A stretch of DNA of 64,000 nucleotides from Roseateles oligotrophus (GTDB lineage: Bacteria > Pseudomonadota > Gammaproteobacteria > Burkholderiales > Burkholderiaceae_C), in assembly GCF_014204525.1 (NCBI RefSeq), contig NZ_JACHLP010000005.1, positions 342,326 to 406,325 of the forward strand, written 5' to 3'. Under the pieces are notes generated by a model. The model was not told where the DNA came from. It was given only the letters and a program-made list of their open reading frames with translations, and did not search any database. A program made the position numbers and the translations under genes. Shown in pieces: positions 1-64,000 of this stretch; position 1 is the stretch's first letter, and each line of letters begins with the position of its first letter.

Positions 1-920
1 CCCTCGGTCTGGCGCAGAAACGTCGCCTCGTCCCAGGCCCAGAGCTGCATCAGGCTGGCGGCGGCCAGTGCTGGCCTGACGTCGAAATCGGGCAGCAAAG
101 CCTTTTTCGCAAACTTGTTCCAGGGGCAGATCAGCTGGCAGTCGTCACAGCCATAGATGCGATTGCCCATCAGCGGCCGCAGCTCCAGCGGAATAGGGCC
201 CTCATGCTCGATGGTCAGATAGGACACGCAGCGCCGTGCATCCACCCGATAGGGCGCGACGATGGCCTGGGTGGGGCAGATGTCCAGGCAGGCGCGGCAC
301 TGGCCGCAATGCGCCGTGACGGGCTCGCTCAGCGGCAAGGGCAGGTCCAGATAGATTTCGCCCAGGAAGAACATCGAGCCGGCCTCGCGGTGCAGCGTCA
401 ACGTGTGCCTGCCGCGCCAGCCCAGGCCCGAGCGCGAGGCCAGCTCCACCTCCAGCACCGGGGCGGAATCGGTGAAGGCGCGGTAACCCAGCGGCCCGAC
501 GGCCTCGGCCAGGCGCTCGGCCAGTTTTTGCAAACGGGCGCGCAAGACCTTGTGATAGTCGCGGCCGCGGGCATAAATCGATAGCTGTGCGTGCTGCGGA
601 TTCTTCAGCCCGGCCCATTCAATCGCCTGCCAATCGCCGCTGCTGGCGCGTGGCAGATAGTCCATGCGCGCCGTCAGCACCCTGACGGTGCCAGGCACCA
701 GCTCGGCCGGCCGGGCACGCTTGAGGCCATGCGCCGCCATATAGTGCATGGAGCCGTGGAAACCAGCCTCCAGCCAGGCCAGCAAACCAGGCTCGGCGCG
801 GGACAAATCGATATCGGCCACGCCAATCTGTGAGAATCCCAACTCAAGCGCCCAAGCGCGCAACTGGTCCAGCAGGGCCAGGCCTTGGTCTTCCTTCAAT
901 TCCTTCGGAGCTTGCGTCAT
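1..920 (-). CDS. queG: Epoxyqueuosine reductase QueG (3' end cut off by the window)
   Basis: QueG reduces epoxyqueuosine to queuosine in tRNA, using cobalamin and two 4Fe-4S clusters in the cytoplasm. The reverse-strand reading starts MTQAPKELKEDQ at an ATG at 918-920. It contains the early YMAAHGLKRARP segment and the ferredoxin-like cysteine groups CGQCRACLDICPTQA and then YGCDDCQLICPWNKFA, which are typical of QueG. The frame stays open to base 1, so only the C-terminal end is missing. Its start codon directly abuts the TTG start of the divergent tsaE at 921, leaving no spacer, so each promoter must lie inside the neighbouring gene. The queG/tsaE head-to-head pair is common in Betaproteobacteria. 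Family assignment is firm. Confidence 0.93.
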   Translation of the reverse strand, partial: MTQAPKELKEDQGLALLDQLRAWALELGFSQIGVADIDLSRAEPGLLAWLEAGFHGSMHYMAAHGLKRARPAELVPGTVRVLTARMDYLPRASSGDWQAIEWAGLKNPQHAQLSIYARGRDYHKVLRARLQKLAERLAEAVGPLGYRAFTDSAPVLEVELASRSGLGWRGRHTLTLHREAGSMFFLGEIYLDLPLPLSEPVTAHCGQCRACLDICPTQAIVAPYRVDARRCVSYLTIEHEGPIPLELRPLMGNRIYGCDDCQLICPWNKFAKKALLPDFDVRPALAAASLMQLWAWDEATFLRQTE

Positions 921-1418
921 TTGCGCATTCTAGAAACCCGCGTTCTGCAGTGGCCCGATGAGGCCGCCACCCAGGCTTTTTGCGCAAGGCTGGCGCTCGT
1001 CCTGCAAACCCATCCCTCGCTGATGAATGCCAGCATCGAACTGCATGGCAGCCTGGGCGCCGGCAAGACCAGCTGGGTCCGCCATCTGCTGCGCGCCCTG
1101 GGCGTAGAGGGCCGCATCAAAAGCCCCAGCTACGCGGTGATGGAGAGTTATGAGCTGCCGCTGGGCCTCGTCAGCCATTTTGATTTCTACCGCTTTGACG
1201 ACCCGCGCGAGTGGGAGGACGCCGGCTTTCGCGATGTGTTCGCCGCCTCCGGCCTCAAGCTCAGCGAATGGCCCGAGAAGGCCGCGGGCATGCTGCCCAC
1301 GCCCGATCTGCAAATCTGGATAGCAACGCAGGCGGACGAGAGCCGCAGCGTCAAACTCGTGGCCGGCACCGAAGGGGGTGTCGCCTTGCTTCAAATTCTG
1401 GAAGGGGTCAGGTCTTGA
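921..1418 (+). CDS. tsaE: tRNA threonylcarbamoyladenosine biosynthesis ATPase TsaE
   Basis: TsaE is the P-loop ATPase that works with TsaB and TsaD to make the N6-threonylcarbamoyl modification on A37 of ANN-reading tRNAs. The protein is about 165 aa, normal for the family. It shows the Walker A loop GSLGAGKTS near residues 43-51, the SPSYAVMESYE switch region and the DFYRFDDPREWEDAGF segment typical of TsaE. I chose the TTG at 921 because it gives a family-like N-terminus (LRILETRVLQWPDEA) and does not overlap queG; an in-frame start at 885 would run into queG. The stop overlaps the TTG start of amiC, so the two are probably translationally coupled. The last bases lie inside a 14-bp motif shared with other places in the window. 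Confidence 0.92.
   Translation: MRILETRVLQWPDEAATQAFCARLALVLQTHPSLMNASIELHGSLGAGKTSWVRHLLRALGVEGRIKSPSYAVMESYELPLGLVSHFDFYRFDDPREWEDAGFRDVFAASGLKLSEWPEKAAGMLPTPDLQIWIATQADESRSVKLVAGTEGGVALLQILEGVRS
1404..1417 (+). repeat. REP-like 14-mer GGGGTCAGGTCTTG, copy 1
   Basis: An exact 14-bp word that recurs at 41122-41135 (same strand) and 23829-23842 (inverted). Here it spans the tsaE stop and supplies the TTG used as the amiC start. Its core CTGACCCC (on the other strand) is also found at 20424-20439. Similar words are frequent beside REP-associated tyrosine transposases; that link is from memory and not testable here. Confidence 0.5.
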
Positions 1419-3010
1419 CAGTCGAGCGCCGCTTGCCGCATCAGTTCAGATTGCAACGCCGCCAGGCCTTGCGCGCCATGGGCGCCCTGGCCCTGGTATT
1501 GAAAGCCCCCCAGGTCGTCGCCGCCCCGGCCCCCGTGGGCAAAAGCAGCAAGTCAGTGGGCGACGGCTCGGGCGCCTTGCAGCCCCTGCCTGCGCAGAAA
1601 AAACCCGCGGCCGCCGCAAGCCCGGCGCCAGCCCCGACGGCCCAGACCAATAGCAATATCGTCGCCGTGCGCGTCTGGCCGGCCGATGAATACACCCGGG
1701 TCACGCTGGAGTCCGACAAGCCCCTGGCCGCCCAGCACTTTCTGGTCGAGGGCCCGGACCGGCTGGTGATCGATATCGAGGGCCTGGAACTCAGCCCCGG
1801 CCTGCGCGAGCTGCTAGGCAAGGTGCATGCCGACGACCCCTTCATCGCCGGCGTGCGTGTGGGCCAGAACCGGCCCCGCGTGGTGCGCCTGGTGCTGGAC
1901 CTGAAGCAGCCGGTGGCGCCGCAGATCTTCACGCTGGCGCCGGTGGCGGCCTATCAGAACCGCCTGGTGTTCGACCTCTACCCCAAGGTCGAGGTCGACC
2001 CCTTGCTGACCCTGATCCGCGAGAAGGAAAAAGCCGAGACCGAGGCCGCCAAATCGGTGCAGGACGCGCTGGGCGAGATGATTGCCCGCATCGACAAGCC
2101 CGCCCTGCCAGCGACCTCCATGCCGCCGCCCGCCCGCAAACTGCCCGTGCCCGCGCCAGTGCCTATTCCACCAGCACCGGGCCCAGCCGCCGCCTCGGCG
2201 GTGCAGACCCCCGTGCCGCCGCCCCCACTCCCCCCGCTATCCCGCCCTGCCCCGACCCCATCCGAGGCCGGCCTGGCCCAGGCCAAGCTGGACCGCCTGA
2301 TCGTCATCGCCCTGGACCCCGGCCATGGCGGCGAAGACCCCGGCGCCATCGGCCCCAGCGGGCTGAAGGAAAAAGACGTGGTCTTGGCCGTGGCCCTGCA
2401 ATTGCGCGACCGGCTCAACAGCAACCCCAATATCCGCGTGATGATGACCCGCGACGCCGACTTCTTCGTGCCCCTGCACGAGCGGGTGCGCAAGGCGCGC
2501 CGGGTGCAGGCCGATCTGTTCGTCTCCATCCATGCCGATGCCTTCATCACCCCCAAGGCCCGCGGCGCCTCGGTGTTTGCGCTCAGCGACGGTGCGGCCA
2601 GCAGCCAGACCGCCCGCTGGATCGCCAACAAGGAAAACGCCGCCGACCTGGTGGGCGGGGTCAACAAGGACATCGCCGTCAAGGACGCCAATGTGCTCAA
2701 AGCCATGCTGGACATGAGCACCACGGCCCAGATCCGCGACAGCCTCAAGCTGGGCTCCGAGGTGCTGGGTCAGATCGGCCGCGTCGGCAATCTGCACAAG
2801 CGCGGCGTGGAGCAGGCCGGCTTTGCCGTGCTCAAGGCTCCCGACGTGCCCTCCATCCTGGTGGAAACAGCCTTCATCTCCAACCCCGAGGAAGAAGCCA
2901 AGCTGCGCGACCCTGACTACCAGGCCAAGCTGGTCGCCGCACTCGCCACCGGGATTGCGCGTTACTTCGCCAAGAACCCGCCGTTGGCGAGGCATAGGCC
3001 GCTGTCTTGA
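1415..3010 (+). CDS. amiC: N-acetylmuramoyl-L-alanine amidase AmiC (AMIN + Amidase_3)
   Basis: This periplasmic zinc amidase cuts peptide side chains from peptidoglycan during daughter-cell separation. The protein is about 531 aa. Near the N-terminus a twin-arginine-like RLQRRQALRAMG precedes a hydrophobic stretch, consistent with Tat export as in E. coli AmiC. An AMIN domain (about residues 83-195) targets the septum. A long Pro/Ala-rich linker follows, then the catalytic domain from about residue 295. Zinc ligands are seen in DPGHGGEDPGA (His near 304), GLKEKDV (Glu), SIHADAF (His) and the catalytic Glu in ILVETAFISNPEEE. The start is TTG at 1415, overlapping the tsaE stop; an ATG at 1478 is possible but would lose the RR motif. 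Confidence 0.93.
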   Translation: MTVERRLPHQFRLQRRQALRAMGALALVLKAPQVVAAPAPVGKSSKSVGDGSGALQPLPAQKKPAAAASPAPAPTAQTNSNIVAVRVWPADEYTRVTLESDKPLAAQHFLVEGPDRLVIDIEGLELSPGLRELLGKVHADDPFIAGVRVGQNRPRVVRLVLDLKQPVAPQIFTLAPVAAYQNRLVFDLYPKVEVDPLLTLIREKEKAETEAAKSVQDALGEMIARIDKPALPATSMPPPARKLPVPAPVPIPPAPGPAAASAVQTPVPPPPLPPLSRPAPTPSEAGLAQAKLDRLIVIALDPGHGGEDPGAIGPSGLKEKDVVLAVALQLRDRLNSNPNIRVMMTRDADFFVPLHERVRKARRVQADLFVSIHADAFITPKARGASVFALSDGAASSQTARWIANKENAADLVGGVNKDIAVKDANVLKAMLDMSTTAQIRDSLKLGSEVLGQIGRVGNLHKRGVEQAGFAVLKAPDVPSILVETAFISNPEEEAKLRDPDYQAKLVAALATGIARYFAKNPPLARHRPLS

Positions 3011-3057
3011 GCCGGGGCGCTTGGCGTACTGCGGGAAGTCCCCTGCCTTTGCGGCCA

Positions 3058-4128
3058 TCACGGCAAACCGCCTTGCGGTGATGGCAGCAAGGCCAGCGAA
3101 TCCAGTGGGCTGCGCACAGCTGCGCCGCCGAGTTTCAAGACATGCGTGTAAATCATGGTGGTTGCGAGGTCGGCATGCCCCAGCAACTCTTGAACTGTTC
3201 GAATGTCACTGCCGTTTTGTAGCAAATGAGTGGCAAAACAATGCCGCAGCGTGTGGGGTGTAGCGGGCTTGGCAATGCCGGCGCGCCCCAATGCTCGCTT
3301 GAACGCCCGCTGAAAAGTTTGGTCATACAGATGATGGCGCCGGATCACGCCGCTGCGCGGGTCCGTGGACAAATGATCTTGCGGAAAGAGCCAGAACCAG
3401 GCCCAAGACTGACCTGCGCGAGGGTATTTGTGCTCCAAGGCATGCGGCATCTCGACACCCGCCTGACTCGTCTCAATGTCTGCCGCCCAAACCAAGCGGC
3501 ATCGCCCCAATTGGGACCGCAGATCCGCATGCAAGGATTGCGGCAGCATTACAACGCGGTCCTTGCCGCCCTTCCCCACCCGCACGATCAGCGCCTGATG
3601 AGCGAAGTCAACATCCTTGACTCGCAACTGCAGCGCTTCGGAGATGCGCAAGCCGGTGCCATATAGCAGCCTGCCTAAAAGCGACGCGTCGCCCTCAAGA
3701 TGGGGAAAAATTGCGGCAACCTCCTCCTGCGACAGCACAACCGGCAAACGCCGTGGCGCCTGTGGCCGCCCGATGTCCGTCATCCAAGGCAAGTCATGGC
3801 CCAGCACCTTGCCGTAAAGAAATAGCAAGGCCGACAGGGCTTGCCGGTGGCTGGAAGGTGCCAAGCCCCGGTCAGCCGCCAGGTAGGACAAAAACGCTTC
3901 CACCTCTGGCCCGCCCATCTCTGCCGGATGGCGCAAACCATGCCAGCGCACAAAAGCTCGATACCAAAACACATAGGCCTCCTCGGTGCGCAGGCTGTAA
4001 TGCAGGTAGCGAATGCGCTCGCGGAGCTGATCCAACAACTTGACCGACTGCAAGGCAGGTAGGGCCACTGAGCCTCGCGGACGCAGGGTGTTGCGGTTGG
4101 AAGAAGTGCCGGCCGGGTGTGGCAACAT
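3058..4128 (-). CDS. intI: Integron integrase IntI
   Basis: This tyrosine recombinase inserts and excises integron gene cassettes at attI and attC sites. The protein is 356 aa. The N-terminal SAM-like domain ([22 protein letters not shown]) is followed by the catalytic domain with [10 protein letters not shown] (first Arg), [15 protein letters not shown] (His-x-x-Arg) and [16 protein letters not shown] (His and nucleophile Tyr). The IntI-specific insertion, absent from ordinary XerC/D, is clear: [20 protein letters not shown]. All catalytic residues are present, so it looks functional. The start ATG at 4128 has a strong AGGAGG six bases upstream. Transcription runs away from the cassettes, as usual, and the promoter is overlapped by a LexA box (separate entries). 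Confidence 0.95.
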
Positions 4129-4191
4129 AGAGCCTCCTGAGCCCCGGCAAGACGCAGAAGTCGATGTAACAAGCTGCCGGGTTTGGCAGCA

Positions 4192-4220
4192 AATTTAATA
4201 CTGTATGGAAATACAGTCAA
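4192..4220 (-). promoter_or_regulatory. intI promoter
   Basis: Reading on the minus strand, TTGACT (4220-4215) is followed after exactly 17 bases by TAAATT (4197-4192), a good sigma-70 promoter. It lies about 65 bases upstream of the intI ATG. The LexA box fills the spacer. Confidence 0.75.
4201..4216. promoter_or_regulatory. LexA (SOS) box of the integron integrase
   Basis: CTGTATGGAAATACAG is an exact CTGT-N8-ACAG palindrome matching the proteobacterial LexA consensus. It sits between the -35 and -10 of the intI promoter, where LexA would block RNA polymerase. SOS control of intI is known for many integrons, so cassette shuffling here is probably induced by DNA damage. Confidence 0.88.
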
Positions 4221-4260
4221 GCGAGCGAAACGCCCTATGCACCAGGCACTTAAAGTCCGA

Positions 4261-4331
4261 TCCGCGTCCGATGGTAGGGCGCACGCTCCGATGGTAGGGC
4301 GCATGGGTTGTCGCCCTACAACACGTTAGGT
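4261..4331 (+). other. attI recombination site
   Basis: The site lies between intI and the first cassette. Two 17-bp direct repeats TCCGATGGTAGGGCGCA occur at 4267-4283 and 4287-4303, 20 bases apart. An inverted partial copy (CGCCCTAC) starts near 4312. The core GTTAGGT is at 4325-4331, matching GTTRRRY; insertion would occur between G4325 and T4326. The repeats probably act as IntI binding sites like DR1 and DR2 of attI1. Confidence 0.75.
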
Positions 4332-4343
4332 ATCAAGGACAAC

Positions 4344-4796
4344 ATGGCCAAGTACGACGATGCCAGCTGGCACTACGGCGGAAACTTCCCGCAGGGGCAA
4401 CCTGATGAGCATGGCGGTACGCACATTGCGCTTTTCTTGAAGTGGTGCTTTTCCAAGGGATGGGCAGGCCATCTTCACCTTGACGAAGAACCAAGCGCCG
4501 TGGAAGCAGTGATTTCTGGGGCGATGCCGGCGACAGAGTTCTTCTTCAGGTATTGCGACGGCAAGCTTACTGACGAATCATTTAACGATGCCGGCAATGC
4601 ATTCGCGGAGCGCTACTACGGCGACGACGGTCTGTACTTGAGTGACTACGCAGAAGGTTTCGAGTCACTGATGTACGTGGCTCCAGAATCTTCACATGAC
4701 TTTTCAAAGTTCTCGGCCATTTTGGACTCACGCCTCGCGAGCGGCATCCTGACCAAGAGCCAGGCCAAAGCAAGGCCGTGGTGGAGGGGCTGGTGA
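4344..4796 (+). CDS. Integron cassette 1 protein, unknown function
   Basis: The protein is 150 aa, soluble and acidic, beginning MAKYDDASWHYGGNFPQG. I do not recognise a functional domain. The sequence has the pattern (GGTHIALFLKWCFSKGWAG) seen in small conserved cassette-borne proteins often found alone, and no signal peptide or membrane segment is visible. The ATG at 4344 is preceded by AAGGA at a good distance and lies 13 bases after the attI core. The stop is two bases before the attC of this cassette. The gene fills the cassette, so expression depends on a promoter in or upstream of attI. Its lower GC third positions fit acquisition from elsewhere. Confidence 0.75.
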   Translation: MAKYDDASWHYGGNFPQGQPDEHGGTHIALFLKWCFSKGWAGHLHLDEEPSAVEAVISGAMPATEFFFRYCDGKLTDESFNDAGNAFAERYYGDDGLYLSDYAEGFESLMYVAPESSHDFSKFSAILDSRLASGILTKSQAKARPWWRGW

Positions 4797-4797
4797 T

Positions 4798-4866
4798 ACC
4801 TAACCAGTCGCTCGAGCCGACTCGCGTCGGCAAGCCGCCGCTCGCGGCTCAGCTTCAACGTTGAAC
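4798..4866 (+). other. attC site of cassette 1
   Basis: A 69-bp site bounded by ACCTAAC (R'', RYYYAAC consensus) at 4798-4804 and GTTGAAC (R', GTTRRRY) at 4860-4866. Imperfect dyads such as GCCGACTCGCGTCGGC lie between them. Position, length and boundaries all fit an integron attC. Confidence 0.85.
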
Positions 4867-4886
4867 AGCATCGTCACGGCACTGCC

Positions 4887-5504
4887 ATGCAATCGATCGT
4901 CCAGGAAATCGCTAGTGCCGCCGAGCGGCTGTGCCTTGATCGTTCTGCGGTTGTCGTTCTTGCGCAAGAAGACAGTGAGCGCATCTACTGGTCTGCGCTC
5001 CAACGGTTCGTCGGGCCCGAAGACCGACGATGGTGGTGGGAGGCATTCCGCGAGCCTGGAGTTTCGCTGACCTTCGTTGATGGGGATGGTTGGCGCAAGT
5101 TGCCGAGCATTGTCCCGAGCGCGTCAGACCCTGTATGGTTCATCGCTGAAGACGATCAATTGCCCCAATATCCGGTGTTCGAAATGTCAGCGGAGGTCGC
5201 TGCAAAAATCATCGGCGAGTGCTATGGTTTCGAGTACTACCTTGTCGCGAAGGATCTGAGTTGGCTGGTTTGCGAAACGCATCACAACGTCGTCTGTGCC
5301 ATCGGCGCTGCCGTGGAGGGCAGGCTGCTTGAGCATGCGGTTCAACCCTTCGCTCCAGCGGACGGCTTCGCCGTCCGCCGAGCTTGCACGTTAGGTGTCT
5401 TGAATGCTCGTCGTCCAGGTCGTCGAAATCCTCTGGTCCAAGGCCAGCCGCGGCGCACCGGAGTCGACTACACGCGCTCAGCTCCCGCGAGCCTTCGCTG
5501 TTGA
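4887..5504 (+). CDS. Integron cassette 2 protein, unknown function (reads through attC)
   Basis: The reading frame starts at ATG 4887 (MQSIVQEIASAAERL), 20 bases after the attC of cassette 1. The first ~150 residues form the conserved part, with RRWWWEAF, PVWFIAEDDQLPQYPVFE, GECYGFEYYLVAKDLSWLVCE and HHNVV. This resembles a small family frequent in cassettes and near toxin-antitoxin loci (possibly DUF6756), but I am not certain. There is no stop before attC2 at 5340-5396, so the frame runs through the recombination site and about 36 codons into cassette 3, giving a 205-aa hybrid. The native protein probably ended near the attC, and the tail after about residue 150 is likely non-native. Confidence 0.65.
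   Translation: MQSIVQEIASAAERLCLDRSAVVVLAQEDSERIYWSALQRFVGPEDRRWWWEAFREPGVSLTFVDGDGWRKLPSIVPSASDPVWFIAEDDQLPQYPVFEMSAEVAAKIIGECYGFEYYLVAKDLSWLVCETHHNVVCAIGAAVEGRLLEHAVQPFAPADGFAVRRACTLGVLNARRPGRRNPLVQGQPRRTGVDYTRSAPASLRC
5340..5396 (+). other. attC site of cassette 2
   Basis: A 57-bp site from GTTCAAC (R'') at 5340-5346 to GTTAGGT (R') at 5390-5396. In the middle is a perfect 9-bp hairpin GCGGACGGC-TTC-GCCGTCCGC, the folded structure IntI recognises in the bottom strand. Confidence 0.88.
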
Positions 5505-5868
5505 GCTGCTGGATGCCCAATATGTCTTTCACCATGTCCGTATGGCAGAGTGGGAAAGCTTCAGTCCTCGCCGTGTCAAGTCTGAGTCGAAGGCGTCGCC
5601 CCCACGGGTCGAAGGCGGCCTTGCCATTCGCTCAGCCGAGTCAGGAGCCTTTCGTCTTGGGTTAGTTGGGAACCCTTCTGGTGGTCAGCCACATCGCCAT
5701 CCGGTCAGTGAGGCCCTCACTCTTGCGCCGGGGGAGTTCGCCCGTCTCGTTATCAATGGGCGCCATACTTCGTATTCAGGTCAGTGGTACAGCGAATACA
5801 TCTACAACGTAGCCAGCGGCACCTCTGTGCCAGCTGATCGCTTTCTCTGCGAGCCACCTACACATGAG
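5404..5868 (+). pseudogene. Integron cassette 3 gene, truncated by IS3
   Basis: An open frame from ATG 5404 (MLVVQVVEILWSKASRG) begins seven bases after the attC2 core and runs 155 codons to the IS end at 5868. Beyond that point the frame continues inside the IS antisense sequence and is not meaningful. No known domain is recognised. The segment LAPGEFARLVINGRHTSYSGQWYSEY looks like folded protein and gives the best evidence that it codes. Its 3' end and most of the cassette attC have been lost or displaced by the insertion, so I call it broken. Confidence 0.5.
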
Positions 5869-5876
5869 TGTGCTGG

Positions 5877-7084
<1,208 letters not shown>

Positions 7085-7118
7085 CTATCGAGGTGTCCGG
7101 GGAAATTAGACCAGCACA

Positions 7119-7170
7119 TTTCCGCTTCGCGCGACCAGCCGGTTTCGGCCGCTCAGCTCAAACGTTGAAG
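7119..7170 (+). other. Remnant of an attC site beside the IS
   Basis: Directly right of the IS is GGCCGCTCAGCTCAAACGTTGAAG, closely like the right half of attC1. The R' box reads GTTGAAG, one base off GTTRRRY. The left half is missing, so this is probably the surviving end of the cassette 3 attC. Confidence 0.55.
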
Positions 7171-7175
7171 CTGTA

Positions 7176-7217
7176 AAATAACCTCCCAATCGGGTCAGCC
7201 CCGATTCATTGTTAGGC
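7176..7217 (+). other. Possible degenerate attC
   Basis: GTTAGGC (7211-7217) fits the R' box. AATCGGG (7188-7194) and CCCCGATT (7199-7206) form a stem across a TCAG loop. The opposite box is only AAATAAC, a weak fit to RYYYAAC. It may mark the end of a short decayed cassette. Confidence 0.35.
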
Positions 7218-7258
7218 CCCCGACGCATCAAATCCACCCACGCGTTGAGGAGGCCACA

Positions 7259-7558
7259 ATGCCACGCTACAAACCCAGTGATTGCCACGCGCTGATGCTG
7301 CCGGTGGTGCTGTCGGGGCAGATCGTGCCGGGCAGCTTCGCCTTTGCGTTGAACTACCTGATCGATCACGAGTTGGACTTGAACGCCTTGGATGCGCGCT
7401 TCAAGAACGACGAGGTGGGGGGCCAGCGCCTATGACCCGCGTGTGATGCTCAAGATTGTCTTGCTGGCCTACAGCCAAGGCTTGATCTCCAGCCGAAGCA
7501 TCGCTGCCGCCTGCACGCGCAACGTCCAGTTCATCGCCCTCAGTGGCGACAGCCAGCC
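7259..7558 (+). pseudogene. IS1182-type transposase, N-terminal fragment with frameshift
   Basis: From ATG 7259 the frame reads MPRYKPSDCHALMLPVVL and continues through SFAFALNYLIDHELDLNALDARFKNDEVG. After a frame change it reads AYDPRVMLKIVLLAYSQGLISSRSIAAACTRNVQFIALSGDSQP. Together this is the N-terminal domain of IS1182/ISNCY-type transposases. The break lies in a run of six G (7417-7422); removing one G restores GASAYDPR. The rest of the transposase is absent, and the fragment joins an antitoxin-like fragment near 7558. A good Shine-Dalgarno (GAGGAGG) still precedes the ATG. Confidence 0.75.
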
Positions 7559-7747
7559 CAGTACACCGATGAGCCGCTGGGCGAGGTCAAGGTTGTCAGC
7601 GATTTTCTCCCCCCCTCCCGAGCAACTGGCTTTTCGTCAAGAGGGGGTCAAGGTCACGCTGGTCCTGAGCAAGAAAAGCGTCGAGCTCTTCAAGTCCGAG
7701 GCGGCAAAACACAACACCCAATATCAGCGCATGATCCGCCGCCTTGT
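7559..7747 (+). pseudogene. CopG/BrnA-like antitoxin fragment with frameshift
   Basis: One frame reads QYTDEPLGEVKVVSDFLPP and the next reads PPEQLAFRQEGVKVTLVLSKK followed by SVELFKSEAAKHNTQYQRMIRRLVDL. Joined, this matches the small ribbon-helix-helix antitoxins that often pair with BrnT-like toxins. The break is in a run of seven C (7609-7615); six would give DFLPPPEQ. There is no start codon (the 5' end is fused to transposase remnant) and the C-terminus diverges after VDL. No BrnT toxin is nearby. It is a relic rather than a working gene unless the C-run count is an assembly error. Confidence 0.65.
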
Positions 7748-7882
7748 GGATTTACGACACAGCGCCTGCTTCCCGGTCAGCGCGAACCGCCCGCAAACGG
7801 GTTCCCGGGTGACTTTTGCTCAAGCTGAGTCAGGCCTGCAAGACGAGGCCGGGCCCGCTGTTTTGAAGACTGAACAATCGCG

Positions 7883-8713
7883 TCAGGAGAAAGAGCGCCA
7901 AAGCTGTGTGTCAACAAACCAGGGATTGAGCCGGCTGGTGTGAAGCGTGACGGTGACTCCGTCTGGCAAGTCTTCAACCTCGACCAGCAGCTTGTGCTTG
8001 GAGCCCGAGTTGTCAAAGATGTAGGCACGGTGGGCGACCTCGCAAGCTTCCGTCATCAACTGGATCGATTCACGATAGCGCTTCCTGACCTTCTCTTCCG
8101 GGACGGGATGGCCGCCCAGCATGACCCGGCGCTGCACACGGTCCAAGTTGATCTCCGGGTCGTCCGTGGCCACAAAGTAGAGATAGACGCGGTAACCTCG
8201 TTCCCTCGCTTCTCGCATGAAATCAATCTTGTCCCGGGAGGACATCACCGTCTCGAAGGTGAAGGTTTTCCCCTCGTCCAGCAACTCTCGGCGAATGGCA
8301 TCCGCCAGCACCGAGGCCAGGTAGGAGTCAAATGGGCCCGGCAGCCTCAGGGTCAGCGAGCTGTCGACGCTCATGGTCCCGAGCAGTGAATGCAGCCCCA
8401 GCCCTTCGGCGAACTTGGATTGCCGGATGTATTTTTCGAGCCGACGCCGCACAACCACAGGTTTTGCCTTGATACCGAGCTTCGCCAAACTCAGCTCACC
8501 CGCTGAGCTTCTTAGCGCACGTTCGATTTCATCCGCGTTGACGAAGGCACCCAGCCACTCTGGCTTGAGTTCACCCTGAATGGTGCTTTTCCCCGATCCA
8601 TTGGGGCCGGCCAGCACCCGCAGCCGTGGCCGGGCGGCCTGGGCAGGTTTGACAGGCTTTGCGTCGGCCGGATCGTCGTCAGACGCCTGACTTTGCACGC
8701 TTGAGAACGGCAC
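7883..8713 (-). CDS. Zeta-toxin-like P-loop kinase
   Basis: A 276-aa protein with Walker A GPNGSGKST at residues 36-44, then NADEIERALRS, GKTFTFETVMSSRDKIDFMREARERGYRVYLYFVATDDPEINLDRVQRRV and EEKVRKRYRESIQLM. This order matches the zeta-toxin/UNAG-kinase branch of P-loop kinases. Zeta toxins phosphorylate UDP-N-acetylglucosamine and poison cell-wall synthesis; chromosomal relatives like this are often annotated as zeta toxin family but are mostly untested. The gene overlaps the end of a small upstream gene by 35 bases, the arrangement of a toxin-antitoxin pair. There is no classic epsilon antitoxin. The substrate is unproven. Confidence 0.82.
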   Translation of the reverse strand: MPFSSVQSQASDDDPADAKPVKPAQAARPRLRVLAGPNGSGKSTIQGELKPEWLGAFVNADEIERALRSSAGELSLAKLGIKAKPVVVRRRLEKYIRQSKFAEGLGLHSLLGTMSVDSSLTLRLPGPFDSYLASVLADAIRRELLDEGKTFTFETVMSSRDKIDFMREARERGYRVYLYFVATDDPEINLDRVQRRVMLGGHPVPEEKVRKRYRESIQLMTEACEVAHRAYIFDNSGSKHKLLVEVEDLPDGVTVTLHTSRLNPWFVDTQLWRSFS

Positions 8714-8939
8714 CGAGTTTCACGCGCTTGCCCACGGGCAGATGCTTGATGAGGACGGTCGTGCCATCGGAGCGTCGCTCCACCATCTGGCCCTCGCTCG
8801 TCTTCACAACGACCGCGCCGGTGCGGCTGAGCGTGGACTTGTAGGCCTCCCGCCCAGACCTGGCTGCAAGCTCAGGGAAGGTCTGTTCGGCGATCAGCAT
8901 CGCGCGTTCAGACAAAGGCTGGCTGGTTCGGGACGACAT
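8679..8939 (-). CDS. Small partner of the zeta-like toxin (putative antitoxin)
   Basis: An 86-aa protein, MSSRTSQPLSERAMLIAEQTF, with a basic C-terminus containing YKSTLSRTGAVVVKTSEGQMVERRSDGTTVLIKHLP. Small proteins of this type regularly sit directly upstream of, and overlap, zeta-like kinase genes in Proteobacteria. That supports a role as a cognate antitoxin or regulator, but it does not resemble epsilon. I chose the ATG at 8939; a longer frame upstream has no support and runs into a different gene fragment. It ends 35 bases inside the toxin gene, so translation of the two is likely coupled. Confidence 0.7.
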   Translation of the reverse strand: MSSRTSQPLSERAMLIAEQTFPELAARSGREAYKSTLSRTGAVVVKTSEGQMVERRSDGTTVLIKHLPVGKRVKLGAVLKRAKSGV

Positions 8940-9084
8940 GACAGTTCCAATCGGCTGCGGGGCCTTGATTCTACCCATCGCCGGGATAGCCGGGGTCGCC
9001 TGCACCCCAGCCTCGCGCCCATGCGAAACTTTGCCAGAAGAGTTGCAAGATCCGACGATGATTACGGCCACACACGGAGCGACC

Positions 9085-9270
9085 ATGCCCACACAAACCC
9101 TGATAGCCGCCCTGCTCGCCCTGCTGAGCCTGCCGCCGCTGCGGCCGACCCCGATCTGGCCTGGTTGCAAGGCAGCTGGTGCGGCACGGGCCAGGACGGC
9201 GCGCAGGAAGAAGAGCTGTGGCAGGCGCCGCGTGGCGGTCTGATGCTGGGCCTGCATCGCGACACCCGCC
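9085..9270 (+). pseudogene. DUF6265-like secreted protein, 5' fragment with frameshift
   Basis: ATG 9085 starts a signal-peptide-like MPTQTLIAALLALLSL. A one-base shift near 9130 then opens the frame PAAAAADPDLAWLQGSWCG, followed by QEEELWQAPRGGLMLGLHRDTR, typical of the DUF6265 beta-barrel family. The sequence stops matching at about 9270, where it meets the end of the convergent protease gene. Both a frameshift and a truncation are visible, so this is a decayed gene end left at a rearrangement boundary. Confidence 0.6.
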
Positions 9271-12602
<3,332 letters not shown>

Positions 12603-12606
<4 letters not shown>

Positions 12607-13256
12607 CTCGAATCGTCTCCCTTATTCCTTCTTGTGCGCACAAAACCCAGCAGCAGCAAAAGGCCGGGGATGGCGATCATGGTCCAGAAAATCAGCGGCA
12701 AATGCGTTTTGACGACATTGGCATTGCCGAACACATAACCCGTCAGCGTCACGCTGCCTATCCACAGCAAGGCGCCGCTGACATCGTAGAAGGTGAATTT
12801 GCGCCGGGTCATGGCCGTCACCCCCGCCACAAAAGGCGCGAACGTGCGGGCAAAGGGGATGAAGCGGGCCAGCACCAGGGCGATGCCGCCGCGCCGCTCG
12901 TAAAAGTCATGGGCGCGGTCAAAGGCCGCGCGGTTGAACCAGCGCGAGCTCTCCCACTGAAAGACCTTGGGGCCGAAGAAGCGGCCGATGGCGTAATTGG
13001 TCTGGTTGCCTGCCACCGCCGCCAGCAGCATCACCGTCAGCGCCGTGCCCAGGTGCAAAAGCCCCGTGCCACACAGCGTGCCGACGATGAAAAGCAGGGA
13101 GTCACCCGGCAGGAAGGGCATCAGCACCAGGCCGGTTTCGATGAAGATGATCAGGAACAGCAGGGCGTAGATGGCATTGCCATAGAGCGCCACGAAGTCG
13201 GCCAGATGCCGGTCCGCGTGCAAGATGATCTCGAAGAAGCTGGCCAGATATTCCAT
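12603..13256 (-). CDS. DedA family membrane protein, copy 1
   Basis: A 217-aa inner-membrane protein of the DedA/VTT (SNARE-associated Golgi) family, which flips undecaprenyl phosphate or phospholipids and supports envelope homeostasis. Family hallmarks are FIETGLVLMPFLPGDSLLFIVGTL, the re-entrant ARFIPFARTFAPFVAGVTAMTRRKF and GSVTLTGYVFGN, with about four to five hydrophobic segments. It lies 47 bases after a close paralogue and overlaps the protease start by four bases, so the two dedA genes and the protease probably form an operon. The acidic Glu in IETG and the Arg in the F-x-R-x-F-x-P region are present. Confidence 0.92.
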
Positions 13257-13303
13257 GCGGGCTGCGAGTTAGCTGAACAACAAGGCCCGACTGTAGACCA
13301 GGC

Positions 13304-13972
13304 TCAGCGTGCCTGCTGCTGCTCTGCCCGCTTGGCCTGCTGCCGCCCGGCCCGCCAGCCGCCGATGATGGCGATCAGGCCCGGGACGATGATCATGGCC
13401 CAGATGATCTTCTCCAGATTGTCCTTCACCCAGGGCAGATTGCCGAAGGCATAACCTATCACCGTGATGCCCACCACCCACAGCAGGGCGCCGACGATGT
13501 TGTAGGTGGTGAACTTCTTGCGGTCCATCTCCGCCACCCCGGCCACAAAGGGGGCGAAGGTGCGCACAAAGGGCATGAAGCGGGCAATGATGATGGTGAC
13601 GGCGCCGTTGCGCTCGTAGAACTCATGGGCGGTGTAGAAGGCGCGGCGGTTGAAAAAGCGCGACTGCTCCCACTGGAAGACCTTGGGCCCGAAATAGCGA
13701 CCGATGCCGTAATTGCACTGGTCGCCCAGGATGGCGGCCACCAGCAGCACGGCAATCGCCAGCGGCAGATTCATCAGCCCGGCGCCGCACAGCGTGCCGA
13801 CGACGAAGAGCAGAGAGTCGCCCGGCAAAAAAGGCATGACCACCAGGCCGGTCTCCACAAACACGATCAGGAACAGCAGGGCATAGACCCACATGCCATA
13901 GGCCTGCACAAAATCGGCGATATGCCGGTCGACGTGGACGATGAAGTCGATGAAGAAGCTGATGAGTTCCAT
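13304..13972 (-). CDS. DedA family membrane protein, copy 2
   Basis: A 222-aa paralogue of the next gene, colinear over its whole length. It has VFVETGLVVMPFLPGDSLLFVVGTL, ARFMPFVRTFAPFVAGVAEMDRKKF and GITVIGYAFGNLPWVKDN. It is probably the first gene of the dedA-dedA-protease operon. The C-terminus ends in a Gln/Arg-rich tail (RQQAKRAEQQQAR). The likely lipid-carrier flippase role is taken from the family. The pair probably arose by tandem duplication, with the two copies diverging mainly at the termini. Confidence 0.92.
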   Translation of the reverse strand: MELISFFIDFIVHVDRHIADFVQAYGMWVYALLFLIVFVETGLVVMPFLPGDSLLFVVGTLCGAGLMNLPLAIAVLLVAAILGDQCNYGIGRYFGPKVFQWEQSRFFNRRAFYTAHEFYERNGAVTIIIARFMPFVRTFAPFVAGVAEMDRKKFTTYNIVGALLWVVGITVIGYAFGNLPWVKDNLEKIIWAMIIVPGLIAIIGGWRAGRQQAKRAEQQQAR

Positions 13973-14194
13973 GGCGGTGGATTATGGCCGCTGTGCGCAG
14001 CGGCTGATGAGCTTTTGAACTCTTGCTTGGCTACCCGTAAGCCGCCTGTAACGACTTGTCCACACGTATCAGGCAAGAGACGACCATCCTCTGCCCGTCG
14101 CCCCACCCGTCCAAGCGCCCAGGAACACTCGCTCGGTGTCTGAGTCCAGCGCTTGCCGATTAGACTGAATCTGACAAGAAAGACAGAGGTAGAA

Positions 14195-16609
14195 ATGCTA
14201 GGTTCCGCAGACATCAAAGTCCGGCCGCTCAAGCTGGCGCTCATGGTTGACCCGAGCAGTGCGTCACAGGTGCGCGAGGCCATCCGCTTGGCCTGCACGC
14301 AGTGGGGCGGTATGTTCTTCCCGATCATTCCCGTGCATAAGCGCATGCCTGCCAGTTGGCGAAAGGGGTCGTTGAAAGCTCCTCCAGCACACGACGTGGT
14401 GAAGGGTTACCTCGACGGATTTGATCCAGACATCTTGGTCCAATTCGGGAAGGAGCTACCCAAGTACGTCCTCGACTCGAAGCTGAAGGTTCTCAAACCA
14501 GAAAGTTTCTGGAGCGGCGGTCGAGACCAAGATGCGAACGAACCCACCTACGGTATCGGCGTACTCGATGTCCTGCTGGACATCTTTCGGGAGCATTTCA
14601 AGTTCAAGCCGAGATACCCGCTCAAGGCTATCGTCCCCGTCATACCCAAGGGGTTGGGCCTGTTCTGGGCCAGCGTCTTCGGTGAGTACCCCGAGCACAT
14701 TGCCGAGGCTATCGACAAGGAGTTTGCAGACGCCTTGGATCTTTCGAAGCCTGAAGTGCGCCCGACCAATTTTCGCGAGCTGACAGAAGAGGACGTGCTC
14801 TTTCCAAGACGAATCACTCAATGGGCGACACGCGTGCAAGGCGGGGGCGGCTTTCTCCGGAAAGCATCGGTCTTCTTTATGGACGCCTCGAAAATCGAGG
14901 ATGTCATCGACTTTTGGAACCTCAGGGCGTCGGGACGTCCAGTGCTCCCGCTGCCGAAGCAGTTCCTGGATGAGGCCTCCTTCAGACAGGTCGTCGTTGA
15001 ATTTCTTGATGAGCATCGTCGTCCTTGGGGGAAGGACGGCAGTAGCTTCGATCTCGCCAGCTTGATTCCAAGTCGCCACAGCACGATGGACGAGATGCAA
15101 GCCTTTGCGAAGTCCCTGGCTCTTTCATCACTGGACGATAAGCCGGGCTCCACGACTCAGCGAATGTCTCTTCAGCATTGGTACCCAAGGCTATGGGACG
15201 AATGGGCACGCGGCAACGGTGACGGCATAGCGGATGTATACGGTGAGGATGAGGAAATAACCGACATCGAGGGCGAGGAGCATCTGTCGATGCGACTGAA
15301 ATCCCTCGTCCCTTCGTTTGGCCGCGAGAACTGGTACAGGAGCAAAGGTCGATGCGTGAACGAGTTCGACTTACGCTTGTATGGCGCCGATGAGCACCTG
15401 GCCGAGGTCTATCCGAAGGTCGAAGGAAACCACCTACTGCAAGCCATTACCGGCAACATCGGCGGCTACGGCGAGTGGCGTGTAGGACACCATGGCTTGG
15501 TCCGGATCGTTCGCCGCTTGTCGGGCGAGTCGCGCAAGGCTCCCAAGTCAGAGGAGATCTTATTCGCTTGGCTGAAGGATCGCGGCTGGGAGGCGAAGCT
15601 CTCGAGTCCTGGCATTTTGGCCAAGCAGATTTACAAGCGGCTTGGCGGTATGGTCAGCATGCTTGCAGACAAGGATGTCCTCGCCTTGATCGAGCACATG
15701 AATGGCGGAATGGTCACCAGGGGCGGTGCGCAGAAAGATGACAGGGTGATTGTCGAGAGGGAAGCCTCCGTTGCCGAGGTCAAGAGAAAGTTGAACGCCC
15801 ATCGCTACGAATGGTTCATTCAAAAAGGTATTTTCAAACTCGGACTGCAGACGAAGTGTCCCAGTTGCCAGCGGAACAGCTGGTTTGCCATGGCGACGCT
15901 AAAAGAAGAGCTTGACTGCCCGAAGTGCTTGAACACGTTCCCTGCCGCAGGCAATATTGACCAGGGTCGAAGCGGCTGGTTCTATCGGACGGCCGGTCCA
16001 TTCAGCGTGCCGAACTTTGCGGACGGCGCGTTCTCGGTCCTACTGACGCTGGAGGCCCTTGCCGGACGCATTACCTCTGGGCGCCGGAGTACGTCAGTCC
16101 CGAGTTTTGAGGCGACGGCGCCGGGCAAGGTGAACCTCGAGGCAGATCTCGCCATGTTCTGGCGTGACGGAAGCTATGGCGATGACACCGCGGGGATCTT
16201 GTTCGGTGAATGCAAGAGCTATGGGCTCTTCAAAACCAAGGACTTTCAGCGCATGCGTTACCTGGCCGAGACGTTTCCCGGGGCGGTCCTGGTCTTCAGT
16301 ACGTTGCGCGAGAGTTTCACCAAGGAGGAGATCGCGGCACTTACGCGCCTCGCAAAGTTCGGACGCAAGTACTGGAAGGCGAATCGCCCCAGGAATCCCG
16401 TGCTGATCCTCACTGGCGCAGAGCTACTGACCTGGGAACACCCGCCTCATTGCTGGAATGAAGAGCTGCAAAAGCGATTCCAGAACGTGGATTCACTGAT
16501 GGAGCACTGCAATGCCAGCCAGCAGATATACCTCGGGTTGTCGTCGTGGCAAGAGGACTGGCACGCAGCGTTCGAGCGTCGCAGACGAGCGCGCGAGAAA
16601 AGGAGCTAG
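14195..16609 (+). CDS. Large zinc-ribbon protein with PD-(D/E)XK-like C-terminus (candidate defence nuclease)
   Basis: An 804-aa soluble protein that I cannot assign to a named family. A Cys4 zinc ribbon CPSC-x16-CPKC sits at residues 555-578. The C-terminal part has the nuclease-like order D651 (LEADLAMFW), E672-C-K674 (FGECKSYGLF), then FQRMRYLAETFPGAVLVFSTL, which resembles a PD-(D/E)XK restriction-type fold. The N-terminal ~500 residues show no known motif. The ATG at 14195 is chosen because GAGG lies 7 bases upstream; an ATG at 14153 is possible. The gene stands alone between dedA and mutL. Its third codon positions are visibly less G/C-rich than its neighbours', suggesting transfer. Confidence 0.7.
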   Translation: MLGSADIKVRPLKLALMVDPSSASQVREAIRLACTQWGGMFFPIIPVHKRMPASWRKGSLKAPPAHDVVKGYLDGFDPDILVQFGKELPKYVLDSKLKVLKPESFWSGGRDQDANEPTYGIGVLDVLLDIFREHFKFKPRYPLKAIVPVIPKGLGLFWASVFGEYPEHIAEAIDKEFADALDLSKPEVRPTNFRELTEEDVLFPRRITQWATRVQGGGGFLRKASVFFMDASKIEDVIDFWNLRASGRPVLPLPKQFLDEASFRQVVVEFLDEHRRPWGKDGSSFDLASLIPSRHSTMDEMQAFAKSLALSSLDDKPGSTTQRMSLQHWYPRLWDEWARGNGDGIADVYGEDEEITDIEGEEHLSMRLKSLVPSFGRENWYRSKGRCVNEFDLRLYGADEHLAEVYPKVEGNHLLQAITGNIGGYGEWRVGHHGLVRIVRRLSGESRKAPKSEEILFAWLKDRGWEAKLSSPGILAKQIYKRLGGMVSMLADKDVLALIEHMNGGMVTRGGAQKDDRVIVEREASVAEVKRKLNAHRYEWFIQKGIFKLGLQTKCPSCQRNSWFAMATLKEELDCPKCLNTFPAAGNIDQGRSGWFYRTAGPFSVPNFADGAFSVLLTLEALAGRITSGRRSTSVPSFEATAPGKVNLEADLAMFWRDGSYGDDTAGILFGECKSYGLFKTKDFQRMRYLAETFPGAVLVFSTLRESFTKEEIAALTRLAKFGRKYWKANRPRNPVLILTGAELLTWEHPPHCWNEELQKRFQNVDSLMEHCNASQQIYLGLSSWQEDWHAAFERRRRAREKRS

Positions 16610-16659
16610 GGCGAGTCGCCCGCCTGAAACGGCTCCGCCGGCCTTCTTACAATACGCAC

Positions 16660-18621
16660 ATGGACCTTTCCTCTGCGGCGAATTCCGCGCCGATTTCCCC
16701 CAGCCCCGCCGTGCCGTCGCCCGGGCGCCGCGCCATCCGCGAGCTGCCCGATGAGTTGATCAGTCAGATCGCCGCCGGCGAGGTGGTGGAGCGCCCGGCC
16801 TCGGTGGTGCGTGAGTTGGTGGACAACGCCCTGGACGCCGGTGCCACGCAGATCCAGCTCAAGCTGATGGCCGGCGGCGTGCGCGCCATCGTGGTGGAGG
16901 ACGACGGCCTGGGCATCCCGCTGGAAGAGCTGCCCCTGGCCCTGAAGCGCCATGCCACCAGCAAGATCCGCTCGCTGGACGAGTTGGAGTCGGTCGCCAC
17001 CATGGGTTTCCGGGGCGAGGCCCTGGCCGCCATCTCCTCGGTGGCCGAGATGGCCGTGCTCAGCCGCTTCGACGGAGCCCCCCACGCCCACCGCCTGGAC
17101 GCCCGCTCCGGCGAGCTGCAGCCCGCCGCCCGTGCGCGCGGCACCAGCGTGGAGGTGCGCGAGCTCTTCTTCAGCACCCCGGCCCGGCGCAAATTCTTGA
17201 AGACCGACGCCACCGAGCTGGCCCATTGCGTCGAGGCCGTGCGCCGCCACGCCCTGGCCCGGCCCGATGTGGGTTTCACCATCTGGCACGAGGGCAAGCT
17301 GGTCGAGCAATGGCGCGCCGCCAGCTCCGAAGCCCGCCTCAAGGACGTGCTGGGCGAGGACTTCATGGCCGAGAGCCGCCCGGTCTTTGCCGAGAGCGGC
17401 CCGCTGCGCATCTACGGCCGCGCCGGCCTGCCCGAGGCGGCGCGCAGCCGCGCGGACATGCAATATGTCTACGTCAACGGCCGTTATGTGCGCGACAAGC
17501 TGATCGCCCACGGCATACGCTCGGCTTATGAAGACGTGCTGCACGGCCACCGCCAGCCCTGCTATGTGCTCTTCATCGAGATCGCGCCCGACCGGGTGGA
17601 CGTGAATGTGCACCCGACCAAGATCGAGGTGCGCTTCCGCGACGGCCGCGAGATCCACCAGAAAGTGCGTTATGCGGTGCAGGACGCGCTGGCCCTGTCG
17701 CGCTCCGCGGCGGCCGAGGCCCCGGCGCCAAGCGGGCTGACGCCCCTGCAGGAGGCCCAGCAAGCCGCCGCCCAGGTGGCCGGCAGCCGCCCCTCGCCCG
17801 GCAATCCACCGGCCTGGTTCCAGGCCGGCACCGTGGCCGAGCGCACTGCGCCGAGCTATGCCGCCAGCAATAACTGGCAAGCCCCCATCCCCAACACTCA
17901 GCAGGCCTCGCTAGGCCTGGCCGAGGTGGCCACGCTTTACGGCGGACGCGACTACAGCGGCAGCCTGCTGAGCAGCGCGCAGGCCCAGGCAGAGCAAAGC
18001 GCCCCGGCGCTGCCGAACCAGACCCTGCCCCAGCACGACTGGCCGCTGGGCCGCGCCATCGCCCAGATCCAGGGTGTTTATGTGCTGGCCGAGAACGCCC
18101 TGGGCCTGATCATTGTGGACATGCATGCCGCCCACGAGCGCGTGGTCTACGAGCGTCTGAAGGCCAATCTGGCCGCCAAGGCCATCGAGTCCCAGCCCCT
18201 GCTGATCCCGGTCACCTTCGCCGCCACGGCGCAGGAGATCGCCGCGGCCGAGGCCCATGCCGAGACCCTGGCCCGCCTGGGCCTGGACGTGGCGCCGCTG
18301 TCGGCCAAGGTGCTGGCCGTGCGCGCCCGGCCCGCTGCCTTGGCCGGTGGCGATGTGGTGGAGTTGGCCCGCCAGGTGCTGGCCGAGCTCTCGCAGTTCG
18401 AGGCCAGCCAGGCCATCGAGCGGGCCCAGCACGAGATCCTGGCCACCATGGCCTGCCACGGCGCCGTGCGGGCCAACCGCCAGCTGAGCCTGGATGAAAT
18501 GAATGCGCTCTTGCGCGATATGGAGCGCACCGAACGCGCCGACCAATGCAATCATGGTCGGCCGACCTGGCGCCAGCTCAGCATGCGTGAGCTGGACGCG
18601 CTGTTTTTGCGTGGGCGTTGA
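16660..18621 (+). CDS. mutL: DNA mismatch repair protein MutL
   Basis: MutL links mismatch recognition by MutS to strand incision. The protein is 653 aa. The N-terminal GHKL ATPase shows [41 protein letters not shown] and [13 protein letters not shown]. After a Pro/Ala-rich linker, the C-terminal domain carries D487[11 protein letters not shown]498, the D-x-HA(x)2E(x)4E endonuclease motif with Met instead of the usual Gln. It also has [10 protein letters not shown] and [11 protein letters not shown], which complete the metal site. MutL is thus predicted to be the nicking enzyme, as in bacteria without MutH. The ATG at 16660 gives a normal N-terminus; longer frames upstream are not conserved-looking. 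Confidence 0.95.
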
Positions 18622-18686
18622 GGCTTTTTACTCAGCGTCCCACGGCTTGTTTTTTGATCTTGGTGAATGGAATCCCCGGAGGCACG

Positions 18687-20414
18687 ATGGCCACTTTGAA
18701 ATTGAACAAAAAGAAGAATGCAGGCCCGCCCGCCTCCAGCAATCGCAATGCCGAGGGTGAGCGCCGCGCGCCCATCCGCGGCAAGGGGGTGTCGCGCCCC
18801 CGCCAGAGCCTGGAAGCGGCCAAGGCCGAGCGCGAGCAACGCCAGGCCCAGTACGAGCAGCGCCGCCCGGCGCGTGGTGCTGCCGCGGGGGAACGCGGTC
18901 CAGGCCGTATTGATGAGCGTGGCGATGGCCGCGGCCCTGGCTTTGCCGGCGGCCCTCGCGGCGATGCGCGCGGCGCGCGCCCGGATTCACGCGGCCCGCG
19001 GCCGGCCTATGGTCGCGATGGGGGTCGTGAGGGCTGGCGCCAGGATGGCCCGCGCTACGAAGGTCGGCAAGACGGCCGCCCGGACGGTCGCCATCAAGAG
19101 CCTCGCTTCGAGGGGCGCAATGAAGGCCGTGGTGGCTACGAGCCCCGTCGCGATCAAGAGGGCTATCCAGCCCGATCGCATGCACAGCAACCCACGCGAG
19201 ACCCTCGCGACCCTCGCTTTGCGCGTGATTCCCGCGGCCCCGGCCACGGTGGCCCCGCAGGCTATGGCCCGCGCGGAGAGGATCGCCGCCCGGCCCATGG
19301 CCAGCAGCAAGGCCCGCGCCGCGCGCCCGATGAGCGCGGCGGCCAGGAACGTTGGCAAGGCCAGGGCCAGCCACGCCAGGACGCCTACCGCGACCAGCGC
19401 CAGGATCAGCGCCGCGCCTCCTCCCCCCGCCCCTACCCGAATCAAGGCCCGCGCGATGCGCGCGGCCCGGCCTTCAATCGTGCCGCCGAACAAGCCGGCC
19501 AGAACCTGCCGGCCCATCTGCGTGAAGCCGCCGCCAAGCTGGCCCGTCAACTGGGCGACGAGCACGATGATGACGAAGACGATGTGAAGCACGGTTATGG
19601 CCACGGCTTCGGCAGCAATGCCAATGCCGAGGGCGTGCGTCTGTCCAAGCAAATGGGCGTGCTGGGCCTGGCCTCGCGGCGCGAAGCCGACGAGTGGATC
19701 GCGGCCGGCTGGGTGCGTGTGGACGGCAAATTAGCCGTACTGGGCCAGCGCGTCTCGCCCGAGGCCCGGATCGAGGTCGATCCCCTGGCCCACAAGGAGC
19801 AGGCCAAGCGCGTCACCATCTTGCTCAACAAGCCCATAGGCTATGTCTCCGGCCAGGCCGAGGACGGCTATGAGCCCGCCTCCGTGCTGATCCGCAGTGA
19901 CAACCATTGGGCCGAAGACACGTCCGGCATCAAGTACCACATCGGCCACAGCCGCGGCCTGGCGCCCGCCGGGCGCCTGGACATCGACTCCACCGGCCTG
20001 CTGGTGCTGACCCAGGACGGCCGCATCGCCAAGGTCTTGATCGGCGAGGACTCTGCGGTCGAGAAGGAATACCTGGTGCGGGTCGAGTACCACGGCCGCG
20101 AGGGCCAGGGCCCCGCGCCCGAGCTGAAAGACGGCCCGACCAGCGCCCAGCTGCCGGCCGCCGATCTGGCCCTGCTCAACCACGGCCTGGCCCTGGACGG
20201 CGTGCAGCTCAAGCCCGCCAAGGTGGGCTGGCAGAACGACGACCAACTGCGCTTTGTGCTGCGCGAGGGCCGCAAGCGCCAGATCCGCCGCATGTGCGAG
20301 CAGGTCGGCCTGAAGGTCGTGGGCCTGAAGCGCGTGCGCATAGGCCGCATCAATCTGGGCAATCTGCCGGTCGGCCAATGGCGCTTCCTGACGCCTTGGG
20401 AGCGCTTTGATTGA
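18687..20414 (+). CDS. rluB: 23S rRNA pseudouridine synthase RluB with long basic N-terminal extension
   Basis: RluB makes pseudouridine 2605 in 23S rRNA. The S4 RNA-binding domain begins near residue 316 ([20 protein letters not shown]) and the catalytic RsuA/RluB/E/F domain follows. The catalytic Asp lies in [17 protein letters not shown] (near residue 431), and [16 protein letters not shown] is the usual C-terminal motif. The first ~300 residues are a low-complexity extension rich in Arg, Gly, Asp, Gln and Pro, far longer than in E. coli RluB and probably disordered and RNA-binding. ATG 18687 has CGGAGG upstream. The stop overlaps the miaA TTG start by four bases. Confidence 0.92.
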
Positions 20415-21357
20415 GCCCAAAAGAATTGACTCTGACCCCATTGTTTCGCGGGCCGATCTGCCTGGCCGGGCCGACCGGCACGGGCAAGACGGCGGCGGCC
20501 CTGGCCTTGGCCGAGTTGCTGCCGGTGGAGATCATCAGCGTGGATTCGGCCCTGGTCTACCGGGGCATGGACATCGGCACGGCCAAGCCCACGGCGGCGG
20601 AGCTGGCCGCCGTGCCCCACCACCTGATCGACATCATCGACCCGCTTGAGGCCTACTCGGCCGCGCAGTTCGTGGCCTCGGCCCGCCGGCTGGCGGCGGA
20701 GATCCTGGCGCGTGGCCGCCTGCCCCTGCTGGTGGGCGGCACCATGCTTTATTTCAAGGCCTTGTTTGAAGGCCTGAGCGAGATGCCCCAGGCCGACGAG
20801 GCCTTGCGCGACAAGCTCGATGCTCAGGCCGCCGAGATCGGTTGGCCCGCCATGCATGCCGAGCTGGCAAGACTTGACCCCCTGACCGCGGCCCGTTTGG
20901 CGCCCGGCGATTCGCAGCGCATCCAGCGCGCCTTGGAGGTCTGCCTGCTGAGCGGCCGGCCCATGAGCGAGCTGCACCAAAGCCGCAGCGAGGGTGTGGA
21001 CTGGCCCCTGCTCTCGCTGGAGCCGCAGGACCGCGCCTGGCTGCACGACCGGCTGGATCAGCGTTTTGCGCAGATGCTGACGGCCGGCCTGCTCGAAGAA
21101 GTCCAAGGCTTGCGCGCCCGCGGCGATTTGCACCCGGACCTGCCCTCCATGCGCTGCGTCGGTTATCGCCAGGCCTGGGAGGCGCTGGACAGCGGTGATT
21201 TAAAGCCCCTGCAGGCACGCGGTGCCGCCGCCACCCGCCAGTTGGCCAAACGCCAGCTGACTTGGTTGCGCAGCATGCCGCAGCGCCGGGTGATCGCCTG
21301 CGACCACCCCCAGGCCCAGCTGCATCTGCTGGCCGCCGTGCAAAGGCTGCTGCAGGC

Positions 21358-21361
<4 letters not shown>
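20411..21361 (+). CDS. miaA: tRNA dimethylallyltransferase MiaA
   Basis: MiaA adds the dimethylallyl group to A37 of UNN-reading tRNAs. The protein is 316 aa with all the family blocks: [17 protein letters not shown] (P-loop), [50 protein letters not shown] and [13 protein letters not shown]. The start is TTG at 20411 overlapping the rluB stop. The first residues ([11 protein letters not shown]) are encoded by a repeat-like word (20424-20439), so the N-terminus may have been altered by a small insertion. The stop forms an ATGA overlap with the ABC ATPase gene. Confidence 0.95.
20424..20439 (+). repeat. REP-like word AATTGACTCTGACCCC inside miaA
   Basis: The word shares the CTGACCCC core with the 14-mers at 1404, 23829 and 41122. 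It encodes part of the MiaA N-terminus (ELTLTP). Words of this form are common in bacterial genomes near small mobile repeat elements; this is recall, not a search result. Confidence 0.4.
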
Positions 21362-22007
<646 letters not shown>

Positions 22008-22029
<22 letters not shown>

Positions 22030-24587
22030 GCTGGTTTGCCCAGCTGTCCTGGCCGGCCCTGCGCCACCAGGCCGGGCGCCAGCTGCTGGCCTTGTTGGCG
22101 ATTGTGCTGGGCGTGGCGCTGGGCTTTGCCGTCCATCTGCTCAATAGCACGGCCCTGGCCGAGTTCGGCAGCGCGGCGGCCAGCCTGCAAGGCAAGCCCG
22201 ATCTGGTCTTGCGCGGCGATACGGCCGAGAGTGTGCCGGAGGCGCTTTATTTCAAAGTGGCCGCCGACCCTGGCGTGGCCTTGGCCTCGCCCATCGTCGA
22301 GGGCCAGGCCCTGGCGCAAGACGCCCAGGGCAAGCCCTTCAGCCTGCGCCTGATCGGCTGGGATCTGCTGCAGGGCGCGGCCCTCAATCCCGCCCTGCTG
22401 CCGCAGGCGGCCGGTTCCAGCCTGCTGGCCGGTCTGGACCCGGCCCAGCTCTCGCTCAACCCGGCGGCGCAGCAAAAACTGGCCGGCCCGGCGAGCCAGC
22501 TTCGCCTGCGCGCCGCCAGCGCGGGCTCGGGCCAGGCGCAAAGCCAGCTCTTTCAGATCGGCCCCGGCAATGCGGCGGCCGGCACGCCGCTGGCGGTGCT
22601 GGACGTGGCGGCGGCCCAGGCCTTGCTCGGCAAGCTGGGGCGGCTGGACCGGGTGGACATCCGCCTGGCCGCCGGGCTTCAAGCCAAGCAGTGGCTGGCC
22701 GGCCAGGCCCTGCCACCGGGTTTCGGCGCCGCCCCGCCGCCCGATGAGGGCCAGCGCCTGAGCCAGATCAGCCAGGCTTACCGCGTCAATCTGGGCGTGC
22801 TCTCGCTGATGGCCTTGTTCACCGGCAGCTTGCTGGTGTTCGCGGTGATGTCCTTGTCGGTGGCCCAGCGCCTGCCGCAATGGGCTTTGCTGGGCGTGCT
22901 GGGCATGACGGCGGCCGAGCGCGCCCGCCTGCTGCTGCTGGAGGCCGCCTTGCTGGGCGCCCTGGGCAGCCTGCTGGGCCTGGCCCTGGGCTGGGGCCTG
23001 GCGCAAGCCGCCCTGCATTGGCTGGGCGCCAATCTGGGCCTGGGGCAGCTGAGCGCCGGCCTGGCTTTGCAGCCCCTGCCCTGGGGCGCGGCCTTGGTGT
23101 TTGGCGGCCTGGGCCTGCTGCTCAGTCTGGCCAGCGCCGTCCTGCCCGCCCTGACCCTGCGGCGCATGCCGGTGGCCCAGGTGCTCAAGGGTCTGGGGGC
23201 CGATAGCGGCTTGCAGCTCCCGGCCTGGCTGGGGCCGGTGCTGCTATTGGCCGGCCTGGGTCTGGCCTTGCTGCCGCCGCTGCCGCCGGGCTGGCCGGGT
23301 GCGGAGCTGCCGCTGGCGGCCTATGCCGGCATGCTCTGCCTGCTGCTGGGCGGCATTGCCTGCGTGCCCCAGCTGCTGCGGGCTTGCCTGGGCCTGCTGC
23401 GCCTGTGGCCGGGTGCGCATCGCCAGGCACTCATTGTGCTGGTGGATGAGCGCGCCCGCGACCAGGCCGGCGAGGCCAGCCGCGCCCTGGCCGGCGTGCT
23501 GGTCAGCCTGGCCTTGTCGGTGGCCATGCTGGTGATGGTGGGCAGCTTCCGGGACTCGCTCAATCTCTGGTTGACGCAGATGCTGCCGGCCGATCTCTAT
23601 CTGCGCTCCAGCCTGCGGGTCAGCAGCGCGGGCGGCGTGGACGGCCTGTCCGCGCCGCTGCCACCCGCCTTCCTCCGGGCCGTGCAGGCCAGCGGCCTGG
23701 CCCAGCGCATCGCGCCTCAGCGCAGCGACGAGGTTTGGATGCAGGGCCAGCGCTATGCCTTGCTGGCCCGCGCCGTGGACGAGGCCCAGCTGCCCCTGGC
23801 CGAGCCCCTGAGCGCAGCGAGCCACAGGCAAGACCTGACCCCCATCTACATCAGCGAGGCCTTGCGCGATGCCTTGCGGCTCAAGCCGGGCGACACCAGC
23901 GAGCTGCGCCTGCGCGCCGCGGCGCCGCCGCTCAAGGTCCTCGTGCGCGGCGTCTGGCGCGACTACGCCCGCCAAAGCGGCGCCGTCCTGATGCCACTGG
24001 CGGCTTATCAGGCCTGGACCCAGGACGAGCGCGTCACCGAATTGCAGCTCTGGCTGGCCCCCGGCCAGAGCAGCGATGCCGCCAACCGTGCCCTGCGCGC
24101 CCTGGCGGTCCAGGGGGACGATGTGGAGATCGCCGCCAGCGAAGACTTGCGTGCCCTGTCCATGAAGATTTTCGACCGCAGCTTTGCCGTCACCGTCTGG
24201 CTGCAGGGTGTGACCCTGGCCATCGGCCTGTTCGGCATCGCGGCCAGCCAGTCGGCCCAGGTGCTGGCGCGCCGGCGCGAGTTCGGCCTGCTGCTGCATC
24301 TGGGTTTTAGCCGCGCCGGCGTGTTGCGCCTGCTGACGCTGGAGGCCGCCCTGCTCTGCGGCGTGGGCTGCCTGGCCGGCCTGGGCCTGGGCCTGGGTTT
24401 GAGCGCCGTGCTGATCTGGGTGGTAAACCCGCAGAGCTTTCACTGGAGCATGGACATGAGCCTGCCCTGGCCGCGTTTGCTGGCCCTGCTGCTGGCCGTG
24501 TTTGCCGCCGGTGTGCTGGCGGCCTTGCTGGCCGGGCGCCGCGCCGCCGGCTTTGCCGCCGTGCAATCGGTGAAGGAGGACTGGTGA
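22008..24587 (+). CDS. FtsX-like ABC permease (AttFG/YbbP type)
   Basis: An 859-aa inner-membrane permease with two FtsX domains. A first transmembrane segment lies at [20 protein letters not shown], a large periplasmic part follows, and then a three-helix FtsX block (near residues 260-390). A second block lies in the middle, and a second FtsX unit occupies the C-terminus (ITLAIG-like segment through the last helix near [18 protein letters not shown]). It starts at GTG 22008 inside the ATPase gene. It probably works with that ATPase as a dimer or fused AttF-AttG equivalent. The stop overlaps the next start (TGATG). Confidence 0.92.
23829..23842 (-). repeat. REP-like 14-mer, inverted copy inside the permease gene
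   Basis: CAAGACCTGACCCC is the exact reverse complement of the 14-mer at 1404-1417 and 41122-41135. It encodes QDLTP within a periplasmic part of the permease and keeps the frame. Confidence 0.5.
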
Positions 24588-25687
24588 TGCGTCGCCGCAG
24601 CCTGTTAGCCCTGGCGGCCCTGCCCGCAAGTCCGGCCCTCGCCGCCGACCCCGCGCGCCTGCGCTTCCCGCGCGATTTCGGCGCCCATCCGCAAAGCAAG
24701 CTGGAGTGGTGGTATCTGACCGGGATCTTGTTTGCCGAGGCCAGGCCGGCAGAACCCTTGTTCGGCTACCAGCTGACCTTCTTCCGCCTCAAGGGCCCGG
24801 CCGCCAGCGATCACCCCAGCACCCTGGCCGCCCGGCAAGTGATGATTGGCCATGTGGCGCTGAGCGATCTGCGCCAAGGCCGGCTCTTGCACGAGCAACG
24901 CCTGGCGCGCGTGCTGCCGGGCCTGGCCGAGGCCGGCGAGAACGATTGCCGCTTGCAGCTGCGCGACTGGTGGCTGCGGCGCGAGCCGGGCGACCCGGCC
25001 CGGGCCAGCCGCTACCAGGCTCGCTTCAATGCCCCGTCGTTTGCCCTGGATTTGCAGCTGCAAAGCCAGCAGCCGCCGCTCTTGCAAGGCGACGGCGGCC
25101 TGTCGAAAAAAGGCCCGGGCGCCGCCCAGTACAGCCATTACTACAGCCAGGTGCAAATGCTGACCCAGGCCAGGCTGCGGCGGGACAGGCAGGAGCTGCG
25201 CCTGCGCGGCCTGTCCTGGCTGGACCAGGAGTGGAGCGAGCAGTTGCTGGGCAGCCCGGCCGCGCCGCAGGATCAGGCCGTGGGCTGGGACTGGGCCGGC
25301 ATCAACTGGCAGGACGGTAGCGCGCTGACCCTGTTCCGCCTGCGCCGCGCGGACGGCTCGGTGCTGTGGAGCGGCGGCAGCTGGCGCTCCCCCCAGGGCG
25401 GCACGCGCAACTTTGCGTCGCATGAGCTGCAGATGCAGCCCCTGCGCCTGTGGCAGAGCCCGGCCAGCCAGGCCCGCTATCCGGTGGTCTGGTTGCTCAG
25501 CACGCCGGTGGGCGAGTTCAAGCTGCAGGCCTTGATGGACGCCCAGGAGGTGGACGCCCGCCTGAGCACCGGCATGCGCTACTGGGAGGGCGCGGCCGAG
25601 CTGCGTTCGACGGACCCTGTGGCGCCAAGGCTGGGCTTGGGTTATCTGGAAATGACGGGTTATGCCGGCGCCATGCGCCTGGCTTGA
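24587..25687 (+). CDS. AttH-like lipocalin/CrtC-fold periplasmic protein
   Basis: A 366-aa protein with a basic start and signal peptide ([20 protein letters not shown]). The AttH/carotenoid 1,2-hydratase-like fold is indicated by KLEWWYLTGILF, GYQLTFFRLKG, AQYSHYYSQ, WLDQEWSEQLLG and GWDWAGINWQDGSALTLFRLR. Proteins of this type are encoded with AttEFG-like ABC systems and bind a hydrophobic ligand in the periplasm. The ATG at 24587 follows AAGGAGGA at a good distance; GTG 24584 is the alternative. It is the last gene of the rluB-miaA-attEFGH-like run. The ligand is unknown. Confidence 0.88.
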   Translation: MRRRSLLALAALPASPALAADPARLRFPRDFGAHPQSKLEWWYLTGILFAEARPAEPLFGYQLTFFRLKGPAASDHPSTLAARQVMIGHVALSDLRQGRLLHEQRLARVLPGLAEAGENDCRLQLRDWWLRREPGDPARASRYQARFNAPSFALDLQLQSQQPPLLQGDGGLSKKGPGAAQYSHYYSQVQMLTQARLRRDRQELRLRGLSWLDQEWSEQLLGSPAAPQDQAVGWDWAGINWQDGSALTLFRLRRADGSVLWSGGSWRSPQGGTRNFASHELQMQPLRLWQSPASQARYPVVWLLSTPVGEFKLQALMDAQEVDARLSTGMRYWEGAAELRSTDPVAPRLGLGYLEMTGYAGAMRLA

Positions 25688-25705
25688 GCCGCCACGGCGG
25701 CCACT

Positions 25706-26512
25706 TCAAAGATTGAAGTGCCTGGGTTTGCCGGGCTCCGAACTCTCGGCCGCGCGCACACAGTTGCGGCCGGCCTTGCGGGCCTTGTCCAGGGCGATCT
25801 CGGCCTGTTTGATGAGCTGATTCAGGCTCAGCTCGACCGGGCGCAAAGCCGCCACGCCCAGGCTGCAGCTGACCGGGATGAAGAAACCGTTCCAGGCGAA
25901 ATTCAGGCCTTCCACCCGCTCGCGGATGCGATCCGCCACATCGAGAGCACCCAGCGGGTCGGTGTGAGGCAGGAAGAGGATGAATTCCTGACCGCCATAA
26001 CGCGCCAGCACATCGGCCTGGCGCAGGGTTTCGGCAATCGCCTCGGCGACCTGGCGCAGCAGCAGCTCGGCACAGGAACGGCCAAAGGCCTGGCCGACCC
26101 GGCGGAAATGGTCGACATCGATCAGCACCAGGGCGCAGTCCATCTCGTAGCGGCGGGCCAGCGAGCATTCGCGCTCCACCAGGCTCAGAAAATGGCGTTG
26201 GTTGAAGACGCCGGTGGCTTCGTCCTGGGTGCCGTAGCGGCTCAGGCTGCGCTGCAGACGCTGGGCATAGTCCAGCGCGCTGAGACTGAGTTGTCCCAGG
26301 GTAATGCCAAAAGCCAGGGCGCAGACGGTGGCACAGGCGGCAGCCACCCAGCGATTGCCCTGCCCCAGCAGGGAAATCACAAACTGCGACAAGGCCAGCG
26401 AGATCAATAGATTGGCCAGGCAGAACAGCAGCAGGGTCGGCTTGGCCCCCAGTTTCTGCACCCATTCATTCGCACGCTGCAGCCAGCGCGGCGGATCCAA
26501 CTCTTCACGCAT
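25706..26512 (-). CDS. Membrane GGDEF-domain protein with GGQEF signature
   Basis: A 268-aa protein with two transmembrane segments near the N-terminus (LLLFCLANLLISLALSQFVISLL and WVAAACATVCALAFGITL) and a cytoplasmic GGDEF domain from about residue 95 (DEATGVFNQRHFLSLVERE, LVLIDVDHFRRVGQAFG). The active-site signature reads GGQEF at residues 173-177. Diguanylate cyclases need GG(D/E)EF, and Gln175 removes the catalytic acid, so activity is doubtful. The domain may instead bind GTP or c-di-GMP. No RxxD inhibitory site is obvious. It stands alone, convergent with the AttH-like gene. Confidence 0.85.
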   Translation of the reverse strand: MREELDPPRWLQRANEWVQKLGAKPTLLLFCLANLLISLALSQFVISLLGQGNRWVAAACATVCALAFGITLGQLSLSALDYAQRLQRSLSRYGTQDEATGVFNQRHFLSLVERECSLARRYEMDCALVLIDVDHFRRVGQAFGRSCAELLLRQVAEAIAETLRQADVLARYGGQEFILFLPHTDPLGALDVADRIRERVEGLNFAWNGFFIPVSCSLGVAALRPVELSLNQLIKQAEIALDKARKAGRNCVRAAESSEPGKPRHFNL

Positions 26513-26602
26513 TCGGCAACAACCCCAAGACTTATTCCGGGCCTATTGCACCATGCAGGGAGCCGGCTTGGCGGCATCCCCCCCAAAGCGGGGACAGCAA
26601 GT

Positions 26603-27808
26603 TCAGACCAAGCTGCGCCGGCGCAACAGCAGGGCCGCCAGCCCGCCGAGCAGCAAGAGATATTGGCCAGGCTCCGGCACGGCCGAGGGGATGCTGACCA
26701 CGAAGGAGACCTGGTTGCCAGTCAGATTGTCCGCCGCGATGCCGGTGAAGGTGTGGCCGTCGGCGCTCATGCCCACGACGGACTTGAAGTCGTAGTGGTT
26801 GGCCGTGTCGATGCCGTAGCCGGCCAGATAGTCGTCCAGCGTCTGCACGCTGCCGCCCAGCTGATTGCCGTTGACCGTGCCATCGCCACGCCAGATGAAG
26901 GCGTAGGAGCCGCTCAACAAAGCGCCTTGCGGGCTGTGGATGCCGACCATGGTGAGGCCGTCGTCGGAGATCGCCGAGGTCGAGGCCGTGCCCCGGCCGG
27001 TGGGGCTCAGAAAGGGCAGCTTGTCGTAGTACAGCACCTGGCCAGTCGCCACGTCGTAGCGGTAGGGCAGCGCGTTGTTGAAACTGGTGCCGGCCGCCCA
27101 GCTGCCGTTGCTGGACATGGCCGAGAGCTGGTAGAGGCCCAGCGTGGGCGACTCCGGCCGGCCGGGCGTCGTCATATCGTACTCACCGCTGGCGTTGCGG
27201 GTCCAGACGGCGGCGCGGCGCGAGTTGGTGGTGTAGCCCACCAGCACGCTGGCGTCCAGGTTCATGGCCTCGACGCGGGCCTCGGTGCTGCCCAGGCTGA
27301 CCACGGTGCCGCTCAGGCGGTCGGTCACGAAGCCGCGTGACACCGTGCTGCCCGGAACGTAGGAGCTGCCGCCCACGTAGCGGCCATCGCCGCTCATGGC
27401 CCAGACGACCGAGCCCGTCGTGCCCGCCGAGTTCAGGCCGCCGAGGGCCGGCACCTGGCTCCAGGCGCCGGTGTCGCGGCTGTAGACGGCGGCCTGGAAC
27501 TTGCCCTGGGCGTCCTGGATCTGGCCGGCGACGTAGCGGCCGTCGCGGCTGATCTCCAGGGCGCCGGCGGTGCCCGCGAAGCCGCCGATATCGGTCAGCG
27601 TGTGGGTGGCGGCCGACCACAGATAGGCATGGGTGCCGCCGCCGGGCCCGGCGCTGCCGAACACGGCGTAACGGCCGTCCGCCGACACGCCGTACCCCAC
27701 ACCGGGCGAGTTGAAAACATCCAGTTGCTGGGCCCAGCCCGTGCCGGCCAGGCAGAGGCTGGCGGCGCCGGCCAGTGCGGCGTGGCGGAAAAATGCTGCG
27801 GTCTTCAT
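26603..27808 (-). CDS. PEP-CTERM exported protein with SADG repeats, 401 aa
   Basis: A secreted protein with a signal peptide (HAALAGAASLCLAGTGWA) and a C-terminal sorting signal VPEPGQYLLLLGGLAALLLRRRSLV: Pro-Glu-Pro, a membrane segment and a basic tail. Exosortase cuts such signals in polysaccharide-producing bacteria. The body holds HAF-type repeats with SADGRYAVFG, SRDGRYVAGQ, SGDGRYVGGSS and SADGHTFTG, probably a beta-propeller. No exosortase gene is in the window. The start overlaps the stop of the upstream paralogue (ATGA), so the two are co-expressed. Confidence 0.88.
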   Translation of the reverse strand: MKTAAFFRHAALAGAASLCLAGTGWAQQLDVFNSPGVGYGVSADGRYAVFGSAGPGGGTHAYLWSAATHTLTDIGGFAGTAGALEISRDGRYVAGQIQDAQGKFQAAVYSRDTGAWSQVPALGGLNSAGTTGSVVWAMSGDGRYVGGSSYVPGSTVSRGFVTDRLSGTVVSLGSTEARVEAMNLDASVLVGYTTNSRRAAVWTRNASGEYDMTTPGRPESPTLGLYQLSAMSSNGSWAAGTSFNNALPYRYDVATGQVLYYDKLPFLSPTGRGTASTSAISDDGLTMVGIHSPQGALLSGSYAFIWRGDGTVNGNQLGGSVQTLDDYLAGYGIDTANHYDFKSVVGMSADGHTFTGIAADNLTGNQVSFVVSIPSAVPEPGQYLLLLGGLAALLLRRRSLV

Positions 27809-29154
27809 GCCAGCTCCTTGCTTGCCAGAGCGCGCTTGCGCAGCAGGCCGCCGACGGCCAGCAAGCCCAGGCCCAGCTGGGCCCAGGTGGCGGGCTCGGG
27901 CACGGCCAGGGTCGGGTGCAGCACAAAGGCCGAAGAGACGCCGGTGGCGGTGTCGTAATACATGCCCGAGATGGCGCTGCCATCGGCCGACATGGCGTTG
28001 AGCTGCCAGACATGCTGGGTCGCCGTGAGCGGCTGGCCCATGCTGGCCAGATAGCTGTCGAAGCTCATGGTCGCACCATCGCCGTAGGCGTTGTAGATCC
28101 AGGTGTCCTGGCTCAGGGTGCCGACGGTGGCGCCGGTCACCGGGCCGTTGTACATGCCGATCACGACGCCGCTATTGGAGACGCCGACCACCGTGCCCTT
28201 GACATTGCGCACCGGGTCGAGGCTGCCGGGCGTGGGGTCGATGACATGGTCGTAGGGGATGACGATGGCGGTATTGGTCTGGGTGTTCCACAGCGTGGTG
28301 GGGAAGTAGACGACGTCACCGGGGAAGCTGCCGTATTGCACGGCCATGGCGTTGACCGAGCTGCCGGCGGCCCAGATGCCGTTCTCGCTCAGCTTGTCGG
28401 CCGCGACGGCCACAAGAGCATTGCTCTTGGGGTTGTGGGCGGTCGGTGCCACGGTCTCTGCATAGCTGCTGCCATTCCATTTCCAGATCGTGCCCACGGC
28501 CGAGCTGGACTTGTAGCCCGACACCACCGAGCCATCGCCGCTGACCGAGATGGCGCGGCCATTGCCCGCCACGGTGGGCGCCAGATCCACCATCTGGCCG
28601 TTGCGATAGACGAAGGGATGGAGGCGGGAGACGCCGTTCACCGTCGCCCAGGACTGGCCGACCACGGCATTGCCGCTGGCCGAGATGCCCCAGGCCTGGC
28701 TCAGCTCCACCGTCTGCTGACCGTTGACCGACAGCGTCGTCGTGCCGCCCAGGTTGCCCAGCGTGGTCCAGCTGCCGGTATGGCGGTCGTACAGCGCCGC
28801 CTGGCTGACATTGCAGATCTTGTTGCCACTGGTGCAGGCGGCCGTGGCGCCAGGCACCGTGCTGCCGCCCGAGATATAGCGGCCGTCGCCCGAGAGGCTC
28901 AGCGTATTGCCATAGCCCAGGCGCAGGGCATTGGCGCCCGGCAAGGTCTGGGCGCTCTGGTTCGAGCCATCGAGGATGTACTCGCCGCTGCTGCGGCTGG
29001 TGACGCCCCAGGCCCCTTGATTGCTCAGGCCGGTGATGGGGGCGTTATTCGGCGGGGCATAAACATCCAGTTGGTAGCTGCTGGCCAGCACCGAGCTCGA
29101 GACACCCGCGGCCAGCAAGGCCGCGAGCTTGGGCAGATGAAAGGGTTGGGACAT
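27805..29154 (-). CDS. PEP-CTERM exported protein with SADG repeats, 449 aa
   Basis: A paralogue of the downstream gene. It starts MSQPFHLPKLAALLAAGVSSSVLAS (signal peptide) and both begin the mature part with a (Y)QLDVY/QLDVF segment. Repeats include SLSGDGRYISGGS, GISASGNAVVG, SVSGDGSVVSG and MSADGSAISG. The end is VPEPATWAQLGLGLLAVGGLLRKRALASKELA, a full PEP-CTERM signal. ATG 29154 is chosen because TGGAG precedes it by about eight bases; longer in-frame starts upstream lack a signal peptide at the N-terminus. It diverges from the AraC regulator gene, which may control it. Confidence 0.88.
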   Translation of the reverse strand: MSQPFHLPKLAALLAAGVSSSVLASSYQLDVYAPPNNAPITGLSNQGAWGVTSRSSGEYILDGSNQSAQTLPGANALRLGYGNTLSLSGDGRYISGGSTVPGATAACTSGNKICNVSQAALYDRHTGSWTTLGNLGGTTTLSVNGQQTVELSQAWGISASGNAVVGQSWATVNGVSRLHPFVYRNGQMVDLAPTVAGNGRAISVSGDGSVVSGYKSSSAVGTIWKWNGSSYAETVAPTAHNPKSNALVAVAADKLSENGIWAAGSSVNAMAVQYGSFPGDVVYFPTTLWNTQTNTAIVIPYDHVIDPTPGSLDPVRNVKGTVVGVSNSGVVIGMYNGPVTGATVGTLSQDTWIYNAYGDGATMSFDSYLASMGQPLTATQHVWQLNAMSADGSAISGMYYDTATGVSSAFVLHPTLAVPEPATWAQLGLGLLAVGGLLRKRALASKELA

Positions 29155-29361
29155 GAAGGGGCTCCAGGTAGTCATGCCCTCAGCGTAGGCAAACCGGCGC
29201 CAGGCCTTGCTGGGGCAAGCCCCGAGCCGGCCGCAGATTGGCGTTGGTGGAGCCGCCATGGCCAGATCGGGCAGGGTTTGCACCCCTCACCCCCCATGAA
29301 TCGGGTGCCACTGGTTCGGCTACCATTCTTGCAAGGCTGCGCAGTGAAGAGACCTCGCCCC

Positions 29362-30408
29362 ATGCCCTTGCCGCAAACCGCCCCCTCACCCATGGCCAGT
29401 TTTTCCAGGCCGGACTTCCTGCTGGCCAGCCCCGGCCTGTGCCTGCAGGGCCCGGCGGCCATCCACGAGCATTTCGAGCGCCTGAATGCGCACACGCGCG
29501 CGGCCCGGCGCCAGCTCGGCGCCACTCCTTTGCGTGCGGGCGATGCCCTGCCGGTGGCGGCCCTGGCCATGCCCGAGCATGCGCGTGCGGGCGGCGCGAC
29601 CTTTCTGGTCGAGGCCTATTTCCCGATGGCGCTCGATGTGCACACCCTGGACGCCTCCACGGCCCCCGAGGCCCTCTCGATCTGCATGCCGCTGAGCGGC
29701 GAGTTCCGCCTGCGCCTGCACTCGGGCGAGTACCAGGCCGTGGCCGGCGAGGCCCTGATCATCGACCCGGCCGGCGTGGAGCTGACCCAGGTCGGTGCCG
29801 CCACCCACTTCATCGAATTCAATCTGCCCAAGGCCGGTTTTCTGAGCCTGGGCGCCGAACTGGCGCCGGGCCGCTGGGGCGGCGCGCCCCTGTTCGAGCC
29901 CTTGCTGCGCGGCCCGCTGGCCGAGCGCCTGCGCCTGATGGCCGTGGAGGCCGGCAAATGCCTGCTGCCCGGCCGCGCCGATGCGGCCCGGCAGGTGATG
30001 TTCAAGCGCTGGGCCGAGCTGATCAGCCTGACCCTGCTGGATGAGCATCTGCTCGCCGACAGCGGCCGGGCCATGGGCAGCCCACCGCCCGGTCTGAAGC
30101 GAGCGCTGGACTTCATCGCCGCCCATGCCCGCGAAGACATCTTGCTGGCCGATATCGCGGCCGCCGCCTGCGTCAGCGCGCGCAGCCTGTTGCGCCTGTT
30201 CCGCGAGCATCTGGGCCAGTCGCCCGGCGCCTATCTGCGCCAGGTCCGGCTGGACCAGGCCCGCGCCGAACTGAAGCGCGGCGACGCCCCGACGGTGCGG
30301 GCGCTGGCGCAGCGCTGGGGCTTCCAGAACCCCGGCAAATTCAGCCAGGCCTATCGAGCACGCTTCGGCGAGTCACCGGGGGAAACGCGCTCGCCAAGGA
30401 TCCGCTAG
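29362..30408 (+). CDS. AraC-family transcriptional regulator
   Basis: A 348-aa regulator. The N-terminal ~200 residues match the AraC_binding_2 type (LSICMPLSGEFRLRLHSGEY, EALIIDPAGVELTQ). The C-terminal AraC DNA-binding domain has two helix-turn-helix parts: ILLADIAAAACVSARSLLRLFRE and VRALAQRWGFQNPGKFSQAYRARFGESPGE. The ATG at 29362 is one of several in-frame choices (29296, 29392). It is divergent from the PEP-CTERM pair across about 200 bases. The effector is unknown; control of the adjacent PEP-CTERM operon is inferred from position only. Confidence 0.88.
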   Translation: MPLPQTAPSPMASFSRPDFLLASPGLCLQGPAAIHEHFERLNAHTRAARRQLGATPLRAGDALPVAALAMPEHARAGGATFLVEAYFPMALDVHTLDASTAPEALSICMPLSGEFRLRLHSGEYQAVAGEALIIDPAGVELTQVGAATHFIEFNLPKAGFLSLGAELAPGRWGGAPLFEPLLRGPLAERLRLMAVEAGKCLLPGRADAARQVMFKRWAELISLTLLDEHLLADSGRAMGSPPPGLKRALDFIAAHAREDILLADIAAAACVSARSLLRLFREHLGQSPGAYLRQVRLDQARAELKRGDAPTVRALAQRWGFQNPGKFSQAYRARFGESPGETRSPRIR

Positions 30409-30412
30409 CCCG

Positions 30413-31981
30413 TCAATGCGCGTCGACGCTGACGCTGGCCCCCACCGCGGCCGGCCGGCGGGTCAGCCAGATCGTGGCGATCAGCAGGAGGAAGATACAG
30501 GCCGAGGCCAGAAAGATATCGTCCGCCGCGCGGGTGAAGGCCTGCTGGTCGATCAGGCGGTTGATCTGGGCCCAGGCCTGCTCCTGGCTAAAGCCCGCCG
30601 CCCTGAGCCCGGCCACGGTTTCGCCGGCCACCGGATTGCCCAGGCTCAGCTGCTCCGCCATATGCTGGTGATGCAGGGTGGCGCGGCTCTCCCACAGCGT
30701 GGTGGCGATGGAGGTGCCCATGGCCCCGGCGGTGATGCGCACGAAGTTGGACAGGCCGGCCGCCGCCGGCAAACGCTCGGGCGTGATGCCGCTGAGCGTC
30801 AAGGTGGTCAGTGGGATGAAGAAAAAGGCCAGGGCCGCGCCTTGCAGAATCGTCGGGACCATGATGGTCGCGAAGTCGGTCTGGGTCGTGAAGTTGGCCC
30901 GCATGCCCAGCACGACGGCGAACATCACAAAGGCGAAGCTGGCCATCATGCGCGGGTCAAAACGGCTGACGTTCTTGCCCACCACGGGTGACAGCAGAAT
31001 CGCCAGCAGGCCGACCGGCGCCAGCGCCATGCCCGCATCGGTGGCGGTATAGCCCATGTACTGCTGCAACCACAGCGGCAGCAAGACCACATTGCCGAAG
31101 AACAGGCCGTAGGCCAGCGATAGCGTGGCCGCGCCGAAGACGAAGTTGCGGCGCGCGAACAAGCGCAGGTCCACCACCGGATGCTCGTCGGTCAGCTCCC
31201 AGGCCAGGAAGAAGGCGAAGCCCACGGCCGCCGTCAGGGCCAGGAGCTGGATCTCGCCGCTGGCAAACCAGTCCAGCTCCTTGCCCTTGTCCAGCATGAT
31301 TTGCAGGGCACCCACCCAGATCACCAGCAAGGCCAGGCCCACGCCGTCGATGGGCAGCTTGCGGATGGCCGTCTCGCGTTCGCGGTAGATGCTCCAGGTC
31401 AGCAAGGCGGCGAACAAGCCCACCGGCACATTGATGTAGAAGATCCAGGGCCAGGACACGTTGTCGGTGATCCAGCCGCCCAGCAGCGGCCCCACCACCG
31501 GCGCCACCAGCGTGGTCATGCCCCACAGCGCCAAGGCCGTGCCCGCCTTGGCGCGCGAATAACTGGCCAGCAACAGGGTCTGCGAAAGCGGAATCATGGG
31601 CCCCGCCACCAGGCCTTGCAGCACCCGGCAGGCCACCAGCATCTCCAGCGAATGGGCGAAGCCGCACAGCCAGGAGGCCAGCACGAAGAGCAGCACGCTG
31701 GTGGTGAACAGGCGCACCGCGCCGAAGCGCTGGGTCAGCCAGCCGGTCAGCGGCACCGAGATGGCATTGGCCACGCCAAAACTGGTGATGACCCAGGTGC
31801 CCTGCACCGGGCTCACGCCCAGATCGCCCGAGATGGCCGGCAGCGACACATTGGCGATGGAGGAGTCCAGCACATTCATGAAGGTGGCCAGGGACAGGGC
31901 CACCGTGCCCAGCACCAGTTGGCCGCCCTGCAAGGGGGCGGGCAACTCGGGCGGGGCGAAGTTTTTCGACGCGGCGCTCAC
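30413..31981 (-). CDS. DHA2 family MFS drug exporter (EmrB/QacA type)
   Basis: A 522-aa inner-membrane proton-driven exporter with 14 predicted helices. DHA2 motifs are seen: LDSSIANVSLPAISGDLGVSP (motif D1 region), WLTQRFGAVRLF (motif A), CRVLQGLVAGPMIPLSQTLLL (motif B) and TTLVAPVVGPLLGGWITDNVSWPWIFYINVPVG (motif C). It is the last gene of a MarR-OMF-HlyD-MFS run on this strand and lies 8 bases after the adaptor gene. With the adaptor and the outer-membrane factor it would form a complete tripartite pump for hydrophobic or phenolic compounds; the substrate cannot be told from sequence. Confidence 0.93.
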   Translation of the reverse strand: MSAASKNFAPPELPAPLQGGQLVLGTVALSLATFMNVLDSSIANVSLPAISGDLGVSPVQGTWVITSFGVANAISVPLTGWLTQRFGAVRLFTTSVLLFVLASWLCGFAHSLEMLVACRVLQGLVAGPMIPLSQTLLLASYSRAKAGTALALWGMTTLVAPVVGPLLGGWITDNVSWPWIFYINVPVGLFAALLTWSIYRERETAIRKLPIDGVGLALLVIWVGALQIMLDKGKELDWFASGEIQLLALTAAVGFAFFLAWELTDEHPVVDLRLFARRNFVFGAATLSLAYGLFFGNVVLLPLWLQQYMGYTATDAGMALAPVGLLAILLSPVVGKNVSRFDPRMMASFAFVMFAVVLGMRANFTTQTDFATIMVPTILQGAALAFFFIPLTTLTLSGITPERLPAAAGLSNFVRITAGAMGTSIATTLWESRATLHHQHMAEQLSLGNPVAGETVAGLRAAGFSQEQAWAQINRLIDQQAFTRAADDIFLASACIFLLLIATIWLTRRPAAVGASVSVDAH

Positions 31982-31989
31982 GGCGGGGC

Positions 31990-33243
31990 TCAGGCGCGCG
32001 GCTTGGTCGCAGCCTTGCTCATGGCCTTGGCCTGGCTGCCCAGATTGGCGCGGATGATGCGCGCCACATCGGCGTCCGCGGCCGCATTGGCCTGGTCATA
32101 GACCGCGGTCTGGGCGGCCGGCTCCTTGCGCTGGGCCTCCACCAGGCTCTTGCCGCTCTGGTCCTGCACATCGACCGTGACATTCATGGACAGGCCCACG
32201 CGCAGCGGATGCGCGGCCACCTGGCCTGCGTCCAGCGCGATGCGCACCGGCACGCGCTGCACCACCTTGATCCAGTTGCCGGTGGCGTTCTGCGCCGGCA
32301 GCAGCGCAAAGGCCGCGCCCGTGCCGGCCGACAGGCCGACGATCTGGCCCTGGAACTCGACCTTGTTGCCGTAGACATCGGCCACCAGCTTGGCCTTTTG
32401 ACCGATGCGGAGCTTGGCGACCTGGCCTTCCTTGAAATTGGCATCCACCCAGGCCTGCTGCAGGCCCACCACCGCCATCAGGGGCGCGCCGGCCGCGACG
32501 CGCTGGCCTAACTGCACGCTGCGGCGGGCCACCCAGCCGTCCACCGGCGCGGGCAGCTCGGTGCGCTGCTGGGCCAGAAAGGCCTCGCGCACGCGGGCGG
32601 CGGCGCGCTGCACATTCGGGTGCTCGGCCACGCTGGTGCCATCGGTCAGGACCTGGTTGGACGAGAGCTGCTGCTGCGCCGCCTGCAGGGTGGATTGCGC
32701 GGCGCCGAGGGCCGACTTGGCCGCCGTGGCCTGGGCATTGGCGTGATCGAACTCCTCGCGGCCGACGGCGCCACTGGCCAGCAGGGGTGAGCGGCGTTGC
32801 ACATCGGCGTTCAGCCGGGCCAACTCGCTTTGGACGCGCTGCACATCGGCCTCGCGGCTGCGGATCTGGGCGGCCAGGGTGGCGTTGTTGGCGTACAGGG
32901 TGCGCACCTCACGCACGGTCTGGGCCAGCTGGCTCTCGGCCTGCTCCAGGGCCACGCGGGCGTCGGCCGGGTCCAGGCTCACCAGGGGCTGGCCGGCCTT
33001 GACGAAGTCGGTGTCGTCCACATGGATGGCGCGCACCGTGCCGCCCACCAGGGGCGTGATCTGCACGACATTGGCGTTGACGTAGGCGTTGTCGGTCTGC
33101 TCGACCCGGCTGCTCACCGCCCACTGGTAGACACCGTAAGCACCCAGGCCTAGCAAGACGGCCAGGCTGATCAGGCTCAGGGCTTTTTTACGGGGGGGAC
33201 GGCTCTTGGCGGCGGTCGGGGCATTGGTTTCAGAAGCGCTCAT
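31990..33243 (-). CDS. EmrA/HlyD-type membrane fusion protein
   Basis: A 417-aa periplasmic adaptor linking the MFS pump to the outer-membrane factor. One N-terminal membrane anchor (ALSLISLAVLLGLGAYGVYQW) is followed by the biotinyl-lipoyl half motif (VEQTDNAYVNANVVQITPLVGGTVRAIHVDDTDFVKAGQPL). A long coiled-coil hairpin (about residues 105-230) and the second lipoyl half (APVDGWVARRSVQLGQRVAAG) come next, then a beta-barrel. ATG 33243 begins MSASETNAPTAAKS, and the in-frame extension upstream looks non-coding. A Lys/Arg-rich stretch before the helix sets the topology. Confidence 0.93.
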   Translation of the reverse strand: MSASETNAPTAAKSRPPRKKALSLISLAVLLGLGAYGVYQWAVSSRVEQTDNAYVNANVVQITPLVGGTVRAIHVDDTDFVKAGQPLVSLDPADARVALEQAESQLAQTVREVRTLYANNATLAAQIRSREADVQRVQSELARLNADVQRRSPLLASGAVGREEFDHANAQATAAKSALGAAQSTLQAAQQQLSSNQVLTDGTSVAEHPNVQRAAARVREAFLAQQRTELPAPVDGWVARRSVQLGQRVAAGAPLMAVVGLQQAWVDANFKEGQVAKLRIGQKAKLVADVYGNKVEFQGQIVGLSAGTGAAFALLPAQNATGNWIKVVQRVPVRIALDAGQVAAHPLRVGLSMNVTVDVQDQSGKSLVEAQRKEPAAQTAVYDQANAAADADVARIIRANLGSQAKAMSKAATKPRA

Positions 33244-33292
33244 GGCCTGCTTTCGTCGAGAGTGTTTTTGAATGATTTTTTGAGGGCTGGGC

Positions 33293-34771
33293 TCAGCGGG
33301 CCGCCGTGGCTTCCTGCCAGCCACCGCCCAGGGCGCGGATCAAGCCGACTTGCGCCTCCAGGGCCTGGCCGCGCAGCTCCAGGCTTTGGCGCTCCTGCTG
33401 CAGGACGCCGCCTTGCGCATTCAGCCAGGCCAGCTTGGAGCCCAGGCCGGCGCCGAAGCGCTGGGCCGCCAGATCGCGCGAGGCACGGGCATTGCCCAGC
33501 AAGGCCTCTTGCTCCTGCTGCTGGCGCTGCAGGGACTGCAGGCTGCTGAGCTGGCCGCTGGCCTCGCGCACGGCCTCCAGCAGCGTGCCGTTATAGGCCG
33601 CGACCGAGGCATCCAGGTCGGCCGCCGAGCCCTTGAGCTGTGCCCGCAGGCGGCCGGTGTCGAACAAAGGCAGGCGCAGCGAAGGGCCGAAGCCGTACTG
33701 CAGGCTGCCCGCCTTGAGCAACTGATCCAGACCAATCGAGCCGAAACCGGCAAAGGCCGTGAGGTTCAGGTTCGGATAGAACTGCGAGCGCGCCAGGGCC
33801 AAATGCTGGGTGCTGGCCTCCACCCGCCAGCGGGCGGCCACCACGTCCGGGCGCCGGCCCAGCAGGTCCAGGCCCAGGGCCGTAGCCTCGTTCGAGGGGG
33901 TTTGCAAGGGCAAGACCTGGGGCAGCTGGGGCCGCAAGCCCGCCAGTTGCTCGGCGCTCTGGGCGCTCAGGCTGGCCAGTTGCTGGCGCAGCAAGGCGGC
34001 CTGCTCGTCCAGCACCCAGGCCTGGCGGCGCAGCTCGGGCAGCGGGGCCTCGGCCGTGCGCTGCTCCAGGCTGCTGTCCAGACCGGCGGCGACGCGCTGG
34101 CGCACCAGGGCCAGGCTTTGCTCGCGCTGGCTCAGCTGCTGAGCCAGCAATTCCTGCTGGGCCAGCACGCGGGCCAGGGACAGATAGCTGCGCGTCAGCT
34201 GGGCCGCCAGCATCAGCTGGGCTGCCTCGCCCTCGGCCTCGGCGGCACGGGCCTGGCCCAGGGCGGCCTTCAGCTCGGCCTCGTGGCGGCCAAAAAAGTC
34301 CCAGTCATAGCTGATGCCGGCCTGCAGCGTGGCCATGGTGCGCAGGCTGCCGGCGATGGGCGGCGGGTAGAGGCTGTGCTCGGGATAGCGTTGGTAAGTG
34401 GCGTCCACGCCGGCGCCGACCAGGGGCTTGTCGCTGGCGCGGGCGTTCTCCACCAGGGCGCTGGCGCGCTCCACCCGGGCCCGCACCTGGGCCAGACCGG
34501 GGGATTGCGCCAGCGCGCGGTCGATCAAGGCGTCCAGCTGCGGATCATTGAAACGGGTCCACCAGCTCTTGCCCGCCGCGGCGGCAAACGGCGGGTACTC
34601 GCCTTGCGCCCGCTGCAGGCCCACTTGCTCGGGCGGCAAGAGGCTGGCGGCCGGCTTGAGCGTGGGCACCGGCGCGCAGGCCGACAGCCCCAGCAGGCCG
34701 AGCAGCAGCATCAGCAGGGGCAGTTTGAGAAGGGGTCGTGGTGCGGCGGTGGTGGTCATGGCTGGGTTCAT
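33293..34771 (-). CDS. NodT-type outer-membrane efflux lipoprotein
   Basis: A 492-aa TolC-like channel. The signal peptide ends in a lipobox (LLLGLLGLSACAP), giving acylation at Cys. Two OEP repeats are present, with helices such as LIDRALAQSPGLAQVRARVERA and LLGRRPDVVAARWRVEASTQHLALARSQFYPNLNLTAFAGFG, the standard NodT signature. It lies 50 bases before the adaptor gene and 48 bases after the MarR gene. ATG 34759 is an alternative start 12 bases downstream. Confidence 0.92.
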   Translation of the reverse strand: MNPAMTTTAAPRPLLKLPLLMLLLGLLGLSACAPVPTLKPAASLLPPEQVGLQRAQGEYPPFAAAAGKSWWTRFNDPQLDALIDRALAQSPGLAQVRARVERASALVENARASDKPLVGAGVDATYQRYPEHSLYPPPIAGSLRTMATLQAGISYDWDFFGRHEAELKAALGQARAAEAEGEAAQLMLAAQLTRSYLSLARVLAQQELLAQQLSQREQSLALVRQRVAAGLDSSLEQRTAEAPLPELRRQAWVLDEQAALLRQQLASLSAQSAEQLAGLRPQLPQVLPLQTPSNEATALGLDLLGRRPDVVAARWRVEASTQHLALARSQFYPNLNLTAFAGFGSIGLDQLLKAGSLQYGFGPSLRLPLFDTGRLRAQLKGSAADLDASVAAYNGTLLEAVREASGQLSSLQSLQRQQQEQEALLGNARASRDLAAQRFGAGLGSKLAWLNAQGGVLQQERQSLELRGQALEAQVGLIRALGGGWQEATAAR

Positions 34772-34819
34772 CAGGGATGGCAGGTGTTTTGTTCGGGAGG
34801 CATGGCCGGGCTGGCCGCT

Positions 34820-35404
34820 TCAATCCTCGCAATCGTCCTCACACAGGGGATCGCTGCGCGGGCCGCTGGCGCCGCCCGAGGCCTCCAGCAAGGCCTCGCC
34901 GTTGTCAATCATTCTTTGCAGCAGGCTCAGCAAAAGCCGCCATTCGGCGTGGCTGAATCCGCTCAAATGGGCATTTAACACATCGGACAAGACGGTGTGC
35001 AGCTCGGCGGTGACCTGCAGGCCCGGCTCGCTCAGATCGACCATCACGACGCGGCGGTCCTGCGCCGAGCGTTCGCGCCGGATCAGGCCCTTGGCCTCCA
35101 GCCGGTCCAGCAAGCGGGTGAAGGCGCCGGCGTCGACATCGAGTTCGCGCACCAGCTGGGCCGTGCTGCTGGCACCGCTATGGCGCAGGGTGATCAGGGT
35201 GCCCCACTGCGCATGGGTCAGGCCGGCGTCCTGCAGGCGCAGATCGACCTGGCGGGTGATGGTCTGCTTGAGCTTGCGCAGCATCCAGCCCACGCTCTCG
35301 CTGCGCTGGTAGCTTTCCGGGCGGTAGAACTGGATGTCGCCATCGGCCGCGCCGGGCGGCTGGGCTGGGGGCGTGGAAGACTTGGCGGATTTGGACTGGG
35401 GCAC
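34820..35404 (-). CDS. MarR-family repressor of the efflux operon
   Basis: A 194-aa winged-helix regulator. After a Pro/Ala-rich N-terminal arm come GWMLRKLKQTITRQVDLRLQDAG, THAQWGTLITLRHSG, the recognition part STAQLVRELDVDAGAFTRLLDRLEAKGLIRRERS and the wing DRRVVMVDLSEPG. The frame is open up to a TTG at 35497, but that codon lies upstream of the -10 box of the predicted promoter, so I start at GTG 35404. The gene heads the pump operon, and palindromes lie in its promoter. It ends with an acidic CEDDCED tail. It probably represses its own operon until a pump substrate binds. Confidence 0.88.
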   Translation of the reverse strand: MPQSKSAKSSTPPAQPPGAADGDIQFYRPESYQRSESVGWMLRKLKQTITRQVDLRLQDAGLTHAQWGTLITLRHSGASSTAQLVRELDVDAGAFTRLLDRLEAKGLIRRERSAQDRRVVMVDLSEPGLQVTAELHTVLSDVLNAHLSGFSHAEWRLLLSLLQRMIDNGEALLEASGGASGPRSDPLCEDDCED

Positions 35405-35478
35405 GGCGGCTTCACTCGCGAAGATGGGCGGCCGACCCTCGCACTTTCGGGCGAAGGCCGTCGTTTTTCGGAACAGGC

Positions 35479-35507
35479 AATTTATTTGCCTAGGCAATGA
35501 TTGTCAA
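35479..35507 (-). promoter_or_regulatory. Promoter of the MarR-pump operon
   Basis: On the minus strand, a perfect -35 TTGACA (35507-35502) is followed after 17 bases by TAAATT (35484-35479). It is about 75 bases upstream of the GTG start of the MarR gene. Both operator-like palindromes overlap it. Confidence 0.75.
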
Positions 35508-35512
35508 GGCAA
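35486..35512. promoter_or_regulatory. Probable MarR operator: two tandem 12-bp palindromes
   Basis: TTGCCTAGGCAA at 35486-35497 is a perfect 12-bp palindrome between -35 and -10. TTGTCAAGGCAA at 35501-35512 is an imperfect copy covering the -35. Their centres are 15 bases apart. This is the expected layout for MarR autorepression; it could also affect the divergent ABC exporter. Confidence 0.75.
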
Positions 35513-35586
35513 TAAATAATTGACCCGCTCGCGAGCCTTGGCAAAGGCTTGGTTTTTGCGCTCCCGACCACAGCTAACTCAACCCT

Positions 35587-37434
35587 ATGCAAGCAAACAC
35601 GAGACCCGCGCCCGCACTCAATCCCCTGCCCACCGGCGCAGCCGCCCCGGCGTCCAGCGGCAAGGAGCCGGCCAAGGGCCATCCGCGCTCGCTCAGCGGG
35701 CTCTGGCCTTTTCTGCGGCCCTACCGCCTGCGCGTCGCCGCCGCCCTCGTCTTCCTGACCCTGGCGGCCCTGGCCACGCTGGCCTTCCCCCAGGCCTTGC
35801 GCGGCCTGGTGGATCAGGGCCTGGCCGGCGGCCAGGCGGGGGAGAGGCTGATGGCCATGCGCGAGCATTTCCTAGCCCTGTTTGCCGTCGGTGCGGCCCT
35901 GGGGCTGTTCTCGGCCCTGCGCTTTTACATGGTGACCTGGCTGGGCGAGCGGGTCACGGCGGACTTGCGCAACGCGGTCTACCGCCATGTGCTGAGGCAA
36001 AGCCCCGAATTTTTTGAGACCACCCAGACCGGCGAGGTGCTCAGCCGCATCACCACCGACACCACGGTGGTGCAGGGCGTCGTCGGCTCCAGCCTCAGCA
36101 TGGGTTTGCGCAGCGCGGTGATGGGCTTGGGCGCGATGTTGATGCTGATCGCCACCAACCCGCTGGTGATGACCCAGGTGCTGGGCGTGCTGATCGTCGT
36201 GGTCTCGCCGGCCATCTACTTTGGCCGCCGGGTGCGCAAGCTCAGCCGGGCCAGCCAGGACCGGGTGGCCGACACCAGCGCCATCGCAGCCGAGGTGCTG
36301 AATGCCGTGCCGGTGGTGCAGAGTTATACGCAGGAAGCGGGTGAGACCCGCCGCTTCGCCCAGGCCAGCGAAAGCGCTTTTGAGACCGCCCGCAAGCGCA
36401 GCAAGCTGCGGGCCGGCCTGGTGGCCTTCATCATCACCGCCACCTTTGGCGCCCTGCTCTGGGGCTTGTACCAGGGCACGCAGGCGGTGCTGGCCGGGCA
36501 TATCACGGCCGGCCATCTGGGCCAGACCGTGGTCTACGTGATCCTGCTGGTCAGCAGCGTGACGGTGTTGGCCGAGGTCTACGGCGATGTCTTGCGCGCC
36601 GCCGGTGCGACCGAGCGTTTGATGGAGTTGCTGGCCAGCCGCTCACCGGTGGCCGAAGCGGCGCAGCCCCAGGCCTTGCCCCGCGTGGCGGGTGGCAGCG
36701 CCCTGAGCTTGCAGGGCTTGCAGTTCAACTACCCCTCGCGCCCCTCGCAGGCGGCCCTGAGCGATTTCAATCTGGTGATCAAGGCCGGCGAGACCGTCGC
36801 CCTGGTCGGCCCCAGCGGTGCGGGCAAGAGCACGGTATTCCAGCTGCTGCTGCGCTTTTACGACCCGCAGTCGGGCAGCATCCTGCTGAACGGGGTGAAC
36901 ACGCGGGACTTAAGCCTGCACGATTTGCGCGCCAGCATCGGCCTGGTGCCGCAGGACAGCGTGATCTTCTCCAGCAGCGCCCTGGAGAATATTCGTTACG
37001 GCCGGCCCGAAGCGAGCGACGCGGAGGTGGTGGCCGCGGCCAAGGCGGCCTTTGCCGACGACTTCATTCGCGCCCTGCCCGAGGGCTATCAGACCTTTCT
37101 GGGCGAGCGCGGTGTGCGGCTCTCGGGCGGACAGCGGCAGCGCATCAGCATCGCCCGCGCCATGCTGAAGAACCCGCCCCTGCTCTTGCTGGACGAGGCC
37201 ACCAGCGCGCTGGACGCCGAGAGCGAGCGCATGGTGCAGGCGGCGCTGGAAGCGGCCATGCAGGACCGCACGACCCTGGTCATCGCCCACCGTCTGGCCA
37301 CGGTGCAGCGCGCCGACCGCATCGTGGTGATGGAGCATGGCCGCATCGCCGAGATGGGCACGCACGCGGAACTGGCCGCGCAGAACGGGCTCTACGCCCG
37401 CTTGGCGGCCCTGCAGTTCGAGCTGAAGAGCTGA
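35587..37434 (+). CDS. ABC exporter, fused membrane and ATPase domains (MsbA/BmrA type)
   Basis: A 615-aa half-transporter. The membrane domain (residues ~40-330) has six helices with the family motif [16 protein letters not shown]. The ATPase domain follows with Walker [22 protein letters not shown]-loop [21 protein letters not shown], signature [16 protein letters not shown], Walker [13 protein letters not shown] and H-loop IAHRLATV. It would act as a homodimer exporting lipids or drugs. It is divergent from the MarR gene, with the operator region between them, so MarR may also control it. Its stop abuts that of the next convergent gene. Confidence 0.92.
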
Positions 37435-37881
37435 TCAATAGCCCGGCTGGGAAGCCGGGGCCGAGGCCGGCGCGTCCGCGCCCGGCCCGGTCTGCACGAC
37501 GACGCCGGGGGTCAGCGAGACCTCGCTGGTCTGCGTGACCTTGGTGACGTAGTAGCGGGTCTCGCCAAAACAGGAGGTGGGCAGGCCGACCTTTTGCTCG
37601 TAATGCAGGCTGACGCGCTTGCCCATCAGCTGGGTCAGCTGTTCGGCCACCTGGTCATCGAGCACGGTGAAATTGAACTTCTCCACCGTCGAGGTGCCGG
37701 GCAGGGACACCAGGGCCACCTCGCCCTCCCAGGTCTTGCAGACCCAGCCCTTGCGCGAGAGCTTCTGGATCCAGCCGGCCCGCTCGCCGGTGGAATAGCT
37801 CCAGTTCAGCGCGGCGGCGAAATAGGCCCAGATCAGGAGCAGCAGGATCAGCAGGGCCAGGAAGATGCGTTTGAAGGTCAT
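37435..37881 (-). CDS. Conserved small membrane-anchored protein, unknown function
   Basis: A 148-aa protein with one N-terminal membrane segment (IFLALLILLLLIWAYFAAAL), then a conserved periplasmic part: YSTGERAGWIQKLSRKGWVCKTWEGE, FNFTVLDDQVAEQL and VSLHYEQKVGLPTSCFGETRYYVT. This pattern is widespread in Betaproteobacteria, where it is sometimes wrongly labelled as a dehydrogenase; I know no function. ATG 37881 gives the natural N-terminus. The C-terminus is Ala/Pro-rich. It converges with the ABC exporter with no gap. Confidence 0.82.
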   Translation of the reverse strand: MTFKRIFLALLILLLLIWAYFAAALNWSYSTGERAGWIQKLSRKGWVCKTWEGEVALVSLPGTSTVEKFNFTVLDDQVAEQLTQLMGKRVSLHYEQKVGLPTSCFGETRYYVTKVTQTSEVSLTPGVVVQTGPGADAPASAPASQPGY

Positions 37882-37965
37882 AGAGGGGCTTGAAGGCAGT
37901 CGGGAACTGTGCGCATTGGAACCGAGTTTTCCCTTGGCGCCCGCCCCGTCATGGCGCGACAGGCG

Positions 37966-37988
37966 AAAAAAAGCGGCCCGAGGGCCGC
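37966..37988 (-). terminator. Rho-independent terminator
   Basis: On the minus strand a GC-rich hairpin (GCGGCC-CTCG-GGCCGC) is followed by seven T (37972-37966). It lies 16 bases after the stop of the DUF4136 gene. Confidence 0.88.
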
Positions 37989-38003
37989 GGCGCGAGCAGG
38001 GTT

Positions 38004-38612
38004 TTATTTTGCGGGCTTGGCGGCGGGGGCCGGCAAGGGGAATTTGGCAAAGGCCGCGGCAATCGCCGCATCGATGCCGGGTCTGGCCTGCTCGATCTCC
38101 TTGGGTGTGACCGAGTCGGAGACCACCGCCTCCCAGACCATCTGCCGGCGCGCCGCATCGATGACGTCGATGTTCAGCGTGCCCTCCTTGTACTGGGTGA
38201 CCGTGGTCTGGTCGCGGTACAGCGGCCAGGTGCTGTACATGCCGACGCGGTAGCCGTAGTAGCCGACACCCATGGTCGGCACCGAGTTGGTGGTGACGCG
38301 GGTCTTGTCGTTCAAGGCCGCATTGAAATTGATCAGCAGATCGGGCTTGGCGGCATCCAGCTTGAGGCCGCGCGCTTCCAGCTCGCGCTGGGTCGCCGCC
38401 TTCAGGTACTGGGAAACCATGCTTTGGTAGCCGTTCCGGTCGGTGCCCAGGGGGCTGGCGAAGGCAAAGCTCTTGTAGGCGCTGAAATTGGTGGCCTGGT
38501 CGTAATCGGTCCGTACATCGGGGCCGGTGGCGCAGGCCGCCAGGCCAGCCAACAAGCCCAGGGACAGGCTCAGGCGTAGCAAGGACTTGGAAGGCAAGAA
38601 ACGCTGGCTCAT
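38004..38612 (-). CDS. DUF4136 lipoprotein
   Basis: A 202-aa lipoprotein. The signal peptide (LLRLSLSLGLLAGLAACATG) contains a lipobox with Cys. The mature part has the DUF4136 pattern VRTDYDQATNFSAYKSFAF, LEARGLKLDAAKPDLLINF, a Gly/Tyr-rich GVGYYGYRVGMY and LNIDVIDAARRQMVWEAVVSD. Members are envelope proteins of unknown role. ATG 38612 is chosen over an in-frame TTG six bases upstream. A strong terminator follows directly. Confidence 0.9.
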   Translation of the reverse strand: MSQRFLPSKSLLRLSLSLGLLAGLAACATGPDVRTDYDQATNFSAYKSFAFASPLGTDRNGYQSMVSQYLKAATQRELEARGLKLDAAKPDLLINFNAALNDKTRVTTNSVPTMGVGYYGYRVGMYSTWPLYRDQTTVTQYKEGTLNIDVIDAARRQMVWEAVVSDSVTPKEIEQARPGIDAAIAAAFAKFPLPAPAAKPAK

Positions 38613-38656
38613 GGTCAATCTCCAATCATTGAATGAGGTGGTGCGAGGGGGCCGAT

Positions 38657-39271
38657 TTATTTGCGGGCGCGCTGCTCGACGCTGACGGCCGCAGCCTCCA
38701 CAAACACCGCACGCACTTCCTGGCCGACCTTGATCTTGGCCAGATCCACATTGTCGGGCGCCGCAACGATAAAGCTGCGCTTGACGCCGCGCAGCTTGAC
38801 GGTACGCGCCTTGCGGTCAATCGCCTCGACCACGGCCAGGGCCTGCACCTTGCGACCCGAGGTCGCCGAGGGCAGGCCGCCCACCGTGCCGCTGCTATTG
38901 CTGACCGACTCCACCTTTTCGCGGATGCCGCTCTCCTTGGCCACCGGCTCCAGCTCCAGGGCCACGGCGGCGGCGTAGCGGATGGCCAGCTCGTCGCCCA
39001 CCCGCACCTGGTCGAAGTTGCCGATGCTGGCCGGCACATCCACCGTCACCAACTGCCCCTTGGCATTGCGCAGCACCGCCACGCGATTGACCGGGTCCAG
39101 CTCCACCACCTTGGCATGCAGCACGACCTCGGCCGCCTTCACGCGGGCATTGGACGCGCTGGCGCTCAGCACGGCCGTGCTGGGCGGCTGCTGGGCCAAG
39201 GCCAGCGCGGGTGCCAACACCAGACCAGAGGCCAGCAGCACGGACTTGAGCGAACCTGGAAACTTTCTCAT
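38657..39271 (-). CDS. Periplasmic protein, unknown function
   Basis: A 204-aa exported protein: MRKFPGSLKSVLLASGLVLAPALALAQ is a clean signal peptide. The mature part has two small beta-rich repeats: AKVVELDPVNRVAVLRNAKGQLVTVDVP ending FDQVRVGDELAIRY, and AVVEAIDRKARTVKLRGVKRSFIVAAP ending LAKIKVGQEVRAVFVEA. The repeat form (value in context of a reference reaction, then VGD/VGQ) is common in secreted proteins of Burkholderiales. No catalytic residue is evident. It lies upstream of the DUF4136 gene on the same strand with a 44-base gap and may be co-transcribed. Confidence 0.75.
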   Translation of the reverse strand: MRKFPGSLKSVLLASGLVLAPALALAQQPPSTAVLSASASNARVKAAEVVLHAKVVELDPVNRVAVLRNAKGQLVTVDVPASIGNFDQVRVGDELAIRYAAAVALELEPVAKESGIREKVESVSNSSGTVGGLPSATSGRKVQALAVVEAIDRKARTVKLRGVKRSFIVAAPDNVDLAKIKVGQEVRAVFVEAAAVSVEQRARK

Positions 39272-39341
39272 CGCGAACTCCCTTTTTCGACGGGTCAATA
39301 AAGCCAATAAACGATAGAAAAAATAGCTACGCCGAGGTGTA

Positions 39342-40940
39342 TCAGCGCAGATAGACGGACTCAAACCTGGCCAGCACGCGCCGGCCGGACAGCAAGACCA
39401 AATGCTCGCCTTCGATGCGGTAGGCGCTGGTGGCGGCCAGCATGGCATGCACTTTCTGCTCGGTGTCCATGGCCTGCGGGCTGCAAGCCATCATGGTGCC
39501 GGCCATGCGGGAAAAGCTCAGCCCGGCCGCGCCTTCCTGCTTGAAGCTGCCCATCAGGCGATTGCAGCCGGAGCTGCCGCTGACCCGCTGGTTCTGCTTG
39601 TGCAGGGTGATCTGCACCTCGCGCTGCTGGGCCGCCGGCGCGGGCGGTTTTTGCCCGTCCAGCTCGATCAGTTTCCAATAGGTCTCGGTCAGGCTGGCCT
39701 GGCCGGCCGCGGCGCCAGGCCTGGGCTCGGCCCCGGGCTTGAGGGCCTCGCAGCGTGCGCCGCTGGCCTCGGCGGCCATGAATTTGTCGACCTGCAACTG
39801 CTCCTGCGCCTTGCCGTCCGGGCCAGGGCTTGTGAGCAAGCGCCCTTGCAGCTTGACCAGGACCGGCGCGCCCGGCGCCTTGGCGAACTGGCCATGGCTG
39901 CGCTGCAGATTGGCCAGATCCCCACCCATGGCCAGGGGCCAGGACAGGCCGCTGACACAGTCGCTGAAACGGGCCGCCCCGGCCTGGAGCACAAACTCGC
40001 CCTGCCAGTTCAGCGGCTCGCTGATTTCGTCCACCTGGGCGGTGCGACGCAGCTCGTAATTGAGTCGGGACACGATGGGCTTGCCCGCCAGGTCCAGCAG
40101 GCGCAGGGCGGCCCCGGACTTGTCCTGCTTGTCTGGGCCGACGGCCCACATCTGCTGCGTGCTCGCGCCTTGCAAGACCAGCTTGCCGCCACCGGCCTCG
40201 GCCATCCAGCGGCCCTGCTCGGACCGGGGCGCGCCGTCCTTGCCCAGGTAGACGCTGCGCATGCGGTAGAGGCCGTCGGCGCGCAGGGTCAGGGTTTGCG
40301 CAATGCCTGCGCAATCGGCACAGGGCAGGACGCCGGTGAAGCTGGCCGGCAGGGCGAAGGAAGGCTGGGTCGGTATCAGCGCTGGTGGGGTGCGATCGGC
40401 CTTGGCTTGGGCGGGGGCGGGCTTGGCGACCTCGGGCGCCGCGCCCACGGCCTGCAGCATCAGATCGGTCTTGTTGCCATAACCCTGGGTCAACACGGCA
40501 TGGTGCTCGGTGCTGATGAAGGCCAGGCGATCGCCCATCATGATGCGGGCGCTGACGGCGTAGCGGTGGCGCTCGTCGATCGCGCTCCTGGGCACTTGCA
40601 GGCTGAAGCGCAGGGGCACTTGGCGGCCCGCGAATTCCTCCCGGCTCTCGGCCAGCACCTTGGCGGGCGCGTCCATCAAGGAGACATCGGCGACCTGCAC
40701 CTGCAAGACCGCCTGGGGTGGCATGGCGATGCGCTGGCGATAGGCCACCGTGCCTTCCACCGTCAGCATGCCCTGGTCACTGGATTGCTTGGCAGCGGGC
40801 GCCGTGCCCTGGGCCTGGGCCTGGGCCTGAGCCTGGCCGGCAAGGCCAAGCAGCAGCGCGCCCACCAAGCCCAGGCCCAAGCAGGACGGGATACCGGCCC
40901 AAGGTGCCAGGGCGAAGCGGTGATGGGGCGTTTGAGTCAT
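39342..40940 (-). CDS. Three-part envelope protein: YbaY-, NlpE- and META-like domains
   Basis: A 532-aa exported protein. After a signal peptide and a Gln/Ala repeat (GQAQAQAQAQG) come three parts. First is a YbaY/GNA1162-like segment (TVEGTVAYRQRIAMPPQAVLQVQVADVSLMD). Second is an NlpE-like domain with the CxxC motif in LPCADCAGIAQTLTLRADGLY. Third is a C-terminal META/HslJ domain (WKLIELDGQKPP, SGSSGCNRLMGSFK, GTMMACSPQAMDTEQ). NlpE monitors envelope and copper stress, and META proteins bind peptides or drugs. No lipobox Cys is seen, unlike the single-domain relatives. ATG 40940 is preceded by AGGAAGG. Confidence 0.82.
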   Translation of the reverse strand: MTQTPHHRFALAPWAGIPSCLGLGLVGALLLGLAGQAQAQAQAQGTAPAAKQSSDQGMLTVEGTVAYRQRIAMPPQAVLQVQVADVSLMDAPAKVLAESREEFAGRQVPLRFSLQVPRSAIDERHRYAVSARIMMGDRLAFISTEHHAVLTQGYGNKTDLMLQAVGAAPEVAKPAPAQAKADRTPPALIPTQPSFALPASFTGVLPCADCAGIAQTLTLRADGLYRMRSVYLGKDGAPRSEQGRWMAEAGGGKLVLQGASTQQMWAVGPDKQDKSGAALRLLDLAGKPIVSRLNYELRRTAQVDEISEPLNWQGEFVLQAGAARFSDCVSGLSWPLAMGGDLANLQRSHGQFAKAPGAPVLVKLQGRLLTSPGPDGKAQEQLQVDKFMAAEASGARCEALKPGAEPRPGAAAGQASLTETYWKLIELDGQKPPAPAAQQREVQITLHKQNQRVSGSSGCNRLMGSFKQEGAAGLSFSRMAGTMMACSPQAMDTEQKVHAMLAATSAYRIEGEHLVLLSGRRVLARFESVYLR

Positions 40941-41357
40941 GGTGAGCCTTCCTCTTGGCAAGAGTTTCCTGTTTATAGCCCAAGTTCAAGACGGGGCAGG
41001 AACAGCCAGCGATGCTGTGTCAAGACCCCCCTAGATTCTTGGATATGGAACCTTCTCGGTTTCTCAAACAGGAAGGATCGCAGGCCTTAGGCTTGCCGAC
41101 AAACCCGCCGCCGGGCCGTCGGGGGTCAGGTCTTGCCACCCAAGGGTTTTGCAGCAGACAAACATTCCGAAAAAAAACATATGGTGTCGCCATCCTGGTT
41201 TTCACGCCGATTCGGTTTTGATGTGTTTTCTCGGCGCCATGCTCATGATGGGTGAATGGCGCGGCGCCGTACTTGCCGTGGGTCAAGCCGCTGTCGGGCC
41301 GGCCCATTCGCACCTTGTCGGGGTGCGCGATTACCTCAGAAAGAATGGATACCAGCC
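40941..41357. other. Intergenic region between envelope gene and RND operon (417 bp)
   Basis: No convincing gene is visible. The stretch is less GC-rich in the middle (A-run near 41170) and probably carries the divergent promoters of the envelope protein and the RND operon. It contains one copy of the 14-mer GGGGTCAGGTCTTG at 41122-41135. I found no regulator gene or clear operator palindrome here. Confidence 0.5.
41122..41135 (+). repeat. REP-like 14-mer, intergenic copy
   Basis: An exact copy of the 14-mer at 1404-1417, in the gap upstream of the RND pump genes. This is the only copy of the set outside coding sequence. Confidence 0.5.
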
Positions 41358-42569
41358 ATGTCGCAGCCATCCAGCCCCAGGGCGTCTTCGACTCTGACGA
41401 TGCACCCGCCCAGCCGCCCGGGCTGGTTCTTGTGGTGCAGCTTGAGCCTCTTGCTCGCGGCCTGCCAGAAGCAGGCGGCAGCGCCGGCCGCGGCGCCGCC
41501 GCCGGTGCCGGTCAAGGTGGTCGCCTCGCACGCCGAGACGGTGCCGGTCGTTAACGAGTTTGTTGGCCGGGTCGCGGCCTACCGTTCGGTGGAGGTCAGG
41601 GCCCGGGTCGAAGGCATTCTGGAGCAGCGCCATTTCGTCGAAGGTGCCGAGGTCAAGAAAGGCCAGCTGCTCTACACCATCGACGCCACGCCCTACCGTA
41701 TCGCCCTCAACGATGCCCAGGCCGATCTGGCCCGGGCCAAGGCCAATCTGGCCAGCGCCAGATCGCGCGAGTCCAGGCTCGCCCCCTTGGTGAAAGAGAA
41801 CGCCATCAGCCAGCAGGACTACGACGATGCACTGACGGCGGTCAAGCAAAATGAGGCCTTGCTGGCGGTCTCGCAAGCCAAGCTCGAACGCAGCCAGACC
41901 GATCTGGGTTACACCCGCGTGCAAGCCACCGAGAGTGGCAAGATCGGTGCCACCCTGGTACCCGAGGGCCGCTTGGTCGGCAAGGGCGAGGCCACCCACT
42001 TGAGCACCATCGACCGCCTGGACCCGATCTACGTCAGCTTCTCGGTCGCCGACCGAGACGCCCTGATCCTGCGCCGGGAGCTGAGCAGCGGCGCCGTCAA
42101 GGCGGGTGCGGGCGGCTCGCAGGCCCGCGTCTACCTGCCCGATGGCAGCGAGTTCGAGCGCAGCGGCAAGCTGGACTTCGCCGAGTCCCAGGTCAACCCC
42201 GGCACCGGCACCATCGCGCTGCGCGTCGTCATGCCCAATGCCGGTCAGAAGCTGCTGCCCGGCATGTATGTGCGGGTGGTCTATACCGCGGGCTCCCGGC
42301 CGAACACGGTGCTGATCCCGCAGAAAGCCGTCAGCAAGACACCGACCGGCCATGTGGCCTGGGTGCTGGGCAAGGACAACAAGGTGGAGCGGCGCGACCT
42401 GGTGGTGGGCGAGTGGTTCAAGAACGACTGGATCATCGAGCGCGGCCTGGGCAGCGGCGAGACCGTGGTGGTCGAGGGCCTGCAACGCCTGCAGCAGGGC
42501 ATGACGGTGGCACCCAGCCCCTGGCAGAGTGGCGCGGCGCAGGCGCCGGCCTCCGCCGCTTCACACTGA
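41358..42569 (+). CDS. RND efflux periplasmic adaptor (AcrA/MexA type)
   Basis: A 403-aa lipoprotein adaptor. The signal sequence ends in LLLAACQKQ (lipobox). It has a lipoyl segment (VVNEFVGRVAAYRSVEVRARVEGILEQRHFVEGAEVKKGQLLYTID), an alpha-hairpin (QADLARAKANLASARSRESRL to QAKLERSQTDLGYTRVQAT), the second lipoyl half (GKIGATLVPEGRLVGKGEATHLSTI) and the membrane-proximal domain. ATG 41358 is preferred, with ATG 41400 as alternative. It is the first gene of a complete three-gene RND operon, 15 bases ahead of the pump gene. No TetR-type regulator adjoins it. Confidence 0.94.
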   Translation: MSQPSSPRASSTLTMHPPSRPGWFLWCSLSLLLAACQKQAAAPAAAPPPVPVKVVASHAETVPVVNEFVGRVAAYRSVEVRARVEGILEQRHFVEGAEVKKGQLLYTIDATPYRIALNDAQADLARAKANLASARSRESRLAPLVKENAISQQDYDDALTAVKQNEALLAVSQAKLERSQTDLGYTRVQATESGKIGATLVPEGRLVGKGEATHLSTIDRLDPIYVSFSVADRDALILRRELSSGAVKAGAGGSQARVYLPDGSEFERSGKLDFAESQVNPGTGTIALRVVMPNAGQKLLPGMYVRVVYTAGSRPNTVLIPQKAVSKTPTGHVAWVLGKDNKVERRDLVVGEWFKNDWIIERGLGSGETVVVEGLQRLQQGMTVAPSPWQSGAAQAPASAASH

Positions 42570-42584
42570 GGCGAGGAGTTCAAG

Positions 42585-45500
42585 ATGGGATTCTTCGTCA
42601 AGCGCCCGGTCCTCGCGACCGTCATCGCCCTGCTCTTCGTCCTGATCGGCGTGCTGGCCAGCTCCAAGCTGGCGGTGGAGCAGTACCCCAGTGTCGCCCC
42701 GCCCCAGGTGCAGATCACCGCCGTCTACCCCGGTGCCAGCCCCGAAACGCTGGAGACCACCGTGGCCGCGCCGCTGGAGCGCGAGATGAATGGCATTGCC
42801 GGCCTGCTCTATATGCAGTCCACCAGCTCGGCCAGCGGCCTGATGCAGTTGCAGGTCTATTTCGAACCAGGCACCGATCTGGACCTGGCCGCCGTCGAGG
42901 TGAACAACCGCAGCAAGCGGGTCGAGTCCCTGCTGCCGCAAGAGGTTTTGCGCAACGGCCTGCGGGTGGACAAGACCAATCCGCAGATCCTGCAGGTGCT
43001 GGTGATGCGCTCGGACGACCCGCGTTTCGACCGCACCTATATCGCCAATCTGGCCAATAGCCAGGTCATCAACGAGCTCAAGCGCCTGCCCGGCGCCGGC
43101 GATGTAACCCTGTTCGCCGCCCCCTATGCCATGCGCTTGTGGCTGGATCCCGACCGCCTGGCCAAGTACCGGTTGACGGTCACCGATGTGGCCAATGCGG
43201 TGCGTGAGCAGAACCAGAATTTCGCGGTCGGCGAGATCGGCCAGGCGCCGGCCGACCGGGGCCAGACCCTGACCTTTCCGGTGCAGACCGGCGGCGGCCT
43301 GACCGAGGTGGAGGAGTTCCGCAACATCGTCATCCGCGCCCTGGCCGATGGCTCGGTGCTGCGGGTGCGCGATGTGGCGCGGGTGGAGCTGGGGGCGGAC
43401 GACTACCAGTTCGAATCCCGCCTCAATGGCAAGGACGCCGTGGCCCTGGGCGTCTATCTGCGGCCGGGCGCCAACGCCCTGGTGCTGGCCGATGCGCTCA
43501 AAAAACGCATGAATGAGCTGACGGCCGCCTTCCCGCGCGAGATCAAATGGTCGGTCACCTATGACACGACCAAATTCGTCCACGCCTCGGTGGAACTGGT
43601 CAAGCACACCTTCATCGAAGCCTTTGTGCTGGTGCTGATCGTGGTCTACCTCTTTCTGGGCAGCATGCGGGCCACCCTGATCCCGCTGCTGGCCATACCG
43701 GTGTCCATCATCGGCACCATGGCCGGCCTGCTGCTGGCGGGCTTTTCGATCAATATGCTGACGCTGTTCGGCCTGGTGCTGGCAATAGGCATCGTGGTGG
43801 ACGACGCCATCGTGGTGGTGGAGGCGGTCGAGAAAATCATGCACGAGGAGCATCTGGACGCCACCTCGGCCGCCATCAAGGCCATGCAGGGCATAGGCGG
43901 CGCCATCGTCGGCGTGACGGCGGTGATCTGCGCCGTCTTCGTGCCCATCGCCTTTCTGGGCGGCGTCACCGGCACGCTGTACAAGCAGTTCGCCATCACC
44001 ATCACCTTCGCCACCCTGCTCTCGGCCATCACCGCCCTGACGCTGACGCCGGCCCTGTGCGCCCTCATCCTCAAGCCGGGCATGCAGAAGATCCGCCCCA
44101 TCCAGGCCTTTGACCGCTGGTTCGAAAAAGTGGTGGGGGGTTATGTGGGCGGCGTCAAACTGCTGCTGGGCCGCAAGATCGTGGCGGCCCTGGCCTACGC
44201 CCTGCTGATCGCGGGCATGGCATTTTTGTTCAAGATCATCCCCGGCGGCTTTGTGCCGGAGGAGGACAAGGGCACCATCTATGTGGTGGTGGACCTGCCG
44301 GCCGGCGCCTCGGCCGAACGCACCCGCGAGGCGCTCAAAAAAGCCGAGGCGATTCTGGCCAAGGAAGACACGGTGCAAGACGCCACCGCCATCCTGGGCT
44401 TCTCCATCTTCTACCGCTATGCCAACCAGGCCTTCATCTTCGCCACCCTCAAGCCCTGGGACGAACGCGCAACGCCCGAGACCCATGTCTTTGGCGTGCT
44501 CAAGCGGCTCAACCAGCAACTCGCCAGCATCGGTGAGGCCCGGGTGTTTGCCCTGAACGAGCCGCCCATCTCGGGCATGGGGGCCACCGCGGGCTTTGAT
44601 TACCGCCTGCTGTCCCTGGACGGCGACCGTGCCACGCTGGCGACAGCGGCGCGCGCCGTCATCGGCGAGGCCGCCAAAGACCCGGTGCTGCAAGGTGTGC
44701 GCAGCGTGGCCGCACCCGAGGTGCAGACCCTCTTCCTCGATGTGGATCGCAACAAGGCCAAGTCCCTGGGCGTGCCGCTGCAGGAGCTGTATGCCACCGT
44801 GGGCAGCTTGCTGGGCTCCAGCTTCGTCAATCAGTTCACCGCCTTCGGCACCAATCTCAAGGTCAAGATGCAGGCCGAGCAAAGCTACCGTTCCGACCCG
44901 GCCGCCCTGCAGCGCTTTCAGATCCGCAATGCCCAGAACGAGCTGGTGCCACTGGCCGCCCTGGTACGCAGCGAATGGCGTTCCGCCCCGATCGCGCTGA
45001 CCCGCTACAACGGCTACCCCTCCATCCAGCTCAACGGCGCCGCGGCCGCCGGCCGCAGCTCGGGCGAGGCCCTGGACGCGATGGAAGCCATCTCGGCCCA
45101 GCACCTGCCTCAGGGCACCTCATTTGAATGGTCGGGCCAGTCGCTGCAAGAACGGGTGGGCGGCTCGCAGGCGGGGGGCATCTTCCTGCTGTCCCTGGTC
45201 TTTGTCTTCCTCTTCCTGGCCGCTTTGTACGAGAGCTGGTCCCTGCCCGTGGCCGTGTTCCTGATCGTGCCCATCGCCATCCTGGGCGCCTTGATTGCGC
45301 TCCTGCTGCGCGGCTCGCCCAACGATGTGTTCTTCCAGGTCAGCCTGATCACCCTGGTGGGCCTGGCGGGCAAGAACGGCATCCTGATCGTGGAGTTTGC
45401 CAAGCAGCAGTACGAGGCCGGCATGGGGGTGCTGGAGGCGGCGATCGAGGCCGGCCGTCAGCGCCTGCGGCCCATCGTGATGACCTCGCTGGCCTTCATC

Positions 45501-45719
45501 CTGGGCGTGATGCCCTTGGTCAAGGCCTCGGGGGCAGGTGCGGCCACCCAGCATTCGGTGGGCACCGGCATCCTGGGCGGCATGCTGGCCGCCACCTTGA
45601 TCGGCGTCTTCTTCACCCCGCTGTTCTATGTGCTGATGATGAGTTTGTTCAGCAAAAAGAAGAAGGACAAGCCCGCGCCGCCAGCAGCGCCCTCGGCAAA
45701 CCAGGAGGTGCAGCCATGA
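42585..45719 (+). CDS. RND multidrug efflux permease (AcrB/MexB, HAE1 family)
   Basis: A 1044-aa proton-driven inner-membrane pump. It starts MGFFVKRPVLATVIALLFVLIGVLA. HAE1 marks include QYPSVAPPQVQITAVYPGASPETLETTVAAPLE, and the transmembrane helix 4 proton-relay segment LTLFGLVLAIGIVVDDAIVVVEAVEKIM carries the two Asp residues. Twelve helices in two repeats and two large periplasmic loops are present, and the late SLITLVGLAGKNGILIVEFA segment carries the Lys. The start has GCGAGGAG upstream. The stop overlaps the OMF start as ATGA. Confidence 0.96.
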   Translation: MGFFVKRPVLATVIALLFVLIGVLASSKLAVEQYPSVAPPQVQITAVYPGASPETLETTVAAPLEREMNGIAGLLYMQSTSSASGLMQLQVYFEPGTDLDLAAVEVNNRSKRVESLLPQEVLRNGLRVDKTNPQILQVLVMRSDDPRFDRTYIANLANSQVINELKRLPGAGDVTLFAAPYAMRLWLDPDRLAKYRLTVTDVANAVREQNQNFAVGEIGQAPADRGQTLTFPVQTGGGLTEVEEFRNIVIRALADGSVLRVRDVARVELGADDYQFESRLNGKDAVALGVYLRPGANALVLADALKKRMNELTAAFPREIKWSVTYDTTKFVHASVELVKHTFIEAFVLVLIVVYLFLGSMRATLIPLLAIPVSIIGTMAGLLLAGFSINMLTLFGLVLAIGIVVDDAIVVVEAVEKIMHEEHLDATSAAIKAMQGIGGAIVGVTAVICAVFVPIAFLGGVTGTLYKQFAITITFATLLSAITALTLTPALCALILKPGMQKIRPIQAFDRWFEKVVGGYVGGVKLLLGRKIVAALAYALLIAGMAFLFKIIPGGFVPEEDKGTIYVVVDLPAGASAERTREALKKAEAILAKEDTVQDATAILGFSIFYRYANQAFIFATLKPWDERATPETHVFGVLKRLNQQLASIGEARVFALNEPPISGMGATAGFDYRLLSLDGDRATLATAARAVIGEAAKDPVLQGVRSVAAPEVQTLFLDVDRNKAKSLGVPLQELYATVGSLLGSSFVNQFTAFGTNLKVKMQAEQSYRSDPAALQRFQIRNAQNELVPLAALVRSEWRSAPIALTRYNGYPSIQLNGAAAAGRSSGEALDAMEAISAQHLPQGTSFEWSGQSLQERVGGSQAGGIFLLSLVFVFLFLAALYESWSLPVAVFLIVPIAILGALIALLLRGSPNDVFFQVSLITLVGLAGKNGILIVEFAKQQYEAGMGVLEAAIEAGRQRLRPIVMTSLAFILGVMPLVKASGAGAATQHSVGTGILGGMLAATLIGVFFTPLFYVLMMSLFSKKKKDKPAPPAAPSANQEVQP

Positions 45720-47125
45720 TGCCCGCCCGCCTCAGTCTGCTGGCCGCCGCCCTGCTGCTGGCCGCCTGCGCAGGACCGCAGCCGGCCACGCTGCAGGAAG
45801 CGGCCGAACTGCCCGCCCTGCCCTCGCATTGGCTGGCGCCGGCGCGCACCGATGGCAATCTGGCCGAGCAGCGCCACGCCGATCTGTTCAAGGATGCCGA
45901 GCTGGAGCAACTGATCCAGGAAGGCTTGCGCAATAACCGCGAGCTGCGCACGGCGGCCCGGCGCGTCCAGCTGGCGCAGGCTCAGCTAGGCCTGCAGGAC
46001 TCGGCCCGCTGGCCGCATCTGGGCCTGGGCGCGGGCGGCACGCGGCAAAGAGCGCCTTCGGGCCTGAGCGCCAGCGAGAACACCACGTCCACGGTCTACA
46101 ACACCGGCCTGGCCCTGCCGGCCTGGGAGATCGATCTGTGGGGGCGCCTGGGCGATCTGTCCGCGGCCGCCCAGCTCAGCGTGGAGGCCAGCGCGGCCCT
46201 GCGGCAATTCGTGCAGGTGGGCTTGATCAGCCGCATCACGGCCGGCTGGTTGACGCTGCTGGAGATCGACCAATCGCTGGCCATCTCGACCCGCACCGAA
46301 CAGTCCCGCGCCGACTCCCTGCGCATCATGAATCTACGCTTCAAGGCGGGTGTGGTGTCCATGGTCGATGTCAGCCAGGCCGAGACCTCGCTGGCCCAGG
46401 CCCAGGCTGCCAAGGCCCAGCTGCTGCAGCGCCGTGGCTTGCAGGAGAACGCCTTGTCGCTGCTGGTGGGCCGCAACCCGGGCCCGATACGCCCCAGCCG
46501 CGGCCTGGCCTCCTTCACCTTGCCCGAGGCGCTGCCGGCCGGCCTGCCCAGCGACTTGCTGCTGCGCCGCCCCGATGTGCGCGCCGCCGAGATGAGCGTG
46601 GCGGCCAGCCGGGCCAGCGTCAGCGCGGCTCGCAAGGCCTATCTGCCCAGCATCTCGCTGAGCGGCTTTCTGGGCTTTGTCAGCCCGCAGCTGAGCGCCT
46701 TGCTGCAGAGCGAGCGCTCGGCCTACACCGTCTCACCCAGCCTGAGCCTGCCCCTGTTCACCGGCGGCGCCCTGCAAAGCGGGCTGGCGGTCGCCGAGGC
46801 CCAGCAAGGCCTGGCCCTGGAAGACTATGCCCGCACCGCCCAGACGGCGCTGCGTGAGGTGGAAGACGCCTTGCTCAGCTTCCAGCAACTGCGCCAGCAA
46901 GGCCTGGCCATGGAGCGCATCGTCGCCGCCAGCCGTGAGCGTCTGCGCCTGGTGGAGCTGCGCTACAAAAACGGCATCTCCAGCTACTTTGAGGTGCTGG
47001 ACTCGCAACGCCAGCTCTTCGACGCCGAGCTGCAGCAAGCCCAGCTCAGCAGCGGCACCTATGCCAGCGTGATCGAGCTCTACCGCGCCCTGGGCGGCGG
47101 TTGGGAGGCCGCGCCCAAGTCCTGA
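45716..47125 (+). CDS. RND outer-membrane factor (NodT/OprM type lipoprotein)
   Basis: A 469-aa TolC-like channel completing the RND pump. A signal sequence with lipobox (SLLAAALLLAACAG) is followed by two OEP repeats. The conserved PAWEIDLWGRLGDLSAAAQ and LLLRRPDVRAAEMSVAASRASVSAARKAYLPSISLSGFLG are typical of OprM/NodT. The C-terminal part ends RLVELRYKNGISSYFEVLDSQRQLFDAEL. It starts inside the stop of the permease gene. This is the second complete OMF in the window; the other (33293-34771) serves the MFS pump. Confidence 0.94.
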   Translation: MMPARLSLLAAALLLAACAGPQPATLQEAAELPALPSHWLAPARTDGNLAEQRHADLFKDAELEQLIQEGLRNNRELRTAARRVQLAQAQLGLQDSARWPHLGLGAGGTRQRAPSGLSASENTTSTVYNTGLALPAWEIDLWGRLGDLSAAAQLSVEASAALRQFVQVGLISRITAGWLTLLEIDQSLAISTRTEQSRADSLRIMNLRFKAGVVSMVDVSQAETSLAQAQAAKAQLLQRRGLQENALSLLVGRNPGPIRPSRGLASFTLPEALPAGLPSDLLLRRPDVRAAEMSVAASRASVSAARKAYLPSISLSGFLGFVSPQLSALLQSERSAYTVSPSLSLPLFTGGALQSGLAVAEAQQGLALEDYARTAQTALREVEDALLSFQQLRQQGLAMERIVAASRERLRLVELRYKNGISSYFEVLDSQRQLFDAELQQAQLSSGTYASVIELYRALGGGWEAAPKS

Positions 47126-47127
47126 AT

Positions 47128-47538
47128 CTAATCCCGGTCCAGGTCCGGGCCCACCAGCTTCCACTGGCCGGCCGGTTTCTCGCAGAATTTGTAGTCCGCC
47201 TGGTCCATGCGCTTGCCGAACTCGTTACGGATGCGCAGCTTGCGGCAGGCCAGGCCGGCGGCCTCGTAGCGCGCCAGAGCCGTGACCTGGCCGGCGGCGC
47301 GGGTTTTTTCATTGCTCCAGCTGATGACGGCACCGTCTTGCTCGGCGGCCAAGGCCTGGTCGACGGCTTTTTTCAGCAAGGCGTTGTCGGCCGCGTTGAA
47401 GCGGGTCACCACGGTGTTCTTCAGGATCGCCATCTCACCGGCGGCCAGGGCGGAGCCCGCAGCCAGGCTCAGGAACAAGGCCATGAGCTGAAACAAGGGC
47501 AGGCGCAGGGCCGCAGGGAGGATTTGCGTTTTATTCAT
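47128..47538 (-). CDS. Exported surface-antigen-like small protein
   Basis: A 136-aa protein with a signal peptide (PLFQLMALFLSLAAGSALA). The mature part, ISWSNEKTRAAGQVTALARYEAAGLACRKLRI and KFCEKPAGQWKL, is like the C-terminal domain of the 17-kDa surface antigen/RT0821 family, in which a Cys pair closes the fold. Function is unknown. It is convergent with the RND operon with only two bases between stops. Confidence 0.72.
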   Translation of the reverse strand: MNKTQILPAALRLPLFQLMALFLSLAAGSALAAGEMAILKNTVVTRFNAADNALLKKAVDQALAAEQDGAVISWSNEKTRAAGQVTALARYEAAGLACRKLRIRNEFGKRMDQADYKFCEKPAGQWKLVGPDLDRD

Positions 47539-47606
47539 GAGGTGTTTGAGAAAAAACAGTTAGGGGCAAAGACACGAACCGGCATGGCATTAAACCAAGA
47601 CTTCGC

Positions 47607-48506
47607 TCAGGGCTGCCAGGCGTCATAGGGCAGGTGGACCTTTCTGTACAGGGCCTGCAGCCGGCCGCTGCGTTGCAAGTTCTCGACGGCGGCCGAGATG
47701 ATCTTGTCGACGAAATCGCCGCGTGGCCCGCGTGGCAGCATCATGACGTCTTCGTAGTCGGTATACAGCTCCCGCCGTATGCTCTTCAGACCCAGCCGGC
47801 GCAACTCCAGGTCGGCCTCTTCCTGCGCCCAAAGCAAGGCATCGAGTCGCCCGGCATCCACCTTGCGAAGCGCGCTTTCGAAATTGGTGAAATGCTGCAC
47901 CGGGAAATCCCAGGCCAGCCTGGGTGCCTCGATGCGGTACTTGAAGTCCCCGGATTTATGCTCTCTTTGCGCCTGCTCCAGCATCGCTTTGGTCAGCGGC
48001 CGCGCCTTATTGCTGTACAGCACAAAATTGACGCGGCCAAATGCGGCGGTGGTCAGGCGGTAAGGCAAGGCCGCATCCTTGGCCGGATTCATCCGCAGCG
48101 TTGGGAAGCCCAGGTCCACGATGCCGCGCGTGACGTTGTCGGTGACTCTTGCCACTGGCGCCACGCTGATGCTGAACTTGCCCCCTTTGTAGACGCTGGC
48201 GACGGCCTTGATCAAGTCGATGAAAGTGCCCTCATCGGCCGAATTCACCAAGCCGGGCAGCAGCATGGCGTTGACCGAAATATCGGGCGCATCGACCGCC
48301 ACCGGCCCCACCGCGGCGGCGGTCCGCGGTGTGGAGGCGGCGCTGGCTGCAAGCTCCGCAGCCCCCTGCCCCTCGTCCTTGGCCGAGGGTGGCGACTCCG
48401 GGGAGCAGGCTTCAAGCCCTAGCCCAAGGGCCAGGGCGGTGAGCAGAAGTTCTCGCCGCTGCTGAACCGGCTCTTGCGAGCCGGCTGGCAAAGCTGTCCT
48501 GGACAT
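47607..48506 (-). CDS. Periplasmic solute-binding (SBP_bac_3-like) lipoprotein
   Basis: A 299-aa binding protein. An RR-containing signal (QQRRELLLTALALGLGLEACSP) ends in a lipobox-like Cys. The mature part resembles family 3 amino-acid-binding proteins: DEGTFIDLIKAVASVYKGGKFSISVAPVARVTDNVTRGIVDLGFP, a hinge, then FESALRKVDAGRLDALLWAQEEADLELRR and LYRKVH. There is no permease beside it. The histidine kinase gene 89 bases upstream on the same strand suggests the two sense one signal together, the binding protein acting as a periplasmic receptor. This functional link is inferred from position. Confidence 0.78.
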   Translation of the reverse strand: MSRTALPAGSQEPVQQRRELLLTALALGLGLEACSPESPPSAKDEGQGAAELAASAASTPRTAAAVGPVAVDAPDISVNAMLLPGLVNSADEGTFIDLIKAVASVYKGGKFSISVAPVARVTDNVTRGIVDLGFPTLRMNPAKDAALPYRLTTAAFGRVNFVLYSNKARPLTKAMLEQAQREHKSGDFKYRIEAPRLAWDFPVQHFTNFESALRKVDAGRLDALLWAQEEADLELRRLGLKSIRRELYTDYEDVMMLPRGPRGDFVDKIISAAVENLQRSGRLQALYRKVHLPYDAWQP

Positions 48507-48595
48507 ATCGGCTTCCTTTCACGGTTTGGCGTCACGCCGGAGTTCGGGGCTGCAAGCCCATCATGGCCTTGCCAGCACCGCCATGCTGGGCTTTG

Positions 48596-50233
48596 TCAGC
48601 CGCTCTTGCTCAGCTGAATCGTAAATTTCACGCCCTCGCCCATTGCGGTCACGAGCCGGATTTGGCCGTGCAGCTTCTGCACAACCAGGTTGTAGACGAT
48701 GTGCATGCCCAGCCCGCTTCCGCCGGCTTGACGATTGGTGGTGAAGAAGGGGTCATAGATTTTTTTTGCCGTCTCTTCCGACATGCCCTGGCCATTGTCT
48801 TGATACACCAGCGTCAGTTCCTGCGCCGTCTCGCAAACCGAGATTTCAATGCGGGGATCGGCCTGCTCTGGCGTCAGACCATGGTTGATTGAATTGCTGA
48901 TGAGGTTGGAGAGGATTTGCGACCATGCGCCCGCATAGCTCCGCACCGTGAGCGAGGCCTCGCAATCTATCGCTACGCTGACGCGTGCGCGCTTCAGCAG
49001 TTGTTGATGGGTCAGCAGCACATCCTCGATGTACTCGCGTGGCTCAAACTCCCGAATTTCGTCATTGACCTGGTCGACGGCCAGCAGCTTGAAGCTGCCG
49101 ACCAGGGCCGCCGCCTTTTCCAGGCTGGCACAGATGGTGCGGGCCAGCTCCTTGGCGTCTTGCAGAAAGCTGGCCAAGTCGGTTTCGCTCAGCTGACCGG
49201 CGTTCAGCTGCTCCTCCAGCTGTTCCACCATGTATTTGAAATGAGACGAACCCGTCAGGCTCAGGCCCACCGGGGTATTGATTTCGTGGGCAACGCCAGC
49301 CACAAGCGCACCCAAGGCGGCCATCTTCCCCGCCTCCACCAGGCTTTGCTGAGCCAGTTGCAGCTTGTCCAGCGATTCGGCCAGGCTGCTGTTGACATGC
49401 TGAAGATCCAGCTCTTTTTGCCGGCGCAAACTCACCTCGGAGCGCAGATCCTCCTGCTGTCTGGCCAATTCCACATTCGCACTTTGCAGCTTGGCGGTGC
49501 GGTCGGCCACCTGTGCCTCCAGCCCCTTGTTCAGCTGGTCCAAAGCCCCCACCGTGTTGCCGACCTCGGTCAGCAAGCCGTTGATTGCGATGCTGATGAC
49601 GTCCAACTCGTCGGGCGTGCCCGGCTTGACGGGCAGGGCTTGCAGCCGGGCATCCTTGGGGTCGATCTCACTGGCCAGGCGGGCGATGGTGAACAAGGGG
49701 CGAGACAGGATGCGGCTGAAAAACAGCCGCACCAGAAAAATCAAGATAAGGGTCTTCAGGGCCGCCGCCAGCAAGGCCGTCGCAATCCAGGGCCGCAAGC
49801 GGCTCAGAATCACCCCCCCGTTCGACTGGATCTCCAGACGGCCGAGCAAGACCTCGGTGCTGCGGCTGTCCCGATACCGTATCGCCCCCAGGCTTCTGAA
49901 GATTCGCGAGGAGCCCAGCCCGGCCGTTTTTTCCTTGTCCTTGGCCGCCGCATCGCGAAACACATCGCCATTGGGCAAGGAAATGATGACCCGGCTGACG
50001 CTGGGCATCTGCAACAAGCCGGCCACGGTGGCATCCACCTCCTGGGGGTCCATATGCCACATGCCATGGCTGATATTGCCGTGAAAGATGTTCTGAAACA
50101 TCCCCAGCTCCTCGGCAATGCCGGCCCTTCCATGATTGAACTGCAGGGCGATCTCAAAACCGAAGATGGCGAAGGTGGACAGCAGATAGATCGACATCAC
50201 CCGTCGCAGCAAACTGTTAGAGATGGATTTCAT
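48596..50233 (-). CDS. Membrane sensor histidine kinase
   Basis: A 545-aa kinase. Two membrane segments (VMSIYLLSTFAIFGFEIAL and ATALLAAALKTLILIFLVRLFF) enclose a periplasmic sensor of about 110 residues. A HAMP-like part and a long coiled coil (QLNKGLEAQVADRTAKLQSANVELARQQEDL) lead to the kinase core. The phosphoacceptor His lies in GALVAGVAHEINTPVG, the N box in WSQILSNLISNSINHG, and the G boxes in VYQDNGQGMSE and AGGSGLGMHIVYNLV. No response regulator is adjacent, so the partner is elsewhere. The solute-binding gene lies downstream on the same strand. Confidence 0.9.
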   Translation of the reverse strand: MKSISNSLLRRVMSIYLLSTFAIFGFEIALQFNHGRAGIAEELGMFQNIFHGNISHGMWHMDPQEVDATVAGLLQMPSVSRVIISLPNGDVFRDAAAKDKEKTAGLGSSRIFRSLGAIRYRDSRSTEVLLGRLEIQSNGGVILSRLRPWIATALLAAALKTLILIFLVRLFFSRILSRPLFTIARLASEIDPKDARLQALPVKPGTPDELDVISIAINGLLTEVGNTVGALDQLNKGLEAQVADRTAKLQSANVELARQQEDLRSEVSLRRQKELDLQHVNSSLAESLDKLQLAQQSLVEAGKMAALGALVAGVAHEINTPVGLSLTGSSHFKYMVEQLEEQLNAGQLSETDLASFLQDAKELARTICASLEKAAALVGSFKLLAVDQVNDEIREFEPREYIEDVLLTHQQLLKRARVSVAIDCEASLTVRSYAGAWSQILSNLISNSINHGLTPEQADPRIEISVCETAQELTLVYQDNGQGMSEETAKKIYDPFFTTNRQAGGSGLGMHIVYNLVVQKLHGQIRLVTAMGEGVKFTIQLSKSG

Positions 50234-50471
50234 CGTTCCAGAGTCGCTTCATGGCTCGCATATGGAGGGGAAAGTGACAAACAGCCGGGCGCTTCCTACG
50301 AGCGATTCAGTTAGCCTTTCGCCCGGTCTCTCGCAAACTTGAGCGGAAAAGCACCAGGAGCGCCACGCCCGATCGTACGTTCTCCGCGCCCCGGCGTGGC
50401 CAACAAAGCTGCCGGCGCGCGAGGGCATCTACAGATCGGCCCCGCTGAAGTTCGCAACTAAAATCCCCGCC

Positions 50472-51305
50472 ATGAGCAGCCCCCTCCTCCCGCCCCATCC
50501 GCGCCCTGTGCGCAGCCAGTTCGAAGACCTGATGCGCCATGTGCACAGCCACGGCGTCGCCAAGACCGACCGCACCGGCACCGGCACCCGCTCGGTGTTT
50601 GGCCACCAGATGCGCTTCGACCTGAACGAAGGCTTTCCCCTGGTGACCACCAAGAAGGTGCACCTCAAGTCCATCATCCTGGAACTGCTGTGGTTTTTGC
50701 GCGGCGACAGCAATGTGGCCTGGCTGCAAGAGCGCGGCTGCACGATCTGGGACGAATGGGCGCGCGCGGACGGCAGCCTCGGCCCCGTCTACGGCGTGCA
50801 ATGGCGCTCCTGGCCCAAGGCCGACGGCGGCCATGTGGACCAGATCGCCGAGGTGGTGAAACAACTCAAACATAACCCAGACTCACGCCGCATCATCGTC
50901 AGCGCCTGGAATGTGGCCGAGCTGGACCAGATGGCCTTGATGCCCTGCCATGCCTTCTTCCAGTTCTATGTGGCCGAGGGCCGGCTGTCCTGCCAGCTCT
51001 ACCAGCGCAGCGCCGACATCTTTCTCGGCGTGCCCTTCAATATCGCCAGCTATGCCTTGCTGACCCAGATGCTGGCCCAGCAATGCGGGCTGGCCCTGGG
51101 CGACTTCATCTGGACCGGCGGCGACTGCCACCTCTACAGCAATCACACCGAGCAGGTCAAAACCCAGCTGGCCCGCCAGCCTTTTGCCTACCCGACGATG
51201 CATATCAAGCGCAGGCCGCCCTCCATCTTCGACTACGAGTACGAGGATTTCGAGCTGCAAGACTATCAACACCACCCCGCCATCAAGGCGCCGGTGGCCG
51301 TATGA
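50472..51305 (+). CDS. thyA: Thymidylate synthase ThyA
   Basis: ThyA converts dUMP to dTMP using methylene-tetrahydrofolate. The protein is 277 aa. It has [49 protein letters not shown], the catalytic Cys in [13 protein letters not shown], and [21 protein letters not shown] with the dUMP-binding Arg-Ser. The C-terminus ends IKAPVAV, as in active enzymes. The ATG overlaps nothing upstream; a 238-base gap precedes it. The stop overlaps the folA ATG (ATGA), so the enzyme that makes dihydrofolate and the one that recycles it are coupled. Confidence 0.97.
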
Positions 51306-51811
51306 GCACGCCCCTGACCCAGCCGCAAATCAGCCTGGTGGCCGGCGTGGCCAGCAACCGGGCAATCGGCCTCAACAACGAGCTGCTTTGGCGCTTGCCC
51401 GCAGACATGGCCCGCTTCAAGGCCCTGACCCTGGGCGCACCCGTCATCATGGGCCGCAAGACCTGGGACTCGCTGCCGGCCAGGTTCCGCCCCCTGCCCG
51501 GCCGCCGTAATCTGGTGCTGTCGCGCCAAAGCGGCTTGCAGCTGGCGGGGGCCGAGTGCTTCACGACGCTGGAATCTGCGCTGGCGGCCTGCGCAGACGC
51601 GCCCCGTGTCAGCGTCATCGGCGGTGCCGAGATCTATGCCCTGGCCCTGCCCTTTGCCCAGCGCCTGGAGCTGACCGAGGTGATGGCCGACTATGCGGCC
51701 GACAGCTTTTTCCCGGCCTGGCCCCGCGAGCAGTTCAGCGAGATCAGCCGCGAGGCACACAGCAGCCCCGAGGGCCTGCGCTTTGACTTCGTCAGCTACC
51801 AGCGTCGCTGA
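51302..51811 (+). CDS. folA: Dihydrofolate reductase FolA
   Basis: FolA reduces the dihydrofolate made by ThyA. The protein is 169 aa. It begins [19 protein letters not shown] and has the substrate loop [24 protein letters not shown], the NADPH segment [15 protein letters not shown], the second nucleotide part NLVLSR and [26 protein letters not shown]. The trimethoprim-site residues look ordinary. It overlaps thyA by four bases and is followed after 39 bases by the DUF4337 gene. Confidence 0.96.
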
Positions 51812-51850
51812 GCCCCTTCCCCCTTCTTTTCCCCAACACAGGAACACACA

Positions 51851-52429
51851 ATGTCCGGAGCTGGATTTCACGTTCACGGCCCCCATGATCACGAACTGGA
51901 GCATGCGGCTCAGCACGAGCCCCAGGGCCTGGCCGGCCGCCTGGCCGTGGTGACGGCCGTGCTGGCCACCTTCGGCGCCATGTTTGGCTATATGGGCGGC
52001 GCCACGCAGGCCAATGCCGGCCTGTACAAGAACGAGGCGGCGATCAAGAAGACCGAGGCCTCCAACCAATGGGCCTTCTACCAGTCCAAGAGCGGCAAGC
52101 AGAATCTGGCCGAGCTGGCCGCGGTGCTGGTGAGCGACGAAGCCAAGAAGAGCAAGTACCAGGACGAGATCGAACGCTACAAGACCGAGAAGGCGGAGAT
52201 CAAGCACAAGGCCGAGGCCCTGGAGGCCGAGTCGCTGGCCTGGGACCGAAAGAGTGAAGCGCAGATGCATGAGCATCACCGCTGGGCCCAGGCCACGACG
52301 GCCTTGCAGGTCTCCATCGCCCTGGCGGCGATCGCCCTGCTGACCAAGAAGAAGTGGATGGCCTGGGGCACGCTGGCGGTGGGCTCGGTCGGTATTGCCG
52401 TGGGCGTGGCCGCCTGGTTCCATCTGTGA
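51851..52429 (+). CDS. DUF4337 membrane protein
   Basis: A 192-aa protein. A His-rich N-terminus (HVHGPHDHELEHAAQHEP) precedes a membrane segment (LAVVTAVLATFGAMFGYMGG). A central charged helix-rich part (KKSKYQDEIERYKTEKAEIKHKAEALEAES) looks coiled-coil, and two further hydrophobic segments close the protein (TTALQVSIALAAIALLT and WGTLAVGSVGIAVGVAAWF). This is the DUF4337 layout; function is unknown. It is the last chromosomal gene before the island. Confidence 0.88.
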   Translation: MSGAGFHVHGPHDHELEHAAQHEPQGLAGRLAVVTAVLATFGAMFGYMGGATQANAGLYKNEAAIKKTEASNQWAFYQSKSGKQNLAELAAVLVSDEAKKSKYQDEIERYKTEKAEIKHKAEALEAESLAWDRKSEAQMHEHHRWAQATTALQVSIALAAIALLTKKKWMAWGTLAVGSVGIAVGVAAWFHL

Positions 52430-52452
52430 TGGACCGAACAGATATTGAGAAC

Positions 52453-52527
52453 ATGACCATGAAACTCGCCACCTGCAATGCCTACTGCAACATCAACACG
52501 TATCAAGGCATCCCAGTCGACAACTAG
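52453..52527 (+). pseudogene. Possible 5' remnant of exodeoxyribonuclease III (island junction)
   Basis: A 24-codon frame MTMKLATCNAYCNINTYQ starts 23 bases after the DUF4337 gene. MKLAT plus a following Asn resembles the start of betaproteobacterial exonuclease III (MKLATWNVNS), after which similarity ends. The island may have inserted here and cut the gene. The match is only seven or eight residues, so this is tentative. Confidence 0.25.
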
Positions 52528-52599
52528 ATAAGCCGTTGTCACCGCATAACTTTTTGCCACTACGTACCACTCCGTTTCAGGGCATGTCGGACTGGATTT

Positions 52600-52644
52600 G
52601 TAGCCAGGTTTGTAGCTAGAATCTGTAGCCAGAGACGTAGCTAG
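52600..52644 (+). repeat. Four direct repeats GTAGC(C/T)AG upstream of the integrase
   Basis: Copies at 52600-52607, 52612-52619, 52625-52632 and 52637-52644 alternate GTAGCCAG and GTAGCTAG at 12-13-base spacing. They end about 50 bases before the integrase start. Repeated short words of this sort upstream of P4-type integrases are probably arm-type binding sites in the attachment site. No tRNA gene was found at this end. Confidence 0.65.
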
Positions 52645-52691
52645 GAAATTGATGTTGCGCCTCCGCTCGAAGTAGATGAGCTGTCGTAGAC

Positions 52692-53996
52692 ATGGCCTCG
52701 GTCGATCGTCACCAGAGGTTCTGTACGGAGGACTTCAAGGTGGCAAAGAGAGGCAAGAACCTTCTGACACCAGTGCAGATCCAGCACTGGATTCGCGCTC
52801 GCCAACCCATCGCGCGAACTGACGGCGACGGACTCACCTTCACGCTCTCGGCAGCAGGCACCGCCACCTGGGTTCTCCGCTATCAGTTCGGCGGACGGGC
52901 TCGCGAGCTAACGCTCGGTAACTATCCCGACATCAGCCTTCCAACCGCCCGTCAATTGGCGCGGGAGAAGCGCGTCGAAATCGACAAGGGCGGCGACCCA
53001 GCCATCACCAAGAAACAGGAGAAGGTCCGCGTTCGGGCGACTTGGAGCGTTCGCGAGTTGGCTGTGGACTACCGGGAAAAGATCGTTGCAGCATTGGCGG
53101 AGAGCACCCAAGAGGCCCGCAACGCAGATCTCGACCAAGTCATCATCCCGAAACTCGGTGCGATGCTGGTTACCAGCGTGACGTCAGCAGACATCGTGGG
53201 CTTGATCGCCGACTCGGGGCGCACCTGGACGATGTGCAAACGGCTACGCTCGACCTGCAATCGGCTGTTCGCTCATGCACTAGGGAAGCGGCTGATTCAC
53301 ATCAACCCTACAGTAGGCATCGATTTGGTCTCCGTCATTGGTCAGCGCCCGCCCGTGCGCCGCAGGCTGATGTTGTCCGAAACCGAGTTGAGAACCCTGC
53401 TGCCCGACATCAAGTCGATTGGCGCAGAGAACGCTCTGGCCTTCAGAATCTTGCTTGCGACGTGCGTACGGACGATCGAGCTCGTCAAAGCGCAGTGGGT
53501 CAACGTGGACCTGGAAAAGGGCATCTGGATTGTCACTGAGGACACGGTAAAGACTCGGCGCGGCTACGTGGTTCCCCTTTGCCCGACGGTGGTGTCGTGG
53601 TTCCGCGAATTGAAGACGTGCGCGGGAGACTCGCGCTGGGTACTCCCCGCTCGTCGTGGTCACCGACGAGCCAGGCTCGGTGGCGATACGCACGTCGGCA
53701 ACAGCACTCTCTGGGCGGCCTTGACCCGCAGATTCGAAAGAGGCGGACTGGACATACGCCGGTTTACGCCGCACGACACCCGGAGCACCGCGAAATCGCA
53801 CATGAAGGCGATGGGGGTGTCCAACGAGGTCTCCGAGAGAGCACTGAACCATGTGCTGAAGGGCATGGAAGAGATCTATGACCAGTACGACTACCTCCCA
53901 GAACGGCAGGCTGCGCTCGAGTTGTGGGCTGCGTTCCTTGTGGCATGCGAACAAGGTCTACCCTGGACAGTTGTCCCCCTTCGGCGCGTTGCTTGA
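52692..53996 (+). CDS. P4-type tyrosine integrase of the island
   Basis: A 434-aa site-specific recombinase. It has a DUF4102-type N-terminal domain (DGLTFTLSAAGTATWVLRYQFGGRARELTLGNYPDISLPTARQLA, then KGGDPAITKK), a core-binding part and a catalytic domain. Catalytic residues are Arg in LATCVRTIELVKAQW, His-x-x-Arg in TPHDTRSTAKSHM, a later His in RALNHVLKG and Tyr in IYDQYDYLPER. GTG 52740 (VAKRGKNLLTP) is an alternative, more family-like start. It lies at the left end of the island and points inwards. Confidence 0.92.
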   Translation: MASVDRHQRFCTEDFKVAKRGKNLLTPVQIQHWIRARQPIARTDGDGLTFTLSAAGTATWVLRYQFGGRARELTLGNYPDISLPTARQLAREKRVEIDKGGDPAITKKQEKVRVRATWSVRELAVDYREKIVAALAESTQEARNADLDQVIIPKLGAMLVTSVTSADIVGLIADSGRTWTMCKRLRSTCNRLFAHALGKRLIHINPTVGIDLVSVIGQRPPVRRRLMLSETELRTLLPDIKSIGAENALAFRILLATCVRTIELVKAQWVNVDLEKGIWIVTEDTVKTRRGYVVPLCPTVVSWFRELKTCAGDSRWVLPARRGHRRARLGGDTHVGNSTLWAALTRRFERGGLDIRRFTPHDTRSTAKSHMKAMGVSNEVSERALNHVLKGMEEIYDQYDYLPERQAALELWAAFLVACEQGLPWTVVPLRRVA

Positions 53997-54059
53997 TTGG
54001 ATCGTAAACCGCCCCTCCTCGCGGGGAAAGCCACATCCTCACATCCATTGGGCTCCGAC

Positions 54060-54695
54060 ATGATCAACCGCTACCGATCGCCCTATCCCAACTACATCCA
54101 TCAGCTTTTCATAACGCCATCCAAGCATCTCTACGCCCTAAAAGATCGGCGGCTGAAGTGGCAGGACAAAGCGATGGAGGTAAAGCTCGACAAGATCGAG
54201 GGGGCAGACAAAGAACATGTCGTCCACTACATCGTGGCCGACCATACCTCTGCGGCGTTCTATGCGGAAATGAGGACCAACAAGACGCTGATGACGCCCA
54301 TTGAGTTTCTGATGCGTGCGTGGAAAAAGAAATCCGACTTCTTCTTCCATGGCGTACCAGAGCACGTAATCGTACCGACTGCTGTGTCTAGCAAGTACCC
54401 CGAGGTGCGAGGCTGGCTGGAACAATTAGGCGTCGGCCTCATTCCGCCGTCCAGCGGCTTCCAGGCTGGCATTCACCAGGTCAGGACTTGGGAAAATGAC
54501 GTGGCGAACAGCATCAGCCTCCACAGCTATCTTGAGAAGACGCCTTGTACGCTGGACAACATCTCGGTGAACCTCGCCAAGGCACTGCGGATGGCCAACG
54601 ACGGCGAGATCAACCGCCCCGGCGTTCGCATGTCACGGAAGCAACTATGGGGAATGCAGGTAGAAAATAGGCCGCCCATTCGATACATGGAATGA
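54060..54695 (+). CDS. Island protein of unknown function, possibly transposase-derived
   Basis: A 211-aa protein, MINRYRSPYPNYIHQLFITPSKHLYALKDR. The stretch EHVVHYIVADHTSAAFYAEM looks like the first strands of an rve integrase core (Asp followed by a repeated strand). FEFL-like PIEFLMRAW and GWLEQLGVGLIPPSSG follow in the order seen in some transposases, but a second catalytic Asp is not evident. It could be a decayed or domesticated transposase or something unrelated. ATG 54060 is chosen; the frame extends upstream to 53997 with no support. It follows the integrase by 63 bases. Confidence 0.45.
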   Translation: MINRYRSPYPNYIHQLFITPSKHLYALKDRRLKWQDKAMEVKLDKIEGADKEHVVHYIVADHTSAAFYAEMRTNKTLMTPIEFLMRAWKKKSDFFFHGVPEHVIVPTAVSSKYPEVRGWLEQLGVGLIPPSSGFQAGIHQVRTWENDVANSISLHSYLEKTPCTLDNISVNLAKALRMANDGEINRPGVRMSRKQLWGMQVENRPPIRYME

Positions 54696-54737
54696 GAATC
54701 TCACGGCACCGGAGACGGCCGCGCCCCAGGACAGCCA

Positions 54738-55004
54738 TCACTGCACATTGCATGGCGCATGCAGCACGGCAGCGTTGACGCGCCTGATCAAGCCACCTCC
54801 CGCCAAAGCCCACAAGGTCAGTACATCGTCAAAAGCCTGAACATGCCGCGGACACTTGGCGAGCCACTCGACAAGATCCTGCGCCGTCGAGCTTGAAGGG
54901 GCGTCATGCATCGCCGTGAAGAGACGCCACGCGTCGTCGAAGTCCGGATCGCAAGACTTGCGAGCAATGTCTGGCATGTCTGAGTCCAATCCTGTAGTCG
55001 TCAT
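54738..55004 (-). CDS. Small protein with FecR N-terminal-like (DUF4880) domain
   Basis: An 88-aa protein. DDAWRLFTAMHDAPSSSTAQDLVEWLAKCPRHVQAFDDVLTLWALAGG matches the pattern of the FecR/anti-sigma N-terminal domain (a stretch ending in a W-L-x-x-x-P-x-H-x-x-A-F-D-x-x-x-x-LW). FecR proper continues into a membrane and periplasmic part, absent here. No sigma factor or TonB receptor is nearby. It could be an orphan anti-sigma-like regulator or a truncated gene. The start is ATG 55004 (GTG 55007 possible). It is convergent with the preceding gene. Confidence 0.55.
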   Translation of the reverse strand: MTTTGLDSDMPDIARKSCDPDFDDAWRLFTAMHDAPSSSTAQDLVEWLAKCPRHVQAFDDVLTLWALAGGGLIRRVNAAVLHAPCNVQ

Positions 55005-55039
55005 CACTTTTTGACGTGCTCCCTGCCCACTAAGACGAT

Positions 55040-55597
55040 TCAGGTTGTCCAGCGTTTATACGCTTGGTTACCCTCTACTCGGCGACTCGTGCACTTTTTC
55101 TCGAATCCGCACTGATTGCAGAGCTTTGAGGCGCATGCAAGCCGGGGCTGGATGCTCCCATCCAGGATCGCGGCTCGACGATCAATCAGCGCGTCAACCT
55201 CGGCCGGACTCAACAAGCTCACCCTGTGCGCCGTACGATTGCCGTCCTCGGTTCGCACGACCACGTACCCATGCAGCGCCACCTCATCCCCGGTCTGCCT
55301 CATGAGGGCGACGCGTTGTGCGGACAACTCAATCACATCCGAATGGTAAGGACGATTGGATCGGCGGGTTTTCAGCTCAACCAGGATGAGCGTCTTGCCT
55401 TCGACGCGGTATGCGCGGTCAACCTTTGCCGTCAAGGCAACCGGACCGACACCGCGAAACAACTTCTCGGCGTACGCAAGCGTGGCGCGTCGAAGTTCCA
55501 AGGGCATCCATGCCTTCTCCCCTCGGCGCCGCCACTGCAGTAGCAACCAGCCCAGAAAGGCCGCCAAGACCAGGACGGCCAAGGCAGATTCAATCAC
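55040..55597 (-). CDS. Cas4/RecB-like PD-(D/E)XK nuclease with membrane anchor
   Basis: A 185-aa protein. An N-terminal membrane segment (ALAVLVLAAFLGWLLLQW) is followed by a PD-(D/E)XK fold: VDRAYRVEGKTLILVELKTRRSN gives the D...ELK catalytic core. QRVALMRQTGDEVALHGYVVV follows, and a C-terminal Cys cluster (ASKLCNQCGFEKKC) like the Fe-S site of Cas4/RecB nucleases. GTG 55597 is chosen; the frame upstream overlaps the next gene. It overlaps the end of the CFI-box gene by four bases. No cas genes or repeats are seen, so this is not a CRISPR locus. Confidence 0.72.
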   Translation of the reverse strand: MIESALAVLVLAAFLGWLLLQWRRRGEKAWMPLELRRATLAYAEKLFRGVGPVALTAKVDRAYRVEGKTLILVELKTRRSNRPYHSDVIELSAQRVALMRQTGDEVALHGYVVVRTEDGNRTAHRVSLLSPAEVDALIDRRAAILDGSIQPRLACASKLCNQCGFEKKCTSRRVEGNQAYKRWTT

Positions 55598-56052
55598 CGC
55601 CCCGCCCTCCCCCGGCTTGCGAGCACCCTCGCCGCCATCCACACCACCGGCCTGAGCAGCGCCCGCGTGATTCGCAACAGATGCAGGTGCCCCTGAAGCA
55701 AGCGACACACGCCCGGCGCCATCCGGTAGTAGCCGAAGATAAACGCACGCCCGATGAGTGTGGCGCGCAGCACCCGATCGCGGAACGACCTGAGCACGGC
55801 CACCTCTGCTCCCTCCCCGTAGACCAAGGTGGCGATGAAGCAACGCCCCTTGCGCTCCATCCTGCCCTCCAGGAAGAAACGGCGATGCTCGCGGTCACCG
55901 CGCATCATGTCGGCATGCTGCTGCGGCGAGTGGCGCCAACCGTATCGGTGCTCGAACTGCACCAGTTGTTCGCAGACGCCCATCTGGGCGAGCTCGGACG
56001 CACTGACGCTGGGACGTCCGCCGCAATGGGCTCGGGAGCGACCGCGAGTCAT
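55594..56052 (-). CDS. CFI-box protein
   Basis: A 152-aa protein. Its C-terminal half reads CFIATLVYGEGAEVAVLRSFRDRVLRATLIGRAFIFGYYRMAP, the CFI-box motif (CFIATAVYG-type) found at the ends of many bacterial proteins. The N-terminal half (SASELAQMGVCEQLVQFEHRYGWRHSPQQHADMMRGDREHRRFFLEG) resembles the first part of Cas4-like nucleases, with a single Cys. That could mean the nuclease downstream and this protein are split parts of one module. It is sandwiched between overlapping genes on both sides (55597 and 56049). Confidence 0.6.
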   Translation of the reverse strand: MTRGRSRAHCGGRPSVSASELAQMGVCEQLVQFEHRYGWRHSPQQHADMMRGDREHRRFFLEGRMERKGRCFIATLVYGEGAEVAVLRSFRDRVLRATLIGRAFIFGYYRMAPGVCRLLQGHLHLLRITRALLRPVVWMAARVLASRGRAGR

Positions 56053-56546
56053 CGCACGGCTCCTTCACGGCTGTGACCCGCACGCCAGCGGCAGTACTCG
56101 CGGTCCATCAGATAGTCGACCACCGCAGCCATCCGATGGCGCCGCGTTTGCGGCAGCTTGGCGGTCACCAGCCAGAACAGCAGCGCGAACACCAGGGTGG
56201 TCGGCACAGCGCCCCACCCGAGTGGGACCGCAAACGACCCCACCGTTGCCGCGATGATGAGGACATCCGATTCGGCCGGCCAGCGGCGTCCTTCCCGACG
56301 CAGGACGTTCGTGCCCTCCCCCGTGGTGTGATCCATGAGGACCAGCGCACGGCCATGGCGAGCACGCTCGACGACGACGCTGACCTCGTCGCCGAGCCTG
56401 ACCGGGCTTTCGATTCGCCCGAGGGAAAGATCCTCGATCCGCCCATCCGCCAGCCGCAACCGAATGCGATGAGCTTCCGGGACGGTGGCATCCCTCACCA
56501 CATCGTCCACCCAGCCGTGGATGAACAGGTAGTTCGATTCGTTCAT
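56049..56546 (-). CDS. Membrane protein of the island, unknown function
   Basis: A 165-aa protein, MNESNYLFIHGWVDDVVRDATVPEAHRIRLRLADGR. A small beta-rich N-terminal domain, ending around GEGTNVLRREGRRWP, is followed by two hydrophobic segments (SDVLIIAATVGSFAVPLGWGAV and TTLVFALLFWLVTAKL) and a basic tail. I do not recognise the family. It overlaps the CFI-box gene by four bases and sits upstream of the Cas4-like pair. An in-frame start at 56570 exists; ATG 56546 is preferred because it reads as a normal N-terminus. Confidence 0.55.
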   Translation of the reverse strand: MNESNYLFIHGWVDDVVRDATVPEAHRIRLRLADGRIEDLSLGRIESPVRLGDEVSVVVERARHGRALVLMDHTTGEGTNVLRREGRRWPAESDVLIIAATVGSFAVPLGWGAVPTTLVFALLFWLVTAKLPQTRRHRMAAVVDYLMDREYCRWRAGHSREGAVR

Positions 56547-56566
56547 CGACGTTCTCCAGCCCGAGT

Positions 56567-56869
56567 TCACTTCTCAAGGGGCGCGCCAAAGACGTCGGCC
56601 GCCGCCGGCATCTCGAAGGCGGCTCCGGACGGTCCGCCTGCGACAGCACTCACGACTGGTGGCACAGACGCCAGCCGCGCGACCACCGCGCCTGCGCCCG
56701 CGCTGAACTGCCCAAGCACCGCCTCATGCGCCAACAGGCGCAGGCGGTTAATGCGCTTGGTGCCTTTCTTGAAGCGGATCAGGTCGTCGTAAAGCCGCGG
56801 ATCGTCTTCCCGATCCAGCTCGAACAGCATCCGGATCGTCTCCAGCTTGGGGCTCACGGCATCGTCCAT
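56567..56869 (-). CDS. Small partner protein of the ParM-like gene
   Basis: A 100-aa protein, MDDAVSPKLETIRMLFELDREDD, with ELDREDDPRLYDDLIRFKKGTKRINRLRLLAHEAVLG and an Ala/Val-rich C-terminal half. Its ATG overlaps the stop of the actin-like gene (TGATG), so the two are made together. In ParM-type plasmid systems the second gene encodes the DNA-binding adaptor (ParR/StbB). This protein is the right size and place for that but lacks an obvious ribbon-helix-helix; the role is an inference. Confidence 0.55.
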   Translation of the reverse strand: MDDAVSPKLETIRMLFELDREDDPRLYDDLIRFKKGTKRINRLRLLAHEAVLGQFSAGAGAVVARLASVPPVVSAVAGGPSGAAFEMPAAADVFGAPLEK

Positions 56870-57897
56870 CACACACCTCCTTGAGAAGCAGTGGCGGCGA
56901 CCCCGAAGAGTTTGGGCGCGTGATTCATGCCGGCAATCTGGAACCCGCGAACGTTGGCATGCAAGGGATCCTTGACCTCCAGGATCTTGTGCTTCGGGAA
57001 GGCTTCCTTCACCGCCTTCTTGAACAAGTAGGCGCCCCCGCCCACCAGGATGATGTTCTGGAAGCTGTAGCTCGCGTCGATCCAACGCAGCATCGATGCG
57101 ACGGCCTGCTGGGCGATCGAGTGGGCCATGGGCATGGCCCGGGAGATGTCGTACGGCTTCTGGTAGATCACCGGATTCTTCCCCGTGCGCAGGGCCAGGT
57201 CGATGGCTTCGATGTCGCTGTAGGGCGTACCGATGTCGTGGCCGATCTCCGCGGCAATCGCCTGCAGGATGTCGAAGACGCCCCGGTTCACCGAGTGGCT
57301 CTTGGCTTGCACCAGGCGCATGCCCCGCGCGACCAGCCAGTCGAAGGTCCGCGACCCCGGATCGAGGATCAGGCTCTGCTCCCGCTCGATGGCGCCGCTC
57401 TTCCCGTGCTGGACGGCGAAGTCCACCAGGGCACCCTGCGGTTGCGCGACCGCCAGGGCCTTGCGGACCACCACGGTCTTGCCATTGCCGATGTCGTGCG
57501 TTCCGGTCACCGCCTTCTCGAGCGCAGCCTTCTTGGCGGTCAGCGCCGCCACCGGCAGCCCCACGACCAGCAGGTCGATCGATGGCTGCTTCATCAGCGC
57601 GAGCGCTCCTCGCAGAAGCGCCATGTACTCGGGCGTTTCCGTGTAGCGGTCATGCATCTGGGTCGCACGAAAGGTGTCTGCCGCCAGTTCGACTTCCGGC
57701 CCCACCTCGTAGAAGAGGCCATTGATCGGGACCGCCACCGTCTTGCGCCGTTCGTAGCCCGGCTGGACGGATGGCTCGCGCATGCTCGGATAGGCGACCG
57801 ACGGGAAGCTGGCGCAGCGAATTTCGTTGCCGGACACGCTGGTGACGTACTTGGTGTTACCGAAGCCGACGTCGACGGCTCTGACGACAAAGTCCAT
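56869..57897 (-). CDS. ParM/StbA-like actin homologue (PRTRC protein D type)
   Basis: A 342-aa actin-like ATPase, the motor of type II plasmid partitioning. Nucleotide-binding motifs are visible: phosphate 1 in VRAVDVGFGNTKYV, phosphate 2 in SLILDPGSRTFDWLV, and the adenosine motif in NIILVGGGAYLFKKAVKEAF. The PRTRC cassette described in TIGRFAMs includes a member of this type (protein D), fitting the PRTRC genes to the right. Start ATG 57897. A gene-free region lies directly upstream and may hold the centromere-like site such systems need. Confidence 0.85.
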   Translation of the reverse strand: MDFVVRAVDVGFGNTKYVTSVSGNEIRCASFPSVAYPSMREPSVQPGYERRKTVAVPINGLFYEVGPEVELAADTFRATQMHDRYTETPEYMALLRGALALMKQPSIDLLVVGLPVAALTAKKAALEKAVTGTHDIGNGKTVVVRKALAVAQPQGALVDFAVQHGKSGAIEREQSLILDPGSRTFDWLVARGMRLVQAKSHSVNRGVFDILQAIAAEIGHDIGTPYSDIEAIDLALRTGKNPVIYQKPYDISRAMPMAHSIAQQAVASMLRWIDASYSFQNIILVGGGAYLFKKAVKEAFPKHKILEVKDPLHANVRGFQIAGMNHAPKLFGVAATASQGGV

Positions 57898-59100
57898 GAA
57901 GAGCTCCTATGTGGGTTCGAGACTGGCCAGCATCGGTTCAGCGATGCCGGCGTTCCACACGGAAATCGCGGGGGAAAGCTCCGTTCTCGCAATCAGCTCG
58001 GACTGTGCTCGCAACCGGTTCGGGTTGAGCCTCAGCCCCAGTCGAACGCATCCGACCGTGCAGTCCCACGGGCTCCGTGTCGGACTACGGTCTCATTGGA
58101 GTTGTCGTGGTCAAGACCGCATTTTCAGCGGCGAGGCGGCCACGTCCGGCCGCAGAGCCTCGAAACCCTCACGGTGGCAACCAGAGGCCAGGCAAAGCGA
58201 TGTCAAGCCCTTGCGCCACCTTGATCAGGCGGTCTTTCGAAAAATAAGCGCCCCTCACGTTGCAATTTCAAGCGCCACCCGCAAACCCGGCTGTTTCGGC
58301 GCGAAGTGGGTGGTTGGGAAGTGGCCGCCGTTGACGCGAGCGGGGCCAGGGTGTGAACTACAGGCTCCCGAGGCCTCCTGGCCTGCTCCATCGCGGAGCG
58401 AAAGGCGTTGCGGTCGTTACCCGCCTCTTCAAGTCCCGACCTCCGAGTCGGGCTCGGCATGGTCCCTTGAGTCCACGCCCGAAGCAGTTCAACCCGTAGA
58501 GCAACGCATGGCATTGCTGGCAGTCGTCTGCCAGACGTTCCCCGAGAACGAGCCCTGCATTCGAGCAGTTCACCCGGCCGGCACCCGATGCCGCGCCACT
58601 GTTCCCGTCATCCCTTCGAGCATGCGCACTTCGCGCAGCACACGGCTGTGTTGATCCCTCGTTGGATTCCCCGTGTGCCCCCGCTCGTGAACCTGACACC
58701 GCCCTGGACTTTCGGTCAGGGGTGGACCTCATGCAGGTGGATGGCGCTACGTACCGAGGACTGATCCCCCAGTGGCGCTCAAGGCAAGACCTTCGCGCTG
58801 ATGTTGCCCGTGCCCCCTGAGGCCGGACCTCATCCCAACCCCCGACGAACGCAGAAATGCGGATGCGGGACGGATCACCGTGTTCATTTTTAAGACTGAC
58901 CGAGCCGGAGCGCCGATTGCGCTGACCGGCAAACCCTTGAGGTAGGCGTGGCGTGCTCGTGGCCGCACATCCCGCCCATGGCAGTTGACCACGCATCGCC
59001 AGCGCAACGGAATCCGCGCGGGCGATGAGCGAACGGATTCCTCCCCATTTGCGCTGTGCGCCGCCGGGACGGCACACGGCTCCTTCACCGGAGAATTGCC
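57898..59100. other. Gene-free structured stretch between ParM-like gene and recombinase (1.2 kb)
   Basis: I find no convincing protein gene on either strand. Several hairpins are visible. A 10-bp stem with a 2-base bulge lies at 58062-58086. AGGCC-TCCT-GGCCT is near 58370. CCCGAC and GTCGGG pair at 58435-58452. A 7-bp stem CTGGCAG-TCGT-CTGCCAG is at 58517-58534. The place, between a partition motor and a recombinase, suits a centromere, an origin, an attachment site or a structured RNA. Which one cannot be told from sequence alone. Confidence 0.5.
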
Positions 59101-60300
59101 ATGTCCAGTTTCAATGCACACCACGCCCCCCGCCGCGTTCAGGGTTCCCCCGGCGCGTGGCGCGATGCCCACCACCAGCCGCCACGCCGCCAGGAACAGG
59201 CCGCGCGAACGCCCGCCGAGATCCTCCAACGCCATCGGCCGGGACGGACCGACCCGCTGCGGGTGCTCGATCTGCTGATCGAGTTGTTCAACGCGGAACA
59301 CACGGCGCTGGAAAAAACCGTGTCGCACAAGACGCGGCAGGAACGCGCCGACTTCCTGCGCCGCTTCTTCCGCGACCTCAGGAACAAGGCCAACTTCGCC
59401 ACCGTGCCCGATCCACGCAACCTGGGTGACCGCCATGTCCGGGCGATGGTCGAGGTCTGGCAGCGGGAAAGGCTCGCCCCCGCCACCATCCAGACCTACC
59501 TCAGCTTCCTGCGTGGCCTTGCCCGCTGGCTGGGCAAGCCGGGTTTCATCCGCAAGCCGGCCTACTACGGCCTGGCGCCGGCCGAGTATCAGCGCCATGA
59601 GTATGCGCAACGTGACAGGAGCTGGACCGCTGCCGGGATCGACATCGACGCACTGGTCGAGCGGGTCAGCGCGTATGACCGCTACGTCGGTGCGTCGCTG
59701 CGCCTGATCCGCGCATTCGGCCTGCGCCGCAAGGAATCGGTGATGTTCCGCCCCCACCTTGGCGTGGTGCCGTTCGAAGCCACCGGGCTCCCGACCGAAG
59801 AAAGACAGGCCGAGCACTATGTGCGGATCAAGGAAGGAGCGAAGGGGGGAAGGCTGCGTTTCGTTCCGGTGGACACCGAGCAGCGCATTGCGGCACTGGC
59901 GTTCGCCCAGGCGGTCGTCCAGAGCAGCGATGCGCACCTGGGCGACCCTCGGCACAGTCTTAAACGCAATCTGCGGCGTTTCGACTACGTGATGGCTCGA
60001 TTCGGCATCACGGCGGAAGGACTGGGAGCGACGGCGCATGGGCTGCGCCATGAAGCGATGATCGATCACTACAGCGGCAAGGCCGGCGTCGAGCCGCCGG
60101 TGCGCGGTGGCGGTGACGCATCTGACGAGGTGGACGCGGCTGCGCGCCTCTCGGTCGCCCGCCTGGCCGGGCACAACCGGGTCAGGGCGTCTGGCGCCTA
60201 TTTAGGTGGGCTACTGGCGCAGCGAGCGGCGCCGAGGTCACAGACGCAGGGCAAGATGCCCGGCGCATCCGGTGACGAAGGGCTGCCCGAGGAGCGTTGA
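59101..60300 (+). CDS. Tyrosine recombinase (integrase) of the PRTRC region
   Basis: A 399-aa site-specific recombinase of a type often found in integrative elements. The N-terminal ~100 residues are basic. The core-binding domain follows (RAMVEVWQRERLAPATIQTYLSFLRGLARWLGKPG). In the catalytic domain Arg lies in RAFGLRRKESVMF, His-x-x-Arg in HGLRHEAMIDHY, a later His in RLAGHNRVRASGAYLG and Tyr in the same segment. The start MSSFNAHHAPRRV is chosen at ATG 59101. A terminator follows the stop. This is a second recombinase in the island, unlike the P4-type one at its left end. Confidence 0.88.
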   Translation: MSSFNAHHAPRRVQGSPGAWRDAHHQPPRRQEQAARTPAEILQRHRPGRTDPLRVLDLLIELFNAEHTALEKTVSHKTRQERADFLRRFFRDLRNKANFATVPDPRNLGDRHVRAMVEVWQRERLAPATIQTYLSFLRGLARWLGKPGFIRKPAYYGLAPAEYQRHEYAQRDRSWTAAGIDIDALVERVSAYDRYVGASLRLIRAFGLRRKESVMFRPHLGVVPFEATGLPTEERQAEHYVRIKEGAKGGRLRFVPVDTEQRIAALAFAQAVVQSSDAHLGDPRHSLKRNLRRFDYVMARFGITAEGLGATAHGLRHEAMIDHYSGKAGVEPPVRGGGDASDEVDAAARLSVARLAGHNRVRASGAYLGGLLAQRAAPRSQTQGKMPGASGDEGLPEER

Positions 60301-60330
60301 GTCAGGTCGGTATGGTCCGCCCACAACGAA

Positions 60331-60357
60331 GACGGGGCTTCGCGGCCCTGTCTTTTT
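60331..60357 (+). terminator. Rho-independent terminator after the recombinase
   Basis: An 8-bp stem (GACGGGGC with GCCCTGTC, one G-U pair) with a 6-base loop is followed by TTTTT. It begins 31 bases after the recombinase stop. Confidence 0.8.
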
Positions 60358-60366
60358 CGCTACGGA

Positions 60367-60582
60367 TCACCGGGCCCCATCCGTGCGGCGGCGTAGTCCC
60401 TCGCGGTAGAGGATCGCACCGATGCGGCAGAGCAGCGCTTCATCGTCCTCGGAGAGTTCGAAACTGTCCATCCAGATGGCCAGTTGAACGATGGCATCGT
60501 CAATCGCTTCGGCACTGCCGACGATGTCCAGCAACTCGGCGTGCGCCTCGAATTGCTTGATGATGGGGTGGTCTTGCGTCAA
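60367..60582 (-). CDS. Small acidic island protein, unknown function
   Basis: A 71-aa protein, TQDHPIIKQFEAHAELLDIVGSAEAIDDAIVQLAIWMDSFELSEDDEALLCRIGAILYREG. The start is a TTG (60582-60580) that overlaps the stop of the upstream 55-aa gene (TTGA). Helical and acidic, with no known domain recognised. It ends next to the recombinase terminator. The tight overlap with its neighbour supports real coding. Confidence 0.55.
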   Translation of the reverse strand: MTQDHPIIKQFEAHAELLDIVGSAEAIDDAIVQLAIWMDSFELSEDDEALLCRIGAILYREGLRRRTDGAR

Positions 60583-60746
60583 TCTGCCACCCGCAGTGCG
60601 GCCAACTCGGGCGCTTCGGCGCCGCACGCCACGTCCCGAGCCCGTGAGGCGGCATACTCGCGAATACCCGACAGGACATCCCGCTCGATGCCTTCCAGCA
60701 AATGCTGCGGGATGGTACCTGCCGAGAGGTCTTTCAAACGGCCCAT
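60579..60746 (-). CDS. Small island protein of 55 aa, unknown function
   Basis: MGRLKDLSAGTIPQHLLEGIERDVLSGIREYAASRARDV is encoded from ATG 60746, with a strong GGGAGG Shine-Dalgarno 3-8 bases upstream. It is mostly helical and charged. No known family is recognised. Its stop overlaps the TTG start of the next small gene. Together with that gene it forms a short operon between the ThiF gene and the recombinase. Confidence 0.55.
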   Translation of the reverse strand: MGRLKDLSAGTIPQHLLEGIERDVLSGIREYAASRARDVACGAEAPELAALRVAD

Positions 60747-60847
60747 AGCCTCCCCCTTCTTCGAGGTTAATGCGATACCGATTCAGCATACCCCTGAATG
60801 CGAGGGTGAGGAAGTGACGCTATCCGCTTCCTTCACGTTCCAGGTCC

Positions 60848-61696
60848 TCATGCCGTGCCCTCCCCTTCGGCCTCCTCCGGTTCCTGCCCCGCTTCTCCGG
60901 CCCCGTGTGCATCGGCCATCACGCAACCGAAACGCGCCCAGGTCTTCGGATCGACCTCGATGGGACCGGCCCGCTTGCTGTCCAGATTGACCACCACGCC
61001 GTGCTGGCCGAGCCGCCCTTTGGAGAACAGTTCGTAGAGCAACTGCGCGGCGAAACGCACGGCCACGTCGTTGATGAACAGCCCTTGAGAAGCGAGCGAC
61101 ATGCGGACAGAGCAGGAGGGGCGGTTGTCGTCGGGGACGCTGGCGTCCAGCAATTCCGGGAACAGTTCGGTGACACAAGGCAGGCGCGGGGCATTTTCGC
61201 CTTTCGTCCGGTGCAGTCCTTGCCCGAGCACCACCTGGGCACTGGCCTCCGTGTTGCCAAGGTCGAGCCAGTAGCGGTAGCGGCCGCCCCCATCGAACAC
61301 CGCTTCGTGCAACGTCCGCCGTGCCGACCGGCTGTCGACGCAACTCACCAGGATGTCGGCGCTCGGCGGCGAATAGCGATTCGGCCGGAATACCTCGTAG
61401 CGCATCGGATGCGCGATCCAGTCCAGTCCGTAGAACTGGTTGAGGCGATGGATGGTCACGATAGCCTTGTGGCGCCCGATGTCGGCACGGCTGTAGAGTT
61501 GCCGGCCCACGTTGGCCTCGCTCACCCGGTCGTCGTCGAAGGCGGCGACGTGCAGGCCGTGGGGGTGGCCGAGGGCCTTTATCGCAATGTCGAGGCGGGC
61601 GAGACAGGCTGCCATCTGGGCGCCGTTGCCGCCCACGCCCACCAGATGAACGCCGACACGACGGTCGAGCAGTTCGGGATCGATCAGGTGTTCCAC
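60848..61696 (-). CDS. PRTRC system ThiF family protein (E1-like)
   Basis: A 282-aa member of the E1/ThiF/MoeB superfamily, which adenylates the C-terminus of a ubiquitin-like protein. The nucleotide loop GVGGNG is at residues 20-25, DDDRVSEANVGRQLYSRADIGRHKA matches the adenylation segment with its Asp and Arg, and SADILVSCVDSRSARRTLHE is the later conserved block. Cys174 (RLPCV) and Cys195 (RPSCS) are candidates for a thioester cysteine. PRTRC is a named set with a ParB-related and a ThiF-related protein. The gene overlaps PRTRC-A by 13 bases. Confidence 0.88.
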   Translation of the reverse strand: MEHLIDPELLDRRVGVHLVGVGGNGAQMAACLARLDIAIKALGHPHGLHVAAFDDDRVSEANVGRQLYSRADIGRHKAIVTIHRLNQFYGLDWIAHPMRYEVFRPNRYSPPSADILVSCVDSRSARRTLHEAVFDGGGRYRYWLDLGNTEASAQVVLGQGLHRTKGENAPRLPCVTELFPELLDASVPDDNRPSCSVRMSLASQGLFINDVAVRFAAQLLYELFSKGRLGQHGVVVNLDSKRAGPIEVDPKTWARFGCVMADAHGAGEAGQEPEEAEGEGTA

Positions 61697-62382
61697 GGTC
61701 CGAGCCTCCTTTCCTGGCAGAAAGCCAGTATCCGGCGCAGGAAGCCCGGTTCAAGGTCGGGATCGTTACCCGTTGGCGCGACAGCGGCCTGCCACGGATG
61801 GGGCAAGGCACGGAAGCGGCCATTGACCACCAGCCGGAACTCGGCGCGGGGCGCGGGGTGATGCAGGTAGCCAAAGACACCGGCCACCTTGATGCCCACA
61901 TCGTCGCGGTCGTCCACAGCGGACCAGAAGGGCCTGCCGTAGCCGTGGGTGTGCAGGTCGACGGCCAGCGTCTCGTCGGCTTCCATCGCCGGGACGCGGT
62001 AGTCGATGCGGTCGGGTGACGCGGCGGCAGGTTCGCACAGCGCCATCCGCAGGCGCCGGGTGCGCCGCGAGTAGATGAGCGCCCCCGCGACTTCGTTGGG
62101 CAGGCCACGCCGCCCTGCTTCGATGAAGTCCTCGATCAGCTTGATCGGCAACACGCCGAAGCCGAACGTGAGCCGCTCGTCGACAGCCCCGTAAGGCAAG
62201 GGAATCGGCAAGGCGGGCGACAGCCGCTGGATGCAATCCAGCCAGTCGAGCTTGGCCTGCACGAACACGCCGTTGGCCGCGAGGATGATCCGCTGCCCGT
62301 TCGCCATGTCGGGCAAAGGGCCGAAGCGCGGGGCGGCGAGTACTGGGCAGGCCGCTTGCAGGGCGAGGTCGCGCACGTCCAT
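61684..62382 (-). CDS. PRTRC system protein A, JAMM metalloprotease
   Basis: A 232-aa protein. The C-terminal part holds a complete JAB/JAMM zinc site: Glu97 in LPNEVAGALIYS, then H144-T-H146, seven residues, S154 and D157 (HTHGYGRPFWSAVD). JAMM enzymes remove ubiquitin-like proteins. The N-terminal ~60 residues are a beta-rich extra domain. Start ATG 62382 overlaps the PRTRC-B stop (TGATG), and the end overlaps the ThiF gene. It belongs to the PRTRC set by neighbours. Confidence 0.87.
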   Translation of the reverse strand: MDVRDLALQAACPVLAAPRFGPLPDMANGQRIILAANGVFVQAKLDWLDCIQRLSPALPIPLPYGAVDERLTFGFGVLPIKLIEDFIEAGRRGLPNEVAGALIYSRRTRRLRMALCEPAAASPDRIDYRVPAMEADETLAVDLHTHGYGRPFWSAVDDRDDVGIKVAGVFGYLHHPAPRAEFRLVVNGRFRALPHPWQAAVAPTGNDPDLEPGFLRRILAFCQERRLGPWNT

Positions 62383-63122
62383 CACGCGCCCTCCTTCATG
62401 CCCAGCAGCCCGCCCAGGGTGGTTTTCACGTCCACCAGCACCCGCTCGGGAAAGCGCCGGAACCGTCCATCGAGCATGTCCTTCCAGAAGGCGTAGGCGC
62501 CGCCCCGGTAGCGGACCAGCTTTCCTGCGCCGTTCGGGTGGGTGAAGTAGGAGCGCATGAAGGCATCGTTCCAGGTGGCGATCTTCTCCACGGTGGTGCC
62601 CTCGGGCACCGGCGCGTTCCCTTGGCAAATACTGCCTTGCGCGTTCACGTTGAAGTACGGGGCCTGAAATAGCGCGGTCGTCGGGGTTGGACGGCGGGCG
62701 CCCTTGACGGCCCACACCTTCCAGACCCGGCTCGACGCCGCGAAGACCAGCCCTGGATGGGCGACGGTTTCGCCGCGCTCAAGACCGCCAAAGCCCTCGG
62801 CATGCTCCCTGTCGACGCGGAATGCGATGTGGCGACGGGCTGGCGGCACCCACCAGACGATCAGGTCGCCCTCCATGTAGAGCACGGTTTCGGGAAGCAA
62901 GCCGCCATGGGCGGCGCGCTTCAGCAGGGCGCGGGCCAGTTCCATCGCCGCGCGGGGCGTCATGGCCTGACCGGCACCGATGACCGGCTCGCCGTCGACT
63001 TCCTCGATGTCGTGGACCGTAGCCAGCGCACTGCCCTGCTGGCCGTCGTAGATCAGGACCGCTCGGCGCAGATGGACGGTGCCGGTAGTGGGCGCCTGGA
63101 TGAAAAACTCGGCTTCGTTCAT
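62382..63122 (-). CDS. PRTRC system protein B (E2-like Cys motif)
   Basis: A 246-aa protein. MNEAEFFIQAPTTGTVHLRRA starts an N-terminal beta-rich part. The C-terminal half has HPGLVFAASSRVWKVWAVKG, TALFQAPYFNVNAQGSICQGN and WNDAFMRSYFTHPNG. The segment NV-x3-G-x-IC (Cys166) is like the active-site segment of ubiquitin-conjugating E2 enzymes, an inference from motif only. ATG 63122 is chosen because GGAGG lies about eight bases upstream; ATG 63137 is possible. It is between PRTRC-F and PRTRC-A, overlapping PRTRC-A. Confidence 0.82.
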   Translation of the reverse strand: MNEAEFFIQAPTTGTVHLRRAVLIYDGQQGSALATVHDIEEVDGEPVIGAGQAMTPRAAMELARALLKRAAHGGLLPETVLYMEGDLIVWWVPPARRHIAFRVDREHAEGFGGLERGETVAHPGLVFAASSRVWKVWAVKGARRPTPTTALFQAPYFNVNAQGSICQGNAPVPEGTTVEKIATWNDAFMRSYFTHPNGAGKLVRYRGGAYAFWKDMLDGRFRRFPERVLVDVKTTLGGLLGMKEGA

Positions 63123-63136
63123 GGTCGTTGCCTCCA

Positions 63137-64000
63137 TCACCAGTCTCCCGCCGAGAGCCGATGAATCAAGGCGTCGATGCGCCGGATGGCCTCGAAGCGA
63201 CCCGCCATCGCCCGCTGCCATGCGGCGAAGGCGCCGGGGTCGCCCAGCTGCACCTGGAACTCCCCCATCGTCTCGCAGTATTCGCCCTGGTGGGCGAGGT
63301 TCAGGAGGTCGTCGTAGATGCGTGTCGTCACGTCGCCCTCGGTCCAGGACAGCACCGCGCCGAAGCCGACGAACTCGCCATCGGTGTCCGGCCGGAAGGT
63401 GTCGTCGAGGTCCAGGCTCGCCAGCGCCAGCGCGTCCTCGGCCACCGCCCTGACGGTCTGGTCGCCGGGGGCGCGCAAACGCTTGACCGCCCGGCGCAGG
63501 AAGCGGGCGCACAGCGGCAGTTCCAGCCCGCGCGGCCAGCGCCGCGCCCAAGCCGGGTAAGCAGCTTCGAGGCTGGCCTTGCTGACCATCTCCTCGCGCA
63601 TCGCTGCGCGGGCCTCCTCGTCCTCACCGCAGTTCATATCGAGGGCAGTTTCCTCGTCGTCCTCGCCGCACCAGTAGAGGTAGGTCACTACGTCGCAGGC
63701 GATGTCCGGGGTGAAGAGCGGATAGACCCAGGCACTCTGGCGGCGCAGCACATGCAGGACCACGGGGCCAAGGCCCGGCACCCGCCGGCTCAGCGCCGCC
63801 AGCCCCTCGCCCACCACCCACTCCTGCTCGTGGTACTCGCCCCAGGAAGCCTCGACGGCCCCCACGTCGAATTGGCGTTTCGGGTGGTTGGTGAAGGTGC
63901 TGTAGCAGTCGCCATCGCGGGAGAGCAGATGCAGGCCGAAGCGGGGGTTCAGGCAGTGCAGCGGCCCGATCTGGCGCTTGATCCAGCGGTCGAGGGCCTG
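63137..64000 (-). CDS. PRTRC system protein F (5' end beyond the window)
   Basis: The C-terminal 287 codons of a soluble protein, reading from the window edge as QALDRWIKRQIGPLHCLNPR, then FTNHPKRQFDVGAVEASWGEYHEQEW, ACDVVTYLYWCGEDDEETALDMN and LSAGDW at the end. Its place directly upstream of PRTRC-B fits PRTRC protein F, as does the D/E-rich WCGEDDEE segment. Function is unknown. The frame is open at base 64000, and the start lies outside. It ends 14 bases before the PRTRC-B start chosen here. Confidence 0.75.
   Translation of the reverse strand, partial: QALDRWIKRQIGPLHCLNPRFGLHLLSRDGDCYSTFTNHPKRQFDVGAVEASWGEYHEQEWVVGEGLAALSRRVPGLGPVVLHVLRRQSAWVYPLFTPDIACDVVTYLYWCGEDDEETALDMNCGEDEEARAAMREEMVSKASLEAAYPAWARRWPRGLELPLCARFLRRAVKRLRAPGDQTVRAVAEDALALASLDLDDTFRPDTDGEFVGFGAVLSWTEGDVTTRIYDDLLNLAHQGEYCETMGEFQVQLGDPGAFAAWQRAMAGRFEAIRRIDALIHRLSAGDW

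Follow-up and report, generated by a model that had tools for sequence, protein, structure and literature searches.

The window considered here, a stretch of 64,000 nucleotides from Roseateles oligotrophus, carries genes of a PRTRC cassette at its right-hand end. The features are given in window positions with their profile matches, and in contig positions for the last line.

56869..57897, minus strand: PRTRC D, an actin/ParM-like protein (TIGR03739, 4e-157; ALP_N and MreB-like_C)
59056..60300, plus strand: tyrosine recombinase, between ThiF and PRTRC_D (PF12835 and PF12834)
60848..61696, minus strand: PRTRC ThiF (TIGR03736, 4.4e-99, over the curated cut-off; Pfam ThiF, 1.9e-14)
61684..62382, minus strand: PRTRC A, JAMM (TIGR03735, 7.2e-60, over the cut-off; PF09436 and PF14464)
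62382..63137, minus strand: PRTRC B, E2-like (TIGR03737, 2.7e-77, over the cut-off; PF14460, Prok-E2_D, 2.7e-49)
63137..64000, running past the window end, minus strand: PRTRC F, alpha-hel2 (NCBIfam PRTRC_F, 2.1e-82; PF14456)
Contig positions 405462-406493, minus strand: the entire PRTRC F gene (TIGR03742, 1.4e-100)

The four adjacent overlapping genes of the preliminary description were recovered in the order F-B-A-ThiF, all on the minus strand and with NCBIfam matches over curated cut-offs. The residues that it had singled out (Cys195 of ThiF, the JAMM residues Glu97, His144, His146, Ser154, and Asp157, and Cys166 of PRTRC-B) were all found in place. Partition genes adjoin the cassette, as had been described: PRTRC_D lies within the window and a PRTRC ParB outside it, on the right flank, which also contains the gene of the ubiquitin-like (Ubl) protein PRTRC_C and completes the cassette. 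The general layout is [ParB]-E-C(-X)-F-B-A-ThiF-[recombinase, D], in which X stands for the segment discussed below. PRTRC F is named "alpha-helical domain 2" in Pfam (PF14456) and also matches TIGR03742. The tyrosine recombinase is convergent to the cassette, and in 22 genome loci neighbour clustering showed related ORFs on the downstream side of ThiF. Related loci were sampled among the matches listed, at most 80 of 349 genome matches and at most 80 of 188 viral matches. For residue conservation, only loci that passed a filter for coverage were counted, that of the window among them; the conservation of the named residues lies well beyond chance.

Putative enzymes of the cassette

PRTRC ThiF stands alone and has a single adenylating domain (TIGR03736 over the cut-off; Pfam). 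It contains a GVGGNG loop, Asp54, Arg65, Lys77, Asp121, and the candidate thioester residue Cys195; Cys195, Arg65, Lys77, and Asp121 are kept in 172 of 172 coverage-filtered loci among the matches listed. A profile made from six relatives, run against the PDB, matched chains of NEDD8/ubiquitin E1, ThiF, and MoeB. Judged by its sequence, PRTRC ThiF is a candidate E1-like adenylating enzyme.

PRTRC A consists of DUF2016 (PF09436), which we read as the JAB-N domain, and Prok-JAB/JAMM (PF14464). Among the matches listed, Glu97, His144, His146, and Asp157 of the JAMM site are present in all 132 coverage-filtered loci and Ser154 in 131 of them. The gene is absent from 32 of 157 relative loci in the same listed set. 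None of 19 genomes with JAMM-less cassettes, several of them draft MAGs, gave a PRTRC_A match over the cut-off; the positive controls did so in three of three cases.

PRTRC-B carries the motif N-x4-G-x2-C (Asn162, Gly167, and Cys170 in the 250-residue reading). The start ATG may be at 63137 or 63122, and Cys170 is the Cys166 of the preliminary description. This candidate E2 cysteine turned out to be invariant: Cys170, Asn162, and Gly172 are conserved in 166 of 166 coverage-filtered loci among the matches listed and His199 in 162, the E2-like His being missing from the other 4. When the AlphaFold2 model of PRTRC-B (pLDDT 89) was compared with the PDB using Foldseek, no match at E ≤ 0.001 was obtained. 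An entry of Atg7 with Atg10, the latter an E2-like protein, ranked only 19th in this list (E 0.98), and no UBC protein occurred among the listed BFVD Foldseek matches. A sequence profile of PRTRC-B found nothing in the PDB at E ≤ 10. Comparison with the Prok-E2_B profile was not significant (p 0.086), its best segment being exactly the Cys motif; the control comparisons of PRTRC-B with ThiF and with C gave p 0.31 and 0.35. The suggested membership of PRTRC-B in the UBC-fold E2 enzymes is taken from its Pfam name and from the 2006 paper (PMC1779556).

The ubiquitin-like protein PRTRC_C and segment X

A ubiquitin-like partner had been expected among the PRTRC C or E genes outside the window, and PRTRC_C fits this description. 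The R. oligotrophus protein matches Pfam Prok_Ub (4.4e-20), as do 48 of 48 PRTRC_C sequences over the cut-off (listing at E ≤ 1; best 3.9e-29), and Lys67-Gly68 is invariant in the 48 aligned sequences; the coverage-filtered residue count reached PRTRC_C in 69 loci only. The Ubl domain spans residues 1-68 and ends in the letters GTKG. An AlphaFold2 model, built on the C-X copy of locus L018, which has an identical tail, shows strands and helices over residues 9-61 (pLDDT about 91 for 11-60) in the order beta-beta-helix-beta-beta, as in beta-grasp proteins. These are followed by a low-confidence linker around Gly68 and by helices in 73-126; the pTM is only 0.43. The nine best Foldseek matches of this model in the PDB were PB1 or ubiquitin(-like) proteins by entry title, none of them significant (E ≥ 0.13; TM to target 0.26-0.48). 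The best match of a PRTRC_C sequence profile in the PDB, ribosomal uS19 (0.19 over 31 residues), was taken as chance.

The PRTRC_C of R. oligotrophus continues past Gly68 with a mostly helical segment of 76 residues, X (residues 69-144). Elsewhere, X is as a rule encoded by a small gene of its own that directly follows C. Among the matches listed, the end motif of X is present in 125 of 158 loci, fused to C in 30 and separate in 95. Eight X copies were compared with Pfam and NCBIfam, and no family above cut-off was found.

The C extensions and X might instead be unrelated sequence around the overlapping start of F, with the link to JAMM described below reflecting shared ancestry. X is indeed short and divergent, and its end motif was shaped after the sequences had been seen; about 3.6 of 213 candidate ORFs are expected to match it by chance. 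Against this stand the 125 copies that fit the motif at the expected place and the stronger test, made with a profile. This profile was built only on separate X proteins, from four starting seeds chosen by pattern and position, with ORFs added only at the expected position. Among 59,638 ORFs it recovered the fused tails of L026 (3.9e-13), L030 (4.4e-7), and L020-L023 (about 5e-4). At E ≤ 1 it misses 90 of the 158 loci, which speaks for unrelated sequence; of the 30 loci assigned as fused by the end motif, 19 are among those missed. The window's own tail scored E = 0.061, near the best unrelated ORF (0.083), and its probable link to X is carried by its close relatives. In locus L079, a match of 9.2e-7 lies 737 bases after C, outside the expected position; with unrelated matches starting at 0.083, it looks like a displaced X. 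The codon-level constraint on the fused tail also argues against unrelated sequence: because dN/dS was 0.23-0.72 in ten pairs (in the pair at 0.23, dS is saturated at 2.9), the tail, by this measure, evolves as a protein.

Among the matches listed, 99 of 125 loci that have JAMM encode a C that continues beyond the Gly, against 0 of 32 that lack it; after dereplication, the figures are 69 of 91 and 0 of 30. The count took in 157 loci and left out 16 without C, B, or ThiF in view as well as three duplicates of the window's locus. Two plasmids are among those left out: an Alteromonas plasmid is JAMM-less and has a C ending in SNG, and a Deinococcus plasmid has neither ThiF nor JAMM and a C ending in RKG. 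On the tree, JAMM changed at least 4 times and the extension at least 8 times. Where branches are well supported, 4 independent pairs contrast in the extension and 3 in JAMM, with none in the opposite direction. The association of C extensions with JAMM is one-way in the sequences. The independent events are too few for significance, a point in favour of shared ancestry; taken together, unrelated sequence is considered a rather improbable explanation.

Since, in the loci counted, extensions occur with JAMM and never without it, PRTRC A probably matures the modifier, and PRTRC_A is proposed as the likely maturation protease of PRTRC_C. In 26 JAMM-bearing loci C already ends at the Gly, so that JAMM must serve another use there.

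Mobile elements and partition genes

Plasmids and genomic islands of bacteria carry the cassette, as do temperate phages. Cupriavidus metallidurans CH34 has a cassette of its own on pMOL28, and Bacteroides thetaiotaomicron has one in BT2645-BT2649; in the latter, the genes of E2 and ThiF adjoin each other, so that it is probably JAMM-less. In temperate phages, E-C-X-F-B-A-ThiF was found near repressor and integrase genes, and the complete phage BgVeeders33 carries the cassette with no adjacent ParB. E, C, B, and ThiF are present in 71 of the 80 IMG/VR loci kept among the matches listed, and a large terminase was detected in 20 of 45 phage or viral records tested.

The cassette could be a partition accessory, in which the Ubl system would modify ParB or the actin-like D and so control the segregation of plasmids or islands. 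Its name points that way, and so does the position of ParB, which is the immediate upstream neighbour in 43 of the 68 E-containing genome loci (among the matches listed) and in 6 of the 7 plasmid loci whose upstream stretch is long enough to show it. PRTRC D occurs in 19 of 79 genome loci among the matches listed. The 43 loci comprise 37 called by script and 6 read from its output; adjacency was undercounted where the E frame overlaps ParB, and eight loci were corrected by hand. The viral loci argue against such a role. Among the matches listed, 69 of them have enough sequence upstream to be judged, and only 2 of these show an adjacent ParB; no PRTRC D was found in any viral locus within the stretches fetched. 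The neighbourhood of partition genes in the preliminary description stands, but the tie to partition is weakened by these phage copies. Because they mostly have no adjacent ParB, the cassette, as far as gene neighbourhoods indicate, is not simply a partition accessory, and control of segregation is regarded as quite an unlikely role.

Related systems and a possible mode of action

The preliminary description had read the genes as a ubiquitin-like conjugation pathway. The Ubl gene and the invariant cysteine agree with this, but the reading itself had been published before, by Iyer et al. (2006; PMC1779556), who predicted it for operon class 6d, comprising a Ub-like protein, a JAB protein with JAB-N, an E1-like protein, an E2-like protein without the classical His, and an alpha-helical protein. 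This class, the PRTRC set of NCBIfam, is identical in gene set to the present cassette. In the passages of PMC1779556 concerned, the Ub-like protein is small and stand-alone with a terminal Gly, whereas here 76 residues follow the Gly. An X gene, a C-X fusion, and a linkage to ParB are all absent from the same passages, which bring up phages in connection with a different class only (tail assembly), while the cassette described here occurs in temperate phages. The X gene, the C-X fusion, the link between JAMM and the extension, and the occurrence in temperate phages, mostly with no ParB alongside, are added by the present analysis. No experiment on class 6d was found in the literature searched, in which "PRTRC" collides with the Rhizobium plasmid name pRtrCIAT899.

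As far as PMC11354881 is drawn on here, the Bil system (BilABCD) shares with the cassette separate genes for Ubl, E2, JAMM, and E1; ubiquitin precursors are known, and the bacterial JAMM protein BilC exposes the C-terminal Gly of BilA. However, the Ubl domains of BilA and the adenylation domains of BilD come in pairs (PMC11354881), and the cassette has one of each. In PADLOC, ThiF weakly matched BilD (1.3e-4, over a segment) and E1-E2 (1e-4), and A, B, C, E, and F had no match at E ≤ 0.01. Type II CBASS, with Cap2 and Cap3, likewise combines E1, E2, and a JAB isopeptidase, and its conjugated protein has a conserved single terminal Gly or Ala, like the terminal Gly here (PMC10097602, in the parts consulted). 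By the same account, that protein is cGAS itself and E1 and E2 form one protein, in contrast to the dedicated Ubl and separate genes of the cassette. No cGAS was noticed with a PRTRC cassette.

QbsE and QbsD resemble the cassette in having a Ubl-like carrier with residues after the Gly, uncapping by a protease, and ThiF-like activation, as described in part of PMC6006322. PRTRC_C might likewise carry sulfur, as ThiS and QbsE do, in which case ThiF would make a thiocarboxylate, JAMM would only uncap, and B would be an acceptor or an unrelated enzyme. The single-domain ThiF is of the ThiF/MoeB type, capped carriers whose cap is removed by a protease, for example QbsD, are established (same part of PMC6006322) and fit the C extensions, and on the Alteromonas plasmid a gene annotated as phosphoadenosine phosphosulfate reductase follows ThiF at a distance of about 4.9 kb. 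On the other hand, QbsE-type caps comprise one or two residues in that source, and the extensions of PRTRC_C often 60-100, with an E2-like partner in addition. Among the matches listed, this partner travels with the cassette (171 loci against 175 with ThiF) and keeps its cysteine in the 166 loci counted. The annotations of nine stretches, among which the plasmid gene tables are incomplete, name neither a rhodanese nor a cysteine synthase. PRTRC_C ends in KG and not in GG, and the distribution of the cassette is sporadic and mobile. Sulfur transfer is therefore held to be unlikely, and a ubiquitin-like protein-modification cassette of mobile elements is the preferred reading of these genes, with a probability of roughly two in three.

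From the parts, their invariant residues, the Ubl-X fusion, and the phage setting, all apparent in the sequences, we infer a mode of action in its catalytic steps, cut site, transfer order, substrates, and role. PRTRC_C would be made as a precursor with its Ubl domain (1-68) fused to X (69-144). The JAMM of PRTRC_A would cut after Gly68, yielding the mature Ubl and free X. PRTRC ThiF would then adenylate the new C-terminal Gly and hand the Ubl to Cys195, and PRTRC_B would take it over on its invariant cysteine (Cys166/170) and pass it to a target. PRTRC_A may also take the Ubl off again. The system might help to maintain the element or be used in conflicts, against rival elements or the defences of the host, beyond DNA partition alone. 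Such a role seems more likely than DNA partition alone because the module, mostly without adjacent ParB, sits near phage repressor and integrase genes; conflict is suggested by location only. That all parts of this picture hold together, as a conjugation system used by mobile elements in conflict, with a modifier fused to X and split off by its own JAMM, is put forward only tentatively.

In eukaryotes, ubiquitin is made in fusions with ribosomal proteins, where the modifier and an unrelated small protein form one chain that is cut after a Gly. This arrangement resembles C-X; no homology is claimed, and a ribosomal link of X is not known. If the proposal is true, C-X would be the bacterial equivalent of a ubiquitin-fusion precursor, in a conjugation system owned by mobile elements and not by cells. 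The anatomy of C-X makes the idea of a fusion precursor directly testable, and X itself is a small conserved gene that went unrecognised in eight family scans. The phage copies without adjacent ParB point to a modification system that viruses and plasmids themselves may use.

Composition and assignment of the PRTRC cassette

Near the right end of the window (contig C5, positions 342326-406325, of a 5.3-Mb genome), the minus strand carries the genes for PRTRC F, B, A, and ThiF. The preliminary description had named these four genes as E1-like ThiF, JAMM protein, PRTRC-B, and PRTRC-F; all belong to PRTRC families and score above the NCBIfam cut-off. Pfam assigns F to alpha-hel2, B to Prok-E2_D, A to DUF2016 and Prok-JAB, and ThiF to ThiF. 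The ubiquitin-like (Ubl) gene, expected outside the window, was indeed found past its edge as PRTRC_C, followed by E and ParB:

C5 406490-406924: PRTRC_C, past the window edge
C5 407012-407497: PRTRC E, past the window edge
C5 407572 to at most 409581: PRTRC ParB, past the window edge

To the left, the cassette is flanked by a tyrosine recombinase gene and by PRTRC_D, which is actin-like. A second tyrosine integrase (Arm-DNA-bind_3, Phage_integrase) is located at window 52692-53996, where the GC content drops to about 0.57-0.60; an integrated island may have its edge here. A search of window 46000-64000 yielded no tRNA gene. Past the window and after ParB, a 209-residue ORF (11707-12336 of L002, the stretch covering this locus and its flank) gave sub-threshold PARP/ADP-ribosyltransferase matches (0.0035 and 0.032).

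In their account of operon class 6d, Iyer et al. (2006; PMC1779556) list a Ub-like protein whose terminal Gly is conserved, a JAB protein with a JAB-N domain, an E1-like protein, an alpha-helical protein, and an E2-like protein in which a conserved Cys is followed downstream by a His. That account names neither PRTRC nor ParB nor a substrate. Since this gene set is identical to that of the cassette studied here, the interpretation in the preliminary description is an independent rediscovery. By sequence, the assignment to class 6d/PRTRC is secure. A literature search combining "PRTRC" with "ubiquitin" returned nothing relevant, and five papers using the term treat PRTRC, in tables or a figure legend, as a partition item.

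A set of 177 stretches was compared, five of which came from, or were identical to, the window's own locus. It comprised 8 plasmid regions (out of 292 plasmid records with a match), 80 retained genome-contig loci (out of at least 349 matches), 80 retained IMG/VR loci (out of 188), one phage record, and a few additional genomes. The catalytic positions are essentially invariant: C195 of ThiF is kept in 172/172 loci, the JAMM residues in 131-132 of 132, and the PRTRC-B Cys, numbered 166 in the preliminary description (C170 of the 250-residue protein), in all 166. This Cys is part of a motif N-x4-G-x2-C, the spacing of which is that of classical E2 enzymes. An AlphaFold2 model of PRTRC-B (window 62385-63134; 66 sequences; pLDDT 89.1, pTM 0.73) had no significant Foldseek match in the PDB and only two in BFVD at E<=0.001 (the viral proteins A0A6J5MFC0 and A0A516MLX1, E about 1e-6), one an uncharacterised phage protein and the other without a name. 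Profile comparison with Prok-E2_B stayed below significance; the Cys motif was nevertheless aligned, while control comparisons aligned other regions with lower scores. PRTRC-B likely works like an E2; a UBC fold was not confirmed here.

A proposed Ubl-X precursor and its relation to the JAMM protein

In the window's genome, PRTRC_C is 144 residues long; 76 of these (X) follow ...AVGTKG68 and end in RVLPDSDMLAPLP. The predicted structure runs from the Ubl through a flexible linker at Gly68 to helices. In many relatives, C ends at the Gly, and directly 3' of it lies an ORF of its own, about 50-90 residues long and with a similar end (...LPPLP, MPVLP, or DLPMIF). A profile built from separate copies only (36 loci at final inclusion) recovers fused tails (best 3.9e-13, in L026, next 4.4e-7) and close relatives of the window's C (about 5e-4), and scores the window's own tail at 0.061, unrelated ORFs starting at 0.083. 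At E<=1, it matched 68 of 158 loci, 51 with a separate and 17 with a fused copy, which leaves 90 missed. The C-terminal motif was in the expected position in 125 of the 158 (30 fused, 95 separate), where chance would give about 3.6 in the 213 separate ORFs considered as candidates; the profile also matched 11 of the 30 fused loci. When seven separate X proteins and the tail of the window's C were scanned, Pfam gave nothing at E<=0.1 and NCBIfam a single chance-level match (0.08, far under cut-off). In ten overlapping pairs, dN/dS was 0.23-0.72 for the fused tail and 0.12-0.36 for the Ubl, which shows that the fused tail is under codon-level constraint, weaker than that on the Ubl. Several phages carry a separate X and, after the Ubl Gly, another extension. 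This second type, AH[AV]CPLLDEEVAFINALHARY, is distinct from X and is seen, e.g., in L107, L108, L134, and L152.

Among loci with C, B, and ThiF all in view, 99 of 125 with a JAMM gene have a C that continues beyond the Gly, as against 0 of 32 without one (69/91 and 0/30 after dereplication). Of 22 genomes searched for PRTRC_A, all 3 controls had it above cut-off, and none of the 19 that carry a JAMM-less cassette did (there was one sub-threshold match). Near relatives offer a natural contrast: L044, which lacks JAMM, has a C that stops at the Gly, and in its sister group (L048, L050, and L051), where JAMM is present, the Gly is followed by one or two residues. The tree requires at least four JAMM and eight extension changes. 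Independent pairs number 3-4 on supported branches and 4-8 on all branches, none in the opposite direction, which is too few for significance. Precedents for a protease baring the Gly of a Ubl are described for BilC, which exposes that of BilA in the Bil system (in PMC11354881), and for QbsD, acting on capped sulfur carriers (in PMC6006322).

Distribution on mobile elements

The cassette is sporadic. Within the genus, PRTRC_ThiF exceeded the cut-off in the window's own genome and in none of the 11 others compared; in the phylum sample of 398 genomes, PRTRC_B was present in 5, one of them the window's own. A ThiF 100 % identical to that of the window is encoded on a contig of Thauera phenylacetica B4P. 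Among 72,556 plasmid records, 292 contain a relative of PRTRC_B. Such relatives are rare among named phages (2/50,697); in one of the two, Burkholderia phage BgVeeders33, the genes E, C, X, F, B, A, and ThiF are consecutive. E, C, B, and ThiF are present in 71 of the 80 retained IMG/VR loci, and a large terminase in 20 of the 45 phage or viral records examined (out of 81). Among the ORF clusters near the cassette are one for a repressor-like protein, encoded upstream in the same orientation (42 loci; the single member scanned has HTH and S24 peptidase domains), and one for a downstream protein that, judged by eye, resembles a tyrosine integrase (25 loci).

ParB is the immediate upstream neighbour of E in 43 of the 68 loci from genomes, versus 2 of the 69 viral loci (script output with hand-corrected loci). 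In five phage loci (L134, L137, L150, L168, and L173; about 10704-11550), ThiF is directly followed by a gene for a ParB-like protein (E 1e-37 to 1e-39); it differs from the long PRTRC ParB that precedes E on plasmids and islands. Bacillus phage vB_BauM_KLEB27-3 (217 kb) encodes a divergent ThiF relative (167752-168357, 27.5 % identity), and searches with PRTRC B and C gave no match in it at the limits used.

Deinococcus wulumuqiensis plasmid pDrdI (L011 7408-15382) has C, an annotated X-like small ORF ending in APLLP, and B, with a UvrD-like helicase two genes past B; neither ThiF nor JAMM was found in this stretch, and the variant may take its E1 from elsewhere. On an Alteromonas mediterranea plasmid (L013), the cassette is JAMM-less, its C ends in SNG rather than KG, and an annotated phosphoadenosine phosphosulfate reductase (15380-16393) lies about 4.9 kb past ThiF. 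Because of this sulfur-assimilation annotation and the loci missed by the X profile, the preferred reading was lowered slightly and two of its rivals (which comprise sulfur transfer, a partition accessory, and unrelated extensions) were raised slightly.

The Ubl-X precursor variant, with its apparent dependence on JAMM, and the phage distribution are new here. We infer, with a probability of roughly two in three, that the cassette is a ubiquitin-like modification system of mobile elements, in which a C-X precursor would be cut by PRTRC_A.
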